A DNA stretch of 64,000 nucleotides, taken from a virus. The stretch is taken from positions 186,001 to 250,000 of IMG/VR virus record IMGVR_UViG_3300033049_000066. One strand, written 5' to 3'. The translations under genes and the position numbers were made by a program. Positions 1-64,000 of the stretch are shown here, piece by piece. The notes under the pieces are model-generated. The model worked only from the letters and a program-made list of their open reading frames with translations. It searched no databases and was not told where the DNA came from. The stretch's first letter is position 1. Each line of letters starts with the position of its first letter.

Positions 1-19
1 TTTAAAGTTGGAGAACGAC

Positions 20-268
20 ATGAGAGCTTATACTGTTACAACAAAAGAGACTGATGAAGATATTACTGACACAACAGTCGTTGGATTAACTTCGAGCAGA
101 AAAACTGCGATAAATGCCTGCGAAACTATACTTGCAAAAGTAGATGGTCCGGAGATTATAAAATGGCAGTGTAAAGATAAACATAACGGATATGCTGTTA
201 AAGGTGGTACGGTTGTATCGTACAGCATGTTTTTTGTTAATCAAATAGAAATGACTGAAGAAGTCTAA
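20..268 (+). CDS. small protein of unknown function
   Basis: An 82-residue soluble protein that I do not recognise. I chose the ATG at 20 rather than an upstream TTG at 8 because GGAG at 10-13 lies six bases before it. It has a Thr/Asp-rich N-terminus, one Trp and no membrane segment or metal motif. It lies just upstream of the RNA-repair cluster and reads in the same direction, so it is probably co-transcribed with RNA ligase 1. The promoter must lie outside the window. It is likely a real gene because of the clean ribosome site and tight packing, but its function is open. Confidence 0.6.
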   Translation: MRAYTVTTKETDEDITDTTVVGLTSSRKTAINACETILAKVDGPEIIKWQCKDKHNGYAVKGGTVVSYSMFFVNQIEMTEEV

Positions 269-294
269 TCGCAACAGGACGCCAAGAGGGCACA

Positions 295-1377
295 ATGAAA
301 GATTTATATACGAACTTATTAGCATTATCCGACAATGATGATACTCCATTTTATCATTCAGATCAAGTGCTATCAAATAATGAATTCTATCGAATTTTCA
401 GTTATCATTTTACTGATCGTGAATCTTGGCTGCTACCGAGTGCGTTGGAATCTCGCGGAATTATGTTCGAAACTACTGCAGATGGTGAGTTCATTCGCAT
501 CGCGTCACGCCCAATGCACAAGTTTTTCAATCACAATAGTCGGACTTTGCAAGGCGAGGTTGATTTCATCAACTACGGTACGCCAGCTTACGTCATGCAC
601 AAGGCGGATGGTTCGCTGATTAGCTCGTACTTAAACGCTAATGGGGAGATTTTATTAAAGTCCAAGACTAGCATCGGGTCGGACTATGCGCAGCTCGCGT
701 TGAAACTTTTGTTTGCTGACACGGCGATGTACGATTTTGTGAAGTGGTGTGAGGCGGATGGCTACACGGTGAATATGGAGTTGGTGTCGCCGGATCCGAA
801 ATTTCGAATTGTGCTACACTACCCGGAACCGCGGCTGATTGTGCTAAATGTGCGACAGCGTGAGAGTGGTGGGTACATGGATCCAAGGAGCATCCCTAAG
901 GAATTTTTCACAGGGTCGGCTGACGTCGGCGCTTTGCTCGAGCTTGACACGGTTACGAATTTGGAAGGCTACGTTGTGCTGGATGACAAGGGCAACTGGT
1001 GGAAGGAAAAAGCGGACTGGTACCTCGAGCGGCATCGTGCTAAGGATTTTGTAAACCAGCCTCTCGCTTTCGTCCAGCTGGTGTTGAAGGATGAGGCGGA
1101 TGATATTTTTACGTTGCTCGCGGATCAACCAGAGGTCTTGGCGGAGATGCAGGCGTTACAGCACAGTGTCATTACGGTCGCGAATGGGTATGTAAACACG
1201 GTGACAAAGTACTGGCAGGAAAACAAAGATTTATCACGCAAGGATTACGCAATCAAAGGTAAGGAAAATTTAGACTGGATGGAGTTCATGCTTGCGATGA
1301 AGTACTACTCAGGCACTGAGCCCGACTGGAATGAGTGCCTGCTAAAACAACTTAAGAAAATTAACTGGGATATTTAA
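295..1377 (+). CDS. rnlA: RNA ligase 1 (T4 Rnl1 family)
   Basis: ATP-dependent RNA ligase that joins 3'-OH and 5'-phosphate RNA ends. In T4 it reseals host tRNA cut by anticodon nucleases. Nucleotidyltransferase motif I, KADGS, puts the adenylated lysine at residue 103 (K99 in T4). The family signature SRGIMFE lies near residue 53. Motif IV is EGYVV, and motif V is the WWKEKADWY segment. Length is 360 residues, close to T4 Rnl1 (374). GAGGG precedes the ATG at 295. It is followed after six bases by a phosphoesterase and then by polynucleotide kinase, the natural partner that heals the ends before sealing. No defect is visible. Confidence 0.93.
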   Translation: MKDLYTNLLALSDNDDTPFYHSDQVLSNNEFYRIFSYHFTDRESWLLPSALESRGIMFETTADGEFIRIASRPMHKFFNHNSRTLQGEVDFINYGTPAYVMHKADGSLISSYLNANGEILLKSKTSIGSDYAQLALKLLFADTAMYDFVKWCEADGYTVNMELVSPDPKFRIVLHYPEPRLIVLNVRQRESGGYMDPRSIPKEFFTGSADVGALLELDTVTNLEGYVVLDDKGNWWKEKADWYLERHRAKDFVNQPLAFVQLVLKDEADDIFTLLADQPEVLAEMQALQHSVITVANGYVNTVTKYWQENKDLSRKDYAIKGKENLDWMEFMLAMKYYSGTEPDWNECLLKQLKKINWDI

Positions 1378-1383
1378 GAAATT

Positions 1384-2169
1384 ATGAAAATTCATTTAAC
1401 TAGCGACATGCACATCGAGATGGGGCAGTGGCAAAAACCAACAGTGAAGTCTGATGTCGTCATTGCCGCGGGCGATATTGGGCTCGTTAGCAATCTGCCC
1501 TTATTGAAGAAATACTTCGATGATCTTAGAAAAACTACAGATCATATAATCTACGTGTTAGGAAATCACGAATTTTACAATTATGATTATCCAGCGGTGA
1601 TTGACGAGGCTGCGGATTTTGCGAAGGAAGAAGGCATACATTTCTTAGAGGAAAGTATCGGCACCGATAACTTGGTGCTGGATGGCGTTACCTTCTGGGG
1701 TAGCACATTGTGGACGGACCTTAAAGGTGGGGATCGTGACGTCATGCGGCGTGTTGGGTACGGAATGAATGATTTCCGCATTATCACCAATTCTACGAAA
1801 GGTGACGGTTTTCCATTTACCGCCCATGATTCAATTCTTATCAACGAGCGTACGCGCGAGAAAATCAACTGGGATGCTGATGTTGTGATTACGCACCATC
1901 ACCCGTTGCTGCGGTTGCATAAGAATTTTCCGATGAGCGACATTACCTACGGATTTTGTAACACTGGGCTCGAGGATAAGATCCGAGATTCAGATGTAAA
2001 ACTTTTTGTATTTGGTCATACGCATGATTCGACTGATGAAGATCTTGACGGCACACGAGTGGTTAGTAACCAGCAAGGTTATCCTCGTCGTGATTGGCAT
2101 ACTGGTGAAATAACTTATGAGAATGCTGGATTTAACCCTGGATTAATAATCGAAGTTGATCCAAAATAG
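1384..2169 (+). CDS. calcineurin-like metallophosphoesterase
   Basis: 261-residue two-metal phosphoesterase of the calcineurin-like superfamily. The metal motifs appear in order: SDMH near residue 7, AAGDIG near 28, GNHEF near 60, THHHP near 175 and FGHTH near 215. The fold is common to phosphatases and nucleases, so the substrate cannot be read from sequence. Its position between Rnl1 and Pnk suggests a role in RNA-end processing or nucleotide turnover, which is inference. Its TAG stop is embedded in the next early promoter (AAATAGAGGTTGAC), marking the end of a transcription cassette. It is not gp47, which is at 48432. Confidence 0.85.
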   Translation: MKIHLTSDMHIEMGQWQKPTVKSDVVIAAGDIGLVSNLPLLKKYFDDLRKTTDHIIYVLGNHEFYNYDYPAVIDEAADFAKEEGIHFLEESIGTDNLVLDGVTFWGSTLWTDLKGGDRDVMRRVGYGMNDFRIITNSTKGDGFPFTAHDSILINERTREKINWDADVVITHHHPLLRLHKNFPMSDITYGFCNTGLEDKIRDSDVKLFVFGHTHDSTDEDLDGTRVVSNQQGYPRRDWHTGEITYENAGFNPGLIIEVDPK

Positions 2170-2172
2170 AGG

Positions 2173-2201
2173 TTGACTGCTATCCTGTAAGCTGTTATAA
2201 T
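2173..2201 (+). promoter_or_regulatory. early sigma70-type promoter before pnk
   Basis: -35 TTGACT at 2173-2178 and -10 TATAAT at 2196-2201, spacing 17, with the phage-specific AGG directly before the -35. It drives pnk and probably iscU, the membrane protein and rnlB. Confidence 0.85.
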
Positions 2202-2231
2202 TACGTTGTAAAATAATATTTGGATGAGAAA

Positions 2232-3095
2232 ATGCAAGAAATAATCATAACTGTTGGACTTCCAGCAAGTGGCAAGACAATGTGGACAAACGAGTGGATT
2301 GATACTCACCCCGAGTACGTGAATGTGAATCGTGATGACATCCGGCTTGCGCTGCAGGGGCGGAAACGCTACAATAAATTTTCTAAGTGGCGTGAGAACG
2401 CTGTATCTGCGATTGCGCTAGAGACTGTACACATCGCGCTTAGATATGGAAAATCTGTGATTCTGTCAGACACGAATCTGAACCCCGGCAGGAACGCCAA
2501 CTGGAAGAAGTTTGCGAAGAGTGAAGGGGTCGGGTATCGCGAAGAATTATTTACAGACGTTCATCTTGGCGTCTGCCTCGATCGTGACGCTCGGCGTGAA
2601 TTTCCTGTGGGGCAGCGTGTCATCACTGGCATGTTCGAGAGAGGCCGTGGCGTTTGGTTCCCAGAGATTCCAGTGTACGATAACATGCTCCCGGACTGTT
2701 ACCTGTGTGACATCGACGGTACAATAGCACAGATGAACGGTCGTGGTCCGTATGAATGGATGAAGGTTGATACTGACCTGCCCAAGAAAAATATAATATC
2801 CGTCGTGAATGCCCTCGCTCTGCACTCACAGATAATTATGCTTAGCGGTCGTGACGGTAGCTGCAAGGATCTCTCGGTGGCGTGGATGCAGGATAATGGC
2901 GTTAATTATCATGATTTTTTCATACGCCCAGCAGGCGATTCTCGCAAGGATACCCTGATTAAGGAAGAAATATACAATCAACATATCAAAGGTAAGTATA
3001 ATGTACTCGGTGTGTTTGACGATCGTGACCAAGTTGTACACATGTGGAGACACCTGGGGCTAGATGTCTTCCAAGTAAATTATGGAGCATTTTAA
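2232..3095 (+). CDS. pseT: polynucleotide 5'-kinase/3'-phosphatase (T4 Pnk)
   Basis: Bifunctional RNA/DNA end-healing enzyme: an N-terminal kinase phosphorylates 5'-OH ends and a C-terminal HAD domain removes 3'-phosphates. From the ATG at 2232 the P-loop GLPASGKT spans residues 9-16. The NRDDIR segment puts Asp35 and Arg38 at the same numbers as in T4 Pnk. The phosphatase nucleophile motif is DIDGT near residue 160. Length is 287 residues (T4 301). A TTG at 2220 would add four residues, but GGATGAG upstream of the ATG favours 2232. With Rnl1 and Rnl2 it makes a complete RNA-repair set. It is separated by one base from iscU, so the two are co-transcribed. Confidence 0.95.
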   Translation: MQEIIITVGLPASGKTMWTNEWIDTHPEYVNVNRDDIRLALQGRKRYNKFSKWRENAVSAIALETVHIALRYGKSVILSDTNLNPGRNANWKKFAKSEGVGYREELFTDVHLGVCLDRDARREFPVGQRVITGMFERGRGVWFPEIPVYDNMLPDCYLCDIDGTIAQMNGRGPYEWMKVDTDLPKKNIISVVNALALHSQIIMLSGRDGSCKDLSVAWMQDNGVNYHDFFIRPAGDSRKDTLIKEEIYNQHIKGKYNVLGVFDDRDQVVHMWRHLGLDVFQVNYGAF

Positions 3096-3096
3096 T

Positions 3097-3477
3097 ATGG
3101 CATATAGCGAAAACGTGTTGGATCACTACAATAATCCAAGAAATGTAGGCAACATGGACGATGCTGATGATGTTGGCACCGGGATGGTAGGTGCGCCAGC
3201 TTGCGGAGATGTGATGCGATTACAGATAAGAGTCGATCATGGCATCATTAAGGACGCGGTTTTTAAGACATACGGATGCGGCAGTGCTATTGCGTCCAGT
3301 TCTTTGCTAACTGAGCTAGTAAAAGGCAAGACGTTGGGTGAGGCCGGGCAAATCAAAAATACCGATTTAGCGGACGAACTCGCTTTGCCCCCGGTAAAAA
3401 TACATTGTTCGGTACTAGCGGAAGATGCTATCAAAGCTGCTATCACTGATTATCAAAGTAAACACCCGGAGGAATAA
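3097..3477 (+). CDS. iscU: IscU-like iron-sulfur cluster scaffold
   Basis: 126-residue scaffold on which [2Fe-2S] clusters are assembled before transfer to apoproteins. All functional residues are present: Cys36 in GAPACGD, Asp38, Cys61 in YGCGSA, and His103-Cys104 in KIHCS. The LPPVK motif recognised by the chaperone HscA is at 97-101. Resemblance to proteobacterial IscU runs from the first residues (MAYSE.V.DHY.NPRNVG) to the end. I chose ATG 3097, with GGAG ten bases upstream, over ATG 3082, which lies inside pnk. No IscS, IscA or ferredoxin gene lies nearby, so it would have to use the host machinery. It overlaps the next gene by one base (TAATG). Acquisition from a bacterium is inferred. 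Confidence 0.95.
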   Translation: MAYSENVLDHYNNPRNVGNMDDADDVGTGMVGAPACGDVMRLQIRVDHGIIKDAVFKTYGCGSAIASSSLLTELVKGKTLGEAGQIKNTDLADELALPPVKIHCSVLAEDAIKAAITDYQSKHPEE

Positions 3478-3695
3478 TGCGCGAGACACTTGAAGTAATC
3501 GGATTTTGCGCGATAATTATCGCAATCGTAGGCGTTGTTCTGCTAGTTGCGTCGACGCCATTCGCCCTTTTAGGATGGGCCGTGGCGATGTTCATCGGAA
3601 TGTTTGTCGCCATCACTGTAACGTATTTTCAATGTGTTGGCATCGGTATCATTACTGGAATTATAATTAATTTAACAAGGTTAACATTACCATGA
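3477..3695 (+). CDS. small inner-membrane protein
   Basis: 72-residue hydrophobic protein with two or three predicted membrane helices (about residues 7-27, 31-50 and 52-69) and almost no soluble part. The start overlaps the iscU stop (TAATG) and is preceded by GGAGG, so it is translationally coupled. Its end overlaps the Rnl2 start. No known family is recognised. Possible roles include modifying the host membrane or superinfection exclusion, but nothing in the sequence decides this. Confidence 0.7.
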   Translation: MRETLEVIGFCAIIIAIVGVVLLVASTPFALLGWAVAMFIGMFVAITVTYFQCVGIGIITGIIINLTRLTLP

Positions 3696-4642
3696 AATTT
3701 AAAAAGTTCAATGATATTGAAAATCACTACCGTGAAAAATACATTGCAATTCTAAAAGAGCACGGGTTTGATAAAAATGTTCGCTGGATCGCGCATGAGA
3801 AGATTCATGGCGCGAACTTCTCATTTCTGTGTGACGGTAGGGACATTGAGATTTCATCACGTAATAATATCGTGGATGGTAAGTTCTATCATTGCCAGGC
3901 TGTAGTCGACAGATACAGTACAGGAATTTTAAATTTAAAAAGATGCGAGTACCCCAACGCTGAACAGATTCAGGTGTACGGGGAATTGTTTGGGCCTGGA
4001 ATACAGTCCGGGATTGACTACGGCCCTGAGAAAGAATTTATGGCCTTTGACCTTGTAGTTGATGGGAAGGCGGTCGCCTACGAAGTTGCCAAGGCACAGA
4101 TTGAAGGCTATGGTCTCAAGTACGTTCCGACGCTCCGTGAGTTCAAGTCACTTAGTGATGGACTAGCTCTCTCGAGCATTTTCATTTCGTCGGTCGCGGA
4201 GGCTCTGTACGGTGCTGAAAATATCTGCCAGTACCGGTTGGGCGATAACGATGCCGAAGGTTTTGTTCTCAAGCCGCTAGGCGAGCCCTTGTACTTAAAC
4301 AATGGCAGTCGGGTCATGATAAAAAGTAAGGCACCGAAATTCGCCGAGAAGAAACAACGGAAGCCCAGAGAGGAAGGTGTAGAAAATTCCTTCATTCCAA
4401 TTGTTTCCCAGTATGTAACCCATAACCGGCTTGCTGCTGTGCTCAGCAAGGAAGGCGAGCTTGGACCAAAGGATTTTGGCCGAGTTATAAGACTGATGGC
4501 AGACGACGTTTTAAAAGATATGATAAAAGACGAGGACCTCCCTGCTGACTGGAAGAAACAAGACGAATTTAAACCCGTCGGTAAGGCCGTCAGTCAAGTC
4601 GTTTCAGCTTTTCTTAAAGAACATTTGTTGCCAAAGCTATAA
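3692..4642 (+). CDS. rnlB: RNA ligase 2 (T4 Rnl2 family)
   Basis: ATP-dependent RNA ligase of the Rnl2 family, which seals nicks in double-stranded RNA. Motif I, EKIHGANFSF, places the adenylated lysine at residue 37 (K35 in T4). Motif III/IIIa elements (VYGELFGPG, FMAFDLVV), motif IV (EGFVLKP) and motif V (VMIKSKAPKF) follow in order. A helical C-terminal domain fills residues 230-316. Length is 316 residues (T4 334). It overlaps the membrane-protein gene by four bases (ATGA). Having both Rnl1 and Rnl2 next to Pnk gives the phage single- and double-strand RNA repair. A late-type promoter box overlaps its stop codon. Confidence 0.94.
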   Translation: MKFKKFNDIENHYREKYIAILKEHGFDKNVRWIAHEKIHGANFSFLCDGRDIEISSRNNIVDGKFYHCQAVVDRYSTGILNLKRCEYPNAEQIQVYGELFGPGIQSGIDYGPEKEFMAFDLVVDGKAVAYEVAKAQIEGYGLKYVPTLREFKSLSDGLALSSIFISSVAEALYGAENICQYRLGDNDAEGFVLKPLGEPLYLNNGSRVMIKSKAPKFAEKKQRKPREEGVENSFIPIVSQYVTHNRLAAVLSKEGELGPKDFGRVIRLMADDVLKDMIKDEDLPADWKKQDEFKPVGKAVSQVVSAFLKEHLLPKL

Positions 4643-4645
4643 ATA
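4638..4645 (+). promoter_or_regulatory. late-type promoter box TATAAATA
   Basis: Exact TATAAATA overlapping the rnlB stop and 18 bases before the ATG at 4664. It matches the box read by gp55-type late sigma factors. Whether it is used in this early region is not known. Confidence 0.5.
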
Positions 4646-4663
4646 TATATTTAGGAGCGACAA

Positions 4664-4984
4664 ATGCACAACATAAAAATTGAGGTTGATAAGTCAATTG
4701 ACTTATCTGGCGCGAGCAAGCGTGGCACTCTCACTACAACGTTTAATAAACTAGTAGAAAGATTTGGTCCGCCAACAAAAACTGGCACTGGAGACACATT
4801 CAACGAGTGGGCAATACAATTTCAAGTGCCGGATGAGGATGATTTTGATTATGTAATTGCTAGCATCTATGATTATCACGAAGAATCAAATCCCGCAGAA
4901 AATCCGTCACGTATCGTTACCTTCATGATTGGTGGGTTCGGATTTGAAGCTTCCTATCAAGTACATCACGTCGTGGCAAGTTAG
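4664..4984 (+). CDS. conserved phage protein of unknown function
   Basis: 106-residue soluble acidic protein. It starts with AGGAG eight bases before the ATG. It has an alternating beta-strand pattern, a GPPTKTGTGDTFNEW segment and an FMIGGFGFEASYQVHH C-terminus, which suggests a small alpha/beta fold that senses or binds something. I have a sense of similar short proteins in other T4-like phages, but no function is known to me. It has a possible late promoter of its own at 4638. Confidence 0.65.
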   Translation: MHNIKIEVDKSIDLSGASKRGTLTTTFNKLVERFGPPTKTGTGDTFNEWAIQFQVPDEDDFDYVIASIYDYHEESNPAENPSRIVTFMIGGFGFEASYQVHHVVAS

Positions 4985-5024
4985 TGCAGGTATTCATCTT
5001 AATAACCAAAATCTCATTCATTTG

Positions 5025-5032
5025 CATAAATA
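5025..5032 (+). promoter_or_regulatory. late-type promoter box CATAAATA
   Basis: CATAAATACC at 5025, 33 bases before the coiled-coil gene at 5066, followed by a TATAATATAAT-like AT-rich stretch. The same CATAAATA form occurs before gp6 and the 46.2 kb operon. Confidence 0.5.
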
Positions 5033-5065
5033 CCTATATTAATATAATATAATATAGGAACAACG

Positions 5066-5431
5066 ATGGCAATTGTAGATAAAAAATTAGATAAATTAGA
5101 TGAGCGACTCCGAGATATTGAGAGCTCTCTCGCTACCCTGTCGTCAGAGATTACTATCATTACAAAAAACTTAAAAGAAAACATGACTCGCGACCAGTCG
5201 GATGTCCTCGGTCGGATTGGCGGTTTGCGAGTTGATATGAAGGATAATGATTTAACACTAACAAATGATCTTAAATCACTTGAGGAAAAGGTAGGCAAGT
5301 TATACGTGTCACACGGGTGTGACCAACATCGTATTAAATTTAATGAAAAATTCCTTTGGGTTTTTCTCACTGGCATCGCGTCAGCTGGGTTCTTTTTACT
5401 ACAGAATTTTCTTAAATCTGGAGGATCGTAA
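5066..5431 (+). CDS. coiled-coil protein with C-terminal membrane anchor
   Basis: 121 residues. Residues 1-90 are a highly charged heptad-like helix (KKLDKLDERLRDIESSLATL and following), followed by a single hydrophobic helix at about 96-115 (FLWVFLTGIASAGFFLLQNFL) near the C-terminus. The topology resembles small tail-anchored coiled-coil proteins; in phages such proteins may act in lysis (spanin- or holin-like) or at the membrane, but no specific family is evident. AGGA precedes the start. It is followed immediately by another membrane protein, so the pair may work together at the inner membrane. Confidence 0.65.
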   Translation: MAIVDKKLDKLDERLRDIESSLATLSSEITIITKNLKENMTRDQSDVLGRIGGLRVDMKDNDLTLTNDLKSLEEKVGKLYVSHGCDQHRIKFNEKFLWVFLTGIASAGFFLLQNFLKSGGS

Positions 5432-5432
5432 A

Positions 5433-5804
5433 ATGGAAACATTCGCACCGTACATTACAGCAATTACCGCAGCAGTTGTAATAATGGCATTATTATGGAT
5501 CGGCAAACAAACGAAAAGAATAGACTCTGTACATTTTCTCTTTGGGTCTGGAATAATGCTTTATGTAATATATCATTTTTATGCAGTTAGTACCGGTGAT
5601 ATATTCACCCCAACATACATCATAATTAGCAACCTCTTTATCGCGTCAGTCGCACTTGCAAATGCATATTATAGTACATGCGTCTCAGTTAAGAACATAG
5701 TAACAATTAGATCTTGTCGAAGAAAAGTCAACACGCACAAACTTGTTGGCGAACGCCGAGCCAAACATTCGCATACATTGTTTTCAGAAAGTCTCAAACA
5801 GTAA
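5433..5804 (+). CDS. multi-pass membrane protein
   Basis: 123-residue membrane protein with three likely helices (about residues 8-24, 34-52 and 60-78) and a basic, soluble C-terminus of about 40 residues. The start ATG at 5433 has GGAGG nine bases upstream; a longer reading starting within the previous gene is not needed. The family is unknown. With the coiled-coil anchored protein before it, a role at the host membrane (holin-like or exclusion) is possible but unproven. Confidence 0.6.
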   Translation: METFAPYITAITAAVVIMALLWIGKQTKRIDSVHFLFGSGIMLYVIYHFYAVSTGDIFTPTYIIISNLFIASVALANAYYSTCVSVKNIVTIRSCRRKVNTHKLVGERRAKHSHTLFSESLKQ

Positions 5805-5808
5805 CGAT

Positions 5809-6231
5809 ATGAAACCATTTATATACAATGCAATTATCGATCGGGTCGTTGACGGCGATACAGTAGACGTAGACATTGATTTAGGGTTTGGCATCTGGAT
5901 GAAGAAGCAGCGTATCCGATTGTTAGGTGTTGATACACCTGAATGTAGGACACGTGATGATCTTGAAAAACAATTTGGTCTTCTTGCAAAATCAATTGTT
6001 GAAGCATTTTGCCCAGTTGGTGAAAAAATACTAATTGAAACTAAATTAGACGAAAAAGGAAAATTTGGGCGAATTCTCGGTAATCTTTGGGTGGCTGATA
6101 ATGCTGTCAATTTAAACGAATTCTTAATAACTGAACGCTACGCTGTAGCCTACTCTGGGCAAAGCAAAGATGAGGTCATCGCAGCACATCTCGCAAACTA
6201 CGTATATCTCACCGAAAACGGTAAAATATAG
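5809..6231 (+). CDS. staphylococcal-nuclease-like thermonuclease
   Basis: 140-residue OB-fold nuclease of the SNase/thermonuclease family. Visible motifs are RVVDGDTVDVDID (metal-binding aspartates), RIRLLGVDTPE (catalytic arginine and glutamate) and GKFGRILGNLW with the second catalytic arginine. The usual C-terminal helix with the Tyr-rich stretch follows. I chose ATG 5809, after the previous stop, because an upstream ATG at 5743 only adds residues in the other gene's frame. There is no signal peptide, so it would act in the cytoplasm, perhaps on host nucleic acid. Its stop TAG forms part of the next early promoter. Confidence 0.9.
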   Translation: MKPFIYNAIIDRVVDGDTVDVDIDLGFGIWMKKQRIRLLGVDTPECRTRDDLEKQFGLLAKSIVEAFCPVGEKILIETKLDEKGKFGRILGNLWVADNAVNLNEFLITERYAVAYSGQSKDEVIAAHLANYVYLTENGKI

Positions 6232-6232
6232 G

Positions 6233-6261
6233 TTGACATTGCACTGCTAGTACTGTATACT
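6233..6261 (+). promoter_or_regulatory. early sigma70-type promoter
   Basis: -35 TTGACA 6233-6238, -10 TATACT 6256-6261, spacing 17, with AGG before the -35. It overlaps the thermonuclease stop codon. Confidence 0.8.
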
Positions 6262-6302
6262 AGTTCTATTAAATTAATAGTTCTATTAACCAGGAATATA
6301 GC

Positions 6303-6935
6303 ATGAAAGTAAAAATCGGAAAATATTCAATGTACTTAGGCCCCTATCAGGTGGTTGATTGGTTTAAGCCCATCTTTGGCGAAGACCGGATAGACAAATT
6401 CACCGACGGTGAATTCTTTGAGAAATGGTCGGAGAAATCAATGCCATTCTTTACTTGGCTTGATTCCAAGAAACATCGTAAAATTGAAATTAAAATCGAC
6501 AAATTTGACACCTGGGGCATGGACCATACGTTGGGCTTGATCGTCTTACCTATGCTCAAGCAGCTACAAGCGACCAAGCACGGTAGTGGTATGGTCGCCA
6601 ACGAAGACGTGCCTGAAGAATTACGCAGTACCAGTCTCAATCAGCACCAGGATCTTGACGATGATGATTTGCTACACGCTCGATGGGAGTGGGCCCTGGC
6701 AGAAATGATCTGGGCTTTTGAACAGATCGTAGACGATAACAACGAAGATCAGTTTCACACTGGGATTTCCGACCTTCAGTTCGTTGATCTAAATGACGGT
6801 AGCGGAATGAGCGAGATCGTTGCTGGGCCAAAAGACACTCATGTATTTCACAAAAAAGAATCAAAAGCGCATCACAAGCGCATCAATAATGGATTACTGC
6901 TTTTCGGCAAATATTTTAGAGACCTATGGGATTAA
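6303..6935 (+). CDS. conserved phage protein, function unknown
   Basis: 210-residue soluble acidic protein. The central stretch DTWGMDHTLGLIVLPMLKQL and the later RWEWALAEMIWAFEQ are typical of a protein found widely in T4-like phages without an assigned role. The N-terminal 60 residues are basic/aromatic and the C-terminal 40 contain a His/Lys-rich helix. CAGGA lies upstream. It leads a transcript started by the promoter at 6233 and is followed three bases later by a zinc-finger microprotein. It may be a host-takeover factor, but nothing supports a specific claim. Confidence 0.75.
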   Translation: MKVKIGKYSMYLGPYQVVDWFKPIFGEDRIDKFTDGEFFEKWSEKSMPFFTWLDSKKHRKIEIKIDKFDTWGMDHTLGLIVLPMLKQLQATKHGSGMVANEDVPEELRSTSLNQHQDLDDDDLLHARWEWALAEMIWAFEQIVDDNNEDQFHTGISDLQFVDLNDGSGMSEIVAGPKDTHVFHKKESKAHHKRINNGLLLFGKYFRDLWD

Positions 6936-6937
6936 CT

Positions 6938-7153
6938 ATGGAAAATCAAACAACAGAGATAATAATTTGCGGTGCCTGCAACGGGGATGGAACCAAACAA
7001 AACCAAGAAATTGATGATTATCACAGATGTGAATACACCTACTGGACTACCGTTTGCGAATCCTGCAATGGCAGTGGTCGACTGTTAAAAACCATTACTG
7101 TTACAACAGCCGCATATTCTGATTCAACAACCGGTGACCTCATTGAGGAATAA
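6938..7153 (+). CDS. DnaJ-type zinc-finger microprotein
   Basis: 71 residues with two CxxCxGxG repeats, CGACNGDG near residue 11 and CESCNGSG near 40, the DnaJ central zinc-finger pattern. Two repeats make one complete zinc site. No J-domain is present. The ATG at 6938 is preferred over 6926, which overlaps the preceding gene. Free-standing CxxCxGxG proteins can bind unfolded protein or partner with chaperones, and here the target is unknown. It is the first of four small zinc-binding proteins before 8878. Confidence 0.8.
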   Translation: MENQTTEIIICGACNGDGTKQNQEIDDYHRCEYTYWTTVCESCNGSGRLLKTITVTTAAYSDSTTGDLIEE

Positions 7154-7175
7154 CTTCAAAACGGTAAAATTTAGG

Positions 7176-7204
7176 TTGACCTCTATAGCTAACTATCGTA
7201 TAAT
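7176..7204 (+). promoter_or_regulatory. early sigma70-type promoter (leader type B)
   Basis: -35 TTGACC 7176-7181, -10 TATAAT 7199-7204, spacing 17. The downstream leader (ATTAATAAACAGG) is nearly the same as after the promoter at 11374. Confidence 0.88.
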
Positions 7205-7238
7205 AGTTACATAAATTAATAAACAGGCGTAAGAAATA

Positions 7239-7523
7239 ATGATAGTTCGAATTACAAATCGTGGCAATCAGCATTACGGATATTATGGGGTTGTGTACGA
7301 AATGTCAACTTCACACAAAAAACATATGATTTTGCTAATAGCCGATGAAGAAGGCAGACCGTGTATAACAAATGGAAGTGCAGGCACAAATGAGTTTGAA
7401 TTGGATACTTGGTTTGCTCCAAATGGTGTGCCGCATTTTATATCGCGATTAGAAAAATTAGCCCAGGATGGGCACAAATTCCAAACAATCCAGCAATTAT
7501 TAAACGAGGATGACACGCAATGA
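7239..7523 (+). CDS. small protein of unknown function
   Basis: 94-residue soluble protein. The N-terminal half looks like a small beta-barrel (MIVRITNRGNQHYGYYGVV, then a KKHMILLIADEEG strand), and the C-terminal half is helical. It directly follows the early promoter at 7176. It overlaps the next membrane protein by four bases (ATGA). No family is recognised. Confidence 0.6.
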   Translation: MIVRITNRGNQHYGYYGVVYEMSTSHKKHMILLIADEEGRPCITNGSAGTNEFELDTWFAPNGVPHFISRLEKLAQDGHKFQTIQQLLNEDDTQ

Positions 7524-7732
7524 ATATTCTATATAAAATTTTTGATGGTGAAACAAATTCTAATGGTGACAAGCGGGTTAGTCGAGCTGCGGTTATCGGT
7601 TTGCTAGTTCCGTCGGTAATATTAATGGCGGTTCTGTTAGTTATAGTTGCTGCGGCGGTTGCGTGTATTTCACCACTTCTGCTAATACGAAATTTCAAAT
7701 CAAAGAGAAATCTCACTCGGTATCAGCATTAA
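7520..7732 (+). CDS. single-pass membrane microprotein
   Basis: 70 residues: a short charged N-terminus, a long hydrophobic helix at about 25-56, and a basic C-terminus (NFKSKRNLTRYQH) that should stay cytoplasmic. The start overlaps the previous stop. Function is unknown; a small early membrane protein of this type could affect host envelope functions. Confidence 0.6.
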   Translation: MNILYKIFDGETNSNGDKRVSRAAVIGLLVPSVILMAVLLVIVAAAVACISPLLLIRNFKSKRNLTRYQH

Positions 7733-7759
7733 TAAACTTAATAACTCAACGGAGACATC

Positions 7760-7978
7760 ATGGCTATTACAAAAATCGGTCTTGAAGAAGTAGACAAAGC
7801 ACTGCTTGAGGCTAAAAAAGGCCTTGCGCTGGCTGAAAATCAGCTTAAAAAGGCACAGCGAAAAGTGGTCCGGCTCGAGAAATGTAGCAAGTGCTCACAC
7901 GAGAATCTCGAAAATATCGACACTCACATATATGCCCAAGCGCAATGTAACGATTGCGGCTTCATCTGGACAGACTAA
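7760..7978 (+). CDS. helical zinc-ribbon microprotein
   Basis: 72 residues. Residues 8-40 form a charged helix (KALLEAKKGLALAENQLKKA), followed by CSKC near residue 43 and CNDC near 64, which together make a four-cysteine zinc ribbon ending FIWTD. CGGAG lies upstream of the ATG. The stop overlaps the next start (TAATG). The ribbon suggests nucleic-acid or RNA-polymerase binding, which is inference from the fold only. Confidence 0.7.
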   Translation: MAITKIGLEEVDKALLEAKKGLALAENQLKKAQRKVVRLEKCSKCSHENLENIDTHIYAQAQCNDCGFIWTD

Positions 7979-8235
7979 TGCAGACTGATCAAAAGTACAG
8001 TCACATTAAAATCTGCCCAATAACTGGCGATCAACTCACTGAGGATGATGTATATCGTACCAACGGCGTTTGTCCGCAATGCGGCGATGCTAGCCAGTTT
8101 GTAACTCACTACACAAAAATCGTCGGGCGGTGGAGAAGACCATCGCTATTTGAACGAATCGTACAGAAAAAAGAATTAAAATTTTTCCGCAAAAGTGAGG
8201 AGGATGGCGTATGGCAAAAACTACAGCAAACTTAA
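7978..8235 (+). CDS. zinc-ribbon protein
   Basis: 85 residues beginning at the ATG that overlaps the preceding stop. CPITGD near residue 13 and CPQCGD near 34 suggest a zinc ribbon with one non-cysteine or unusual ligand. The C-terminal half is basic (GRWRRPSLFERIVQKKELKFFRK). The function is unknown. It is the third zinc-type microprotein in this run and overlaps the next gene. Confidence 0.6.
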   Translation: MQTDQKYSHIKICPITGDQLTEDDVYRTNGVCPQCGDASQFVTHYTKIVGRWRRPSLFERIVQKKELKFFRKSEEDGVWQKLQQT

Positions 8236-8435
8236 GATACCAAGTAATTTTATCTGAAGAAATGACCCAGAAGTGGGAGTTTAATTTTGAGATTTTTATA
8301 CCTTCAATAGCCGACGCGCTGTCGGGTTTTTGGTTAAATGCGGCTCAAGAATTCACACGTGGTGAGGATTGCGTGATTTGGGTCGCGCCTGCGCAGATTA
8401 TGTTTGTTAAGAAAATTAAAAATGACAAAAATTGA
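8211..8435 (+). CDS. small protein of unknown function
   Basis: 74 residues, overlapping its neighbours at both ends. GAGGAGG lies upstream of the ATG, so translation is well supported. The sequence has a beta-rich N-terminus and a hydrophobic C-terminal stretch ending in a basic tail, but nothing diagnostic. No function is assigned. Confidence 0.55.
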   Translation: MAKTTANLRYQVILSEEMTQKWEFNFEIFIPSIADALSGFWLNAAQEFTRGEDCVIWVAPAQIMFVKKIKNDKN

Positions 8436-8694
8436 ACTAATGCAGCAGAGAAAATCGCGGCGCGAAATCTTGAAAATTCAGCTCAGAAAATGTAATCACT
8501 TTCAGCAAGTCCTGTTCGTGCGTATGTATGGGCCGGCAGAACAGCGTACTGACAAATTCATGTACGATCCAGATATGCTCGCAAAGTACCATCTTAGCGA
8601 AATTATAGACAAAATGCCAAGCGAGCAATTACCACACGCCATCGTGCAAGTTGCGCGAACTATCGAGAAAAATGATGCCAAAAAGAACAACTAG
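8422..8694 (+). CDS. small basic helical protein of unknown function
   Basis: 90 residues from the ATG at 8422, inside the end of the previous gene. A basic N-terminal helix (QQRKSRREILKIQLRKC) is followed by a segment with MYDPDMLAKYHLSEIIDKM. It is compact, with no metal or membrane motif. An upstream in-frame ATG at 8404 is possible. Function is unknown. Confidence 0.55.
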   Translation: MTKIELMQQRKSRREILKIQLRKCNHFQQVLFVRMYGPAEQRTDKFMYDPDMLAKYHLSEIIDKMPSEQLPHAIVQVARTIEKNDAKKNN

Positions 8695-8695
8695 A

Positions 8696-8878
8696 ATGGT
8701 AAACGAATGCCAATGTAAAAATTGTGGGATCATACACCTACTTGGGCAAACTTTTAACGGTCGACGCTGCTGTAATCGGCCAAATCCGGTAATATTCGGC
8801 ATGCGGGAGATAGTCGAGTATAGACAAACTCATGAAGAAGAACAGGCAGAAGTTCTCGATAAAATGATGCGGAAATAG
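8696..8878 (+). CDS. zinc-finger-like microprotein
   Basis: 60 residues from the ATG at 8696. CQCKNCG at the N-terminus and RRCCN about 18 residues later provide enough cysteines for one zinc site, followed by an acidic helix. In-frame ATGs at 8672 and 8675 would give a slightly longer protein overlapping the previous gene, so the start is uncertain. It is the fourth cysteine-rich microprotein in the 6.9-8.9 kb run. Confidence 0.55.
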   Translation: MVNECQCKNCGIIHLLGQTFNGRRCCNRPNPVIFGMREIVEYRQTHEEEQAEVLDKMMRK

Positions 8879-8882
8879 GATT

Positions 8883-9122
8883 ATGCCAAGCTGGAACGAT
8901 AATTCAAACATTGCGACCGATTTCGTCAGAAAGGTTAAATTTAAATTTGATACTGACCAAGGCCCAGGCGATGTTACATTAATGATAAACAGAGGTATTA
9001 CTATTGAGTTCGCAAAGAAACAACTGCTAACAGTGTTCGGTAGTCATTACAATACAATCAGCATTTCCGGATACGAAATTCTCGATTATATTGCTGAGAA
9101 TGACGATGATCGTACACACTAA
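8883..9122 (+). CDS. small protein of unknown function
   Basis: 79 residues. The beta-rich segment VRKVKFKFDTDQGPGDVTLM is followed by a helix and an acidic C-terminus. There is no family I recognise. It is the last gene of the transcript begun at 7176; the next 237 bases up to 9360 contain no convincing gene, only AT-rich sequence and the promoter at 9294. Confidence 0.55.
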   Translation: MPSWNDNSNIATDFVRKVKFKFDTDQGPGDVTLMINRGITIEFAKKQLLTVFGSHYNTISISGYEILDYIAENDDDRTH

Positions 9123-9293
9123 AGGCACTGGCACACTAACCGCGCAAAACTCGGCATTTAAAATTCAATTGATTTCTCTTTATAAAACAATAACTTAGCA
9201 CACCACATAAAATATTAACCGTAACGATTTCAATGACTTATAAAAATCCTAGTGAAAAGATGGCAGAAATGGCACGATATTTAAAATTAGAGG

Positions 9294-9322
9294 TTGACAT
9301 CTTGGGCTACTTGTCATATAAT
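9294..9322 (+). promoter_or_regulatory. early sigma70-type promoter (leader type A)
   Basis: -35 TTGACA 9294-9299, -10 TATAAT 9317-9322, spacing 17. The leader from 9307 to 9351 is almost base-for-base the same as after the promoter at 17793. Confidence 0.9.
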
Positions 9323-9359
9323 GTATATAACAGTTAGATAACGAGCAAAGGTAAATACC

Positions 9360-9641
9360 ATGGCTAGAAAGACGTTTAGTATAGAAAGATTCAAATCACT
9401 AGTTAATAATCAGATTCGTAATATGAATGATGCAGATATTGCGGGGCGCGAAGCATTAATCCTTACGATTGAAACAGTATTAATGGAAAGTGACAATTAT
9501 CACGGGTTCCAGTACTTAAATGCTGATGGTATGAAACATTCACGGTTTGGTACAACCGTTGGTATTAACCCGCATGAACCGCATGACAGCTGGGAAGTGA
9601 AGTTTAAGAACGCAGACCGTACTAGAGTAAGATTCCTTTAA
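9360..9641 (+). CDS. conserved small phage protein
   Basis: 93 residues. The basic N-terminal helix (FSIERFKSLVNNQIRNM), the NYHGFQYL motif and the GINPHEPHDSW region resemble a small protein repeatedly seen in T4-like phages. Function is unknown. The gene is flanked by two copies of the same promoter cassette (9294 before, 9659 after), so it looks like an exchangeable single-gene module. Confidence 0.68.
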   Translation: MARKTFSIERFKSLVNNQIRNMNDADIAGREALILTIETVLMESDNYHGFQYLNADGMKHSRFGTTVGINPHEPHDSWEVKFKNADRTRVRFL

Positions 9642-9658
9642 AATAAGTGAAATAGAGG

Positions 9659-9687
9659 TTGACCTTTGGTGTTATATGTCATATAAT
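9659..9687 (+). promoter_or_regulatory. early sigma70-type promoter (leader type A), first of a tandem
   Basis: -35 TTGACC 9659-9664, -10 TATAAT 9682-9687, spacing 17, followed by the type A leader (GTATATAACAGTTAG). No gene follows it before the second promoter at 9743. Confidence 0.85.
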
Positions 9688-9742
9688 GTATATAACAGTT
9701 AGGAAACAAGCAAAATTAATTTTAAAAAATGTATATTATAGG

Positions 9743-9771
9743 TAGACTTTTAGATTTACCTGTCGTATAAT
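9743..9771 (+). promoter_or_regulatory. early sigma70-type promoter, second of a tandem
   Basis: -35 TAGACT 9743-9748 (weaker), -10 TATAAT 9766-9771, spacing 17. It is 47 bases before the moxR-like ATG. Confidence 0.75.
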
Positions 9772-9817
9772 TAGTACACTTAACAGTAACAATTTATTTA
9801 ATAACCGGAGTAGGAAT

Positions 9818-10957
9818 ATGTCAGAACATCGCCAATTAACAGCCAAAGAAGTACGTAATTCAATCATGCGCTGTTTCGCAGTTAAACGTCCAGCATTTAT
9901 TTGGGGTCCACCAGGTATTGGCAAGTCAGAATTAGTTGAAGGTATTTGTACCGAATTAGGTGGCGCTATGTATGATTTGCGTCTGGGCCAAATGGAACCA
10001 ACCGACATTCGTGGTATTCCTTTTTATAACAAAGATGCCGGTATCATGGATTGGGCACAGCCTGTTGATTTACCACAAGGTGAACAATTAGTTATTGACG
10101 CATTGCTTGATAACGTTGGTGAGCACGATGAAACCACTAAAATTAAAGATATGCCGGTTGTAGTGTTGTTTCTTGATGAAATGAACAGTGCTCCACCATC
10201 GGTGCTTGCGGCTGCTTATCAGCTTATCTTAAATCGTCGTATTGGTAAGTACAAACTTCCTGAAAACGTCGTTATTTTAGCTGCTGGTAATCGCGAAAGT
10301 GACAAAGGCGTTACATTCCGTATGCCAACTCCGTTAGCTAACCGTTTTGTCCACTTTGAAATGAAAGTTTCATTCGACGATTGGTTTGAATGGGCAGTTA
10401 AAAATAACATGCACAAGGATGTTGTTGGTTATTTGAACTTTGCCAAGCAAGATCTGTATGATTTTGACGCTAAAAGCTCAAGTCGCGCATTCGCAACACC
10501 ACGCTCTTGGGCATTCGTAAGCGATTTAATCGCAGATGACAGCTTAGATACTCGCACTGTCACTGACTTAGTCGCTGGTACTGTAGGTGAAGGCTTAGCT
10601 GTGAAGTTTGTTGCGCATCGTAAGGTTGCTAGCAAAATGCCTAACCCGAGCGAAATCCTCGAAGGTAAGGTTAAAAAGTTAGAAGTACAGGAAATCTCAG
10701 CAATGTACTCGCTGGTGGTATCTATGTGCTACGAGCTGAAAGCAGCTATCGACAATGGGGTAAAAGACAATGAATTCCACGCCATGGCAGATAACTTCTT
10801 CCGCTTTATGATGGATAACTTCGAAACTGAGCTGGTGGTTATGGGTGCTCGAGTGGCACTTACCACTTATAACTTGCCGATGTTACCTACTAAGCTTAAG
10901 AACTTTGACGAGTTCCACGAGCGTTACGGAAAGTACATCATTAACGCTAGCGACTAA
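9818..10957 (+). CDS. MoxR-type AAA+ ATPase
   Basis: 379-residue AAA+ ATPase of the MoxR branch. Walker A GPPGIGKS is at 30-37, Walker B is VVLFLDEMN with the DE pair, the sensor 1 region is LAAGNRE, and an arginine-finger region (PLANRF) follows. MoxR ATPases usually act with a VWA-domain partner to remodel or activate protein complexes, and such a partner is encoded at 11435, one small gene away. A good ribosome site (GGAGTAGGA) precedes the ATG. Two early promoters in tandem drive it, and two strong hairpins follow the stop. Its codon use has fewer rare-looking triplets than its neighbours, and it may be strongly expressed. Confidence 0.9.
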   Translation: MSEHRQLTAKEVRNSIMRCFAVKRPAFIWGPPGIGKSELVEGICTELGGAMYDLRLGQMEPTDIRGIPFYNKDAGIMDWAQPVDLPQGEQLVIDALLDNVGEHDETTKIKDMPVVVLFLDEMNSAPPSVLAAAYQLILNRRIGKYKLPENVVILAAGNRESDKGVTFRMPTPLANRFVHFEMKVSFDDWFEWAVKNNMHKDVVGYLNFAKQDLYDFDAKSSSRAFATPRSWAFVSDLIADDSLDTRTVTDLVAGTVGEGLAVKFVAHRKVASKMPNPSEILEGKVKKLEVQEISAMYSLVVSMCYELKAAIDNGVKDNEFHAMADNFFRFMMDNFETELVVMGARVALTTYNLPMLPTKLKNFDEFHERYGKYIINASD

Positions 10958-10997
10958 CCGCTAGCCTCAACAACGAAAGCCGGGGAAACCCGGCTTT
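10946..10997 (+). terminator. double hairpin after the MoxR gene
   Basis: Two perfect inverted repeats. GCTAGCG (10946-10952) pairs with CGCTAGC (10959-10965) around the stop codon. AAAGCCGGG (10976-10984) pairs with CCCGGCTTT (10989-10997) around a GAAA tetraloop. There is no long T-run after the second, so it may be a weak terminator or an mRNA 3'-end stabiliser. Confidence 0.6.
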
Positions 10998-11031
10998 CCA
11001 AGTGGAAATTCTTCAACTTACAAGGTGCAAA

Positions 11032-11370
11032 ATGAACAGAGAAGAAACATTTTGGGGATCATATGATGGTCGTGAAATCCTTGTCAAGGACCTCAAAGTA
11101 CGTCACCTTGTTAATATCTTAAATCACATCATAAAATCAAATAAAACAGACCCTACATCGTACTCATTTGCTGTATTTCAGCTAATTGAGGCGGAGGCTG
11201 CTTTAAGAATAATAGGCGGATTTGCTGAAAATAGGGCAATTCCTAGGAAATTACCCAATGGTACGTATGTTCTTACCAACCAAACCACAGCGGAAAAAGC
11301 AATTGAAGACGCTAAAACCGCAACCCATAACCAAAAATTAGCTGAGAAATACGCGAAAATGTTAAATTAG
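11032..11370 (+). CDS. small protein between MoxR and VWA genes
   Basis: 112 residues from ATG 11032 (AAGG upstream). The N-terminal part has DGREILVKDLKVRHLVNIL, the middle is helical, and the C-terminus is Ala/Lys-rich. It has no recognised family. Its place between a MoxR ATPase and its VWA partner suggests it may belong to the same system, but the region downstream is restarted by a new promoter, so this is only a hint. The stop TAG lies inside the next promoter motif. Confidence 0.6.
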   Translation: MNREETFWGSYDGREILVKDLKVRHLVNILNHIIKSNKTDPTSYSFAVFQLIEAEAALRIIGGFAENRAIPRKLPNGTYVLTNQTTAEKAIEDAKTATHNQKLAEKYAKMLN

Positions 11371-11373
11371 AGG

Positions 11374-11402
11374 TTGACCTCTAAGGCTAAATGTCGTATA
11401 AT
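11374..11402 (+). promoter_or_regulatory. early sigma70-type promoter (leader type B)
   Basis: -35 TTGACC 11374-11379, -10 TATAAT 11397-11402, spacing 17. The -10 region and leader match the copy at 7176. Confidence 0.88.
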
Positions 11403-11434
11403 AGTTATATAAGTTAATAAACAGGAACAAAATT

Positions 11435-12721
11435 ATGTCAGATCATACTACAGCAAGCAAAGACACAAAAAAAGCACACGGTGACCTATTAGGTCCTACG
11501 GACCCGGCGGTTGATTATGATGCGCGGGAAAAGCTTATTGGCGCTCGTGTGTCGTTGCTGCTAAAACAGGCATTTTTCGGCAACCTAGCTACACGATTAA
11601 AGCTCGTAAATGCTGATGAATGGCTTCCTACGTTAGCCACAGATGGTCGGCACTTTTACTATAACTCACGCTTCGTAAATATGTTGGACCAAAAAGAGAT
11701 GGAATTTGGCTTTGGTCATGAGGTTCTACATTGTGTATATGATCACTTTGGCCGTCGTGATAATCGTGATCCCCAGCTTTGGAACATTGCTAACGACTAT
11801 TGTGTGAATACTGATTTAGTCGATCACAATATTGGTCGCAAAATTACAACTATTGAAATTTTATATGATCGCAAATACAAGGGCATGCCATCTGAGGAAG
11901 TTTACGACCTCCTGAAGGAAAATGCTGAGTACATCGACATGGATGATCTCCTTGACAAAATGTTAGACGAGCATCTCGATGGTGAGGGTGATGGCGAGGG
12001 TGATGGTGATGGTAAGGAAGGTGAGGGCAAAGGTCGTCCGAAGATCACGAAAGCCATGCGCGACGAAATCCGAGATGAATTTAAGGAAGCTGTAATCAAC
12101 GCCGCAAGCAACGAGCCAAATGCAGGCAATATCCCCGGCAATGTTAAAAAAATGCTAAAGGAACTCACCGAGCCGCAGATGGACTGGCGTGAACTGCTTA
12201 ACTTAAATCTTACATCAGCAATTAAAGATGATTATACTTGGATGCGCCCTTCACGCCGAAGCTGGCACATGGATGCAATTATGCCGGGCATGAACCCAGG
12301 TGAGGCTATCGACATTGCTGTTGCTATTGACACATCTGGTTCAATTAGCCATAATATGCTCCGCGACTTCCTTAGTGAAGTGCAAGGTTGTATGGAATCA
12401 TTTACCGCTTACAAGATACATTTATTCTGTTTTGATACTGCTATTCATAATCCAGTACAATTCAATAGTGATAACATCATTACACTCGAAGAGTACGAAA
12501 TGGGTGGCTTTGGTGGTACTGATTTTGAACCAATTTTTGAATACATGAAAGAACATGAAATTGAGCCCGAGCGCCTAATATGTTTTACAGACGGCTATCC
12601 GTTTGGTAGCTGGGGTGATGAGGATTATGTAGATACGCTTTGGGTTATACACGGTAGCACCAGCATTGTTGCACCATTTGGCACCACAGCTTATTATGAC
12701 GAACATAAGAACGATAAGTAA
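11435..12721 (+). CDS. VWA-like protein with metallopeptidase-like domain (MoxR partner)
   Basis: 428 residues in two domains. Residues 30-170 look like the putative metallopeptidase domain that often precedes VWA-like domains: FGHEVLH, with HEVLH at 95-99 as a HExxH zinc motif. A Gly/Asp/Glu-rich linker covers 181-200. The C-terminal von Willebrand A-like domain has the MIDAS motif DTSGS at 299-303, with GGTDF and FTDGYP further on. MoxR-plus-VWA pairs act as chaperone-like machines. Proteolysis is possible given the intact HExxH but not shown. It has its own early promoter. Confidence 0.85.
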   Translation: MSDHTTASKDTKKAHGDLLGPTDPAVDYDAREKLIGARVSLLLKQAFFGNLATRLKLVNADEWLPTLATDGRHFYYNSRFVNMLDQKEMEFGFGHEVLHCVYDHFGRRDNRDPQLWNIANDYCVNTDLVDHNIGRKITTIEILYDRKYKGMPSEEVYDLLKENAEYIDMDDLLDKMLDEHLDGEGDGEGDGDGKEGEGKGRPKITKAMRDEIRDEFKEAVINAASNEPNAGNIPGNVKKMLKELTEPQMDWRELLNLNLTSAIKDDYTWMRPSRRSWHMDAIMPGMNPGEAIDIAVAIDTSGSISHNMLRDFLSEVQGCMESFTAYKIHLFCFDTAIHNPVQFNSDNIITLEEYEMGGFGGTDFEPIFEYMKEHEIEPERLICFTDGYPFGSWGDEDYVDTLWVIHGSTSIVAPFGTTAYYDEHKNDK

Positions 12722-12844
12722 CCAATGGAAACCTGGACTCAACTTTTTAAACACCTGATCCGCGCGTACCTAGGTCCGAGAAATCGGCAGGGCGCAGGCG
12801 GAAGGATTACAGAATGCTAAGCGGATGGTCCGCGGAGATTTTTC
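12722..12844 (+). other. GC-rich structured spacer with possible 31-codon ORF
   Basis: This spacer is more GC-rich than its surroundings. It contains hairpins CCGA-GAAA-TCGG (12776-12787) and GCGGA-TGG-TCCGC (12821-12833); the latter ends directly against the GGAG ribosome site of the next gene. An ORF of 31 codons (12725-12820) lacks a ribosome site. It could be a small structured RNA or leader that controls translation of the 12845 gene. Confidence 0.35.
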
Positions 12845-13042
12845 ATGAGTAATATCACAGTGCGAACGGATGGCATAATTAATAATCGACTGTCAGATGA
12901 TGAATTTATCGCGATCGTAGAGCAGATCTTCGGCAAGGACTACACGTTGGACGAGTACATTAATATGTACAATGATGCGAAGCGGGCGAAATTCGGCGGT
13001 ATCTCTGTACACCGTGAAAATGAGATTGAAAGACACGCATGA
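12845..13042 (+). CDS. small protein of unknown function
   Basis: 65 residues with GGAG seven bases before the ATG. An N-terminal strand (ITVRTDGIINN) is followed by helices with LSDDEFIAIVEQIFGKDYTLDEYI. It is not obviously part of the paralogue family that follows. Its end overlaps the next start by four bases (ATGA), so it is coupled to that array. No function is known. Confidence 0.6.
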   Translation: MSNITVRTDGIINNRLSDDEFIAIVEQIFGKDYTLDEYINMYNDAKRAKFGGISVHRENEIERHA

Positions 13043-13314
13043 ACAGTAAGGAAAAAGATTCAATGCGGAGTCGGCGGATCCTTTGGCCGTGTAACGATGG
13101 TACCGCAAATGTATTTGAGTTGCCGGGCAATGACATGGTATTTAAAAAGATACTGCGAGAGTGGCTTGCTACGCACAGCACCGGTAGATTTTATCTTGGG
13201 CACAATGTTTTATGTTTATACAGTCGCAAGGACGCGACCGCATTCAAGATGTTTGACGTTATTGCAAAGTGTAAGGTCGAATATGAACTAAAGAAAATAA
13301 GTGTTCCGTCATGA
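13039..13314 (+). CDS. tandem small paralogue 1
   Basis: 91 residues, the first of five neighbouring genes that share a pattern. A helix ends in WL, then a TGRF motif (STGRFYLG), a beta-strand, and a C-terminal DA..FKM segment (KDATAFKMF). The start overlaps the previous stop and the stop overlaps the next start, which implies coupled translation. Similar short proteins occur in other myoviruses with unknown function. This copy has an extended basic N-terminus and a longer C-terminus than its siblings. Confidence 0.65.
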   Translation: MNSKEKDSMRSRRILWPCNDGTANVFELPGNDMVFKKILREWLATHSTGRFYLGHNVLCLYSRKDATAFKMFDVIAKCKVEYELKKISVPS

Positions 13315-13547
13315 TTTCAGGGGCTTTAACAAAAAGTGTGGAATTTCGGATTGCCGGGCGACGACTGTGGATAACAAACCAGTATAATATGAAATTAATT
13401 ACGATTCAAAGGCGGTATTCTCGCACTGAGATATTGACATGGCTAGACAAGTATACAACAGGTCGGTTTTCCCTTAGCAGCACTCAAATTGCATTTGAAA
13501 ACGAAGCAGATGAACTTATATTTAAACTAGGATTTGACAATGTTTAG
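13311..13547 (+). CDS. tandem small paralogue 2
   Basis: 78 residues and the clearest member of the array: EILTWLDKYTTGRFSLSS, then IAFENEADELIFKLGF. The pattern W-x(5)-TTGRF followed by FE-x(3)-DE-x-IFKL is shared with copies 1 and 3-5. The ATG overlaps the stop of copy 1. It was likely derived by tandem duplication. Function is unknown. Confidence 0.65.
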   Translation: MISGALTKSVEFRIAGRRLWITNQYNMKLITIQRRYSRTEILTWLDKYTTGRFSLSSTQIAFENEADELIFKLGFDNV

Positions 13548-13773
13548 GCCACTTTCTTGCAAGGTTGAAGATGAGATCGCCCGTAGATGGCTAGTTGACC
13601 CCATTGAGGACGGGCAGGATTATCCAGTACGAATTCCAGATAATATGACCCGCGCGGAGGTCGTTGCAAAAATTCACAAATTTACAACCGGTCGGTTTTA
13701 TACCGAGGGCAATATCATACAGTTTGCCAAAGAGCAAGATTGCGTCATATTTAAATTGTGCGCAGGCACATAA
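13540..13773 (+). CDS. tandem small paralogue 3
   Basis: 77 residues from ATG 13540, which has AGGA seven bases upstream; a TTG at 13534 is less likely. It contains KIHKFTTGRFYTEGN and DCVIFKLC, matching copy 2 in spacing. It overlaps the end of copy 2. An N-terminal stretch with WLVDPIEDGQDYPVRIPDNM is specific to this copy. Confidence 0.63.
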   Translation: MFRPLSCKVEDEIARRWLVDPIEDGQDYPVRIPDNMTRAEVVAKIHKFTTGRFYTEGNIIQFAKEQDCVIFKLCAGT

Positions 13774-13776
13774 GAT

Positions 13777-14010
13777 ATGCGAACATACGATTTCGAAGAT
13801 TTTAGTTCCAACTGTATCCAGGTGAGATTTACCTACCCAGTAGACATGATAGCCTCACTAGATGCGATGAATGGAACTACAACTGATAAGAGAAAAGACA
13901 TCGAGCTGTGGCTTGCTGAGAACTGTAACGGATTGTATCTCGTCATGTTTACGGTGGTAATTTTCGAGGAAGATGCTGATGCGATTATATTTAATTTAAA
14001 ATACGGGTAG
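13777..14010 (+). CDS. tandem small paralogue 4
   Basis: 77 residues. The motif is degenerate here: ELWLAENCNGLYLVMF replaces WL-x(5)-TGRF, but FEEDADAIIFNLKY keeps the C-terminal pattern. It starts three bases after copy 3. The loss of the TGRF arginine suggests divergence or a changed ligand. Confidence 0.6.
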   Translation: MRTYDFEDFSSNCIQVRFTYPVDMIASLDAMNGTTTDKRKDIELWLAENCNGLYLVMFTVVIFEEDADAIIFNLKYG

Positions 14011-14015
14011 GCATT

Positions 14016-14282
14016 ATGAATGTAAAAGACATCAATCCAATGGACTGGCACAATACAAAGCAACTAAATTTTATTCCAGCACACTTCACGCAATTCACTT
14101 TTAATCACAATGAGGAGCGCCTAAGAGTCTTAGCATGGGCTGAGCAAAATATCGCTGGGCGATTTGCCATTGAGGCCATTGTCGACTCTAATAAAACGAT
14201 GCACTGGCTAGTGGATTTTAAATATCGTATCGGGTTTGAGAATCCTGCGGATGCTACAATGTACGCGATGTTTTTTAAATAA
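14016..14282 (+). CDS. tandem small paralogue 5
   Basis: 88 residues. It has VLAWAEQNIAGRFAIE, then an insertion of about 15 residues, then GFENPADATMYAMFF, which lines up with the FE..DA..FKL pattern of the other copies. It is the last gene of the array; 75 bases without a gene follow. Confidence 0.6.
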   Translation: MNVKDINPMDWHNTKQLNFIPAHFTQFTFNHNEERLRVLAWAEQNIAGRFAIEAIVDSNKTMHWLVDFKYRIGFENPADATMYAMFFK

Positions 14283-14357
14283 AACGGTTATTGAAATTCT
14301 GCGGTGAGCTGTGCAGTGGTTAAATACTGTAACATTTACATACAGAGGAATTAATAA

Positions 14358-14738
14358 ATGACTAAAAAAACAGACGAAGTAATTGCCGAAGTAGTTGACG
14401 AAACTCCTAAAGTTTCTAATGCTGCGCCCGCAGGTGTACCATCACTTTCAATACAGGATCTCGAAAATCTGCGCAATATCATTGATGTCGCGTCCAAGCG
14501 TGGCGTATTTAAGACAGAAGAATTTACAATTGTTGGCGATGCCTACGCTAAATTAGCCGCTTTTATCACGGCCATTAAACCAGCACCAGCGGCACAAGCA
14601 GAAGCGCCAGCAGCACCAGCAGAAGCTGCGCCTACGCCGCCGCCTGGAAGAACAATAAAAGAGGGTGAGCAGCCACCAATCGCACCGGCCGCGCCTGTTA
14701 TGAATACACCAATCGCACCAGCTGCGAACGCGGAATAA
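14358..14738 (+). CDS. conserved phage protein with Ala/Pro-rich tail
   Basis: 126 residues. A helical core (SLSIQDLENLRNIIDVASKR, then GVFKTEEFTIVGDAYAKL) is followed from residue 75 by a low-complexity Ala/Pro tail. GAGGA precedes the ATG. The core resembles a small protein seen next to the following gene in other T4-like phages, with no known function. The tail is probably disordered and may serve as a linker or anchor. It is co-transcribed with the next gene (12-base gap). Confidence 0.65.
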   Translation: MTKKTDEVIAEVVDETPKVSNAAPAGVPSLSIQDLENLRNIIDVASKRGVFKTEEFTIVGDAYAKLAAFITAIKPAPAAQAEAPAAPAEAAPTPPPGRTIKEGEQPPIAPAAPVMNTPIAPAANAE

Positions 14739-14750
14739 GGAGATACAATT

Positions 14751-15380
14751 ATGGCATTTATGAAACATATCGGCAAGCATGGTGATCGCAGTGTCGCGAT
14801 CATGTTCCGCACGGTCCCGGACGAAACTCACATGGCCCTGGTAATTTACCCGGATACACTAAAACGTGAAATACACGACGCGGTGATGAAAGTTATAGAA
14901 AGTGAGACCGCACAGAGTGAGAATTCTCTCGCAGACGTGATGGGCAGAAGTTTGATGCCGGATGGTCGCCCCATGTTGCAATCGTTGCACGTTGAGGGCA
15001 AGTTAAAAAAAGTACAAACGAATCAGATTGTCATCACTCCCAACGCCTCGTCGCACGTACGCTTAGACGAGCTGAACAAAATCTTTGATGGCATGGAAGC
15101 TGGTGGTGACGCCGCTAAAAAGCTCGCAGAGGTTGACGCGAACGCTGGGCTCGTGGATCCGGCAGAGGCAAAACGCAATGCCGTGACGATCGAAGCGGCT
15201 GGTGATGGCGCACTGGATGATGGTGAGCTCGGCTCGGATATGTTGGACCAGTCCAAGCGGATGGCCGCTGAGGGCGCTTCGTTGGTCGCTGAGAGTAAGA
15301 ATCTTGAAAAAGAAGCTTACAAGCTAAATCCAAAATTGAAGCCAAAGCGTGTCGCAAAGAAAAAAGCAGCCAGTAAATAA
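14751..15380 (+). CDS. conserved phage protein, function unknown
   Basis: 209 residues with AAGGAG before the ATG. The N-terminal 120 residues (AFMKHIGKHGDRSVAIMFR, VIYPDTLKREIHDAVMKVIE, LHVEGKLKKVQTNQIVITP) form a conserved core of a protein widespread in marine T4-like phages. The C-terminal third is acidic and then strongly basic (KPKRVAKKKAASK). The basic tail suggests nucleic-acid contact, which is inference. It pairs with the preceding gene. Confidence 0.7.
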   Translation: MAFMKHIGKHGDRSVAIMFRTVPDETHMALVIYPDTLKREIHDAVMKVIESETAQSENSLADVMGRSLMPDGRPMLQSLHVEGKLKKVQTNQIVITPNASSHVRLDELNKIFDGMEAGGDAAKKLAEVDANAGLVDPAEAKRNAVTIEAAGDGALDDGELGSDMLDQSKRMAAEGASLVAESKNLEKEAYKLNPKLKPKRVAKKKAASK

Positions 15381-15389
15381 TCCTGGCTG

Positions 15390-15716
15390 ATGAAATCTGA
15401 ACTGAGTGACAAAGAAAGATTAGACGGGTGGGAAACATTAATTAATTCGATTGAGAAGACAGATATTCCGATGGAATTTATTCGTAATATCAGTATAATG
15501 TTTCACGCCCCGGTTGAGAATGACAATGAACAAGATATCAACATTCAACAGTTTCGAAAAGACGGTTTTGACGATAATGGGCTTGAAGAGATTGTAGCCG
15601 AGGTTTTTAAAGAGCACGACAATAATATTAAAGCCGTACATTTTTATTTAGACGTTGAGCATGTTGCGAACGAAGTGCAAGCGCAAACTAACCAATTACT
15701 AAGAGGATTACGATGA
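15390..15716 (+). CDS. conserved phage protein, function unknown
   Basis: 108 residues, acidic. DIPMEFIRNISIMF at the N-terminus and a C-terminal helix (EHVANEVQAQTNQLLRGL) resemble a protein that commonly follows the previous gene in related phages. It overlaps the DHFR start by four bases (ATGA). No role is known. Confidence 0.62.
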   Translation: MKSELSDKERLDGWETLINSIEKTDIPMEFIRNISIMFHAPVENDNEQDINIQQFRKDGFDDNGLEEIVAEVFKEHDNNIKAVHFYLDVEHVANEVQAQTNQLLRGLR

Positions 15717-16174
15717 AATTAATATTAGCATGTGAGAGAAATGGTGGTATCGGGCACCGAAGCTCGATGCCGTGGCCCAAGCAAGACAAAGACCTAGCAA
15801 GATTTAAAGAACTTACACTTGGTACAACAATTCTGATGGGACGTGGGACCTGGGAAGCAAAAGGCATGCCTAAGCCGTTGCCCGATAGAAAAAACATCGT
15901 TGCCAGTAGTACCGACCTTGATTTGCCAACAGGTGTCGAGCAAATTAAAAATCTAAGTGGTGTGGATCTTTCGCACGTTGACTGGTGCATTGGTGGCGCG
16001 ATCCTTGTAAAATTACTATGGGATCAATTCACAGAAATACACCTAACCCGCATCTTTGGCGAATACGAATGTGATACAAAAATAAATCTCGAGCTTCTTG
16101 AGCGAGATTTTTATAGTTTGCGATCACAACTGTCACTAACACATACCTATGAAATTTGGCGGCGGCGAGATTGA
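15713..16174 (+). CDS. frd: dihydrofolate reductase
   Basis: 153-residue DHFR that reduces dihydrofolate to tetrahydrofolate, feeding thymidylate synthase two genes downstream. Visible features are the N-terminal strand and GGIGHRSSMPW, the acidic residue in KDLARFKELT, TTILMGRGTWE (the NADPH-binding region, G-R-x-T/W in place of the usual GRKTWE), and CIGGAILVKLL (the GG motif of the cofactor site). AGAGGA precedes the ATG. The length is typical. It overlaps the next reading frame. Confidence 0.9.
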   Translation: MKLILACERNGGIGHRSSMPWPKQDKDLARFKELTLGTTILMGRGTWEAKGMPKPLPDRKNIVASSTDLDLPTGVEQIKNLSGVDLSHVDWCIGGAILVKLLWDQFTEIHLTRIFGEYECDTKINLELLERDFYSLRSQLSLTHTYEIWRRRD

Positions 16175-16680
16175 AAGTAACCGAGGTTGAGTCCGTTCAA
16201 AAAAGTATCATTCCTCTTGACAAGATTGATATAAATAGTGGCCGTAAAATAGGAATAGTTGACAATTTCGACCTTGTAAAAAGTGAACTTAGTGATTCAA
16301 CAGTGTACTTTTTAATTGATGGTGAAAATATAATTGGAGCCGTTATTACTAAAATAGTAGAAACTCCAAGGCTTGAGACATACTTGCAAACGGTTCGTGT
16401 ATATATAACGCAAGAGCATCGTGGAAAAAATCTAGCAATTAAAATGTATTATTATATCAAGCATTTTGAAGATATGAATTTAATGAGCGACATTCAGCAG
16501 ACATCGGAAGGTGAAAAATTATGGCAAGCATTAGACTCAAAATTTGATGTAGGCGTAATGGACACTAATACTGGTGAGGTTGTCTCTAGTAATATAAAAG
16601 ATGCCTACAAAAAAGATTCACTAGTTTTAGTTACAGAAACTAAATTCAATTCACTAATCCGAGACAACCTGAAATTTTAG
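16156..16680 (+). CDS. possible GNAT-type acetyltransferase
   Basis: Up to 174 residues. The central segment VRVYITQEHRGKNLAIKMYYYIK fits GNAT motif A, the acetyl-CoA pyrophosphate loop (RGKNLA for RGxGxA), preceded by strands that would match the GNAT core. It begins with a TTG at 16156 or at 16171 overlapping the DHFR stop; GGCGGCGAG just upstream favours the latter. It sits between DHFR and ThyA without a gap. The substrate is unknown. The family call rests on one motif and moderate similarity only. Confidence 0.55.
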   Translation: MAAARLKVTEVESVQKSIIPLDKIDINSGRKIGIVDNFDLVKSELSDSTVYFLIDGENIIGAVITKIVETPRLETYLQTVRVYITQEHRGKNLAIKMYYYIKHFEDMNLMSDIQQTSEGEKLWQALDSKFDVGVMDTNTGEVVSSNIKDAYKKDSLVLVTETKFNSLIRDNLKF

Positions 16681-16687
16681 AGGCAAT

Positions 16688-17578
16688 ATGAAACAATATT
16701 TACAAGATCTTAAAAATATCATCGAGCACGGACAAGAGCGGATCAACAGGACCGGCACTGACACTGTGCAACTCTTCGGCATGCAGACTCGGTATGATCT
16801 ACAGGCTGGTTTTCCCGCGCTGACTACAAAAAGATTGGCGTGGAAATCCGTCGTATCTGAATTGTTGTGGTTCCTTGAGGGCAGTGGAGATGAGCGGCGC
16901 CTGTGTGAAATTCTACACGGCAGTACTAGCGCTGAGAAAAAAACTATTTGGACCGCAAATGCCGAGGCTGGGTATTGGAAACATAAGGCAAAATTTACTG
17001 GTGATCTCGGGCGAGTGTACGGGGTGCAATGGCGGCACTGGCAATCGTTTGACAGCCTCACTCCTGATCACGAAGGTGGGCTCATGTCGGGTCGGATCAC
17101 AGAAGTTGATCAAATCGCGAATTTGGTGAGAAACATTAAGAATGATCCATTTGGTCGGAGGCATTTGCTCACAGCATGGAATCCCGGCGAACTCGACAAC
17201 ATGGCGCTACCTCCGTGTCACTTGCTGGCGCAATTCAACGTCACAGCGGATGGTAATCTTGATTGCCAAATGTACCAGCGTAGTGCAGATTTCCCCCTTG
17301 GTGTTCCCTTCAATATCGCCTCGTACGCGCTGCTTACGCACATGTTGGCGCAGGTTTGCGGGCTCGGGGTGGGCGATTTTGTACACGTTGTCGGGGATGC
17401 GCACATCTATAAGAATCAGATTAGCACCGCAGAAGAACAGATTTTGCGTGAGCCGCTAGAATTACCAGAGCTTTGGTTGAACCCTGATATTACAGATATT
17501 GATGATTTTAGCACAGCTGACATAAAATTACTCAATTATCGGCATCATCCTAAGCTGAATTACCCATTCTCTGTATAA
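16688..17578 (+). CDS. thyA: thymidylate synthase
   Basis: 296-residue ThyA that methylates dUMP to dTMP using methylene-tetrahydrofolate. The catalytic cysteine is Cys177 in LPPCHLLAQF, with the dUMP-binding QRSADFPLGVPFNIASYALL segment after it, DRTGT-like RTGTDT near residue 21 and HVVGDAHIYKNQ near the C-terminus. GAGG precedes the ATG. With DHFR upstream this completes the phage dTMP-synthesis pair. No intron is visible, unlike the T4 td gene. A rho-independent terminator follows. Confidence 0.96.
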   Translation: MKQYLQDLKNIIEHGQERINRTGTDTVQLFGMQTRYDLQAGFPALTTKRLAWKSVVSELLWFLEGSGDERRLCEILHGSTSAEKKTIWTANAEAGYWKHKAKFTGDLGRVYGVQWRHWQSFDSLTPDHEGGLMSGRITEVDQIANLVRNIKNDPFGRRHLLTAWNPGELDNMALPPCHLLAQFNVTADGNLDCQMYQRSADFPLGVPFNIASYALLTHMLAQVCGLGVGDFVHVVGDAHIYKNQISTAEEQILREPLELPELWLNPDITDIDDFSTADIKLLNYRHHPKLNYPFSV

Positions 17579-17604
17579 TTTAATAATTCCCTGTGTAGCA
17601 TTCG

Positions 17605-17646
17605 TGCCTTTGTAAGTCTTTGATTTATAAGGGCATTTTTGTTTTT
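17605..17646 (+). terminator. rho-independent terminator after thyA
   Basis: An 11-bp stem, with TGCCTTTGTAA (17605-17615) against TTATAAGGGCA (17625-17635) and two G-U pairs, is followed by TTTTTGTTTTT. Confidence 0.85.
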
Positions 17647-17658
17647 GCTAGGTGAGGA

Positions 17659-17714
17659 TATAATGCGCTAAGTCTATGAAAAGGTTAAGAATACTGGTTC
17701 TTAGCGGCGTTTTT
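17659..17714 (+). other. possible small RNA unit
   Basis: A TATAAT at 17659-17664 is followed by two alternative hairpins, CGCTAAG (17666-17672) with CTTAGCG (17700-17706), and TAAGAA (17686-17691) with TTCTTA (17698-17703), then GGCGTTTTT. A transcript of about 45 nt with its own terminator is possible. The -35 is poor. It could equally be a second thyA terminator. Confidence 0.3.
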
Positions 17715-17792
17715 AAACGACATTCACGTATCAGTACCAGCAAATCATAGTAAAAGAACCCTAAAATAATTACAAATAACCGCAAATAGAGG

Positions 17793-17821
17793 TTGACCTT
17801 TGGCGCTACTTGTCATATAAT
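17793..17821 (+). promoter_or_regulatory. early sigma70-type promoter (leader type A)
   Basis: -35 TTGACC 17793-17798, -10 TATAAT 17816-17821, spacing 17. The leader is essentially the same as that at 9307-9351. Confidence 0.9.
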
Positions 17822-17856
17822 GTATATAACAGTTAGATAACGAGCAAAGGAAGATT

Positions 17857-18102
17857 ATGTCAAAAGAACAAGGTATCGTAGTCGCATCAAGCGCACAGAT
17901 TCACACCGCACTGCGGGCTGAACTGCGCCAGCTGCATGGCACCGGTATAGCTAGAAACTTCGACAGTCTTGCCCATGCCATGGACGAGATGAACATGTGG
18001 AATTATGCGTTTAACCAAGCAAAGGTTGTAGCACAACTTCACGCTTTTTCTTGTCGGGATAGCGCGATAATTCATAAATACACGTTCGGAGATACAAAAT
18101 AA
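17857..18102 (+). CDS. small protein of unknown function
   Basis: 81 residues, AAGGA before the ATG, directly after a strong early promoter. It is soluble and mostly helical, with no metal or membrane motif. Its stop overlaps the next start (TAATG), so it leads a three-gene operon of unknown proteins at the end of the early region. Confidence 0.6.
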   Translation: MSKEQGIVVASSAQIHTALRAELRQLHGTGIARNFDSLAHAMDEMNMWNYAFNQAKVVAQLHAFSCRDSAIIHKYTFGDTK

Positions 18103-18482
18103 TGACGCACCAAACACAAGAAGATCCAATAATTAAATTGATTGATCACGAACTAGGCAAGCTAAATACAATCCTTGAGCTAAAGACACAGTCGATGGAT
18201 TTTGCTGCGGATGCTCAGGCTCGGCACAGAGAGGCGGTGCTTTCGTATTATTACATAACTTTCAAAGATCTTGTACATGGCCCTAGTGGGCTAGCGAGGC
18301 TAAAGAAGGAATTTAGCGACAAGCAGTTTCGCAAAGAAGTGTATAAGTGGGCACTAATGTTGATGCGAGAGGCTCATATAAAATTACTGCTCGCAAAAAA
18401 CATCAATCCATCAGTTTCTGGGTCAAGGCAGGCGCAGAGCGATATTGCAGTTGCTATTATCAACGCTTTTAAAAAATTATGA
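18102..18482 (+). CDS. helical protein of unknown function
   Basis: 126 residues, almost entirely helical with many Lys and Gln residues (for example DHELGKLNTILELKTQSMDF and QFRKEVYKWALMLMREAHIK). It overlaps both neighbours by a few bases, so it is coupled. No family is recognised. The Lys-rich end of the helix could bind DNA or a host protein, but that is speculation. Confidence 0.58.
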   Translation: MTHQTQEDPIIKLIDHELGKLNTILELKTQSMDFAADAQARHREAVLSYYYITFKDLVHGPSGLARLKKEFSDKQFRKEVYKWALMLMREAHIKLLLAKNINPSVSGSRQAQSDIAVAIINAFKKL

Positions 18483-18877
18483 AACCTACGAAAACACAGA
18501 ACGCAGAAATTGTACAAAAAGCACGAGATGCCTTACAGGAGCTCGAACTTGAATATATCATGATACAGCTTAAGGGCACCGAGTGTGATGTTGCTGGCCT
18601 GCCTGCGAATTTTACGGAATTACAATCAATTATATTCAAGAAGCGTGTGGCGGAAATGATCGGCGTACTGAGTTCGTTGCTGAGCAGAGATGAGTCGTAT
18701 ATTACAAAGAAGCGGCTTGCTGCTGTGAGACAAAAATACTTTGTTCTCTATAACAAAAATGTCTCAGCTGGAAGAGCATATAAACATTTTAATGAAAAAC
18801 ACGCCGGGTTTATGGCTGGGCGATTTCTGCTATTTATATTCGACCGTCACGTGTCCGCAGATGATTTTAAGTGTTAG
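18479..18877 (+). CDS. helical protein of unknown function
   Basis: 132 residues, the last plus-strand gene before the convergent tail-gene block. It is helical and basic in the second half (KKRLAAVRQKYFVLYNKN). It overlaps the previous gene. No recognised domain. The 219 bases between it and the fibre gene hold only a candidate terminator. Confidence 0.58.
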   Translation: MKPTKTQNAEIVQKARDALQELELEYIMIQLKGTECDVAGLPANFTELQSIIFKKRVAEMIGVLSSLLSRDESYITKKRLAAVRQKYFVLYNKNVSAGRAYKHFNEKHAGFMAGRFLLFIFDRHVSADDFKC

Positions 18878-19052
18878 ATTGCTTGCAGTCGCTTAGCTCG
18901 AGGCCGCTTAAAATATTAGTCATAGCATCAATCAATGATTTTGTCAGATCACCTTAAATTTAAGATGATAATAAAATGCTTGATCTAAGTGTTTGTAACT
19001 TTTAGCAAGTAACAATAGTATTTAACGTTTCTTGCGGTGATGGGTAATTTTT

Positions 19053-19085
19053 CTGCTCAAAAATAGGGCTTTTGGAGCAGATTTT
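19053..19085 (+). terminator. candidate terminator between convergent genes
   Basis: CTGCTC (19053-19058) pairs with GAGCAG (19075-19080). After one mismatch the stem continues as AAAA/TTTT, and ATTTT follows on the plus strand. It lies between the end of the early operon and the end of the minus-strand fibre gene. Confidence 0.6.
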
Positions 19086-19096
19086 AGTTCACTAAA

Positions 19097-20764
19097 TTAT
19101 TTTATGTAGCCCTTGACTGTGACGTTTGTGATTGGCGCAACGACGGTCGCTGTTGACTTGTATCCGTAGATTTCAATTTCTCCCGAGCCGTTACATTCCA
19201 CTAGCACCGAACCGGAGCGTACTGATGATTCGCTTGTGCCTGCGGACGCTGTATGCCCTACTTCTGTAACAACCCACTTCGTATCCGCATCTCCCACGAG
19301 CCCTGGTTTTCTTGCGTAGGATGCTACTACCGCGCCACTTGTATCAAAGATGCCGGTTGCATAACCTGACACGAACGCGAATCTTGCGTCTGCGTCGACT
19401 AGGACGGTCGTCCAAGCACCGTTTAATACGGCCTGCACGGTCACGCCGTATGTGGTTGGATCGTCAAACGCTACTACTATGCCATCTACATAATCTTTAC
19501 GTGTGAGGTCATCAATGGCAACAGGGGCTGCAGCAGATGCTGCTACGTTGCCTGCGACTGATACGCCTGTTGCTGTTGTTGCCAGCGTTTGGACGCCGCC
19601 AAAGTATAGAAGGGCTTCCTGCGATGCTCCGCCAAAGCTAGCAGAAATTACACCAGCGGCTTCAATGTCGACTGTTGTGCTTGCTGCTGCTGCGGTAATA
19701 GTTATATCAGCGCCGTTGTTAGTTATTAACAGATCACCATCATTATTGAGTATTGTTGAAGTACCGGCTAAGTGATACATTTGGAGATCGCTGCCGTCAC
19801 CAAAGATAACCTTATCGTTGTCACCAAACGTTAAATTTCCAGAGATGGCGCCGCCAGTACTAGAAACTTTCGTATCAGTGTACGCCATGTTCGCAACATC
19901 TGTACTGGTCAGGGGTGTGTCTACTCTTGCTCTCGCAGACGCACCATCAAGCGTAATAACATCTGTTACTACACCGCCATCATTTACTCGTAGTATTAAA
20001 TCAGTGTCGGATACTAGCGATTCTATATAACTTGTTGTGCCAGTGATACTAATTTGTAAATCACTATCAGCACCTATAATTAAACCTGCGTCATTCAATA
20101 CGCCAAGTGATCCGCTAGTGGTATCGTTCGTATCACTGCGTAAAAATTGTGTGCTATCGAGACTATCAAGTAACTCTGAATTTGTTGCGGTGCCTGCAAA
20201 TACTACATTAGCAATGTCTGTGCTTAAATTATAGCCCGGGTATATTGTCGCAAAGCCGGTTAGTGCCGGGCTTGGCGTAAATGCCGGGTCGGCACTAATT
20301 ATACTCACTAGTGTTCCATCAACGTACTGCTGAGTTACAGTGTGATTGCTTGTTCCATCGCTCAAAACGACTACAGTAGTAGCAACACCGACGAAGCTTG
20401 TGCCGTTGTGTATATTTAATTGCCCAAGGGTAGTATTAAACCACATGTCACCAGTAACGGGGGCTGTTGGTTCAATTGCTTGGGCATCCACGACGCCCAA
20501 TGTTTTAAATAGTGTGCTGTTGAAAACTTTGATTAATCCATTGGATTTATCGTACCATAGCTGACCAGTAAGTGTGCTAAGTGCGCTTGGGGCTACTGTA
20601 TTGGCGCCGTTTTCAAGCAAACGCATATAATTTTCGTTTAAAATCTCGCCCCAGCCTGTAGGGACGTCCCTGCCAACGAGCGTCATGCTGCTGGTGGTGT
20701 TGGTGGTTCCGTCTGCTAAATTAGCAAACAAGGTGCCGTCTGTTAAATTTATTGAATATGGCAT
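19097..20764 (-). CDS. tail fibre protein A
   Basis: 555 residues. The N-terminal 100 residues (SINLTDGTLFANLADGTTNT, LTGQLWYDKSNGLIKVFNST) match a particle-attachment domain widespread in T4-like fibres. The middle (GSLGVLNDAGLIIGADSDLQ, DLILRVNDGGVVTDVITLDG) is shared with fibre B at 21284. The C-terminal 240 residues differ completely and are low-complexity Ala/Thr/Gly beta-structure, probably the receptor-binding end. AGGAG precedes the start. A dedicated assembly protein lies directly upstream. No lysine/histidine-rich metal motif like that of fibre B is present. Confidence 0.8.
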   Translation of the reverse strand: MPYSINLTDGTLFANLADGTTNTTSSMTLVGRDVPTGWGEILNENYMRLLENGANTVAPSALSTLTGQLWYDKSNGLIKVFNSTLFKTLGVVDAQAIEPTAPVTGDMWFNTTLGQLNIHNGTSFVGVATTVVVLSDGTSNHTVTQQYVDGTLVSIISADPAFTPSPALTGFATIYPGYNLSTDIANVVFAGTATNSELLDSLDSTQFLRSDTNDTTSGSLGVLNDAGLIIGADSDLQISITGTTSYIESLVSDTDLILRVNDGGVVTDVITLDGASARARVDTPLTSTDVANMAYTDTKVSSTGGAISGNLTFGDNDKVIFGDGSDLQMYHLAGTSTILNNDGDLLITNNGADITITAAAASTTVDIEAAGVISASFGGASQEALLYFGGVQTLATTATGVSVAGNVAASAAAPVAIDDLTRKDYVDGIVVAFDDPTTYGVTVQAVLNGAWTTVLVDADARFAFVSGYATGIFDTSGAVVASYARKPGLVGDADTKWVVTEVGHTASAGTSESSVRSGSVLVECNGSGEIEIYGYKSTATVVAPITNVTVKGYIK

Positions 20765-20772
20765 TGTATCTC

Positions 20773-21276
20773 CTAGTAACTTATCACAATTGCGTCAAGC
20801 TCTGCTTCGGTGGTTGCTGCGTTAACTTCTGCCAGGAGTGTATCGCGTGTGACATCCTTAGCGAGGTAATCTGCGCCAAGTGTAAGCAGCACTGTTTTCG
20901 CATCAGCTAAGCTGAGTGGCTGGGTTGCGCCGGTGGAATCTTTAAAATTTACACCTGGTTGTTCCGCTAATACTGACAGGTCATATCCTGTTTTATATTT
21001 TGTCCCGGCAAAATATCCGCCGTTCCAGTCAACTCCCAGCACGGTTAGTGGCGCTGATGTTGCTACAAGAAACGCCTGTTCAACTTCGGACGACTTTTGC
21101 TCTTTGATCTCACTAAAGGTCGGCGGTGTTGGTTCAGCGTCGGGTGCTTCATCGGGCCGAGGCCGTAATGTAACATTGTTATTCTGCTCAGTAATTGCGA
21201 TAATTCCGGGTAATTCTGCGTCTTCAAAAACCCATGAATTATCGTTCTGGTCTAGATAAAATTTCATATTTTTCAT
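20773..21276 (-). CDS. probable tail fibre assembly protein
   Basis: 167 residues. The C-terminal half (ATSAPLTVLGVDWNGGYFAG, LSLADAKTVLLTLGADYLAK) resembles the DUF4376-type domain common in fibre-assembly and fibre-adjacent proteins. It has an acidic/proline linker near residue 40-55. Its position between two fibre genes supports a chaperone role in folding or attaching their tips. The start at 21276 has AGGA upstream; another Met three codons later is possible. Confidence 0.65.
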   Translation of the reverse strand: MKNMKFYLDQNDNSWVFEDAELPGIIAITEQNNNVTLRPRPDEAPDAEPTPPTFSEIKEQKSSEVEQAFLVATSAPLTVLGVDWNGGYFAGTKYKTGYDLSVLAEQPGVNFKDSTGATQPLSLADAKTVLLTLGADYLAKDVTRDTLLAEVNAATTEAELDAIVISY

Positions 21277-21283
21277 ATTTTTC

Positions 21284-22675
21284 CTATGCTATTCGCTTCC
21301 ATATTTCAACGGTTTCATATAACGGCCTATTTTCAAATGCGACTCCTGAACCCTGCGTCGAAATAACTGTGGGGGTGTTGAAGGAAGTTAACGTATTTCT
21401 AAAGCTAGTGAACCTTGAGTTATTATCGTTTGCTCCGGTTGTAGCGCCTGAGTCGTATGCTTCTATGTAAAGATGTCTATGCGATCCGCCACCATGATTA
21501 TGCGCTGGCATATTGGCGATTGCCAATGTTGTGCTATTTGTTCCGCCCGTAATACCGTTACCTGACGGTGATGACATTAAAAACCGATTTGCTCCTAGCT
21601 GTGTCCACGTTCCGGGTATGGTACCGTTTGGATCCGGTCCAGTAAAGTAACTTCCGACCGCAAATAAATTCCCAAGAACTTGGTTTACAACAAAATCTTC
21701 AAGATAAGCTTGTAATGCGGTATCTTTTGTATCAACGTAACTCATATTCGCAATGTCGGTAGTTGCTGCTGGGGTGTCAACTCGTGCTCTAGCAGTGGCA
21801 CCGTCAATGGTTATAACGTCAGTTGGTACGCCACCATCGTTAACTCGAAGAATTAAATCGCCATTGGATTCAACGTTCCTTAGCACGGCATCTGTACCGC
21901 CTTCAATTAATAGTTGAGCAGTGCTATTAACACCAAATGTTATACCCGAGTCATTTAGTACACCAAGTGAGCCGGTAGTGGAATCATTTGCGGTGGCACT
22001 TAAAAATCCGTCTGTGTCAATTCCGTCAAATAACACTGAGTTAGTCGATGTTCCTTCAAATTTTGGGATACCGCTTCCTAGCAATGTTGATAATTGATAT
22101 CCTGGTTTTATGGTCGAGAAGCCTGCGATTGCAACAGCTGGTGTAAATTCTGCGTCCTTACTTGTTATCCCAACCAATTCATCATTCACCCAATGCTTAA
22201 CCACGACGTGATCAATCGTTACTGTATCTGTAATTGTAACTACTTCAGGTCCTGATTGGCCGTGCCCTTGTGGAGAAAGTGGGCCAGCTAAAATAAATGC
22301 GCCATCTACGCCAAGTGTGCCTTTGTAAACTTTTAATTGTTCTGTGTTACCATCAAGCCATAGATCGCCGGCAACTGGCGCGACTGGTTCAGTTACTGAT
22401 GCTTCAGCACCACTAACTGATTTAAATTCAGCGCCGCTATAAACTTTTAATACCCCAGTTCCTGAATCAAACCATAGCTGGCCAGTTAGTGCAGATCCAG
22501 TAAATGTGTCGTCAGCACTATTTTCAAGTAAGTGAACAAAGTTTTCAGCTGTTAATTCGCCGTAGCCGGTAAAGTTTCTACCAATAAGCGTCAACGCATT
22601 GCTTGTGTTATTTGCTTCGCCATCGTTAACTTGGGCAAAGATGGCGCCGCTTGTTAAGTTTATTGTATATGCCAT
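21284..22675 (-). CDS. tail fibre protein B with collar-like tip
   Basis: 463 residues and paralogous to fibre A for its first 320 residues. The tip differs: GTWTQLGANRFLMSS, then NMPAHNHGGGSHRHLYIE and a C-terminal ENRPLYETVEIWKR, which is the phage tail-collar/short-fibre tip pattern with an HxH-rich metal site as in T4 gp12/gp37-type tips. It probably contacts the host surface. Its start overlaps the upstream gene's stop (TAATG). Having two fibres with one body and two tips suggests two receptor specificities. Confidence 0.82.
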   Translation of the reverse strand: MAYTINLTSGAIFAQVNDGEANNTSNALTLIGRNFTGYGELTAENFVHLLENSADDTFTGSALTGQLWFDSGTGVLKVYSGAEFKSVSGAEASVTEPVAPVAGDLWLDGNTEQLKVYKGTLGVDGAFILAGPLSPQGHGQSGPEVVTITDTVTIDHVVVKHWVNDELVGITSKDAEFTPAVAIAGFSTIKPGYQLSTLLGSGIPKFEGTSTNSVLFDGIDTDGFLSATANDSTTGSLGVLNDSGITFGVNSTAQLLIEGGTDAVLRNVESNGDLILRVNDGGVPTDVITIDGATARARVDTPAATTDIANMSYVDTKDTALQAYLEDFVVNQVLGNLFAVGSYFTGPDPNGTIPGTWTQLGANRFLMSSPSGNGITGGTNSTTLAIANMPAHNHGGGSHRHLYIEAYDSGATTGANDNNSRFTSFRNTLTSFNTPTVISTQGSGVAFENRPLYETVEIWKRIA

Positions 22676-23277
22676 TATGTAGTACTCAGGTTAGTGAGCG
22701 TCTGAATTCTAACAGTATAATCTATTTGTATCTGCCTGTTCAGCGCCTTTTGTATTGGGTGAAAAACTACATGTGTAATTAATTTTAAATCATTCGCACT
22801 TCCATACCAGCTTTTTAAAGCTAATTCGTCAAATACGTAATCACTATCGAGCTGGGTGCTATTATCAAATGCTTGCTGACCGCTGGGCTCGCCGTAATCA
22901 AGTAAACAACTAACTAATATGTCGGTGTAAACTTTGCCCGATGTGTGAATTACTGTTAAATTGTTTTTTGTAGCATCAGTGTTGAACGTTGAATTGTCGT
23001 CAACTACTTTTGAATATGTTTCATTGTATAAATCGGCATTCTGACTTGTTGAGTTGGCCGGCAAATACGTAATTACACCTGTTGGGTCAACACTGGTTCC
23101 GCCGTTCCCGAATGACATTTGGTAAATTTGACCAAATTCTTTGTTTGCCAATGATTGAGCTAATGCCTCACTAAAATTTTCGTAATGTATTGCATTGAAT
23201 TTGTCTTCAAGAACTTCACCAGTAACTGGATCAAATATTTTAATATGTCCTGTTATTTTTAAATTAGCTGTTGACAT
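22675..23277 (-). CDS. virion protein with HIKIFDP N-terminal motif
   Basis: 200 residues. The N-terminus LKITGHIKIFDPVTGEVLED is a motif I associate with structural proteins of T4-like phages. The rest is beta-rich with NFSEALAQSLA and ITHVVFHPIQKALNR. It lies between the giant virion protein and the fibres and is likely part of the tail or baseplate periphery. A 43-codon gene just upstream repeats its first motif. Confidence 0.65.
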   Translation of the reverse strand: MSTANLKITGHIKIFDPVTGEVLEDKFNAIHYENFSEALAQSLANKEFGQIYQMSFGNGGTSVDPTGVITYLPANSTSQNADLYNETYSKVVDDNSTFNTDATKNNLTVIHTSGKVYTDILVSCLLDYGEPSGQQAFDNSTQLDSDYVFDELALKSWYGSANDLKLITHVVFHPIQKALNRQIQIDYTVRIQTLTNLSTT

Positions 23278-23395
23278 TAGTTTCTCTCTTATTTACTAGT
23301 ACTTCGCCAGATTCTGGATCAAATATTTTAATGTGTTCATCAATTAATATCGTTCCTGCGTCGTTGGGCGTATCCTTATTTTCTTCTTCACTCAT
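23264..23395 (-). CDS. micro-ORF repeating the HIKIFDP motif
   Basis: 43 codons starting at the ATG read from 23395. It encodes DEHIKIFDPESGEVLVNKRE, which parallels the N-terminus of the following gene (HIKIFDP.TGEVLEDK). It overlaps that gene by 14 bases in another frame. It is either a true small structural protein (short proteins of this type exist in related phages) or a remnant of a duplicated N-terminus. Confidence 0.5.
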   Translation of the reverse strand: MSEEENKDTPNDAGTILIDEHIKIFDPESGEVLVNKRETNVNS

Positions 23396-23419
23396 AATTA
23401 CTATTTACCTATTTAAAAT

Positions 23420-26400
23420 CTATGGTTTTATAAACAGTGCTGGCACTGTTGATTGATCTTGTAACGGTACTCCATTACTTGCTGTGATTGCGCCAGAAGC
23501 ATACCATATTTGATCGTAATTCCATGGCACTCGTCCTTTAAGACTGACGTCACCTACAATATCGCCTGCTAGGTGCGCAGTGGCGCCTGTTCCCGCTGTT
23601 CCGCGGCGCAAACCACTAACTGTGTTAGCTAACAAATCTTGCTCGCGGTACGTAATTCTCTCTCCGTTAATTATTATTATGCCGAATTTTGCTGCTGTTA
23701 AATCCGGTGTACCAAGTACACTCGCGTCTGCTACATAGATAATGTCGTCCGACAGTGACAAATCTTGTGTAAGGTACGTTGAGGTTGTAGATGCCATCTT
23801 GTACATGCCGACGGTGTCTCGCATGTCTTTAAATAATCTGAAGGTTGATCCTGCTGTGATCACGTTTTCTGTAATTGACGTTACTACCACCACATCAGTT
23901 ACTGAAATTGTCGGACCGGCAATAACAAGTTGATTATCATTTATAATACTAAAACCGGTGCCTGGGTGTATACGGTTGCCGTTTAGTGTAACCCATAATC
24001 GATCTTGCGCAATAATAATGTCACGGTCTAACGTGAATACGTTCACAGATGCGTTGGCTCCAATGACAAAGTCGAAGTCTTCAGTGTCGAAGCTTGCTGA
24101 GTCAAACGCATTTAGTTCTTCAACGGATGCTATAGTTGGCCCCTGATACACTTGCGTTAAAATGTCCAGCTCCCGGAGGTCGCGGAAGGTGGTTACTGCA
24201 ATCTGATCACTTCCGGTGTACGTGTTGGTGAACAGAATTTCTGTACCACTGTACCAGTATTCGGATGATGTTCTTACGTACACTTCAACGGTATCGCCTG
24301 CGGCTGGCGCAGTGCCTAGGATCACATATCGATCTACACCAAGTGGACCGGTGACATAATCAATGCCGGATGCTAGCAACGTATCGTTAACGTAAACATC
24401 AACTTCGTTGTCTGCTACTGCGTCGCCGCTGTACCCGCCATTCAGTGGGTATAGGAAATTCGTAGTTACACCGTCGGCAGTGGTCCGGGCGGCGCTAGGA
24501 GGACGTAATCGTGACCCGTTAACCTCAACAATAGCGTTATGACGAGACTTACCTGTTACTGAAGTTCCTGGGTCTACTGTTAGGTCACCTGTCCACAGTT
24601 CAACAAGTGGATAGCTTTCTTCAAAGCCACCAGTTGATATCCCAAAGATCGTCACTGTGATGAAATCTGTTGGGCTTGGCGCTGCTGACAACGTAAGAGT
24701 TGACGTTTGATCATCAACTGCTGTTATAGTGACACCAGCATCTTCGACGCCGTTAACAAAGACAAGTGCTTTATTGATTTCAGTGCTGCGCACGTCTACT
24801 GTGAACGCATTTGCAGTGGTATCGCTGCCTCGTAGTGAATTTCTGTATAATTGATTTCCGCCACCTACTTCGTACACAATTATTTTAATATCGTCACCAG
24901 CGGTAATACCGCTAATTATATCAATTTCTTGATCGGCCCAGTCAACTGTGAAATCGAGTGTTTCGTACAGTGTAAGTCCGGTTGTTATATTTGCTACTAT
25001 CACAGTTATCGGGTGAGGTACTGCGTCAGCAAAGGAGAATGATTCTGTGCTTGCGTTCACTGTGTAGGAAAAGCTACTCAGCGCGAAAGCGTGACCATCA
25101 GTAAGATAATCCGAGCCGGGACGAGCGAACACTTTGATGTCAAGTGTATCGTAGATGGCTCCCGGTACCAGCTCTTCCGGCGCGTGAGAATGAAATTCGT
25201 CTACAAAGGCTCCGCCATCTACGTTGATATCTTCAGGCCGGGTTCCGAGATAGGTATCAAGGAATTGACTTTCGTATATTGTGTCAAGCTCTGACTCAGT
25301 TACGCTAAATGTGTCTCCGTCAACTTGGACTCCGGGGAACGAAATACCATTGAACAGAAGTGATAAATCTAGTCCTGGACGATTAACATCCGAAACATAA
25401 AATCCAGTGGTTCTGTCAATGCCGCTAAGTGTTTCGAGTTCAATTTCTACGTACTTAGTTGAAAGGAATGTTGTTGTATCCTCAAATGTAATCATATTAT
25501 AAACTTTATTATTATATCTTACAAAATTTCTTGACTCGCTGTTATTGTTTTCATTTACTATGACTCCGTCAAGTTCGTACCAGCTTGCGATACCTTCTTT
25601 AAGGTACTTTATTTCTATTGCATCTAATCCGTAAGCTGAGTCAGCTGTAATGCTGTGTATGCTACTAATAGCAGAGATGCTATCAACATCCGCCGTTAGC
25701 ACTATTGAATCAGCAGTAAAAATATCCGAGGCTGCGGTTCCTGCTACGATCTCGGTGGATCCATCTGCTGTAAGAATGATAGTATCAGCTGTTGGCGTAA
25801 CGTACGATCTTGTACCATCTTCGGATGTGATATAAGCTACTTCCTCAAACTTAGTCGGATCAAATACTGTGTTATCATCGGTGTCAGTGTACAGGGTGGT
25901 TACTCTAAACAACTTAGGCAATTCAATCACCGAGCCAGTTGGTTCTGGATTCGCGTTAGATATTGACGCGGTTGCTGTAAATGTTGTACCAGCATTGCTA
26001 CTTGTTGCGCCGGCTGCTAAGAAATTTGTGTTTCCTGGGGCAGCGATTTTGTACTCTGCTCCGATGATTAATTCTAGTAGCTGTGGATCAACTGCTGTGG
26101 GGTCGTACTGCACAATGTCTTTTGGTCCGCTATATTTAAATACTAAATTGCGTGTGCTCGTAACGGTGTTTTCTTCGTATTGCGCAACTTTAGACACGTA
26201 CTCATATCTATCATATTTTGCAGTAACTTTGAATGTTCTTACGAGTGCGTTCTCCATGATTGCGGTCGCTGCGGCGTCAACGCCTGTGCTGCCCGTGAAC
26301 GAAATTGTCGGCGGTGTTAAGTAGCCGCTGCCGGGGGTGACCACTACAATCTCACTAATTATACCACCTGGTCCGAGAAGTGCGGTCATAACTGCTGGCG

Positions 26401-29400
26401 ATGTGCTTGCGCCGGTTACTACAACCTCTGGCGCAATTGTGTAGCCGGTTCCTGGATTTGTAACCACTACACTTTTAACGGTTAATTTGTAATTATCGTA
26501 CCATTCACTCCAGGGTGGTGTCTGCCACACTATGTCGTCAGCTGGTTTATTGCTCGGATCGCTTACTAGTACCGCGCCGTCATCTAAAATTGGGCTAATG
26601 TACTGGTCAAACTCGGTACTAAATGTCGACGGACAATCAAAGTCAGTGACAGTACCAGCAATTAGATCAAACCCATCATAACTTAACGAAAAGTCTTTAA
26701 TCTTAGTATGATACGGCTTTGCTTCGCCTAAGTACTGAGTTAAATAATCTTGGTTATCTTTCTGATATACCGCGTACTGTGATAATGAACGTACTTTTTG
26801 TGTTACGTCAATTAAGCTTGTTTTAATTAACCAATCGACATTTGGTTGTTCACCGAGTACATAGTTAAAGATAGATAACATTGTGCGACTACGGTCGGTC
26901 GCTAAATCACTAATTAATAACTCTTCATTAATTGATCGAATAACGTTACGTAATTCAGTTACTGGAGTTGAAATAGTTGTCCATAGTCTCTCATCAAGTT
27001 GAATTGTACCATTTTCCAGCGCCGTTCTAACCCATGCACCGTCGATATATTGATATAGTTCCCAGCTGCCAACACTATTAAACGTTACTTTCGCAACAGC
27101 ATTATTTTCAATTATGCCTAAGGTTGCTAGCTCAGTGAATTCAGTTACTACAAAATCTATTCTCGAAAATGGATCGAATCCTTCTTTGTACCAGTTCACA
27201 GTAGACCAGTATTGCGTAGTGTCGTATTCTTGAACGTCGATTTGCAGTAGTGTCTCAAATGTCAGCGACGCTGTAACTTCGTAAATTGCCCATCTTCCGG
27301 AATTGTTATCATCTGTAGTAACAAGATATTTAAACCCTGTGCCAACTGCTGTGAAATCTTGAAATGATAATTCTGTGGTGGACGCGACTTGTAAGTCCCA
27401 CGCTCCAGTCGATGCGGTCGGTATTGCCTCTTCGCTCTCAAGCATCGGGTATGCTCGTGATTCAGTTATTGTGTTGCTAGCAAGAATGCCATTTACTTTT
27501 TTCAAGTAACTTGCTATTGCGGCGTATCTATCAATAAACATTGTTTGGCGAGGACGGAACTCAACACCGTATCTCTCAGCGGATGTTAACCCGGTGGCCG
27601 GAACAATGTTTCCATCGGTGTCGATGCCTACTAAGCTATCTTGTAATTTCTTATACAATCCGTCGGATAAAAAATCGTTTGGATGATTTTCGCGGAATAA
27701 GTCGTACTCCACAAACACATTATTCTCATTTTTGATCTTAGAATACTCAATGTGGATGATTGTATCTGTGTTATTAATTATATCCTTGCAGTTATAAATT
27801 CCGATTAAATTCGGTGCGACAAATGCCAAGAACGATATGCCGGAACTCTTAGGGGCTTCGATGTACGAAGCTACAGCAGCGGCGCTCAATGTCTTCTCGG
27901 AGTTCACGCTAATTGTCTCAACGTTGCGGACCCAGTAGTAATACACGTTCTGCAATAGACCTGAGCGGTCTATTGTTGATACTGTAACATATTTGTCTTC
28001 TGCTAAAATTGTACCGGTACCGGCATAGTTCGCCGGTAGTGCGGTACTCTCAGTCCACTGATAAATATCTACAGTGCTGCCAGTGAATGTTCTGCCCCAC
28101 ACTTTGCTAGTCTGATGTGCTGTACCTGTTGTGTAGTCTCGGAAGCGTACATTTTTTATATCCCACCACATTTTTCCAACTTGGTCTGCGCTCCATAATA
28201 AACCAGCACTTGCGTTATCATAAACAGTTGGGTCATACGGCGTAATAAAATCAATATTCTGACTTGCTGCTCCTAATATCTTGCCGTTCAGCGGGTCGAT
28301 ATAATCCAGATCGCGAATCACTGACAGTGAATCATTGTTGTACATATATACCGCATTAATTAAGGTAACGTCAACTTGATCGTTTTGTGTATTGGATGCG
28401 ATCCAACTAAGCGTATTTGCTGTATTGTTGAATATAACAACACGACCAATATTCGGCCGCCCGCCGCTTGCTAGTACATCATCTTCATCAGCTGTTGTAA
28501 ATGTTTGATCTGCAGTGACACCGCTGGTTGTCGCAGTGTTTAAATCGTAATTCATTGCCGAGACAACTAGTACGCCATCTATTAAACTAACTGCGCTGCC
28601 AAAGGCATCGCCTGTGTACATATCAGTGTCTAATATTTCTTGTCCGAGCAGTAGCATGTCGGACGTTATATCGCTTCCGGACATTAAATCATACGTATAA
28701 ACTACACCAGTATTCCCAGACGCATCAGTTGTAATAAGTCCGTTGTCTGCTGTAGATGATGTTGTGTCGGCAGAGGTCGAAATGTTATCGCCAATTCCAT
28801 CCGGAGTACCTACTGCTAACTGATCTAATGATAAATCAAGTGCTAACGAATTACCAAAGTGCTGTGCGACAGTGGTTGTAACCGGACTTGTTATTGTTTG
28901 CGCTATCGCGTACGGAGTAAATCCTAATGTTACTAACGAAATATTTGCACCAGCTAAAATATCTAATCTGTTTGGATTCAATCGTACAATTTTATTTGTT
29001 AGTTGGATCGTCAATAATCCATTAGCTTCGCTTGCGTCAATGTTTGGTATTGCGGCGGCATTAATTGCGTCAGCTACTAACAACGATGTTCCTTCGAATG
29101 GCAATGCTACATCAACATTGTTAATGCGAATTGTGCTGTTGGCTGGAATTAACGGATTTGCCACGGTGCTAGTTAGTGTTCCGTATGTTCGTGATTTGTT
29201 TTCAAAGCGTGATACTGTGCCTTGTCCGCTTAGATCTCCGTCGGCACCGACATACAATGAACATTTTGTCTTACAAATTGCTAGTGAATTTGTTGCTGAC
29301 ATGCCCGGCACGGCCAAGTCTTGAATTAGCTTGAACTCCGCTATGTCAACTTCTAAGGAGTCACCAGCTTCGGCTGTTCCAGTGACTATCGTCACTACAT

Positions 29401-32400
29401 TACCAGCAATCGTAAACTCACTCGCATCTAGTGCTACACCGTTATTTAACACGGTGCCAAGGGGAGTGCGCAAGGTAGTGTAAGCTAGTGTGCTTGCGTC
29501 TGTGATAACAAAGCGTTCTACGACCCGGTTAATTATGAATGCTTTTTCAATTGCTGGTGCCGCAATGACAATGTGACGTGCGTCTGTTGATACGTCAATT
29601 GCCGCACCAAAGTCATCACCACTTGTAAATGCTACACCGTTGTTCGCAGTGTTGTAGTCAATTGTTGATACAAAAACAAATGTACCAGATACATTCTGAT
29701 ATGTGTGAACTTCGTTGTTTAGTGGTTCGCCGACAAACAGCCATTCTTCATCCTTACTCATCGCAATACTGGCGCCGAAGCTATCTTCAACGTCTACAGT
29801 ATAGTTAGGACTAACTAAGGTTTGTGTTTGTGTAATAGTGTTTAATGTCGCGTCTCGATTAATAATTTCAACGGAACCAGGTGCCGGTACGGCGTTTGCT
29901 AAGACTAGGCTATCAGCAGTCGGCAATGTCGCATCTGCGGTGGCGCCTGCGGTGGTGCCGGTGGCTGCGATCGCACCCCAAGTCTCAATTAGTGTTACAG
30001 CTGATCCATATTGTAGAACTGGTAGCGAACTGCTTGGCAAAAGTGTTTGTACAAAGGTATAGACATCGTTCGCTTTACTATATAAATGCACGACACCAGA
30101 GTCGCTAGCTGGATCACCAACTAGCATACCGCTATCATTGTACCCCTGGGCAACGCTGTAGCCGAATCTTGTGCTAGTATCTTTTGGGTTAATTTCCGAG
30201 TCGGCTAGTGTAAATGGCGACGTTTTCTTGTACACCGCTGTCTTACTGTTATCATTGTTAACCCAGACTGTATCGGTTGCGGAAAGATTACTGTCAAAAA
30301 TTGTACCGACTATACTACTAGGTACTTCAACTCTTGCTGAGATAAATTCTAACAGTGTGCCGGTTTGATCCAGTACGCACGTTTGATTGTTTGCAAGTGC
30401 GCCTTTGATTACAACCTCAAGTACATCCGGTACGCTTAATACTTTATAGGTGCCTGTGGCCTGTGCATCGGTGTTAGATACATTAATAGTTGTGTCCAAT
30501 AGTAAGTTATGTGGGATATCTGTAACTAGTGTCAAGGTACCATCTAAGTTGTCTTCAATTGTAACAATTACCGCGTCGATTTTTGTTGCGTGGTACACAT
30601 TCCAGTCGACTTCCGTATCTTTTGCTACCCATATTATGGATCCGTCGACTACGGTGACAGTCGAATCTATCTCTGAGATTTCAAACACCGCTATGTCAAC
30701 ATCATCATCTTGGACGAAGCCTGCGGTTGGCAGTGCTGTGTCGTAGTTTGTTTCGTTAAGTGTTGTAAAGACCGATGTGCTAAGGTGCTTTACACTCTGC
30801 TTGTAAATGTCGTCTAAGTTAATTAGCATGTCACTTTTAGACGTGCTATTTGTTACGTCAACAATTTCGACAAGACTCGGGTTGCTAGTAAGTTGCTGGT
30901 CGTCTAATTGTAAATCAATATATGCCCGTGTGCTAGTAGCACCGTACTCGGCGCGTTTGATTGCCCAGTTTTCAAATATTGAATAGTCAACCGTTTCATT
31001 GTTTAACGTGACATCTTTAAATAAAGTTAAGCTCTTTGGGGTACCTTTTGTTTCGATTAAATTACTATAAATGTTTACTTGACTAATATCATCTAAGTCT
31101 AACGCAAGTAAATAATCACGAGATCGGAATCCGGTAAGCCCGTACGCCATTAAGTCGATGTCGGTTTCTAAATTTGCGGTCTTGTTGTTGTAGTATTCTA
31201 ACATCTGATCGGACTTAGTCGCTAAGTTAGGCAATAAACCTTTGTTAATGCTATCGTAATCTGTTTTAATCCATTGACTAAAATCAAATGTGTTTGAGGG
31301 TTGAACTTTTTCAGTTGCGCTCCAGTAAGCATTTTTGAAATTAACAATATCGCCTTTGTTATAAGAGCTAACAGGTGCCCATGCTTTAACGTTATCTTCG
31401 TTAATTAAGAATCCCTGCGCGTCAACCTGGCCGTTCCATTCAAATGTTGTAAATCCTGACAGATTTACACGCTGCTGTCGGATTCCGGTAACCGGGTCGT
31501 AAATTAAGTCGTTAAATATGCTAATGTTATCAAGTACTAATAAGTGTTCAAAGCTAGTTAAATTAAATTTTAAGTAACTAATAATGTTATTGTCGACCAT
31601 TCTAATTTTAAAGTTATTATCGATGCGGTCAACGACGTAGTCACTTATGTCAAGTGGTTCTCTATTTTGATTTTGCGGTTGCTCTGTTAATTCTAAATTA
31701 TTTAAATCGTCGACAATGTGCAGGGCACGTTCAAACTCAATTTCGGTTGCTGACGGGTTGAGGTTAATAATACTGTCAATTGCCCAGCCTTGATCCGACC
31801 AGTATATAAATTCTTGTACCATCTCACCCCAGTTAACGACTTGCGTTGCTTCAACGGTGTTAAATTGTAAACCAGCACGGGTTAAATATTCACCGTAGCT
31901 TATTAAGAATTCACTAACTCCTTGTTTACTAGAAAATACCTGACTGTAAGGCACTAGCTCAAACGCATCAGTGAATTCCAGTGGCACTGCCACCGTGGTT
32001 GCATTGCTGCCGGCGCCGACGCTTATAGCTTTATACTTACCGGTACTAACGGCCGTTTGTATTCGGAAGTACGGATCAGTCGTGCTGTTGCCAGTTACTG
32101 AATACCCACCGTCAACTCTCTGCACAATAACAGATGAATATATAATTTCATCTTGTGGCTGATTCTTATATAATAATAAAGTAAAGCTTTCATCCGGCAG
32201 AAGTAAACTGCTACTAGTACTATCCGGGCTACTCTTATCTGTAAAGATTTTTAAGTTATTTTTATCAGTGAACGATGCCATGTGGTGACATAAGTTCACG
32301 TCTAAATTTGACAGGCTAGTTGCTAATGCCGCTTCGCTGTTGTAGCCGTGATATCTGTTGTAGTCAAGGATCCAATTTATATAGCTGTGCTTCACCTGCG

Positions 32401-35400
32401 ATTCGCTGCTGAGCTCAATTGTTCTCGTGTCAAGGCGCAGACGCTCGTCGTACAAGTACTGCTGAACGGTCGGGCTGAATGCGTAGCGATCTCTGTCGGC
32501 CATTAAGGCAAAGAACTGTGCTGGCTTCGTAAGTGCGTATAGTCTCTGCACTGCGAATGGCCATGCGCTTGATTTTCTCCATGCAGATTCTGCTGGCGCG
32601 TTGTCACCAATTGTCCAAGAACGTTTGAAGTCATTTGAGGTAGAGGTGCTAACCACTGACGTTAGCGGCATCACTAAATTACCGGCTGAATCAACTGGCA
32701 AAATTGACGTTAGCCCTGGACGAACATATCTTGTATCGACACGCTCATTGCCGGGCTCTTTAATTAGACCGGCTTCCATGTCATCCCATAATACTAAGTT
32801 GCCACTAGTGTATGGCGCTGTGCCGTAACTAGTATTCCACCAATCTGGACGCTTTGTCAATCCGACCATTTCCCAAGGGCGAATATGTGGGGAATCTGTG
32901 TCGTAAAAGTAATTGTAGATTCCGCGCCAGTTTGCTTGCTGGAATTTTTCGCCTGTGATTTTGTTAGTGGCGGTGCTGTAGTTCCACGTTTTTTCATCGG
33001 TGGCATTATATTCTTGAGACTTATAATCAATTCTATTCCAGCCCAGCCACGATAATACGCTTGTAGCAGTTATCTGTGTTACTTCATCGATTGTGTATTC
33101 TGTCTGACGGAACACCCCTGGCACGATGTCAGCAGGTTCAATTGGCAGTGTCTCAGTTACCTTTAAATTGTTGTAGATTCGATTTTCAAATTCTAATAGT
33201 ACGTCGTCCCGGAGGTCGCCGTGGGCTACGGTGATGCTGCCGTCGTGTCCTTGGATAACATCAACTGGAGTAACATAAGTATCATCTGTGAATTTTAACG
33301 GTACAAATTTTGGATACATACCAAGTTTTGTTGGCGTGCTTGGCACTGCTGTGCCTAGTGTACTGCTGTATTCATTTACTGTGATAATGTCACCTGTTGG
33401 CGGTATTACCGCCAACGTAATACGAGGACCATCGGTTGCTACGGTGTAGTCTACGTCCTTGGTCAATAACACATTGTTGTGATATACCATCAACGCCTTT
33501 GTGTTTGCTGTAGTGAAATCGTATGTGTTCAGTGTCGTGACGGTCTGTGTACTAATTGCCGTTATTACATGTGCAGTTGATTCGTAATCTAGCCCTGATG
33601 GCAGCATATCCGACCAATAAAAAGCACTTGCGGTAGTCTTTCCGGTGTTTATTTCTTTAATTGCTGCGTCAAGAATTTGGGGTACAGTCATTGTACCTAG
33701 CTCGTTTTCCTCAACCCAATTAATTATTCGATTCTTAAATTTCTCGTACTGTTTAGCCGCAAACTCAATTGAGTTAAAGAAGTTATATTCTTTATTCCGC
33801 AAGAACATTGCGGTCAGTGCCAGCGGTGATGATTGCTGTACTATAAGTGTTCCGTACTTGCTTATTTCTCCAAGGTCTCGTAGATTGTTAGCGCCGTTTA
33901 CTGGACCGACTAAGTCAAATATGTTCTCGGATAATCTGTTATAGTGATTGCGTATAGTACCAAGTGTAAGCAAGGATGTATTCTCATTGAACATATTGCT
34001 TTCTAAATTTGCAGGTATTTCGTAGTAACCAGTTTCACTAATTTCATCGCTGATCACCCTAATGTTTAGTTCAGTTCCGATTTCCGTCTGGGTGCCAAAG
34101 GTAATAACATTGCTAGTAATCGTATAATTCTCTGGGGTTACAAATGCCCCAGTAGCTGAGATTTTTACGGATGGCACTGATAAACTTGCGGATGGAGTGA
34201 TATCTAATGTAATCGGATCTCCGGTGTAAACGGTGTCAAACACCTGAGCCTGATGCGTTGATTCAGCTGATGTTACCCAGCCTGTGTTATTTGTAAACTC
34301 TGTATACGAACTATATTTCCTCACGAATCCGATCGTAATAGATGTGTCCGGCACCAGCACTGTGTCTACAGTGTATTCAAATGTGTCAGTGTACAAATTG
34401 TTTTCAAATACTATGTCGCCAAGATTATCAATGTTCAAATATTGTAATGAGAACCCGAGTATTGTGTCAATTGCGCCGGTGCCCGGCGCATAACTAAATA
34501 TTTTGCTGCCTGCGAACGTTGTATCGTTGTAGATCAATTCATCCGATAATGAATATCCAGCAATGTCAAATATATCAAATAGTGGGGGTTGATTAACTCC
34601 AGTTTTTGCTTGTGACACAACCCACGTTTCGCCGTCAAACGCATACACCGTTCCTTGACGCTCCGTACCTTTAGCAATAATGATTATATCATTAACATCG
34701 CTTGTACCATCAACTATTGGCACTAAATTTATTCGCAGTGTGTTATCGTTGTTGATATCTATAAGTTCAACTTCGTATATTACGTTACGTACTGTTGGAT
34801 CGAGGTCGCCGGCAAAAATAACTCTGCTGCCATTACCTAATTTGTATCCATCTATAAACGCTTCAGGATCACCAGTTGAGGAAGTTGGACTTTCGTATAT
34901 CGCGCCGTTGACTGTTGACAATGCGTCTGTATTATCAAAATCAATAACATGAACGGTATGCTTGCCAATAATGCCGTAATTAAATAGTCTCAAATCTGCG
35001 TCAAATTCAATAATTGGACGCTTTGCTCGTTGAACATTGTCAAGTTCAAGTGTGACGGAGTTGTAATTTGCTGTTGCTACTAAGACGTCAAAGTGAAACC
35101 ATCGGTTGCTACGCGACCAGGCATTTTTGTCTCGGCTGCTGCGGTTGATGGTAAGGTAGTCTTGATCGGCGGGGGTGCTAGAAGTCGCAGCCCATTCCGA
35201 GGAATCCCACGGATTAATGTCCCATGGTTCAGGTTCGCCAACCGCATACGGCTCAGGTACAATCAAATCGCTAACTAGCACTAATTTTATTGCTGTACCT
35301 ACGCCTTCGACGTAGTATTCGTTATCTGCGAATTCCACAGGAAGTACATCTCCGGTAAACCGAACTTTTAGTCCGTTTGTAAAGACTACACCGTTCGGGC

Positions 35401-36637
35401 TCGTGTACGTTTTTCTACCAATGATGTTTGTTACGTTGATACTTGCTTCACTAGTTAAATCAATTATGTTTATAGTACCAAATAAATTCGGGTCTGACGC
35501 GTCTTGATAATACAATGTGTCAAGGGAGGCGGTTTCTGTCGGCACTCTCTCAAAGTGCTCGTCTGCGTCTTTGTAAAATACTACGTTTGCGTACTGTGTA
35601 CCGTACAAAATTGTAAATTGTTCACCTACGTTAATTAGCTGTAGTGGCACTAACCTTACGTAATCTGTACCTGCTACATCCTCGATATCGATTCTGTAGA
35701 CTTGGTATCTCTCTGCGTCGGTGACTACTGGGTTGCCGTCGTTCACCCACCCTAGGTTGTCGTCGCGCAAGAAAATTATTGTCTTGCTCTCTAGGTCTGT
35801 TTGTATCGGGAAAGTTGATTGGACGGTTGCTAGGGTCAGGTCGGCGATGGAATCCATGCGCTCGTCGGTCGCGATGTCCACGGTCCCAATGTCTGTGAAA
35901 TTATGAAAGGCAATCTGCGCATCGGCTGCTGGCACTACAAAATTTATTGTTCCGTCGTCGTCGCCGTTATTCGTCACGCCGAGAATTTCTCGAGAACTAA
36001 TGTTGCTTGCCCACGGTACTGTACCGTCGGTGCCTGGGTGTGTTTGAATCCAGAAATCTTGCCCCGCTTGCGACACGTTGAAATTATATGTTCCGCCACG
36101 TAAAAGTGTAAGTACAGGATTTGTTTGTGGCAGCCCTTCAATCGAAATTGAATCTGCGTTGGGCGTTACGTTGAAATCATCAGAGAGTAAAACATTGATG
36201 GCACTAACGTTGACGCTGTTGGGGCCTGCTGGTAACCAAAAATACTGACTGTAATTCACGATCTTATCAAATTCAATATAAGGTGACCAGCTATAAGCCT
36301 CTGAGCTAAATAATCGATCGTGATTGTCTACGTTTGCCCCAGCAGTTTTAAGTCCGTCTATTAGACCTATGTATGTAAGCGCGTCAGTGACATTGCCATT
36401 AACGTCGTTAAATATAACACCTGGTTCAAGTTGATAATTTGTACGGGTAACAGTTGGTTCATCTATGTACCCATCAGTTGGCGATTTACTCGGCGCATTA
36501 GTGCGACCGATATAACCTTGTGTTTGTTTTAGCTTTGGTTCTTGAATTAATTGATCAAGCGTTGAGTTTAAAAACTTTTTAGTTGTTGATGTTTGGAAAA
36601 TCTCTGGTAGGAAATCTACACTGCGAATTCTTGCCAT
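23420..36637 (-). CDS. giant virion structural protein (4405 aa)
   Basis: The largest gene of the window. The N-terminus (ARIRSVDFLPEIFQTSTTKK, then LDQLIQEP, GYIGR, YQLEPGV, VNYSQYFWLPAGP) matches the very large structural protein that lies next to gp6 in marine T4-like phages. FG-GAP-like repeats at about residues 2150-2700 (FGYSVAQG, FGASIAMS, FGAAIDVS, FGNSLALD, FGSAVSLI) suggest a beta-propeller. Repeated PGTGYTIAPEVVVTG-like units follow near 3380, and GLRRGTAGTGATAHLAGD is near the C-terminus. No break is seen across 13.2 kb. It starts directly after the gp6 stop, so it is co-expressed. It is probably baseplate-attached fibre or decoration. Confidence 0.85.
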   Translation of the reverse strand: MARIRSVDFLPEIFQTSTTKKFLNSTLDQLIQEPKLKQTQGYIGRTNAPSKSPTDGYIDEPTVTRTNYQLEPGVIFNDVNGNVTDALTYIGLIDGLKTAGANVDNHDRLFSSEAYSWSPYIEFDKIVNYSQYFWLPAGPNSVNVSAINVLLSDDFNVTPNADSISIEGLPQTNPVLTLLRGGTYNFNVSQAGQDFWIQTHPGTDGTVPWASNISSREILGVTNNGDDDGTINFVVPAADAQIAFHNFTDIGTVDIATDERMDSIADLTLATVQSTFPIQTDLESKTIIFLRDDNLGWVNDGNPVVTDAERYQVYRIDIEDVAGTDYVRLVPLQLINVGEQFTILYGTQYANVVFYKDADEHFERVPTETASLDTLYYQDASDPNLFGTINIIDLTSEASINVTNIIGRKTYTSPNGVVFTNGLKVRFTGDVLPVEFADNEYYVEGVGTAIKLVLVSDLIVPEPYAVGEPEPWDINPWDSSEWAATSSTPADQDYLTINRSSRDKNAWSRSNRWFHFDVLVATANYNSVTLELDNVQRAKRPIIEFDADLRLFNYGIIGKHTVHVIDFDNTDALSTVNGAIYESPTSSTGDPEAFIDGYKLGNGSRVIFAGDLDPTVRNVIYEVELIDINNDNTLRINLVPIVDGTSDVNDIIIIAKGTERQGTVYAFDGETWVVSQAKTGVNQPPLFDIFDIAGYSLSDELIYNDTTFAGSKIFSYAPGTGAIDTILGFSLQYLNIDNLGDIVFENNLYTDTFEYTVDTVLVPDTSITIGFVRKYSSYTEFTNNTGWVTSAESTHQAQVFDTVYTGDPITLDITPSASLSVPSVKISATGAFVTPENYTITSNVITFGTQTEIGTELNIRVISDEISETGYYEIPANLESNMFNENTSLLTLGTIRNHYNRLSENIFDLVGPVNGANNLRDLGEISKYGTLIVQQSSPLALTAMFLRNKEYNFFNSIEFAAKQYEKFKNRIINWVEENELGTMTVPQILDAAIKEINTGKTTASAFYWSDMLPSGLDYESTAHVITAISTQTVTTLNTYDFTTANTKALMVYHNNVLLTKDVDYTVATDGPRITLAVIPPTGDIITVNEYSSTLGTAVPSTPTKLGMYPKFVPLKFTDDTYVTPVDVIQGHDGSITVAHGDLRDDVLLEFENRIYNNLKVTETLPIEPADIVPGVFRQTEYTIDEVTQITATSVLSWLGWNRIDYKSQEYNATDEKTWNYSTATNKITGEKFQQANWRGIYNYFYDTDSPHIRPWEMVGLTKRPDWWNTSYGTAPYTSGNLVLWDDMEAGLIKEPGNERVDTRYVRPGLTSILPVDSAGNLVMPLTSVVSTSTSNDFKRSWTIGDNAPAESAWRKSSAWPFAVQRLYALTKPAQFFALMADRDRYAFSPTVQQYLYDERLRLDTRTIELSSESQVKHSYINWILDYNRYHGYNSEAALATSLSNLDVNLCHHMASFTDKNNLKIFTDKSSPDSTSSSLLLPDESFTLLLYKNQPQDEIIYSSVIVQRVDGGYSVTGNSTTDPYFRIQTAVSTGKYKAISVGAGSNATTVAVPLEFTDAFELVPYSQVFSSKQGVSEFLISYGEYLTRAGLQFNTVEATQVVNWGEMVQEFIYWSDQGWAIDSIINLNPSATEIEFERALHIVDDLNNLELTEQPQNQNREPLDISDYVVDRIDNNFKIRMVDNNIISYLKFNLTSFEHLLVLDNISIFNDLIYDPVTGIRQQRVNLSGFTTFEWNGQVDAQGFLINEDNVKAWAPVSSYNKGDIVNFKNAYWSATEKVQPSNTFDFSQWIKTDYDSINKGLLPNLATKSDQMLEYYNNKTANLETDIDLMAYGLTGFRSRDYLLALDLDDISQVNIYSNLIETKGTPKSLTLFKDVTLNNETVDYSIFENWAIKRAEYGATSTRAYIDLQLDDQQLTSNPSLVEIVDVTNSTSKSDMLINLDDIYKQSVKHLSTSVFTTLNETNYDTALPTAGFVQDDDVDIAVFEISEIDSTVTVVDGSIIWVAKDTEVDWNVYHATKIDAVIVTIEDNLDGTLTLVTDIPHNLLLDTTINVSNTDAQATGTYKVLSVPDVLEVVIKGALANNQTCVLDQTGTLLEFISARVEVPSSIVGTIFDSNLSATDTVWVNNDNSKTAVYKKTSPFTLADSEINPKDTSTRFGYSVAQGYNDSGMLVGDPASDSGVVHLYSKANDVYTFVQTLLPSSSLPVLQYGSAVTLIETWGAIAATGTTAGATADATLPTADSLVLANAVPAPGSVEIINRDATLNTITQTQTLVSPNYTVDVEDSFGASIAMSKDEEWLFVGEPLNNEVHTYQNVSGTFVFVSTIDYNTANNGVAFTSGDDFGAAIDVSTDARHIVIAAPAIEKAFIINRVVERFVITDASTLAYTTLRTPLGTVLNNGVALDASEFTIAGNVVTIVTGTAEAGDSLEVDIAEFKLIQDLAVPGMSATNSLAICKTKCSLYVGADGDLSGQGTVSRFENKSRTYGTLTSTVANPLIPANSTIRINNVDVALPFEGTSLLVADAINAAAIPNIDASEANGLLTIQLTNKIVRLNPNRLDILAGANISLVTLGFTPYAIAQTITSPVTTTVAQHFGNSLALDLSLDQLAVGTPDGIGDNISTSADTTSSTADNGLITTDASGNTGVVYTYDLMSGSDITSDMLLLGQEILDTDMYTGDAFGSAVSLIDGVLVVSAMNYDLNTATTSGVTADQTFTTADEDDVLASGGRPNIGRVVIFNNTANTLSWIASNTQNDQVDVTLINAVYMYNNDSLSVIRDLDYIDPLNGKILGAASQNIDFITPYDPTVYDNASAGLLWSADQVGKMWWDIKNVRFRDYTTGTAHQTSKVWGRTFTGSTVDIYQWTESTALPANYAGTGTILAEDKYVTVSTIDRSGLLQNVYYYWVRNVETISVNSEKTLSAAAVASYIEAPKSSGISFLAFVAPNLIGIYNCKDIINNTDTIIHIEYSKIKNENNVFVEYDLFRENHPNDFLSDGLYKKLQDSLVGIDTDGNIVPATGLTSAERYGVEFRPRQTMFIDRYAAIASYLKKVNGILASNTITESRAYPMLESEEAIPTASTGAWDLQVASTTELSFQDFTAVGTGFKYLVTTDDNNSGRWAIYEVTASLTFETLLQIDVQEYDTTQYWSTVNWYKEGFDPFSRIDFVVTEFTELATLGIIENNAVAKVTFNSVGSWELYQYIDGAWVRTALENGTIQLDERLWTTISTPVTELRNVIRSINEELLISDLATDRSRTMLSIFNYVLGEQPNVDWLIKTSLIDVTQKVRSLSQYAVYQKDNQDYLTQYLGEAKPYHTKIKDFSLSYDGFDLIAGTVTDFDCPSTFSTEFDQYISPILDDGAVLVSDPSNKPADDIVWQTPPWSEWYDNYKLTVKSVVVTNPGTGYTIAPEVVVTGASTSPAVMTALLGPGGIISEIVVVTPGSGYLTPPTISFTGSTGVDAAATAIMENALVRTFKVTAKYDRYEYVSKVAQYEENTVTSTRNLVFKYSGPKDIVQYDPTAVDPQLLELIIGAEYKIAAPGNTNFLAAGATSSNAGTTFTATASISNANPEPTGSVIELPKLFRVTTLYTDTDDNTVFDPTKFEEVAYITSEDGTRSYVTPTADTIILTADGSTEIVAGTAASDIFTADSIVLTADVDSISAISSIHSITADSAYGLDAIEIKYLKEGIASWYELDGVIVNENNNSESRNFVRYNNKVYNMITFEDTTTFLSTKYVEIELETLSGIDRTTGFYVSDVNRPGLDLSLLFNGISFPGVQVDGDTFSVTESELDTIYESQFLDTYLGTRPEDINVDGGAFVDEFHSHAPEELVPGAIYDTLDIKVFARPGSDYLTDGHAFALSSFSYTVNASTESFSFADAVPHPITVIVANITTGLTLYETLDFTVDWADQEIDIISGITAGDDIKIIVYEVGGGNQLYRNSLRGSDTTANAFTVDVRSTEINKALVFVNGVEDAGVTITAVDDQTSTLTLSAAPSPTDFITVTIFGISTGGFEESYPLVELWTGDLTVDPGTSVTGKSRHNAIVEVNGSRLRPPSAARTTADGVTTNFLYPLNGGYSGDAVADNEVDVYVNDTLLASGIDYVTGPLGVDRYVILGTAPAAGDTVEVYVRTSSEYWYSGTEILFTNTYTGSDQIAVTTFRDLRELDILTQVYQGPTIASVEELNAFDSASFDTEDFDFVIGANASVNVFTLDRDIIIAQDRLWVTLNGNRIHPGTGFSIINDNQLVIAGPTISVTDVVVVTSITENVITAGSTFRLFKDMRDTVGMYKMASTTSTYLTQDLSLSDDIIYVADASVLGTPDLTAAKFGIIIINGERITYREQDLLANTVSGLRRGTAGTGATAHLAGDIVGDVSLKGRVPWNYDQIWYASGAITASNGVPLQDQSTVPALFIKP

Positions 36638-39600
36638 TTACACTGCCCCGTTTTGTATGTTGCTTGCTGTCAGCGCATCAATTATTGATACGTCATCAAC
36701 TGTTGCTGCACTTGTAAAAATCTCATATGGTGCAGATCTAACTTCATATAAGCTACCGAACTGCTCAGTGGCAGTCTTCGGTACGATCACTATTGACGCA
36801 ATAATATCACCTAGCTCGGAATGTACAAACGCTGCTAGCTCGGAGAAATAAAATGTGTCTCCGAAGTCCCATATATCAATGTCAAAATATTTATTAATGG
36901 ATGAGATCACCTTGCTTTTTATTTCGCTGTCGCTTGTAACCACGTTGTTCAGCTTCACTACTTTGATGAAAGATTGTAAGTTTGTGTTGGCCTTTGCTCC
37001 GAAGAGTGGCTTAAATCTAACGCTGTTTAACACGATGTTATCACTTGTCATCTTGCTTTCGTTTAAAGATTGATATAGCACTGTTAGCTCGTCTGTCGTT
37101 GGCACTGCTGGTTCTGCTACAGTATTCGTAACGTCTTGAATGTACTGTAAGAACGCTTCATGATAACTTGATGTTACAACATACAAATCAATGATATTTG
37201 TTATGCTAGGATTGATGCGCCTGGTCTCTGGGCTATTGTGTCTGTACTGGAAATTTAGTTGGTCGCGGCCAATTTCTACGCTGAAGTCTGTGCGCTCGGC
37301 TATATTCGTTACGTTGTTAATAAAAGTTAATTCAAAGAATTTATTATCTGTCGTCGCATAAAATAATTGCCCGGTTGGGTATTCAGTCTTAACTAAATCA
37401 ATAGCTGCTTCAGTTGCGTACTCGTCATTGATATTAGTTGACAAAAAAGGCAGCTGGCGTTCTAAGCCATCAAAGTCGGTTGTTGTCTGGAAGTAAACAT
37501 GTTTGCCAGTATACGCTCCCGCTTCGTTTACTAATGTTCTAAAAAAGTCTGGATCATCGGCTATGCCATCGTTATCGCCGTCAGTAAAGCTAACTTCTAC
37601 AACGTAATCATTGACGTACCCGTCGGACTGTACACTTTGATCGATAATATCCATAACAACGTCAGTTGATAATGGTTCACTAGAGTCCGGTTTACTATTC
37701 GTCTTTAAAACGTTAATGAAATCGTTAACAATAAGGCCGGTACGTGGGTCAAAGATTCGTCTCGAGTTGTCAAAGAAGAAGCGTGTTTCAAGTATGCTTG
37801 AAAAATAGTAATGTAGCGATTTTGACGATACTGTATAAATTTGTGATGATGCTTCAAATTTAAGAAGCCATGTATCTAGTCCCAAGTCAGCTTCGTCTAT
37901 AATTGACCATATGCCAGTGAACTGATCAAAGCCGACGCCAAAGTCACGATATAATTCTACTAGGGCTAGCATCTCTTGAGTAATTTCTGCTGGTAGGTCG
38001 GAACTAAACACCGGGATAATCTCCGATGCGATTGATTCTGACGGTACAAAATTGTTCAGTTTGACTGGGCCAACTGTTCCAGGACTAGCTGCGGTTATAG
38101 AGCCATTTGCCGTACCTTCTAACTCTACGTCGGTTATTGTAGCCCATATTATTAATTTGTCGCCAACTGCTGTTAGTTCTGCACCAAGTACTAATCTATT
38201 TGATGCGCTAAAATGCCAGCCAACCGGCGGTACAAACTTAATAAGAGCTTGTGGTGCGAAATATTGCCTGTCATCAGTTGTGTAATCCGGGCCAATGGGT
38301 CTTGCGTTACCTGATCCGTCTTTAAAATAGCCCGATGTGCTGTTTGTTGCGGTGGTAAGTTGAGTCCATTGTAGTTCGCCAGATGACGTTGAAACTGACA
38401 CTCTTGTAAAATTCTCGTAGTAGTACTGGGTCATACTCCGTGCAGCAAGGACCGGCTCTACTTGATTTCTAAATACCGAATTAATATCATTTGTGTCATT
38501 AAACGTAAAGTTAAATGTTTCCACTGTAGCATCGCTATGGACTAGGCCATCACTAGCAAATGCGTTGATGCTCGAGTACTTGCCGGTCGGGTCAACTAAA
38601 TCTAAGTAGCGGCTGGCGCCTATGTTGGTTCTGTTGATGGCCTTGCTTTTTGTAATGCTGCTGAACGCCGTGTACGGAAAATTATTATAATCTTCGCCGT
38701 TGACCATTCTGTTCTGCGTGTAGAAACGTGCCGGCGCTCTGCGTTTTATATCTGCGATGCGCTCTGGGCCCTTGGCGTTTGATACTGGTTGTGTGAGACC
38801 TATCGTCAGCGTCAATGTTTCAGCTCTGCCGGTTTTGCTCGTGTACCCGATGGTCACGTCTACATTCTGTATTTCTTCTGGGTTGATGACATATTCTTGA
38901 CCGTTGCTTTCACGGATGAAAGCGCGGAAGGTACCTACTGGTATTTCACTAAATACGCCATCACCGAAGTTGAACGAAATGCGGTCATCGGCCCGACTTG
39001 TTTCACTATAAAATTTTCTTTGATCTGCTGCTATCTGTGTATTGTTCGCGGCGTAAATATTGCCTACGCCTGTCCATACGTCGTTAAATGCGCCAGATTC
39101 TGTGTCGGCACGGAACAACCACACATCATCGTTATTTACTCCTGCTCTATCAATATCAATTGTCCGGTTCGCAATTCTCTCAGTTAGCGTAAAATCCTGA
39201 GTTTGTAATATCCCCTGCTTGAAGTAAAAGAAGTATCCGGTATTTACACTAGCAAATCCTTGATTGTCATTTCTGTATAGCAAGTTGAACTGGCCATCTG
39301 CACTTGGTGCTGGTTCATAGATTGTGTTTGTTCCAAGCGATGTACCATTGACTATTTCAAAGTCCATAGAGCTCCCGTCTACGGTCGCGGTAAATGGGAC
39401 TACTGGTAAGAAGCCTGAGGCCATGTTAATTTCGTATTCGTCAGTTTGTATCCCGACAATCGTATTTGTGTTTCCTGGTTGGCCGATTTTTTGGCTGTCG
39501 ATTAAGGCCGCATTTAGTATAGATGTAAGCTGCTCCTGCCAATCGTCGTTTGTTCTGTCATTCCATCGTACTGTAATATTGCTAAGGTTATTTCTATTGT

Positions 39601-39994
39601 AATCAGTAATATTTTCTGTGGTTGTAGCGGCGAGGACTTTTAAGAACCCACGTGCGGTTTCATTCCGCTTTGGCGTGTAGCCAACTAATGTGGCCAGGTT
39701 ATTGACACTATCGGTTCGTTCAGCTGTGTCTAAGAAGTTTTCACGTGTATTTAAATCGCTGCGGAAGGCTAGGCCTTGCCCCATAAATGCCATTAGGTCC
39801 AGCATCGCAATGTACTCTGAACTTTCAGTAAAATCGTTAAAGGTCTCTGGGTGATGCTGGCGTAAATAATCTACGAAGGTTTTGCGAATTGTTTCAAAAT
39901 TGTAACTTTGCAGATCGGCTTCGGCGTATGTTTTGTAGATACGCTTCCAATCTTCAGTTCCGAATATCGCAGTTTGTCGTGTCGTCTTGGCCAT
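36638..39994 (-). CDS. 6: baseplate wedge protein gp6
   Basis: 1118-residue baseplate wedge protein of the gp6/gpJ family, which forms the inner ring of the baseplate. The N-terminus has the gp6 hallmark: TFVDYLRQHHPETFNDF, SEYIAMLDLMAFMGQGLAFR, DLNTRENFLDTAERTDS, and VGYTPKRNETARG. It is longer than T4 gp6 (660), with extra beta-rich domains in the second half. A late promoter box lies 25 bases upstream of the start. Its stop touches the giant virion gene start. Confidence 0.92.
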   Translation of the reverse strand: MAKTTRQTAIFGTEDWKRIYKTYAEADLQSYNFETIRKTFVDYLRQHHPETFNDFTESSEYIAMLDLMAFMGQGLAFRSDLNTRENFLDTAERTDSVNNLATLVGYTPKRNETARGFLKVLAATTTENITDYNRNNLSNITVRWNDRTNDDWQEQLTSILNAALIDSQKIGQPGNTNTIVGIQTDEYEINMASGFLPVVPFTATVDGSSMDFEIVNGTSLGTNTIYEPAPSADGQFNLLYRNDNQGFASVNTGYFFYFKQGILQTQDFTLTERIANRTIDIDRAGVNNDDVWLFRADTESGAFNDVWTGVGNIYAANNTQIAADQRKFYSETSRADDRISFNFGDGVFSEIPVGTFRAFIRESNGQEYVINPEEIQNVDVTIGYTSKTGRAETLTLTIGLTQPVSNAKGPERIADIKRRAPARFYTQNRMVNGEDYNNFPYTAFSSITKSKAINRTNIGASRYLDLVDPTGKYSSINAFASDGLVHSDATVETFNFTFNDTNDINSVFRNQVEPVLAARSMTQYYYENFTRVSVSTSSGELQWTQLTTATNSTSGYFKDGSGNARPIGPDYTTDDRQYFAPQALIKFVPPVGWHFSASNRLVLGAELTAVGDKLIIWATITDVELEGTANGSITAASPGTVGPVKLNNFVPSESIASEIIPVFSSDLPAEITQEMLALVELYRDFGVGFDQFTGIWSIIDEADLGLDTWLLKFEASSQIYTVSSKSLHYYFSSILETRFFFDNSRRIFDPRTGLIVNDFINVLKTNSKPDSSEPLSTDVVMDIIDQSVQSDGYVNDYVVEVSFTDGDNDGIADDPDFFRTLVNEAGAYTGKHVYFQTTTDFDGLERQLPFLSTNINDEYATEAAIDLVKTEYPTGQLFYATTDNKFFELTFINNVTNIAERTDFSVEIGRDQLNFQYRHNSPETRRINPSITNIIDLYVVTSSYHEAFLQYIQDVTNTVAEPAVPTTDELTVLYQSLNESKMTSDNIVLNSVRFKPLFGAKANTNLQSFIKVVKLNNVVTSDSEIKSKVISSINKYFDIDIWDFGDTFYFSELAAFVHSELGDIIASIVIVPKTATEQFGSLYEVRSAPYEIFTSAATVDDVSIIDALTASNIQNGAV

Positions 39995-40019
39995 ATTATA
40001 ATTCTCTTAGTGTTGCGAG

Positions 40020-40027
40020 TATTTATG
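40020..40027 (-). promoter_or_regulatory. late promoter box before gp6
   Basis: CATAAATA read on the minus strand (40027 to 40020), 25 bases before the gp6 ATG. It fits the gp55-dependent late promoter pattern. Confidence 0.75.
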
Positions 40028-40051
40028 GAGACCTATAAACGGCGCAGTTTA

Positions 40052-40426
40052 TTAGAGAATGCTTGCTGTTTGTTCTTGCTGTAGAAATGTGATGTAAAAC
40101 TCTTCCGTATCAAAGTCTGGCTCAAAGCTACAAGAAATATGAATGCGAGTGGTATTAACCGCTGTTGTTATCAACACATCATGTAACGTAATACGTTGAT
40201 CAAGTGCTATTGTCCGACGTACTTCATTCTCGATGTTAGTTGATGTAGTTGTGTCACTTGGATCAAATAAATAATCCCAGATTTTAGTACCAACTTCAGG
40301 GCGGCCCGGCAATGTGCCAGCACGTATTAAAAACGCATTAAGTAAATCTCGCTTAATTAAATCGTTGTCGGTTAGCGTAAATTTCTTGTCTCGCCCTATT
40401 GTGCTAAATCCTATAAAATTCGCCAT
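40052..40426 (-). CDS. 25: baseplate wedge protein gp25
   Basis: 124-residue gp25-like wedge protein that joins sheath and baseplate. The family core is visible: DLLNAFLIRAGTLPGRPEVG, TKIWDYLFDP and IENEVRRTIALDQRITLHDV. It is the usual gp25 length (T4 132). It overlaps the upstream gene stop by one base and precedes gp6, the normal gp25-gp6 order. Confidence 0.93.
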   Translation of the reverse strand: MANFIGFSTIGRDKKFTLTDNDLIKRDLLNAFLIRAGTLPGRPEVGTKIWDYLFDPSDTTTSTNIENEVRRTIALDQRITLHDVLITTAVNTTRIHISCSFEPDFDTEEFYITFLQQEQTASIL

Positions 40427-41274
40427 TATAATTCTCCTGTTGGAATTGTAGGTAATCCCGTTGATGGTGTGGGTGTTGTCCCTGAAGATGCTGCGTCGGC
40501 TGCCGACTGTATTTTTGAACTTCCAACAATTGAATCTGCACCTGCATGAGTGCTTTCTTGGTCAATAGTGTCAACTGCCTGCTCTGGTTCGCTAATGCTA
40601 AGACCAGCAAACCCTTTTATTTTCCCTAGTATGTCCATTCCTTTAATTGTCGCAACTAGCGCGCCAAGAGCAGCTATCGCGCCCAAGGAATCCATTGCGA
40701 CTCCAAGTACATTGCCTACTCCATCAAAAACGCCACTGAGCTTGGCTGAGATGTCCGCCAATCCAAATTTTGCTGCTAGTCCTGCAAGGAACGATAGTTC
40801 TTCATCAGTTTCGTTTCCGGTGATGATTCCGATCGTTACCATCTCTACCATTTTTTTTGTAATTACTGTATTAATTATCTCTTGCTGTATTCTTTCGTTA
40901 CCTAGTAAGTCAGCCACTTTATTAACACCATCTTTTCCAGTAAACACCGACGGGTCACTAAGCATAGCTAAGTACTCGGTTGTGCTAACAAGACACGGTA
41001 GACCAGTAACTGGATCGTATTCTGATGGCACCATTGCTGAATTTACCGTCGCCGCTATACAATTTTTAATTACACCAGCAACTTGCAAATCAGATAAAAA
41101 TAATCCATAACGACCCAGCCCCTTGATTGATACAACACCTGCGTCTTGGTCCATTGCCCTGGATAGCCCGGCTAGTATCCCAGACGTTTGGTCAACTGAT
41201 AATCCGGCGACGCCAACAATTGAACCGATGGCTTGTTCGTCAACTATATCTGTTATATCAATTACGCAAGGCAT
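40426..41274 (-). CDS. baseplate-region structural protein, unknown role
   Basis: 282 residues between gp5 and gp25, overlapping both. The N-terminal 180 residues are a well-ordered mix of helices (DITDIVDEQAIGSIVGVAGL, GLGRYGLFLSDLQVAGVIKN). A Gly/Ala-rich helical stretch follows, and then a disordered Thr/Pro/Ser tail. The N-terminal region looks like a hub- or peptidoglycan-facing protein, but no catalytic motif is visible. Its place in the baseplate operon is the main evidence. Confidence 0.7.
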   Translation of the reverse strand: MPCVIDITDIVDEQAIGSIVGVAGLSVDQTSGILAGLSRAMDQDAGVVSIKGLGRYGLFLSDLQVAGVIKNCIAATVNSAMVPSEYDPVTGLPCLVSTTEYLAMLSDPSVFTGKDGVNKVADLLGNERIQQEIINTVITKKMVEMVTIGIITGNETDEELSFLAGLAAKFGLADISAKLSGVFDGVGNVLGVAMDSLGAIAALGALVATIKGMDILGKIKGFAGLSISEPEQAVDTIDQESTHAGADSIVGSSKIQSAADAASSGTTPTPSTGLPTIPTGEL

Positions 41275-42716
41275 TATGATTTGTCAAACGGTTTAACGTT
41301 TGATATTCCTTTGTTATGGCCATCCCATGGTTCATGCGTCGGCGCCCTAGAAACAATACTTCTGAATTTTCCTGAAACTAGCTTAAATCCCTCAGTGTCG
41401 TTTGTGGTAGAATCCGGGAATTCAACTTGGGCTAGTGGGGCTGGTGCCGATACTGAACCTGCGCCGCCGTCGTTCAAGCCAATTGTTGCTGCTTTAATTT
41501 CTGTGTGTCCGCCCGCTTTCATAGATGATGAGCCGCCTGCTTCGATTGTAAGTGTACCATCGCTTTTTATGCCGACGTTGCCTCCATAAAAGATTGCGCC
41601 CTTATTGCCGGTCATGCTAAGTGACTCAACTGCTTCTATTGTAGTATTTTTTGCGCCGTGTATATTTACATTCTCAAGTGCCGACATATTTATGTTTTTA
41701 TCTGCGTGAAAATTGATGTCGCCACCGCTTCGCATGTTGATGCTGTTTGCTGCGTACATATCAATCGTACCTTCCGCTCCCAGTTCCCACCATGTGTTCC
41801 CGTTTGCGTGGATCACGTATATTGCCTTGCCGTCGTCTGACATAGAAATCTGATGACCGGTTGAGGTCCGTAAACGTATCAAGTTGTTGACCCCATCAAC
41901 GCTACCGTCATCCATAACAAACGTATGGCCGCCGCGCCTGCCTGTGATTGTATTATCTGCGCCGGCCTCAAGCTCTGCTTTCGCATCTGCATCAAACAGT
42001 CCTGCGGCGTAGATCGGACGCCCTGGCGTGCTTATACCGTAGACATAGCTCGGGCTTTCTCTCTGCGCACTTGACGTAATCGGGCCACGCACCGTATCTG
42101 AGATGATTCCTTGAATCCACATTTGACTAGCTAATACAGAATGCATTGGTTTGTCTATGTCGCCAAATTTGCTGTCTTTCATTGACACTTCTCGCTTGTC
42201 CATTTCGATTACAGGCAGTCGAGGTGCGTGGGCTGTTTTATCTTGCTGTGCTGTATTGTCGGGGTCGTAGTGTATATTCGCCGAAGCTCCGATAGCGGGG
42301 ATCATGTGGTTTAGCTGTGGCTCGGGGATGAAGCCTATGTAGTAGCACTTATCGCGCTCGCCGTTGGAGAAAACCACCAGTACCTTGCCACCCGGGTCGG
42401 GTACGTTCGCCCACATTCCGTAAGAGTGACCGTTCGCTTCTTCAAAGGCCGGGGCTGCTGCGTCGTTTATTGTGCCATGCGGTGTGATCCCGTAGTAAGG
42501 TGAAAGATAGCGGGCTGTAATCCATGATGATGGTTCGTGCTTAATATTTTCGTCACCAAACGCTCGTATCCACACCTCGAGTCTACCACTATGTGTAGGG
42601 TCAACAGTCGCCATGATCTCGGCTTCGAACGGACCTGAGAAGCCCGCAGTACCGCCGCGATCTTGTCGGTAATTTTTGTCTGGTTTCCAGCCGTCTATGT
42701 AATCTTCTTGTGCCAT
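41274..42716 (-). CDS. 5: baseplate hub/needle protein gp5-like, no lysozyme domain
   Basis: 480 residues. The N-terminal OB-fold of gp5/VgrG type spans about 25-125 (GPFEAEIMATVDPTHSGRLE, MWANVPDPGGKVLVVFSNGE). A linker leads to a C-terminal triple beta-helix needle: repeats such as IDMYAANSINMRSGGDINFH, INMSALENVNIHGAKNT and GNVGIKSDGTLTIEAGG. The lysozyme domain that T4 gp5 carries between these parts is missing, so peptidoglycan must be cut by another protein. It lies in the baseplate operon beside gp25. Confidence 0.88.
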   Translation of the reverse strand: MAQEDYIDGWKPDKNYRQDRGGTAGFSGPFEAEIMATVDPTHSGRLEVWIRAFGDENIKHEPSSWITARYLSPYYGITPHGTINDAAAPAFEEANGHSYGMWANVPDPGGKVLVVFSNGERDKCYYIGFIPEPQLNHMIPAIGASANIHYDPDNTAQQDKTAHAPRLPVIEMDKREVSMKDSKFGDIDKPMHSVLASQMWIQGIISDTVRGPITSSAQRESPSYVYGISTPGRPIYAAGLFDADAKAELEAGADNTITGRRGGHTFVMDDGSVDGVNNLIRLRTSTGHQISMSDDGKAIYVIHANGNTWWELGAEGTIDMYAANSINMRSGGDINFHADKNINMSALENVNIHGAKNTTIEAVESLSMTGNKGAIFYGGNVGIKSDGTLTIEAGGSSSMKAGGHTEIKAATIGLNDGGAGSVSAPAPLAQVEFPDSTTNDTEGFKLVSGKFRSIVSRAPTHEPWDGHNKGISNVKPFDKS

Positions 42717-42725
42717 GTTATGCCT

Positions 42726-44888
42726 TTATTTCCGTAAATTATTTAATATAGGATCGTGACTTTCACGAGCTGCCGGGCCACTGAGCTGAGGACTTGTAGA
42801 TTCTACTAAGTTGTTAGTCGGTCCGTTGAGTGTAGCCGCGATATCCGGTGCAGCCAGCTTCGGAATATTTTCCCCTTGCGCGAAATTCGGCATCCTGCCA
42901 GTTATTTTGGGATTGCTAACTTTTCCTTTTACTTTTGAATTACCTGGGTTAATCGCCCCACTAACGCCTGTTGGTTTTTCTCGTACAGGAGCCGTAGTTG
43001 GGGCTTCGCCTATAAAGCACGCCTCAGGTAAGAATACTAATGTGCCTTTAAGTTGCTGGGTAAATTTTCCCTTTTCAAACTGTGAGATGATTGTATTCGC
43101 TCTGTACACGAATGCGTACTGTGACACTCCGCCTAGCTCGGCGCCGTCAAGTCGCTTGCCGACATTCTTCTGTGTGACATCAGCTAATCCTGTGTCGAGG
43201 TCGTAGTCTACGACTGTATTGAAGTTCACGGTAAAGAATACCTCTGCTCTATCAAAATTAATAGAGCCGTCATCTAGTACCGGGTCACTTGGGGTAGTAT
43301 TAGCAGCATAAAACAATTCACTCTGAGCTAACCAATCTGGGTCGCCAACAATATCTATTTCGCAATTTGCAATGTCTTGCGGCGCGTACAATATGCTCGC
43401 CGCGTTTGCTGCTTGTTCTGTCTCTTTGTTCTCACTGCCTTGATCTGATTCGGTTGAGTTTGCTCGGTAGGATCTCTGTGCGTTATAATTCGTTTGCTGT
43501 TTTGGGGCGGCCTCAGGGTTTTCCTTGTGCTTGTCAGTAAACGTAGTATAATAAAAAGTCTTGTAATCTTGCTTAAAATTTAGGACTTCTGTATTCTTAC
43601 CTGTAAACCAGTAATCATATTCTTTATGGATTTTAAAACAGCTTGATGGATTAAAATCACTTGTATCAACAGTTGCGACGTCGTACACAGACACTACGTA
43701 CGTAATCTTATACGACCATCGTTGACGCGTTTTATCAAAATTTAAAACTTCTATCCGGGGACGTATCTTAAACCATTTTAGCAAATTTAAATTTGATTGT
43801 TTGAATATTGTAGATCCATCTTTGTTTGCGTCATTGGTTTTCTTGTATTGATTCGCAATGTACGAACTAGATCGTATAGCTAAATCAATAAATTTTACAA
43901 TTTTCATACCTGCGTTTGTCGCGTAGGTTTGAACTGTCTTGACTGCCTGAGCTGATCCGTTTGACATAAGGGCGAGGTCAGACGATTTCGCTTGACCAAG
44001 GGTTCCGGACCGTTGTATAATTGGTGTGCCGGGTGCGAATGCTATTGCGTTGGCTATTTCAGGCGGCATTTCAATCGCATACCTATCAGCGTACTCGTAA
44101 TTCTTATTTTTAGCTAATGTCGCTTGCTGCCTGTTGAGTGCTTGCATTAATCCTTGAGTTACAACACCATTGACGTTCTTAGACGTTTCTCCATTGAGCA
44201 AATCAGTTAATGTATTACCTTGAAGGGCAAGATTGAACGGAATTGTACCGTGGACTTGTCCAAGGCCGACTTGAGTCTGTGGAGCAACACACTCACACGC
44301 ATAAACTACTTTTGAACTCTCAACGCTGAACTGTATTTGACGAATCATAAATGGAATCCACTTTTCAGTGTACGCATCTCTGTCAGTTGTATCTACAAAG
44401 TTTGCGTTTCGTACTTGATTTCCTTTTTCGTCGTAACCGTAAAATCGCACCACCATCAAATACATCTGATTCACAGGATTGAAATCTGTGTAACCTATAT
44501 TTGCGGCGTAAGCTGACGAAGCGCGGTACAAGCGGTCCATGAATGTCAAACCCATTGGCTCAGTTACTGTAAATTTTATTTCAAATGTGTTCTGCGGCCC
44601 ACCTGTGCTTGTGCCGGCAATAAAACTCGAGAACTGTATGTCGTCTAGGTAGAAATCCTGTGTGAAGAATTTGTTCCGGATGGCTCCAAAATTGCCAGTT
44701 GTTGCTGTGCCTGCGTCAGAGCTTGCGCCACCGCTCTGTATTAACAATTCCATCCCGGTGACATCTTTTGCCTTAGTGGCAATCATATTTGCGTAGTGCT
44801 TAGGCGATTGCATATATATTGAGATGCCGTACGTCATGGTGCTAAAGGCACGGAACGGGTTTGGGATTGGCTTATTTAGTTCTGCCAT
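42726..44888 (-). CDS. baseplate hub-region structural protein
   Basis: 720 residues. N-terminal YGISIYMQSPKHYANMI, FTQDFYLDDIQFSSFIAG and FEIKFTVTEPMGLTFMDRLY, then a region with MIRQIQFSVESSKVVYACEC and Gln-rich linkers in the second half. The architecture suits a tail hub component, possibly a replacement for T4 gp27, because it is coupled to gp53 (TAATG) and followed by gp5. The assignment to gp27 is inference. Confidence 0.65.
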   Translation of the reverse strand: MAELNKPIPNPFRAFSTMTYGISIYMQSPKHYANMIATKAKDVTGMELLIQSGGASSDAGTATTGNFGAIRNKFFTQDFYLDDIQFSSFIAGTSTGGPQNTFEIKFTVTEPMGLTFMDRLYRASSAYAANIGYTDFNPVNQMYLMVVRFYGYDEKGNQVRNANFVDTTDRDAYTEKWIPFMIRQIQFSVESSKVVYACECVAPQTQVGLGQVHGTIPFNLALQGNTLTDLLNGETSKNVNGVVTQGLMQALNRQQATLAKNKNYEYADRYAIEMPPEIANAIAFAPGTPIIQRSGTLGQAKSSDLALMSNGSAQAVKTVQTYATNAGMKIVKFIDLAIRSSSYIANQYKKTNDANKDGSTIFKQSNLNLLKWFKIRPRIEVLNFDKTRQRWSYKITYVVSVYDVATVDTSDFNPSSCFKIHKEYDYWFTGKNTEVLNFKQDYKTFYYTTFTDKHKENPEAAPKQQTNYNAQRSYRANSTESDQGSENKETEQAANAASILYAPQDIANCEIDIVGDPDWLAQSELFYAANTTPSDPVLDDGSINFDRAEVFFTVNFNTVVDYDLDTGLADVTQKNVGKRLDGAELGGVSQYAFVYRANTIISQFEKGKFTQQLKGTLVFLPEACFIGEAPTTAPVREKPTGVSGAINPGNSKVKGKVSNPKITGRMPNFAQGENIPKLAAPDIAATLNGPTNNLVESTSPQLSGPAARESHDPILNNLRK

Positions 44889-45190
44889 TAGAATCCCAAA
44901 TTATCCCGGAGTGTATCAATTGTAGGTACGTAAATTTCTGTGCCGACGCTAAAATCTAGCATGGGATTTTTTAGCGTATTTGGATTGCGCTGGGCGAACA
45001 CCCACCACAGTTCAGAATCTTCGTACAAGTCGTACGCTAGTAAATCTGGGCGGAGGTGATACGTCTGTGTTAGTGTAACTTTAACATCACTGGATAATTT
45101 CGGTAATGGTCGATTTACCATTAAATCTAAATAGTAATCGTTAATTTGTGTTAGTGCGTATAAGCTCTTTTTTGAATACTGTGCTGCCAT
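44888..45190 (-). CDS. 53: baseplate wedge protein gp53-like
   Basis: 100-residue protein with the compact gp53 core YHLRPDLLAYDLYEDSELWW followed by VFAQRNPNTLKNP. This W-W-V pattern is typical of gp53/LysM-type wedge proteins that link wedges together. It is about half as long as T4 gp53 (196). The start at 45190 overlaps the upstream stop (TAATG); a TTG six bases earlier is unlikely. Confidence 0.75.
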   Translation of the reverse strand: MAAQYSKKSLYALTQINDYYLDLMVNRPLPKLSSDVKVTLTQTYHLRPDLLAYDLYEDSELWWVFAQRNPNTLKNPMLDFSVGTEIYVPTIDTLRDNLGF

Positions 45191-46203
45191 TACCAAAATC
45201 CTTTCTTGAGAAGTGTACCATTTGCGTATTCCTCTAAGCTAAATTCTTTACTAACTTGATCTCGCGTTTGAATTGGGATCATTGTAAAATTAATAGTAAT
45301 CTTAGTAGGCACATAAGTGGCTTTTGTGTATACATCACTGTATTTAATTTTTCTTGCGGCCTCGGCTCCTTTTTTCTTCCGGGTGCCGCCAGTAGTTAGG
45401 CCAAGTCCACGCATTCTATCCACGTTGCTAGTGCTCGAGGCTTTCAGCTCTATCTCAGTTGGATCTGTCCCAGGCGTTTCCCCACACGGAATATAATCTA
45501 CATCGGTTGGCAAATTGTAATTCATCATTGTTATTGCGCAAGGGTGATTGTTAAATTGATATTCGCCAAGGCCGGTTAAGAATACAACCGGTGGCGGCAT
45601 TCCTCGGTTCACTGAATCTTTTCCGTAAAACATCTTCGTTGCTGATCTTAAAAAATGTAAGGTTGCTAACATATAATTTGCTTCGTTTACGTCGTTTGCA
45701 GTAAATGTTGCTGTTATAATTAAATTCTGTGTGACACTGCCTGTATAAAAGTATCCTCGGTAGTTGCTGTGAGTTAAATCGTAATTTTCGTAGTTAGCAT
45801 TGTACTGCACTGCGATCTCAGGCGTGTACGGAAATATGATCCCATCGGTTGTTTGAAGTGGCGCAAGGATTCCAGGATTGTCGGCGTTGTACAGGTACTT
45901 ACTGTCGGGTCCGAGGTGCAAACGTACACGCCAGTCTGCTTCTTTGATAGCAAGTCTCTGAGCTTCTGCTTTGCGTTCTTCTTGAATCGCAAATTCTTCT
46001 CTTGATAATTCACCTGAGATATCAAGATCCGTTATTCCAGCTATATCTACATCCGCTGTGTCAGTATCGTCTTCAAGAAAGTCTACAGCTTCAAGAAAGT
46101 CTGCGTCATCTGGCTCTGCGTCGAAATCAGCCTTACTAACTGGCACTCCGTCTATTAAATAGATTATGTTAAAATCATTATCAAGTTCAGTTGTCTTTGC
46201 CAT
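45190..46203 (-). CDS. tail-tube/baseplate-cap candidate structural protein
   Basis: 337 residues from the ATG at 46203, which has AAAGGA upstream and a late promoter box at 46226-46233; an ATG further up lies across the promoter and is rejected. The N-terminal 70 residues are very acidic (DAEPDDADFLEAVDFLEDD). The folded part contains WRVRLHLGPDSKYLYN and FYTGSVTQNLIITATFTAND, a beta-barrel pattern seen in tube-associated proteins. It is first in the baseplate operon. Equivalence to T4 gp48 or gp54 is a guess. Confidence 0.62.
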   Translation of the reverse strand: MAKTTELDNDFNIIYLIDGVPVSKADFDAEPDDADFLEAVDFLEDDTDTADVDIAGITDLDISGELSREEFAIQEERKAEAQRLAIKEADWRVRLHLGPDSKYLYNADNPGILAPLQTTDGIIFPYTPEIAVQYNANYENYDLTHSNYRGYFYTGSVTQNLIITATFTANDVNEANYMLATLHFLRSATKMFYGKDSVNRGMPPPVVFLTGLGEYQFNNHPCAITMMNYNLPTDVDYIPCGETPGTDPTEIELKASSTSNVDRMRGLGLTTGGTRKKKGAEAARKIKYSDVYTKATYVPTKITINFTMIPIQTRDQVSKEFSLEEYANGTLLKKGFW

Positions 46204-46225
46204 AGTATATCCTTTTATATTCATA

Positions 46226-46233
46226 TATTTATG
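46226..46233 (-). promoter_or_regulatory. late promoter box of the baseplate operon
   Basis: CATAAATATA on the minus strand, 23 bases upstream of the start at 46203. It lies back to back with the gp55 early promoter. Confidence 0.75.
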
Positions 46234-46266
46234 GTGAGTCGTTATAACCCAATATAATAAAAGAGG

Positions 46267-46295
46267 TTGACATGTGAGTACATAGGTGCTATAAT
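46267..46295 (+). promoter_or_regulatory. early sigma70-type promoter of gene 55
   Basis: -35 TTGACA 46267-46272, -10 TATAAT 46290-46295, spacing 17, with AGAGG before the -35, the same pattern as the early-region promoters. Confidence 0.88.
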
Positions 46296-46324
46296 TAAAG
46301 CTCATTAAGCTAAAGAGGAGAATT

Positions 46325-48295
46325 ATGGCTAAACGGAAAAAGAATTATTTAAATAACAAGGATATGCTCAAGGAAATTCACCTTAGCAAAATATCATATT
46401 GTGCGTTTACTGACAAGGTAGAGGACAATCAACAAGATTTCATCGTGGAAAGTGCTGACGCGATCTTCGGTACGCAGAATGTAGAGGTTAAGAAAGAAAC
46501 CGAAACCTCAGCTGCGGTTTTTGAAGACATCCCGGTAATACAGCTTGCGAGAAAAGCTAGGGCAGCGAGACTTACAAAATTAGAAATTCCAACTGCGGTA
46601 GAAGATATAGTTGACACAGATATTGTATTTCGTGTAATGACGAACGAACACATTCCACGAGTCCCCAAGAAAAAATCCAAGGCACTACTAGCAAAAGAAG
46701 CAAAGCAAGCGAAATCCGACGCGATTTTTGACGAGCTTATGGATGGCGACGAGGATGGCGACGCTCCTACACCCACCGGGCCTGAGGTTATCTTGATCCC
46801 AATGCGTGTAAATTTTCCACCGTTTTTCCATTACCGGTTGACGGATGAACCGGGTGAACTAAAACTTGTCGGCAAATCCCACTGGCGTGGTGACTTAGAA
46901 ACAGGCAGTTTCAACAAGACCAAGGGGCAAACTACAAACAATCTTGCTATGATGTACATCAAGCTCTGTGAGCGGTACGGCACTAGAGGCAATTGGAGAG
47001 GGTATTGTGTAGATCAGGCCACAGAGGCTCTCACAGACCGTGGGTGGTTATTTGAAAATGAGATTACCGAAAATGATAAAATTTTATCATATAATGGCTC
47101 GACTATGGTTTGGTCTAACATTAATTCTATGTTTCGGGATAATTACAGTGGATTAATGCATAAACTTACATCTCGTAGCATCGATTCACTAATCACACCA
47201 AGTCATAAAATTGTAACCGATAAGGGGTTACTAAAGATTGAATATCTCAAAGAATCAGACCGGGTCGTTGTAATGGGTGATGCTGTGCCTACGGAGTTTG
47301 AGAAAACATACACAGATCAACTAGTTGAATTAGCTGGATGGATCATAACAGAAGGTAATTATCAACCCAAAAAGAAAATTGTTACGATTTATCAAAACGA
47401 AGGTTCTTATGCCGACCGCATACGTAAATGTTTACATAACTTAAATTACTCGTTTTCTGAACGCAAATCTTCGAAATCCGAGAATATTTCATTTGCTATT
47501 AAGAGGAAGTACTGGGATGAAATCACAAATCTATTACCTAACAAAAATCTAACTATGGATTTTATTTTAAAACTTACGTATAATCAACGTGAATTATTAG
47601 TTAAAACAATGGTGGATGGTGATGGACACAGACACGGATTATTAATGCGATATACTCAGAAAAATAAAGAACACATGGATCATTTTCAAACGTTATGTGC
47701 GCTAATTGGGTTAAAATCAAATGTTCATTATGTCGAGAATAAAATGTCATTCGGTAAGCCGGTTAACTATTATGTAACAAATGTGTTTTCAAAACGAGGA
47801 AACTACACACGTGGATCGGCTATCGACATGCACGGTGGGAAAGACAATGGGAGTAGACACGTCGGCAAGGGGAAATTTTTCCACCCCAACAAGCCCACGG
47901 TGCAGTACGATGGTACGGTATGGTGCCCGGAGACTGACTACGGTTGCTTCTTAGCTAGGCGTAACGGAAAAGTATATTTGACCGGAAATACGTACAACGA
48001 TGAAATGCAGGGGCAGGCTTTACTCCAGCTTTCGCAAATTGGACTTCAGTTCAATGAGCTAAAATCGCAGAATCCATTTGCGTACTACACTGCCGCGGTC
48101 ACGAACAGTTTTACCCGGGTCTTAAACATTGAGAAAAAGATGCAAAATATCCGAGACGATATCCTCGAGTCAAATGGGCTCACTCCTAGCTGGACAAGGC
48201 AATACGCGAATGATGCGAAAAAGATGCCCCAGTATGATTACAATCTAAATGATCCCAGGAAGAAAAAGGCCAAAGAAGAGGAACCTAAAACTTAG
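46325..48295 (+). CDS. 55: late-transcription sigma factor gp55, intein-containing precursor
   Basis: 656-residue precursor: N-extein 1-227, intein 228-555, C-extein 556-656. The spliced protein of 328 residues matches the gp55 late sigma of T4-like phages. NNLAMMYIKLCERYGTRGNW continues after splicing into YTYNDEMQGQALLQLSQIG, then NPFAYYTAAVTNSFTRVLNI and EKKMQNIRDDIL, which is the sigma region 2 core that binds core polymerase and the -10 late box. The N-extein carries a long acidic/basic extension (T4 gp55 has 185 residues). There is a strong AGAGGAG ribosome site. gp55 recruits host RNA polymerase to TATAAATA promoters, so splicing could gate all late expression. Confidence 0.88.
   Translation: MAKRKKNYLNNKDMLKEIHLSKISYCAFTDKVEDNQQDFIVESADAIFGTQNVEVKKETETSAAVFEDIPVIQLARKARAARLTKLEIPTAVEDIVDTDIVFRVMTNEHIPRVPKKKSKALLAKEAKQAKSDAIFDELMDGDEDGDAPTPTGPEVILIPMRVNFPPFFHYRLTDEPGELKLVGKSHWRGDLETGSFNKTKGQTTNNLAMMYIKLCERYGTRGNWRGYCVDQATEALTDRGWLFENEITENDKILSYNGSTMVWSNINSMFRDNYSGLMHKLTSRSIDSLITPSHKIVTDKGLLKIEYLKESDRVVVMGDAVPTEFEKTYTDQLVELAGWIITEGNYQPKKKIVTIYQNEGSYADRIRKCLHNLNYSFSERKSSKSENISFAIKRKYWDEITNLLPNKNLTMDFILKLTYNQRELLVKTMVDGDGHRHGLLMRYTQKNKEHMDHFQTLCALIGLKSNVHYVENKMSFGKPVNYYVTNVFSKRGNYTRGSAIDMHGGKDNGSRHVGKGKFFHPNKPTVQYDGTVWCPETDYGCFLARRNGKVYLTGNTYNDEMQGQALLQLSQIGLQFNELKSQNPFAYYTAAVTNSFTRVLNIEKKMQNIRDDILESNGLTPSWTRQYANDAKKMPQYDYNLNDPRKKKAKEEEPKT
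47006..47989 (+). mobile_element. intein with LAGLIDADG endonuclease in gp55
   Basis: 328 residues. The first residue is Cys (C-V-D-Q...), with the block B motif TPSH near intein residue 70. The LAGLIDADG helices are LVELAGWIITEG and LVKTMVDGDG. Block F is VWCPETDYGCFLARRNGK and block G is VYLTGN followed by Thr+1. Gly replaces the usual penultimate His, as in some phage inteins. It interrupts the conserved GNWRGY/TYNDEM junction inside sigma region 2. Class 1 splicing is expected. Confidence 0.92.
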
Positions 48296-48318
48296 CCCGA
48301 CGGATATACTCTAAACAT

Positions 48319-48347
48319 TTGCGATTGTTGTTGTTTTATCGTATAAT
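48319..48347 (+). promoter_or_regulatory. early-type promoter before gene 47
   Basis: -35 TTGCGA 48319-48324 and -10 TATAAT 48342-48347, spacing 17. The AGG upstream element is absent. The leader of about 75 bases to the ATG at 48432 carries no ORF. Confidence 0.65.
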
Positions 48348-48431
48348 ATGTTTAGCGTATATTCACCAGCATGGAATAGATCCTAGCAACCGGCAGAGTT
48401 GTAGATGTACGTAAATGACGGATAATAATAA

Positions 48432-49445
48432 ATGAGTCAACTGTTTAAGAAGGCAATGATCTTCACTGATATACATTTTGGGCTAAAAAGTAATAGTCAG
48501 CAGCATAACAAAGATTGTGAAGACTTTGTGCAATGGGCAATAAAAACCGGCAAGGAGCATGGCTGCGAGACTGGCATGTTCTTGGGAGATTGGCATCATC
48601 ATAGATCATCAATTAATTTGCAAACTCTAAACTACAGTTTACGAAGTCTGGAACGGTTAAATGATGAGTTTGATAATTTCTACTTTATTCCTGGCAATCA
48701 TGATTTGTACTACCGCGACAAGCGTGATATACACGGCATTGAGTGGGCTAAACATCTTCCAAATATAACAATTTGCAATGATTGGTTTCATCAAGATAAT
48801 GTATCAATTGTTCCGTGGTTGGTCGGCGACGATTACAAAAAATTAATAAAAATAAAAGCCAAGTACATGTTCGGCCACTTCGAGCTTCCGCACTTTAAAA
48901 TGAATGCGTTAGTTGAGATGCCGGATACTGGCACTGTGAAAAGTTCGCAGTTAGCAAATGTCGAAAAGGTCTTTAGTGGGCATTTTCACATGAGGCAGGT
49001 TCGTGGCAATGTCACGTACATCGGCAATTGTTTCCCGCACAATTTTTCGGATGCTGGGGATGACCAGCGTGGGGTGATGATTCTCGAGTGGGATAAGGAA
49101 CCGAAATTTTTTGCCTGGCCTGATCAACCCCTATACAAGGTCGTGAATTTAAGTACGCTCCTTGACGATGCGGATTCTATTCTCGGACCGAATATGCACG
49201 TGAAGGTCAATCTCGACATTGACGTCAGCTATGAAGAAGCAAATTTCATCAAGGAAACTTTCGTCGAGAAATATAAACTGCGTGAAATTAGTTTGATTCC
49301 TTTGAAGGAACAAGAATTTGAAGACGATAATAATCAGGCTGTCTCGTTTAACAGTGTTGATACTATCATACACGAACAAATCGCCGCAATCGAAAGTGAG
49401 TTTTATAAAACTGGATTGCTAATGGAAATATATAACAACCTTTGA
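48432..49445 (+). CDS. 47: recombination nuclease subunit gp47 (Mre11-like)
   Basis: 337-residue Mre11/SbcD-type nuclease subunit that works with gp46 in DNA end resection for recombination-dependent replication and host DNA degradation. Phosphoesterase motifs: FTDIHFG with Asp13/His15, GDWHHHR at 52-58, GNHD at 88-91, FGHFELP near 147, and SGHFH near 178. Length is near T4 gp47 (339). It is separated from gp46 by a sulfotransferase gene. Confidence 0.94.
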   Translation: MSQLFKKAMIFTDIHFGLKSNSQQHNKDCEDFVQWAIKTGKEHGCETGMFLGDWHHHRSSINLQTLNYSLRSLERLNDEFDNFYFIPGNHDLYYRDKRDIHGIEWAKHLPNITICNDWFHQDNVSIVPWLVGDDYKKLIKIKAKYMFGHFELPHFKMNALVEMPDTGTVKSSQLANVEKVFSGHFHMRQVRGNVTYIGNCFPHNFSDAGDDQRGVMILEWDKEPKFFAWPDQPLYKVVNLSTLLDDADSILGPNMHVKVNLDIDVSYEEANFIKETFVEKYKLREISLIPLKEQEFEDDNNQAVSFNSVDTIIHEQIAAIESEFYKTGLLMEIYNNL

Positions 49446-49452
49446 GAAAACT

Positions 49453-50250
49453 ATGAACGAAAAAACAATACATTTTATCGCTGGTTTACCACGTGCAGGT
49501 AGTACGCTACTCTGTAACATTTTAAATCAAAATCCAAGATTTCATGCTACAAGCACCTCGGGCATTTTAGACATTGTACTCGCTATACGCAACCAATGGG
49601 AAAATGTTAACGAATTCCAAGCAACTCCAAATAAGCTCGGAAAAGACGCAGTAATGAAACCAATTTTACAAAATTACTATTCAACAGTCGAGAGGCCGGT
49701 TGTATTTGACAAGTCGAGAGGATGGCCCGGGTATTTAGAACTTGCTGAACATTGTCTAGGCACAAAAGTCAAGATGATTGTCCCGGTTCGTAGAGTCGTA
49801 GATATTCTCGCTTCGTTTGAAAAATTAACAAGAAACAATTCACGGACTTGGCAAATGCCGCAAGAGAAATCACACTTCTTTGAGATGCAGACGCTCGCTG
49901 GTAGGGCAGATGTTTGGATGAGAAACGATCAGCCTGTGGGCATTGCCTACAATCGCGTAAGAGATGCGATAGACAGGGGCTTTGGCGAACAACTACATTT
50001 TGTGGAATTTGAAAATTTAACCGCGCATCCTGAGGCTACAATGGCTGCTTTGTACGAGTTTCTCGGTGAGGTGTATTTTGCGCATGATTTTTTAAATGTT
50101 GAGCAAAGCACAAATGAGAACGATGACGTCCATGGTATCCCTGGACTCCACACGATCCGACAGGTAGTGAAGCCGTTTGACGTAGATGCTAAGAAAATCA
50201 TCGGAGCGGATGCTTACAAGAAATACGAAAATGCGGAATTTTGGAGATAG
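49453..50250 (+). CDS. sulfotransferase-family protein
   Basis: 265 residues with the sulfotransferase fold: PAPS 5'-phosphosulfate loop AGLPRAGSTLLCNIL near residue 9, and the 3'-phosphate motif VPVRRVVDILASF near 112 with Arg/Ser-type contacts. VEFENLTAHPEATMAALYEF is the typical C-terminal part of the family. It would transfer sulfate from PAPS to an unknown acceptor, for example a glycan or small molecule. It is inserted between gp47 and gp46 with eight- and four-base gaps, so it shares their transcript. Such genes occur in marine phages as accessory genes. Confidence 0.82.
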   Translation: MNEKTIHFIAGLPRAGSTLLCNILNQNPRFHATSTSGILDIVLAIRNQWENVNEFQATPNKLGKDAVMKPILQNYYSTVERPVVFDKSRGWPGYLELAEHCLGTKVKMIVPVRRVVDILASFEKLTRNNSRTWQMPQEKSHFFEMQTLAGRADVWMRNDQPVGIAYNRVRDAIDRGFGEQLHFVEFENLTAHPEATMAALYEFLGEVYFAHDFLNVEQSTNENDDVHGIPGLHTIRQVVKPFDVDAKKIIGADAYKKYENAEFWR

Positions 50251-50254
50251 ATAA

Positions 50255-53218
50255 TTGATTAAAATTAAAAGTTTGGTTGTAAAAAACTTTATGAGTATCG
50301 GAAACGCAAGTCAAGCCGTGGACTTTGACCGTGATGACTTGACCCTCGTTCTTGGGGAGAATCTTGATCTTGGGAGCAATGGTGCGAGAAATGGTACCGG
50401 GAAGGCGCAACCGTTGTACTCAAAAATAAAAACACCCGGTGGCTGGGCTACAATGGGCGATATGGTCGTTGGGCAAGCCATCACCACACCTACCGGGGGC
50501 AGTGCTGAGGTCAGTGGCGTTTTCCCACAGGGTGAGGTAGAAACATACAGAATTCATTTTTCTGATGGTAGGCAAACAGATGCTTGCAAAGACCATCTGT
50601 GGAAAGTTTACTCGCACTCGTTTAAAGATAAATGGCAGGTTCTAACTACTGCTGAGTTAATTTCGCATACAGAAAAATATAAAAATCATAAAAATAAATC
50701 TACGTACTACAAATATGTTCCGTTGATTATCCCAGAAAATATTGCAGACATTAAGTTGCCATTTGATCCATATTTCCTTGGCGCGATGCTCGGAGACGGT
50801 GGCATGACCGTACACGGTATCGGGTTTACAACTGCTGATGACGAAATGTTTGAAAATATGAAACAGGTTCTGCCAGAAAATTATCAGATAACAAAAAATC
50901 ATTATGATGACTACGGATATTCATTAAAATTTATTAATCGAAAAAAGTACAGCACATTACGACTAGGATTATCTGCGCTGAAGTTATACGGAACGAAATC
51001 AGCAACGAAATTTATTCCAGAAATATATAAAAATGCCTCCATTAATCAAAAAATAGAACTTATACAAGGGATAGTAGACACCGACGGTTATGTCGCAAAG
51101 AAAAACGGGTCACTTTCTATTACAACCGTCAGCAAGCAAATGGCGGATGATATTCAAGAAATAATACAGTCTATTGGCGGGATCGCTAAAATAAAAATTA
51201 AAACGAACTGTGGGTATAAAAAAGACGGCATATTTATACCATGTCAGGACGCCTACACCGTTTGCATCACATACCATACTCCAAAACTTTTAGCTCGACT
51301 TAGCCGGAAAAAAGATCTCTTACCGGGTGAGAATTATCAGTACAAAAATAGAAAATTAAGAATCGATCATATAGAATATATTGGTAAGATTGAATCCCAA
51401 TGTATTATGGTCGAACACTCAGATCACTTATACATTACAGACAATTATATTGTTACACATAATACGACGTTGATAAACGCTCTGAGCTATGGGCTGTACG
51501 GCAGTGCGCTTTCTGAGATTCGCGTGAACAATCTTGTCAACAAAACTAACAGAAAAAATATGCTCGTGTCGGTTGAGTTCAGCATCGACGAGGCGCAGTA
51601 CAGAATTGAAAGGGGCAGATCTCCAAATGTGCTGAAATTTTACAAAAATGATCTTGAGCAGAAGGATGAGGATGGTGCGCAGGGCGAGAACAGGGAAACG
51701 CAAAAAGAGATAAATGATCTACTGGGGCTGAGTCACGCGATGTTCAAACACGCTGTCGCGCTAAACACCTACACCACCCCGTTTCTGTCTCTCAAGAATG
51801 CTGACCAGAAAGATATTATCGAGGAGCTTCTCGGAATCACTGTCCTTACCGAGAAGGCCGAGGCACTGAAAGCGGTCAACAAGATCACAAAGGATGGGGT
51901 CAAGGAAGAAGAATTCCGGCTTGAGACTATCATGAAGGCGAATCTGCGAATTGACGAACAGATTGAGGGGTTGAAGCGCCGGCAGCGGATGTGGCAGATC
52001 TCCCACAATAACACAGTAGATGGTTATACTTCAAAGATTGAAAAATTGATGGTGGTCGACATCGAAGACGAGATTGCTAAGCATAACCGCAATGCGAAAA
52101 TCCGGGTTGATACTGACAAGAAAAACACCAAGGGCAAAGCAGCAGTTGACAAATTTAACGCTGAACTAAAAATTCAAAAGGATCGTGAGATTGCCGCCAT
52201 TGACAAATTCAACTCTGCTGTGCTAGAATGTAATCGGTGGATCAAACAAATTGAAAATGATACAAAGGCCCAGGAGCGTCGGTCGCAAGCGTTACAAAGA
52301 GATATTGATTTACTAGAAGATCACAAGTGCCACGCCTGCGGGCAGGATCTCCATGATGAGACACAGGAAGCAAATATTGCGGCTAAGAAAACAGAATTAA
52401 CAGAATGTGCAATGCAGATTCTATCTAATCAAACGCAGGATACAGAGCAGAAACTAAAACTTGCGGACCTTGGCTCACCGCCGGTAACAAAAGAAGCTAA
52501 GAAAGCCAAAACGTTCAAAGAAGAGCAGTACAAGGGCAACCTCACTTTTTACAAAACCATCGACGAGGCTCACGGACACAAGAGCTCGCTCGCTACGCTC
52601 ACATCGCAGCTTGAAACCGCTGTAGACACTGCTGATCCGTACGTTGAACAAGTAGACGAAATGGTTGCTAGTGGGCTAGTTGAGGTCTCTTACGAATCTT
52701 TAAATCAGCTTGTCGAGCTACAAGAGCATCAGGCATTTCTACTAAAACTTTTAACGAGCAAAGATAGTTTCATTCGCAAGAAAATCATTGAGCAAAATTT
52801 AGCGTACTTGAATGGGCGGCTTACATATTACCTCACTGAAATCGGGCTTCCGCATCGTGTGCGGTTCATGTCGGATCTTAGCGTTGAGATTACAGACTTG
52901 GGCAGAGACCTGGACTTTGACAATTTGTCACGGGGTGAGAGGACTAGGCTGATTTTGTCTCTGTCTTGGGCGTTTAGGGATGTCTGGGAAAGTCTGTACA
53001 GCCACATCAACTTACTTTTTGTAGACGAGCTTGTCGACAATGGACTTGACACAAATGGCGTCGAAGCCGCTATTAAAATTATGAAAAGTATGGCGAGGGA
53101 GCGTGGGAAAAGTGTTTGGCTGGTCTCGCACAGAGAAGAATTAATTAGCCGCGTGAATAACACAATGAAAGTGATTAAGAGCGGTGGCTACACTGAATAC
53201 AGTAGCGAATTAGAATAG
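50255..53218 (+). CDS. 46: recombination nuclease ATPase gp46 (Rad50-like), intein-containing precursor
   Basis: 987-residue precursor, with a 634-residue product after removal of intein 51-403. It is a Rad50/SbcC-like ATPase partner of gp47. The Walker A loop GARNGTGK is joined by splicing to TTLINALSYGLYG. A coiled coil carries the zinc hook CHAC at 692-695. The signature motif is LSRGERTRL and Walker B is LLFVDELVDNGLD near the C-terminus. It uses a TTG start at 50255 with GGAG eight bases upstream, a likely brake on translation. T4 gp46 has 560 residues. Without splicing the P-loop is split, so ATPase activity depends on the intein. Confidence 0.94.
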   Translation: MIKIKSLVVKNFMSIGNASQAVDFDRDDLTLVLGENLDLGSNGARNGTGKAQPLYSKIKTPGGWATMGDMVVGQAITTPTGGSAEVSGVFPQGEVETYRIHFSDGRQTDACKDHLWKVYSHSFKDKWQVLTTAELISHTEKYKNHKNKSTYYKYVPLIIPENIADIKLPFDPYFLGAMLGDGGMTVHGIGFTTADDEMFENMKQVLPENYQITKNHYDDYGYSLKFINRKKYSTLRLGLSALKLYGTKSATKFIPEIYKNASINQKIELIQGIVDTDGYVAKKNGSLSITTVSKQMADDIQEIIQSIGGIAKIKIKTNCGYKKDGIFIPCQDAYTVCITYHTPKLLARLSRKKDLLPGENYQYKNRKLRIDHIEYIGKIESQCIMVEHSDHLYITDNYIVTHNTTLINALSYGLYGSALSEIRVNNLVNKTNRKNMLVSVEFSIDEAQYRIERGRSPNVLKFYKNDLEQKDEDGAQGENRETQKEINDLLGLSHAMFKHAVALNTYTTPFLSLKNADQKDIIEELLGITVLTEKAEALKAVNKITKDGVKEEEFRLETIMKANLRIDEQIEGLKRRQRMWQISHNNTVDGYTSKIEKLMVVDIEDEIAKHNRNAKIRVDTDKKNTKGKAAVDKFNAELKIQKDREIAAIDKFNSAVLECNRWIKQIENDTKAQERRSQALQRDIDLLEDHKCHACGQDLHDETQEANIAAKKTELTECAMQILSNQTQDTEQKLKLADLGSPPVTKEAKKAKTFKEEQYKGNLTFYKTIDEAHGHKSSLATLTSQLETAVDTADPYVEQVDEMVASGLVEVSYESLNQLVELQEHQAFLLKLLTSKDSFIRKKIIEQNLAYLNGRLTYYLTEIGLPHRVRFMSDLSVEITDLGRDLDFDNLSRGERTRLILSLSWAFRDVWESLYSHINLLFVDELVDNGLDTNGVEAAIKIMKSMARERGKSVWLVSHREELISRVNNTMKVIKSGGYTEYSSELE
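50405..51463 (+). mobile_element. class 3-type intein with LAGLIDADG endonuclease in gp46
   Basis: 353 residues starting with Ala instead of Cys/Ser (GK/AQPLYSKIK). It contains the W-C-T set described for class 3 inteins: Trp116 in the block B segment CKDHLW, Cys383 in block F (ESQCIMVEH), and Thr401 before the terminal His-Asn (VTHN), then Thr+1. LAGLIDADG helices are FLGAMLGDGG (174-183) and LIQGIVDTDG (269-278), numbered in the precursor. The insertion point is inside the Walker A loop, a favoured intein site. Confidence 0.93.
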
Positions 53219-53749
53219 CTACTTATAATAAAAGTTAGTAGTACTAAACTCCTCGAAGAGTTTACTCAAACCTTTTGTTAATTTACGAGATTTGGGATAA
53301 GGTGGTACTTTCTTTTTAGGATATTTTGCTTTGAAAAGTTTGATCATTTTATTATAGGATGATTTTTTAACTTTTTGAGCTTTAGGAACCTCGGATGGAT
53401 GGATATAAACCTCCCCGTCTTCGGTATACGCACCGGCTTCTAAGTAGTCAGCTAAGTTGCGTAAAAATGTAGGAAGATCGGTCGGGTGTTTGGATTCATC
53501 GGCCCCATAATAACGTTTCCAATTATTCGTTATTTTTCCTTCAATGGCATTTGCCCGGAACTCAATCGCATTGCGAATTGTTCCTTTGTTAGGTGCGTAA
53601 GGCTCGGAATTTAGCTTATGTATATGATCTAACACGCATTTGTCGATAGGGATTTTAATCCCCAGTAATGGACAAACTTCGTTATTTTGTTTATGAAGTT
53701 TTTCTTTAAGGATCTTGATATCCTTGACTTTGAGCTCGACGTATTGCAT
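53219..53749 (-). CDS. 49: recombination endonuclease VII (gp49-like)
   Basis: 176-residue Holliday-junction resolvase of the EndoVII family. The catalytic core is LDHIHKLN (T4 Asp40/His41/His43) and RANAIEGKI (T4 Asn62/Glu65). The zinc cysteines of T4 are mostly lost: CPLL keeps only the first of the N-terminal pair and the second pair is absent, a variant also known from other marine T4-like phages. The C-terminus is Lys-rich. Its end touches the gp46 end (convergent genes with no spacer, so transcripts must overlap). Confidence 0.85.
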   Translation of the reverse strand: MQYVELKVKDIKILKEKLHKQNNEVCPLLGIKIPIDKCVLDHIHKLNSEPYAPNKGTIRNAIEFRANAIEGKITNNWKRYYGADESKHPTDLPTFLRNLADYLEAGAYTEDGEVYIHPSEVPKAQKVKKSSYNKMIKLFKAKYPKKKVPPYPKSRKLTKGLSKLFEEFSTTNFYYK

Positions 53750-54591
53750 TGTAATTATTTATTGTGTAAAACGAACACTAGAAAATTTTTAAGATGAGCG
53801 CAGCGGACTAAATATCAAGCACGTGGTAGATGCATAGAAATGGCATGCTACTTCTAGGATTTTTATTATGGACATTTTGACTATACGTCGAAGAAGTAAA
53901 ACAGGTATAAGGTTGGTGGGCCGAGCGTAATTCCACCGTGCAAGTATTATGAAATGTACCGCTGCGCAAACGTCTTGCTGTTTAGGCGCCTCAAATTGAC
54001 TACCCGAAAGGATGCTTTAAAGTGACGCGCCCATGTGCGATCAACTTTCAATTGTTGTAAATAGTAAGGAAATATGAAAATAATTCCGAGGCAAATAATT
54101 GTAAATTGCGAGATAACAGATGTCCTGTTTGCGAACAGAAACATGGCTTGCGAATGCAACTTGTCTAGTGAGATGGATGCCATATTTGAATGGTGGAAGA
54201 CCAATCAAACACCCATCTGCACATAACATCAGCTAGGTATAAGGCGGTTATGTGCGCGTTGAGCACTGCATGTAATGAGGTGATAGCAAAACCTACCTTT
54301 CTTAGTTAAGCGATTAGTGGACTAAGTGTTGTATTATACCTAGCGAACGTTCCATGCGTTTTAGTCGTCGTCTTTGGCGGCGTGGCACCTTGGCTCACTC
54401 TCCAATTCGAACTCATTCGCTAACGCTCAATCATATGCATTACTTCTATTTTAATTTGTGTTTACTAATATGAGTGTTGAAGCGATAGCGACAACACGAA
54501 TAGATCTGCTTCAGATCTTCTATACTAAACTAATTGCTTAGAAACAAATGGAATGTCACGACCACGACTTGCGTTAAAAAGTTTATATTTT
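53750..54591 (+). other. 842-bp region without a recognised gene
   Basis: Between gp49 and the gp26 extension. It has frequent stops in all frames. It contains a 50-codon ORF at 54074 (listed separately) and two adjacent hairpins, GTGTTG/CAACAC (54474-54479, 54492-54497) and AGATCTG-CTT-CAGATCT (54502-54518). I see no tRNA. It may hold a decayed gene, a structured RNA or a cis-acting site. Confidence 0.5.
54074..54226 (+). CDS. possible 50-residue protein
   Basis: ATG at 54074 with TAAGGA just upstream, ending at TAA 54224-54226. It encodes a short protein with a C-terminal FEWWKTNQTPICT. A GTAAATAG stretch 20 bases upstream resembles a weak late promoter. It is the only plausible reading frame in the gap. 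It has no family and could be chance. Confidence 0.3.
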   Translation: MKIIPRQIIVNCEITDVLFANRNMACECNLSSEMDAIFEWWKTNQTPICT

Positions 54592-54822
54592 CTAAAAAAA
54601 CGGAAGGCCGGATTTTTGCGTGGTTTCGAGATTATCCTCTGCGATCTTTGTAATTAGCTTTCGTTCTGCCGAACTTAAATTCATTGCGGTGTCGTACTGA
54701 ATACCCCCACGCATAGCCCATGCATGATGTAAGCATTCTTTTCGTATAGCGAGGGATTCTTTTTCTAGTTGATCAACGAACTTGGATATTTGCTCAGAGT
54801 TTAAGATTGTTAGCTTTGATCG
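54592..54822 (-). CDS. -1 frame extension of gp26 (predicted frameshift product)
   Basis: 76 residues in the -1 frame after the heptamer at 54822-54828, beginning RSKLTILNSEQ and ending NLETTQKSGLPFF. No ATG lies between the slip site and the conserved part except an internal Met far downstream. The only upstream in-frame start is a TTG at 54873 without a ribosome site. The HHAWAMRGG...LSSAERKLI segment looks like the short gene that follows gene 26 in other T4-like phages. The fused protein would have about 373 residues. The layout recalls the tail-assembly chaperone G/GT frameshift of other tailed phages. Confidence 0.65.
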   Translation of the reverse strand, partial: RSKLTILNSEQISKFVDQLEKESLAIRKECLHHAWAMRGGIQYDTAMNLSSAERKLITKIAEDNLETTQKSGLPFF

Positions 54823-55712
54823 AAAAAAGATGTCATGTCTAACGTAAAGTGCTGATCGTACGTATGATTGCAAACATGTGTATTTGGCTTAGTATCTTTG
54901 GCGCCTTCTTCATCATTATCTAGTACTTCATCTTTGATTAGCTCGGTACATTTAATTTTTAGAGGCTTAAGAATTTCTTTAGTCTTTTGTTCAATGACTG
55001 AGGCTTTGATCTTTTTGTACATAGAAGTTTCACAATTCTTTAAAAATTCTAATATATGTTCTTCTTTACTAACTGTACACTCTGGTGTTGTAATTGAGGC
55101 TATATTCTTCGCGAGCGTAGTGAGTGTGTACTCTGATACTTTTTTGAACGTGTCAGAGAGTAATTTAATTTGATCTTCTTCTTTTAGTGTAGAATCAACC
55201 AATAAGTGACTCAGCTTCTGCTCTTCAAACTGTAATTTATTGTTTTCGTTTAAATCTTTGTAAGTCATTGGCTTAAATGCGATAGTTAAATCACCTATAA
55301 CCATCACTTTACTGTAGTCAGTTGGTACAATTGAGTCAAGAACCACTCGTAAATCGACGTTGTACCCAGCAACATTAGCACAACTTGGGCATTTGGTTTC
55401 AATTTCCATATCATGGCCGAAGCTAGCGATTCTAATCGCGCACAGTACGGCGGTTAAGTCCGTTACCGGCATCGTCCAAGCATCTTTAATGGAAGGAATA
55501 CAGCTTTCTATAACCTGTACGACCGCTGATCCATTGAACAAAGCGTCCGGGGTTTTATACGTTATCTCGTCAATCGCCGTCATGGGTAAAACCGGCACTT
55601 CACCAGTCTCAGGTAGATCAAGTTTTCCATCACCGTAACCTTCACCCTTGCTTGGTAATGCTAAGTGAATAGAGGCGGTTCTAAAGTACTGCGATAAAGG
55701 ATTTTCGCTCAT
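54810..55712 (-). CDS. 26: baseplate hub assembly protein gp26
   Basis: 300-residue gp26-family hub protein. The conserved core is visible: TAIDEITYKTPDALFNGSAV, VIESCIPSIKDAWTMPVTDL, AVLCAIRIASFGHDMEIET and the zinc-like CPSC near residue 110. The C-terminus CNHTYDQHFTLDMTSFF resembles the end of the family. It is longer than T4 gp26 (208). Its last codons contain a slippery heptamer leading into the -1 frame. It is divergent from the tape-measure candidate, with which it probably acts in tail assembly. Confidence 0.85.
   Translation of the reverse strand: MSENPLSQYFRTASIHLALPSKGEGYGDGKLDLPETGEVPVLPMTAIDEITYKTPDALFNGSAVVQVIESCIPSIKDAWTMPVTDLTAVLCAIRIASFGHDMEIETKCPSCANVAGYNVDLRVVLDSIVPTDYSKVMVIGDLTIAFKPMTYKDLNENNKLQFEEQKLSHLLVDSTLKEEDQIKLLSDTFKKVSEYTLTTLAKNIASITTPECTVSKEEHILEFLKNCETSMYKKIKASVIEQKTKEILKPLKIKCTELIKDEVLDNDEEGAKDTKPNTHVCNHTYDQHFTLDMTSFFDQS
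54822..54828 (-). promoter_or_regulatory. predicted -1 ribosomal frameshift site T_TTT_TTC
   Basis: On the minus strand the sequence reads TC T_TTT_TTC in the gp26 frame (codons TTT TTC, Phe-Phe), a canonical X_XXY_YYZ heptamer, 10 bases before the gp26 stop. The -1 frame is open for 76 more codons. I see no strong downstream stem. Confidence 0.68.
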
Positions 55713-55723
55713 TAAATTATTTC

Positions 55724-55731
55724 CATAAATA
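55724..55731 (+). promoter_or_regulatory. late promoter box CATAAATA
   Basis: CATAAATAG at 55724, 58 bases upstream of the ATG at 55790, in the divergent gap with gp26. Confidence 0.65.
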
Positions 55732-55789
55732 GTTAGTACGTCTATTTACCAAAGACATAAACGGCGTATAAAATAATGGATAACAGTTA

Positions 55790-57739
55790 ATGGCAGACGA
55801 AACGCAAGAAGAAATTGAACAACGAGAAAAGATGGTTGAGGTTTTGCTTGAGCAGATTCGCGCTGGTGAAAAAAGCATTGACGCAACATTAAAACGGTAC
55901 TTAGCGGAAACCAAAACCGGTAAGGCCATTAGCGAAACTCACACTGCAACTACGAAACTTACTAAAGGATTCACGAGCTCAGCACAAGCACTTGCAGGCA
56001 GTACCGGCAATCTCAACGATCTCTCGTCAGTCGTCAGCGGGACCATTGGAGCGATTACAGGATTGCTAGGATCCATTCCGCTAGTCGGGCCGGTCATTGA
56101 GAAATTTGGTGATGTTGCTGCCGAGACAATGACATTTGCGATGGGGCAAATTCAAGCAGGATTTTCATCGTTTCAAGAACTGTCAAAAGTAGGATTAATC
56201 GGCGCAAATGGCATCGACGGAATGTCACAGGCAATGCGAGACAGCAACATACCACTCGCGACCTTTTCAAAATTGCTAACCACTAGCTCACAGGACTTAG
56301 GGTTCTTGTCATCATCCGCACTAGCCGGCAGCAAGAAATTTAGCAAATCGTTAGCGATTATGTCCGACGATGCTGGCAAACCACTACGTAGATTAGGGTT
56401 AAGCGTTGAAGAGATAGGCGAAACAATCATTGACTTCCAGGTGATGCAACGACGTCAAGGAATCCTCGGGCAGTTGAGCCAAGACCAGATAAAGAAAGGT
56501 ACTGAAGAATACGCAAAAGAATTAGACTTAATCGCAAAATTAACTGGTAAGTCCAGAGCAGATGTACAGAAAGAACGCGAAGCAGCAATGAGTGATTCAC
56601 GCTTTCGTGCTTCAACAGCTGAGATGGATAATAAAACACGCCAGAAGCACATGGACGTATTAGCACTGATGACCGACCCAGCGCAGAAACGTGCGTACAT
56701 GGATAACGTCTCGGGCTTTACTAACACCGCAGCGGCCATACAGCAAGAAATCAATGGCATGGGCTCAACAATTCGGAAAGTAATTGATGATATCAACGGA
56801 GGGGGTAGCGCAAAAGATGCCTTCAATGCTATAATTTTACAGTCACGAGAAGTAACTAAAGTCGGCGGAATGCTCCACCAGATGGCAAAAGTCATGGAAT
56901 CTGATGGAAACCCGTTTGGTAGCTATGCTGATGCTGCCGACATGGGAGCAAGGGAATTAGTCACCACAGCTGATATTCTTAAGGCTCGCAATAAACTAAT
57001 GGATACCGAGGGAACAAAAACTGATAAGATAGTTACGTCAATGATGGAATTACAAGAATCCACCGCCGCATTAAATAATTTGTTCATCGGAACTGACGGA
57101 GCCATTGAGGTAATATCAATGTTTAGCAGCGTAATGCACAAGACAATCAAGTTCATTGAAGGCGAACTATTAGACAAGAGGAGTTTTACTGAAAAAACTG
57201 GCGAATGGTTCTCCGATTTCACTAGTGGGACCACAGTCGATAGCGTAATTAGTACAATGTCAAACCAGATAAATTCTGCCCTCGGCACTAATGATAGTCT
57301 AGGCAAGTATGTCGGCGGTAAAGTGCACGATGCGTTTGGTGACAAACCAAAATTTGCGAATGCGCCAGCCCGGGATTTCGAGTACGTTAACGGAGTTCCT
57401 GAATTCGCATCCCGCAGCCAAGGTGCCACCCCGTCTCCAATAACGCCGCAGGTAGCCCAAGTTGCCGCAGCAAGATCAACCCCACAAGTTGATCCAATTG
57501 CCCTTCAACGCAGAATCCTAGCAAAAGAAAAAGAACTCGACGCTGGACTGAGTAAATTTAGAATTAAAGCTGAATCCGATCTTTCAAAATCATTAAATGC
57601 GGATGAAAGAGCAGGCGGCCGAGAAATGATGTCAGAGCTAATGCAAATTCGTAACGAATTGAAGAAATTAAATAACACCGCAACGAAGCAAAATCAAGGC
57701 ATTGCAAATGTTGATAATTCGATTAAACGGGCCAGTTAA
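55790..57739 (+). CDS. probable tail tape-measure or tail-interior protein
   Basis: 649 residues. A charged N-terminal helix is followed by a hydrophobic, Gly-rich stretch at about 75-125 (LSSVVSGTIGAITGLLGSIP, VIEKFGDVAAETMTFAMG) and then long helical segments (KKGTEEYAKELDLIAKLTGK, RADVQKEREAAM). The C-terminus is charged and helical. This layout is typical of tape-measure proteins (T4 gp29, 590 residues). It lies between gp26 and the portal and has a late promoter. The tape-measure role is inference from composition and position. Confidence 0.65.
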   Translation: MADETQEEIEQREKMVEVLLEQIRAGEKSIDATLKRYLAETKTGKAISETHTATTKLTKGFTSSAQALAGSTGNLNDLSSVVSGTIGAITGLLGSIPLVGPVIEKFGDVAAETMTFAMGQIQAGFSSFQELSKVGLIGANGIDGMSQAMRDSNIPLATFSKLLTTSSQDLGFLSSSALAGSKKFSKSLAIMSDDAGKPLRRLGLSVEEIGETIIDFQVMQRRQGILGQLSQDQIKKGTEEYAKELDLIAKLTGKSRADVQKEREAAMSDSRFRASTAEMDNKTRQKHMDVLALMTDPAQKRAYMDNVSGFTNTAAAIQQEINGMGSTIRKVIDDINGGGSAKDAFNAIILQSREVTKVGGMLHQMAKVMESDGNPFGSYADAADMGARELVTTADILKARNKLMDTEGTKTDKIVTSMMELQESTAALNNLFIGTDGAIEVISMFSSVMHKTIKFIEGELLDKRSFTEKTGEWFSDFTSGTTVDSVISTMSNQINSALGTNDSLGKYVGGKVHDAFGDKPKFANAPARDFEYVNGVPEFASRSQGATPSPITPQVAQVAAARSTPQVDPIALQRRILAKEKELDAGLSKFRIKAESDLSKSLNADERAGGREMMSELMQIRNELKKLNNTATKQNQGIANVDNSIKRAS

Positions 57740-57762
57740 AAATACCAAAGATTGCATAACCC

Positions 57763-57770
57763 TATAAATA
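57763..57770 (+). promoter_or_regulatory. late promoter box TATAAATA before gene 20
   Basis: Exact TATAAATA at 57763-57770, 18 bases before the gp20 ATG. Confidence 0.82.
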
Positions 57771-57788
57771 GTGTAAAGAGAATTAATT

Positions 57789-59513
57789 ATGGCAGATAAA
57801 AAGAATGCTGGTGGATGGAAGAAGTATTTTAAAGTAGCAGACACCTCAGGAACAATGAGTCCGATTAGTGGGCTTGGGAATATCAATGGGCAAGTTGGGT
57901 TTAAAAACTATCAGAGTAACTTACCAGAGGTGTACACCGGTCACCCTAATAGAATCGAACGTTACAATCAGTACGAAGCAATGGATATGGATAGCGAAGT
58001 TAACGCTTGCTTAGATATCATATCTGAATTTTCAACTCAAACAAACGAGCAGAACAATACCGCATTTGACTTCTTCTTTAATGAAACACCGACCGACAAC
58101 GAAATTAACATTATTACTCAGCAACTTAATCAATGGGTGAAACTGAACGAATTTGATAAACGCATTTTTAAAATATTTCGCAATACAATTAAGTACGGCG
58201 ATCAAGTTTTTATACGTGATCCAGAAACATTTAAATTATTTTGGGTTGAGACAAACAAAATTTCAAGAGTAATTGTAAACGAAAGTGATGGTAAAAAGCC
58301 CGAGCAATACATTGTTCAAGACATAAATCCAAATTTCGAAAACTTAACAGTCGCAGCAAAAACAACAACTGATTTTCAATCAGGTATGCCAAACCAAGGT
58401 TACACCGCGCCACAATCGTACACAATACCTGATCAACAAGGTGCGAGTACAGGTGGTCGTTTTTCAATGTCGCAGACAGAATCCGCTGTTGACGCAGAGC
58501 ATATTGTACACATCAGCCTTACAGAAGGGCTAGACTACAACTGGCCTTTTGGACAATCAATACTTGAGCAAATATACAAAGTTTACAAACAAAAAGAATT
58601 ACTTGAAGACGCTATTTTAATATATCGCATACAACGAGCACCGGAGCGCCGCATTTTTTATGTTGACACAGGCGATATGCCAGCACATTTAGCAATGGGA
58701 TTTGTTGAACGTATTAAGAACGAAATACACCAACGCAGAATACCAACACAGAGCGGTGGAGCAAACCAACTGGATGCGAGTTACAATCCAATTTCAATGA
58801 ATGAAGATTACTTTTTCCCGCAAACCGCTGATGGACGTGGCTCGAGAGTAGAGACATTACCCGGTGGACAGAATCTGTCTGAGATCGACGACCTACGTTA
58901 CTTCAACAACAAAATGGCACGTGGACTTCGAGTACCGTCAAGCTACCTACCAACTGGCCCAGATGACAGCCAAGGGACACTAAACGATGGACGCATGGGA
59001 ACGGCACTGATCCAAGAATTCCGCTTCAATCAGTACTGCGAGAGAATACAAAATACTATCATCACGAAGCTAAACACAGAATTCAAGATGTTTTTACACT
59101 GGAGAGGCTTCAACATTGATTCCAAAATCTTCGACTTAAAATTTAACAACCCGCAAAACTTTGCTAGCTACAGACAAACAGAGCTCGACGCCACGCGCCT
59201 TGGCAACTTCGGTGGTGTTACAGATATTCCTTACATGTCTAAGCGATTCGCCCTGAAACGCTACTTAGGGCTATCAGAAGCAGAGATGGTCGAGAACGAA
59301 AAAATGTGGCGCGAAGAAAATAACGTTCCAGATGAATCAGTTACTGGCGGCGCCGGTGATGACTTACGTGGTGTTGGTGTCACTCCTGGGGGAATGGACG
59401 CAGACTTGGGAGACCTAGATGATTTTGAAGGCGCCGACGAGCTTGACCTTGATCTCGACGGTGGCCCAGATGAAGCAGGTGCCGGAGCCGAGATAGATGT
59501 CGAAACGCCATAA
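57789..59513 (+). CDS. 20: portal vertex protein gp20
   Basis: 574-residue portal that forms the dodecameric DNA-entry ring and nucleates the prohead. Family features: EAMDMDSEVNACLDIISEFS, FKIFRNTIKYGDQVFIRDP, HISLTEGLDYNWPFGQSILE, FYVDTGDMPAHLAMGFVERI, YFFPQTADGRGSRVETLPGG, and NNKMARGLRVPSSYL. It is near T4 length (524) plus an acidic, Gly/Asp-rich C-terminal tail of about 60 residues. An exact late box lies just upstream. Confidence 0.96.
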   Translation: MADKKNAGGWKKYFKVADTSGTMSPISGLGNINGQVGFKNYQSNLPEVYTGHPNRIERYNQYEAMDMDSEVNACLDIISEFSTQTNEQNNTAFDFFFNETPTDNEINIITQQLNQWVKLNEFDKRIFKIFRNTIKYGDQVFIRDPETFKLFWVETNKISRVIVNESDGKKPEQYIVQDINPNFENLTVAAKTTTDFQSGMPNQGYTAPQSYTIPDQQGASTGGRFSMSQTESAVDAEHIVHISLTEGLDYNWPFGQSILEQIYKVYKQKELLEDAILIYRIQRAPERRIFYVDTGDMPAHLAMGFVERIKNEIHQRRIPTQSGGANQLDASYNPISMNEDYFFPQTADGRGSRVETLPGGQNLSEIDDLRYFNNKMARGLRVPSSYLPTGPDDSQGTLNDGRMGTALIQEFRFNQYCERIQNTIITKLNTEFKMFLHWRGFNIDSKIFDLKFNNPQNFASYRQTELDATRLGNFGGVTDIPYMSKRFALKRYLGLSEAEMVENEKMWREENNVPDESVTGGAGDDLRGVGVTPGGMDADLGDLDDFEGADELDLDLDGGPDEAGAGAEIDVETP

Positions 59514-59516
59514 ATA
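59509..59516 (+). promoter_or_regulatory. late promoter box CATAAATA
   Basis: CATAAATAAATAC at 59509, overlapping the gp20 stop and six bases before the next ATG. Confidence 0.55.
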
Positions 59517-59522
59517 AATACT

Positions 59523-59762
59523 ATGAACATACAAGACGTTGTACTACTATTAGAACTTGATGCGCCAATCCCAGGCATGCAAGATGTTGGCGATGATCTC
59601 TCAACAAAATACGCAATGCGACAAACACGATTGACACTAAAACAGCTCAACAAGCTGCGGAAAATGAATGACATCCGTGAGTACGAAAAAGCCGCCAAAT
59701 TGAAGAACGTCCGAGCACAGTACGGAAACGCAGATGACGGTGACGGAATGGATTCTTTTTAA
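59523..59762 (+). CDS. small virion-assembly protein (gene 67 position)
   Basis: 79 residues between portal and prohead protease, where T4 has genes 67 and 68. An N-terminal hydrophobic helix (NIQDVVLLLEL) is followed by a basic helical region (MRQTRLTLKQLNKLRKMNDI) and an acidic tail. It does not align obviously with T4 gp67. Its role in core or prohead assembly is inferred from position only. Confidence 0.6.
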   Translation: MNIQDVVLLLELDAPIPGMQDVGDDLSTKYAMRQTRLTLKQLNKLRKMNDIREYEKAAKLKNVRAQYGNADDGDGMDSF

Positions 59763-59763
59763 A

Positions 59764-60102
59764 ATGAAATCGACTGAATTTATAACCGAATGGAAAAAGT
59801 ACGATAAAGTTGACCCACTTTTGTCACAAGCTAGAAAAATAGCAACAGGCGAAATTAATAAACTTAGTAAAGAATTTCGCCTTCGGCGCAGGTGGTCTGA
59901 ATGGACTGATGACAAGGTAGCTATCCAGTTTTGGCAACGTGACAATAATTATGACCCCAAGACTGTTACACTAACTCTAGAATACCAAAAATTATTAAGA
60001 AAGCTGTGTCGCCAGTTAATAAAGTCTCCGAATATTGCAAGCGCAAAGGTAACGCCAAACGCATTACACCGTCCCGACATTATAGTTACAGTTTCTTACT
60101 AG
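59764..60102 (+). CDS. small virion-assembly protein (gene 68 position)
   Basis: 112 residues starting at ATG 59764, one base after the previous stop; an in-frame ATG at 59734 is possible. The N-terminus MKSTEFITEWKKYD is followed by a basic region (LSKEFRLRRRWSEWTDD). No function is assigned. It is the last gene before a rho-independent terminator. Confidence 0.6.
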   Translation: MKSTEFITEWKKYDKVDPLLSQARKIATGEINKLSKEFRLRRRWSEWTDDKVAIQFWQRDNNYDPKTVTLTLEYQKLLRKLCRQLIKSPNIASAKVTPNALHRPDIIVTVSY

Positions 60103-60126
60103 CACCTAGCACTAACATTTAAAACA

Positions 60127-60157
60127 AAAGGTAATTTCGGTAAAGAATTACCTTTTT
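60127..60157 (+). terminator. rho-independent terminator
   Basis: AAAGGTAATT (60127-60136) pairs perfectly with AATTACCTTT (60146-60155), followed by TTTTT. Then come two further CTACCTTTTT repeats, which extend the T-rich tract to about 60180. Confidence 0.85.
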
Positions 60158-60260
60158 CTACCTTTTTCTACCTTTTTTACCTATTAAACACCTACTTTTC
60201 TCTTTTCTCTATTAAATACACGCATAAAGAATATATATATACCCTTTAGGAGATTCTAAA

Positions 60261-61022
60261 ATGGATAAATTTGAACAACTTATAAAATACTCAAACAATG
60301 GTGAAGATGCGTTACTTAACGAACTTTTTCACGAAATTGTAGTTGAGAAATCTCGTGAAATATACGAGTCATTAATGGATAGCGAAAATGAAATGGGCGG
60401 CGATTCAGCTGACGAACTTCTTAACGATATCACATCTGATGAAAACGGTATGCGCGAAGACGACGATCTAAACATGGAACCAGAACTAGGTGCTGATGAC
60501 GAACTAAACATGGAACCCGAAGTAGATGCTGATGAATTTGGTGGAGAAGAAGGCGAAGCTGATCTTGAAGATCGAGTCGTTGACTTAGAAGACCAACTAG
60601 ATGCATTAATGGCTGAATTTGATTCTGTTATTGGTGGAGAAGAAGCTGAACTTGGTTCTGATGAACTTGGTGCAGAAGCAGGCGAAGAATTTGGTGCAGA
60701 AGCAGGCGAAAAATTTGGTGCTGAAGAAGAAAATATGGAAGGCCGTTTTAACGAAGCAGTGTCACTGACTAAAGTTACAACAGGAATTGCTAATTCAACT
60801 GAACCAGAAGGCACAAATAAGCGTTCTATCAATGCTGACAACAGCGGTAAGAAAGGTGCAGTTGCAAAACCACACCAGACTAACGGCGAAGAAGGCAATG
60901 TAGCAAACCCAACAGTTAAACCAGGCGACGGTACAACAGCGCCAAACGAAAGCAAAGTTAAAGAACCTAAGAAGAAGGGTGAAGACGGCGCAATCAACAA
61001 GAAAAGTTTAAGCGGTTCATAA
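60261..61022 (+). CDS. acidic prohead-core-type protein
   Basis: 253 residues, extremely acidic in the middle. An N-terminal helix (KFEQLIKYSNNGEDALLNEL, then KSREIYESLM) resembles the gp67-type core end. Two DLNMEPE/ELNMEPE repeats are followed by a coiled segment (DLEDRVVDLEDQLDALMAEF) and repeats of GAEAGEEFGAE. The C-terminus is Lys/Gly-rich. AGGAG precedes the ATG. Acidic composition, the LEDR coiled coil and placement before gp21 indicate a scaffold core component that is probably cleaved by gp21. Confidence 0.68.
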   Translation: MDKFEQLIKYSNNGEDALLNELFHEIVVEKSREIYESLMDSENEMGGDSADELLNDITSDENGMREDDDLNMEPELGADDELNMEPEVDADEFGGEEGEADLEDRVVDLEDQLDALMAEFDSVIGGEEAELGSDELGAEAGEEFGAEAGEKFGAEEENMEGRFNEAVSLTKVTTGIANSTEPEGTNKRSINADNSGKKGAVAKPHQTNGEEGNVANPTVKPGDGTTAPNESKVKEPKKKGEDGAINKKSLSGS

Positions 61023-61031
61023 GGGCTTACG

Positions 61032-61664
61032 ATGAGTATCTTACAAGAATATTTAAATTATGACGCAGCTAATGTTGAGCTTCTCACTGAAGCCAACAGC
61101 AGCGGCGGCAAAGATTTATACATGAAGGGCATCTGCATTCAAGGCGATCAAAAAAACGCCAACCAACGCATTTACCCTGCAAGAGAAATCACAACAGCCG
61201 TTAAAACACTTAACGAACAAATCAACGGTGGCTATTCTGTCTTAGGCGAAATAGACCATCCGGAAGATTTAAAGATCAATTTAGACCGCGTGTCGCACAT
61301 GATTACAGAAATGTGGATGGAAGGCGCTAACGGTTACGGTAAGTTAAAGATACTTCCAACTCCGATGGGCAAAGTTATTGAAACAATGCTACAGTCAAAA
61401 GTTAAATTAGGCGTTTCGTCTAGGGGAAGTGGTAATGTTAACGAAGCCACAGGACACGTCAGTGAATTTGAAATAATCACTGTAGATATCGTAGCACAGC
61501 CATCTGCTCCGGAAGCGTATCCGACAGCTATATATGAAGGCATCATGAATATGAAAGGTGGCTTGAAGTTGTTAGGTATTGCAGAAGACGCTTGCGAGAA
61601 CAAACGTGTACAAAGATATTTGAAAGAAGGCGTAATTGCGTTAATTAAAGATTTAAAGATTTAA
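61032..61664 (+). CDS. 21: prohead protease gp21
   Basis: 210-residue serine protease that degrades the scaffold and trims gp23 and other core proteins during head maturation. Catalytic residues fit the family: His76 in GEIDHPE and Ser129/Ser130 in LGVSSRGSG, with an Asp in EIITVDIVAQPSAP. Length matches T4 gp21 (212). Its stop overlaps the start of a homing endonuclease (TAATG). Its last residues KDLKI recur at the end of that nuclease. Confidence 0.94.
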   Translation: MSILQEYLNYDAANVELLTEANSSGGKDLYMKGICIQGDQKNANQRIYPAREITTAVKTLNEQINGGYSVLGEIDHPEDLKINLDRVSHMITEMWMEGANGYGKLKILPTPMGKVIETMLQSKVKLGVSSRGSGNVNEATGHVSEFEIITVDIVAQPSAPEAYPTAIYEGIMNMKGGLKLLGIAEDACENKRVQRYLKEGVIALIKDLKI

Positions 61665-62260
61665 TGACAGAAGCGTTTGTATATAAGTGGACACAAATAT
61701 CAACTAAGAAATGGTACATTGGGTCCAGAACAGCAAAAGGTTGTTCTATGCAAGATGGGTATATTTGCTCTAGTAGAATTGTTAAACCTTTAATTTTAGA
61801 AAATGCAGTTGAATGGAATAGAGAAATACTAGCAGTTGGCACACCAGATAATATGCGCCAGCTCGAAAGTAAAATGCTACAGCAGCTTGATGCAAAAAAT
61901 GATCCGATGAGTTTTAACGAATCAAACGCAGATGGCAAATTTAGTACCGCGGGGATTGAACCGTGGAACAAAGATAAGAAAACGGGGCACACGCCGTGGA
62001 ATAAAGGACTTGCTAAAGAGCTTCAGCCAGGATACGGATTGAAGCATACTAAAGAAAATAAAGAATTATTTAGTAAAAATCAGCAAGGAGCGAGTAATTC
62101 TATGTATGGTGCTACGCCGTGGAATAAAGGTAATACAGGTAAGAAGTGGTTTAACAACGGCTCAATTGAAAAAACTTTTATACCAGGTAACGAATTGGAA
62201 AGTTTTGTTGTAGGAAGATTGACAAAACCCAATATGAGATCGAAAGATCTTAAAATTTAG
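61664..62260 (+). CDS. free-standing GIY-YIG homing endonuclease
   Basis: 198 residues. The N-terminal nuclease domain has VYKWT...WYIGSRT (GIY-YIG-like motif) and a Glu near residue 68 (QLESKML). It is followed by NUMOD3-type DNA-binding repeats PWNKDKKTG, PWNKGLAKE and PWNKGNTGKKW. It lies between gp21 and gp22, a pair that is usually adjacent, overlaps the gp21 stop, and ends KDLKI like gp21. The likely target is the 21/22 junction of related phages. Confidence 0.88.
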   Translation: MTEAFVYKWTQISTKKWYIGSRTAKGCSMQDGYICSSRIVKPLILENAVEWNREILAVGTPDNMRQLESKMLQQLDAKNDPMSFNESNADGKFSTAGIEPWNKDKKTGHTPWNKGLAKELQPGYGLKHTKENKELFSKNQQGASNSMYGATPWNKGNTGKKWFNNGSIEKTFIPGNELESFVVGRLTKPNMRSKDLKI

Positions 62261-62271
62261 GAGACCACAAA

Positions 62272-63369
62272 ATGTTAGATGCAATCAAACAATTGCTTGA
62301 CAGTAACGTGATTAACGAAGATACCAGCTCAGAGATAATGGAAGCCTGGGATTCAAAGTTAACTGAGGCTCGCGACGAATTACGTATTGAGTTACGTGAA
62401 GAATTTGCGCAGCGTTACAATCACGACAAGACAGTGATGGTGAAAGCTCTTGATAAAATGATGACTGAAGGTTTAACAGCTGAAATTGCTGAATTTGTCG
62501 AGGAGAAATCTGCACTTGCAGAAGATCGCGTTAAGTTCAACAAGAAAATGGCTGAAAACGGTGCTAAGTTCAATAACTTCATGACAGCTAAATTAGCTGA
62601 AGAAATTAAAGAACTCCGTAAAGATCGTCAGATACAAACAGAAGGCCTAAAGAAAGTTGAAAATTTCGTTGCTGAGAAATTAGCAAAGGAAATTAACGAG
62701 TTTGCAACAGACAAACGTGACTTAGTGGAAACTAAAGTACGTCTTGTTGCTGAAGCTCGCACTCAACTAAACGCACTTAAGAAACGTTTCGTTACTGAAA
62801 GTGCTGCTAAGGTTAAGCAACATGTTTCATCAAGACTATCATCAGAGTTAACAGCATTACAAGAAGACATCAAAGCCGCTCGCGAGAATAGCTTTGGACG
62901 ACGCATTTTTGAAGCTTATTCAACTGAGTTCACATCAACTCATCTGAACGAGAACGCAGAAATACGTAAATTGAAAGATGCTTTAGAAGCTAAAGGAACA
63001 GAGTTAACAGAATCTGTAACTAGAGCTTCTAAGTTAAAAGCTCTCACTGAGAGTAAAACGAGAGAAATTCGTATGATTAAAGAAGGCAATCAGCGTGATG
63101 AGATGTTAACAGATTTGTTAGCACCACTGAACAAAGATAAGCGCGAAGTCATGCAAAATCTATTGGAAAGCGTTCAGACAGGTCGTTTGACGAATGCTTT
63201 TGAAAAATATCTACCAGCGGTACTTGCTAATAAAGCTAAAGACACTGCTCCTTCTAAGAAGCGAGTAGTTACCGAAAGCCGTAAAGCTGTAACTGGGGAT
63301 AAACGAGCTGCTAAAGTTGTAGTTGATAATAATATTATTGACATCAAGAAATTAGCTGGCTTAAAATAA
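62272..63369 (+). CDS. 22: prohead scaffold protein gp22
   Basis: 365 residues of almost continuous charged coiled coil (for example VEEKSALAEDRVKFNKKMAE, LAKEINEFATDKRDLVE), as expected for the main scaffold protein. The N-terminus NVINEDTSSEIMEAWDSKL is typical of gp22 of this group, and the C-terminus IIDIKKLAGLK resembles others in the group. AGGAG precedes the ATG. It is removed by gp21 during maturation. It is longer than T4 gp22 (269). Confidence 0.92.
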   Translation: MLDAIKQLLDSNVINEDTSSEIMEAWDSKLTEARDELRIELREEFAQRYNHDKTVMVKALDKMMTEGLTAEIAEFVEEKSALAEDRVKFNKKMAENGAKFNNFMTAKLAEEIKELRKDRQIQTEGLKKVENFVAEKLAKEINEFATDKRDLVETKVRLVAEARTQLNALKKRFVTESAAKVKQHVSSRLSSELTALQEDIKAARENSFGRRIFEAYSTEFTSTHLNENAEIRKLKDALEAKGTELTESVTRASKLKALTESKTREIRMIKEGNQRDEMLTDLLAPLNKDKREVMQNLLESVQTGRLTNAFEKYLPAVLANKAKDTAPSKKRVVTESRKAVTGDKRAAKVVVDNNIIDIKKLAGLK

Positions 63370-63390
63370 GTGTAAATAGGAGATATAAAA

Positions 63391-64000
63391 ATGTCACAAG
63401 CACTATTAGAAAACCGTTGGGGTGAGACCAAAGAAGCATTGCTTGAAGGTCTTGACGGAACGAAACGTTCATCAATGAGCGTTATCTTAGAAAATACCCG
63501 TAACCACTTAGCAGAATCTGCTTCAAGTGGCGCTACTGCCGCTGGTAACGTTGCAACATTAAACCGTGTTATTTTACCAGTTATTCGACGTGTTATGCCT
63601 ACCGTTATTGCTAACGAATTAGTAGGTGTTCAACCAATGAGTGGACCTGTTTCACAGATTCACACACTTCGCGTTCGTTACGGTGAAACATTAACTGACG
63701 GTTCTGCCGCAGCTACTAACGTTGCACCAGGTGATGAAGCTTTATCACCATTCAAAATTGCTCAGGCTTACTCAGCTGGTAATGGCGCAGCATCACAAGC
63801 TAACTATACAGCAGCAGCAACAGCTGGAATGGAAGGCACAGGTGGACGTTCAATAAGCGTACAGATCCTGAAGCAGGCAGTTGAAGCTAAAACTCGTAAG
63901 TTACAAGCACGTTGGACTTTCGAATCAGCACAAGACGCACAGTCTATGCATGGCATCGACGTAGAAGCAGAAATCATGGCAGCATTAGCGCAAGAAATTA
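63391..64000 (+). CDS. 23: major capsid protein gp23 (5' part)
   Basis: First 203 codons; the gene continues past the window. The N-terminal propeptide (SQALLENRWGETKEALLEG) is followed by core gp23 motifs LNRVILPVIRRVMPTVIANE, LVGVQPMSGPVSQIHTLRVR and RSISVQILKQAVEAKTRKLQ. LAE at 40-42 and ILE at 32-34 fit the gp21 cleavage rule (L/I-x-E), so a propeptide of about 42 residues, shorter than the T4 one (65), may be removed. TAGGAG precedes the ATG. Confidence 0.96.
   Translation, partial: MSQALLENRWGETKEALLEGLDGTKRSSMSVILENTRNHLAESASSGATAAGNVATLNRVILPVIRRVMPTVIANELVGVQPMSGPVSQIHTLRVRYGETLTDGSAAATNVAPGDEALSPFKIAQAYSAGNGAASQANYTAAATAGMEGTGGRSISVQILKQAVEAKTRKLQARWTFESAQDAQSMHGIDVEAEIMAALAQEI

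Follow-up and report, generated by a model that had tools for sequence, protein, structure and literature searches.

What does a phage gain from a MoxR-type ATPase encoded beside a protein that joins a metallopeptidase domain to a VWA domain, and at which stage of infection would such a pair be made? The locus considered here lies in a stretch of 64,000 nucleotides (the window), and both open reading frames were found intact, with Pfam and PHROG in agreement on the MoxR ATPase and VWA/HExxH partner proposed in the preliminary description (Table 1). The pair is widespread but poorly understood, and it is not new: a metallopeptidase-vWA/MoxR pair has been described in jumbo phages by Iyer et al. 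2021, with a role in virion assembly proposed (excerpt of PMC7824862). The new element of this analysis is the promoters on both genes. We favour, with about an even chance of being right, the reading that the pair is a phage protein-remodelling protease, made early-to-middle and most likely acting inside the infected cell, not solely in assembly.

Table 1. Features of the locus, in window positions
Feature	Position	Strand	Basis
Predicted near-consensus sigma70-type promoter (TTGACC-17-TATAAT), 5' of MoxR	9659..9687	+	motif scan
MoxR-type AAA+ ATPase, 379 aa	9818..10957	+	Pfam, PHROG, invariant motif residues
Small lineage-restricted ORF, 112 aa; not a constant part of the locus	11032..11370	+	related ORFs in L005, L006 only
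Predicted near-consensus sigma70-type promoter, directly 5' of VWA gene	11374..11402	+	motif scan; exact site in 78/80 related loci
Zincin-like metallopeptidase domain (~residues 18-165) and VWA domain with MIDAS (~290-426), 428 aa	11435..12721	+	Pfam, motifs, folds
Five small diverging tandem paralogues adjoining VWA gene (association only)	13039..14282	+	profile search
Dihydrofolate reductase (context)	15713..16174	+	Pfam DHFR_1 9e-24
Thymidylate synthase (ThyA) in synteny with the pair	16688..17578	+	Pfam 7.6e-101

The MoxR protein matches Pfam AAA (1.3e-7) and AAA_5 (6.1e-5), both above the cut-off, and AAA_3 below it; the match to PHROG 1297 'ATPase' (phrog_1297, 3.5e-96) spans residues 3-375 and thus covers the family length. 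Residues G33, K36, D120, E121, N158, R176 and R229 are conserved at 1.00 in 38 sequences (from 116), and we take these positions to be the Walker A/B, sensor and arginine motifs. A phmmer search with this query returned Midasin (4e-6), and no RavA-specific Pfam family was listed at E<=1.

The partner matches Pfam DUF2201_N 'putative metallopeptidase domain' (2.9e-37) and DUF2201 'VWA-like' (1.6e-19), and belongs to PHROG 1314 (phrog_1314, 8.6e-110). Its zinc motif HEVLH (residues 95-99) and MIDAS motif DTSGS (299-303) are intact, as had been claimed: in an alignment of 55 sequences (117 before redundancy was reduced at 85%), H95, H99 and D121, and the MIDAS residues D299, S301, S303, D386 and T362, are present in all 55, and E96 and H104 in 54. 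Since these residues are near-invariant, also across phage families, the motifs are, judging from the alignment, not chance. The fold search with the whole-protein model probed the VWA part only, with matches that include the MIDAS domains of MDN1 and Rea1, so the N-terminal domain was folded separately. The best Foldseek matches of this predicted structure were selecase MJ1213 and other minimal zincins (5.6e-3); against 4qhi_C, it gave VIA Z 5.9 and rmsd 3.8 A over 96 residues, and the profile match to MJ1213 was 0.0035. Because the Z value is modest, the zincin call, which we consider probable, rests jointly on Pfam, the motif, the profile match and the predicted fold; the likeness to the minimal zincins is at the domain level, with weak scores, and the window domain differs in being fused to VWA. 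RavA, ViaA and CoxE are absent among the fold matches listed, which has no bearing on membership. Family PF13203 is sporadic in a phylum sample (5/195 at E<=0.001, 4 above the cut-off). It should be noted that a common database label on the VWA protein, 'HNH endonuclease' (e.g., N4 gp25), conflicts with its domains.

The two proteins match 816 and 769 phage records, respectively. Among 80 viral-contig loci fetched by VWA, MoxR lies 5' on the same strand in 79, and the sole exception is a locus that begins at VWA. Both genes are present in all 18 annotated phage records of a set that we chose ourselves, with opposite strands in two of them. The pair is near-core in Schitoviridae and listed as core for N4-like phages.

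Such constancy does not extend to the small gene between them, for which an adaptor role had been suggested. This gene starts at ATG 11032 (GTG 11002 in the program-made ORF list), and related ORFs were found in L005 and L006 only, i.e., in three phages including this one; there was no match among phage records at E 0.1, nor in a confirmed viral contig, and the gap in other relatives contains different ORFs or none. We therefore rejected a conserved adaptor. The product has a Pfam NLE match (E=0.037), and a Midasin-type UBL/NLE substrate was an attractive idea because the fold matches include an MDN1-MIDAS/NLE1-UBL complex; it was rejected as well, the L005 and L006 ORFs having no NLE match.

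RavA-ViaA, CoxD-CoxE and Midasin (Rea1/MDN1) each combine an AAA+ ring with a VWA/MIDAS partner, and the domains support the assignment of the phage pair to this type of machine; the likeness is in the working scheme, and the window pair has an additional peptidase domain. The scheme is also set out in PMC7159879 (excerpt). The group 2.2 jumbo-phage pair of Iyer et al. 2021 has the same two families, the peptidase-then-VWA order and adjacent genes; its Atu_ph07 exemplars are ASV44729.1/ASV44728.2, and the Atu_ph07 copy carries HQxxH, whereas the window copy has an intact HExxH. The available text of PMC7824862 makes no mention of promoters. The Schitoviridae versions are N4 gp24/gp25, alignable over the full length and with thymidylate synthase 3' in both phages, but the VWA proteins share 26% identity, and N4 is a podovirus of 70 kb that has RNA polymerases of its own. 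The archaeal virus ATV likewise encodes a MoxR protein, the virion protein p618, which interacts with the VWA protein p892 (PMC4124505, in the part available); the ATV pair is without a peptidase domain according to the excerpt of PMC7824862, and is likened to the phage pair by description, not by sequence. Finally, bacterial helicase-MoxR-VWA units (L124, L127, L128) were rejected as an explanation of the phage pair.

Near-consensus sigma70-type sites number seven in the window, compared to 0.03 expected, and 48 in the 293-kb record, compared to one for a reversed-pattern control; none of the seven is on the minus strand, which holds the tail/baseplate module (19097-46305). The exact site precedes VWA in 78 of 80 loci, all of one clade and hence not independent; before MoxR, the relaxed site was found in 67/72 and the exact site in 22/72. 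The corresponding background for other plus-strand ORFs of at least 100 aa is 48/1012 (exact) and 76/1012 (relaxed), and for other minus-strand ORFs, 1/204. Downstream genes carry no such promoter (ThyX family 0/64, 209-aa family 0/73), and another neighbouring family has it in 13/35, so that the pair is not alone in carrying it. Beyond this clade, 121Q, SCTP-2, phage G and DrSchubert have a site of at least 11/12 within 300 bp of MoxR, that is, 4 of 14 annotated non-Schitoviridae records (10 were below 11/12), as do 4/7 further IMG/VR loci, with a per-locus control of 0.00-0.09; for VWA, 13 of the 14 records were below 11/12. No sigma70-type site was found upstream of N4 gp24/gp25, and the T4-type late motif TATAAATA was uninformative in the window (5 sites versus 4.91 expected).

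These predicted promoters support the early expression that had been proposed for the pair, and suggest that both genes are switched on early, not solely for building particles. Promoter motifs are not equal to transcripts; nevertheless, this pattern makes an exclusively late role in assembly less likely and agrees with N4, whose gp24/gp25 are reported as middle transcripts (excerpt of PMC4193335), so that homologues are not always late assembly factors.

The domains, conserved active sites, gene pairing and promoter conservation are observed. As for the mechanism, the MoxR ATPase would presumably form a hexamer that interacts with the VWA protein and supplies force; the VWA domain would bind the target, probably via an acidic side chain completing the MIDAS metal site, and the zincin domain could then cut the engaged protein. 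With its own strong host-type promoter on each gene in the clade, the machine would probably be made early and may act within the early-to-middle programme, its substrates being either host complexes or those of phage replication or nucleotide synthesis. A role in assembly is compatible with early expression; the T4 proteins gp31 and gp57A illustrate that assembly chaperones can be made early. A virion assembly or maturation chaperone-protease, in which structural proteins are remodelled by MoxR-VWA and trimmed by its peptidase domain, is a possible but rather unlikely reading, proposed by Iyer et al. 2021 by analogy with ATV p618/p892 (excerpt of PMC7824862). The pair comes after the structural block in 121Q, GAP32, CBB and XaC1, and in RPP1 it lies near a mid-phase structural module (PMC4193335, excerpt). 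MoxR relatives also appear in virion data: the phAPEC6 table contains gp265c 'ATPase' (6 unique peptides), which equals the 121Q MoxR by mass (49.52 versus 49.51 kDa), and the PA5oct MoxR is flagged ESI-MS/MS. However, gp264c, which gene order identifies as the VWA protein, is absent from the whole phAPEC6 table of 62 proteins, and because that table includes non-structural proteins (RecA-like, SSB, topoisomerase, thymidylate synthase), MoxR may have co-purified; the PA5oct note stands on an exonuclease, too. The early-type promoters in the clade and the middle timing in N4 also speak against it.

The same promoters would suit host takeover or counter-defence, in which an early MoxR-VWA machine would pull out and cut a protein of the host or of a defence system, as would the rIIA/rIIB genes adjoining the pair in N4, DrSchubert and RHEph22 (rIIA in TUMS_P121). 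We consider this improbable: PADLOC gave no convincing match for either protein (weak DolB/IetA matches of 0.004-0.005 for MoxR, none at 0.01 for VWA), no phenotype was found in the papers examined, and near-core status in Schitoviridae is presumably unlike patchy counter-defence genes. As to the MoxR-vWA ternary conflict systems, with VMAP or a beta-propeller as the third component, the MoxR protein has only a bpMoxR match under the Pfam cut-off (24.3 bits versus 27), with the neighbours searched in part. Comparably improbable is a role in nucleotide synthesis, with thymidylate synthase or an adjacent replication complex matured or regulated by the machine. Of 70 loci, 67 have thymidylate synthase 3' of the pair (ThyX 63, ThyA 4, never both), 8 of the 18 annotated records have it near the pair (N4 and S-TIM5, both ThyX; RHEph22, 2.275.O, 121Q, GAP32, CBB, XaC1), and it accompanies MoxR in the phAPEC6 table. 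Conversely, the flanks retrieved for PA5oct, Atu_ph07, Phosso, SCTP-2, DrSchubert, Iguana, TUMS_P121 and HN02 have no annotated thymidylate synthase, and as ThyX lacks its own such promoter, simple co-transcription could hold the synteny. A little more doubtful still is a machine carried in the virion, as in relatives, and also expressed from early promoters, i.e., a takeover device that would dismantle and cleave a host complex from the first minutes of infection, with the small tandem proteins as exchangeable target adaptors or clients. All five matches (E<=0.1) to the tandem family in the 293-kb record fall within the array beside the pair, and two close relatives have arrays of eight and seven copies there; the profile has matches in 4/6 records (none in G007 and G204), and comparison with the proteins in the gap of other relatives gave hhalign probabilities of 2-15%, too low to show homology, a short C-terminal motif being all that is common.

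No experiment on the MoxR-VWA pair was found in the literature searched. In the portions available, the CRISPRi-ART paper (PMC11879866) yielded nothing on phage N4, MoxR, gp24, ATPase or Schitoviridae, the HH109 RNA-seq (PMC9040624) and DEV structure (PMC10925440) papers nothing on the pair, and no mention of MoxR, von Willebrand, vWA, metallopeptidase or chaperone was found in a 2026 jumbo-phage review (PMC13282480). Yet many large phages retain the pair, and N4-like phages have it among their listed core genes. Given the promoter evidence, an early role can be told apart directly from the assembly hypothesis in the literature, with N4 in laboratory E. coli as a tractable test case.

Along the virus record of 293,278 bases, of which the window covers bases 186001-250000, a MoxR-type ATPase gene is followed by a gene for a zincin-VWA protein. 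MoxR proteins are hexameric AAA+ chaperones, VWA-MIDAS domains bind acidic ligands in a metal-dependent manner, and zincins are peptidases with an HExxH motif. The N-terminus of the zincin-VWA protein matched the Pfam "putative metallopeptidase" family (2.9e-37), and its C-terminus matched the VWA-like family (1.6e-19). AlphaFold2 models reached a mean pLDDT of 79.5 for the whole protein and 82.9 for the N-terminal 180 residues alone. The C-terminal model resembles VWA/I domains (top Foldseek E 1.3e-4, top VIA Z 12.4); the fold matches further include Rea1-MIDAS and the human MDN1-MIDAS. For the N-terminal model, Foldseek returned no match at E <=0.001, the top matches being to selecase, a minimal zincin peptidase (E 5.6e-3); a "predicted zincin-like metalloprotease" and selecase headed the VIA list (Z 5.9), above further metallopeptidases. 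When 19 diverse phage proteins were combined into a sequence profile, it matched selecase (MJ1213) at 0.0035, as well as VWA domains such as those of integrin alpha-X (3e-4) and Ro60 (8e-4). The label "HNH endonuclease" carried by this protein in PHROG 1314, N4 gp25 and other phage records conflicts with the Pfam domains and looks like a propagated error.

Genes of the pair and promoter motifs (window positions)
Feature	Position	Remark
MoxR-type AAA+ ATPase	9818-10957	ORF in window
Zincin-VWA protein	11435-12721	N-terminal DUF2201_N and C-terminal DUF2201
Near-consensus promoter motif	9659	before MoxR
Near-consensus promoter motif	11374	before VWA
Near-consensus promoter motif	46267	before late sigma factor gene 46325
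Other near-consensus promoter motifs of the record family	2173, 7176, 9294, 17793	

Conservation was assessed at 85% identity, which reduced 117 VWA proteins to 55 (L104, a related locus, was left out of the residue count, and the complete protein from the window stood in for the partial L001 one) and 116 MoxR sequences to 38. In the zincin domain, H95, H99 and D121 are present in 55/55 VWA proteins, and E96 and H104 in 54/55 (the exceptions being Q in Atu_ph07 and D in RHEph22); the MIDAS residues D299, S301, S303, T362 and D386 are each present in 55/55. MoxR residues G33, K36, D120, E121, N158, R176 and R229 are all at 1.00 (n = 38). As judged from these alignments, the two metal sites hardly vary, which shows that each of them matters in almost every lineage sampled. 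The Atu_ph07 protein (locus L087, 8271-9491) reads HQILH in place of HExxH, and its peptidase may therefore be inactive, suggesting that cutting is perhaps dispensable in one lineage.

Using tblastn on 50,697 phage records, we detected relatives of MoxR in 816 and of VWA in 769; thus, no fewer than 47 records match MoxR but not VWA at this limit. Over half of the matching records come from phages of Escherichia, Vibrio, Pseudomonas and Klebsiella, and some remote matches (for instance Bacillus phage Goe21 and Staphylococcus phage UFV_DC4) span the VWA part only. The search of viral contigs confirmed 283 relatives, and in the best 80 of these, kept for locus analysis, MoxR lies upstream of VWA on the same strand in 79; the exception, L079, begins at the VWA gene. 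In 18/18 annotated phage records, hand-picked from the match lists, the genes are at most 6 kb apart, and in 16 they share a strand (opposite in DrSchubert and Iguana_ER37). The pair has been published before and the window pair joins this known kind: Iyer et al. 2021, who described it in jumbo phages and proposed that it serves virion assembly, give Atu_ph07 proteins as exemplars (PMC7824862), and N4 gp24 and gp25 are listed as core genes (PMC4193335; also PMC7650795, gp25 by one of three methods). Three bacterial loci (L124, L127 and L128; Clostridia MAGs and Allobaculum) hold three-gene units of a large protein with helicase-like PADLOC matches (1118-1144 aa in L128 and L127), followed by MoxR and then a VWA-peptidase.

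The preliminary description proposed the small gene between the two as an adaptor, and this is not borne out by conservation. Among related loci, L005 (38%) and L006 (44%) alone yielded ORFs akin to it, no phage record was matched and no viral contig confirmed with it as query, and the other MoxR-VWA gaps listed contain different ORFs or none. Directly after VWA lie five tandem small paralogues ("W...TG.F....F...DA..F.L"; 13039-14282), the only matches in the 293-kb record; in the records of L005 and L006, the copies next to the pair number eight and seven, with five weak copies and one copy elsewhere.

The motif TTGAC-N18-TATAAT occurs seven times in the window, versus 0.03 expected from shuffles, while the whole record holds 48 copies, 44 of them forward and 4 reverse (the reversed pattern, as a control, gave 0 in the window and 1 in the record), with the spacer TTGACCTTTGGCGCTA..TGTCATATAAT common to many copies. 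None of the seven sites lies on the minus strand, where the genes for tail fibre and baseplate are found (19097-46305); a single 4405-aa ORF (23420-36637) lies on that strand inside this module. The late-transcription sigma factor gene, ending at 48295, seems to be interrupted at about residues 228-557 by an intein-like insert with Cys at its start and LTGN followed by Thr at its end; its match to NCBIfam intein_Nterm is only 0.081.

The exact promoter site, counted from 200 bp before to 75 bp after the called start, precedes VWA in 78 of the best 80 of 283 loci (28/29 at 85% non-redundancy). For MoxR, the exact site was found in 22/72 loci and a relaxed version in 67/72 (22/75 and 71/75 under alternative start calling), compared to 48/1012 and 76/1012 for other plus-strand ORFs of at least 100 aa. 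Fisher p-values overstate independence here because the loci are mutually related. Random 261-bp windows of reversed sequence gave 3 exact and 16 relaxed sites per 20,000. Of the other 18 commonest families of neighbouring genes, one that lies upstream had the exact site in 13/35 and the rest in 0 or 1; the ThyX genes had 0/64. Outside the clade, 4/14 non-Schitoviridae records (121Q, SCTP-2, phage G, DrSchubert) have an 11/12 or 12/12 site before MoxR; GAP32, CBB, PA5oct, S-TIM5 and 2L372X reach only 10/12, XaC1, Atu_ph07, Phosso and Iguana only 9/12, and 2.275.O has no promoter-like site there. Before VWA, phage G alone reaches 11/12. Seven further IMG/VR loci reached 11/12 or better before MoxR in 4 and before VWA in 3. 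No such site was found in the Schitoviridae scanned (N4, RHEph22, TUMS_P121, HN02); N4 early and middle genes are transcribed by its own polymerases (PMC10925440), and gp24 and gp25 are reported to be middle transcripts (PMC4193335).

A role in particle assembly, ranked second, is possible but doubtful. The phAPEC6 virion table of 62 proteins (PMC7247149) lists the "ATPase" gp265c (49.52 kDa, 6 unique peptides, 19.0% coverage) and the thymidylate synthase gp259c (35.51 kDa, 3 unique peptides), and the masses in 121Q, a phage of the same species, are 49.51 kDa for MoxR and 35.51 kDa for the synthase. The GenBank note "ESI-MS/MS" on PA5oct MoxR also appears on that record's structural proteins and an exonuclease; together with the table, it implies that the particles of jumbo phages may carry MoxR inside or on their surface. 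The pair closes a structural gene block in 121Q, GAP32, CBB and XaC1. These observations point against an early-only reading. The matching VWA protein (gp264c by gene order; 54.06 kDa in 121Q) is absent from the table, and since RecA-like, SSB, topoisomerase and PhoH-like proteins are present, the list may include co-purified proteins.

Two further readings, both unlikely, overlap with an early-to-middle role: the pair might act in counter-defence, or be tied to nucleotide synthesis. On the latter, in the 70 related loci that extend 5 kb or more past VWA on the downstream side, ThyX is present there in 63 cases, ThyA in 4, both in none and neither in 3 (L017, L026, L035). The RHR/RQR-x7-S motif is present in all 65 ThyX-cluster proteins, and N4 gp30 and S-TIM5 gp053 are ThyX by Pfam. 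The ThyX/ThyA swap beside the pair hints at retention of the function, or at any rate of its expression slot. Among the 18 annotated records, whose fetched flanks are of unequal length, 8 have a synthase and 8 no annotated one; of the other two, phage G allowed no verdict, and nearly all genes of 2L372X are annotated as hypothetical.

An early-to-middle intracellular role of the pair ranks first, held at roughly even confidence. By homology, the two proteins should grip a protein and remodel it, and the zincin domain would possibly cut it.
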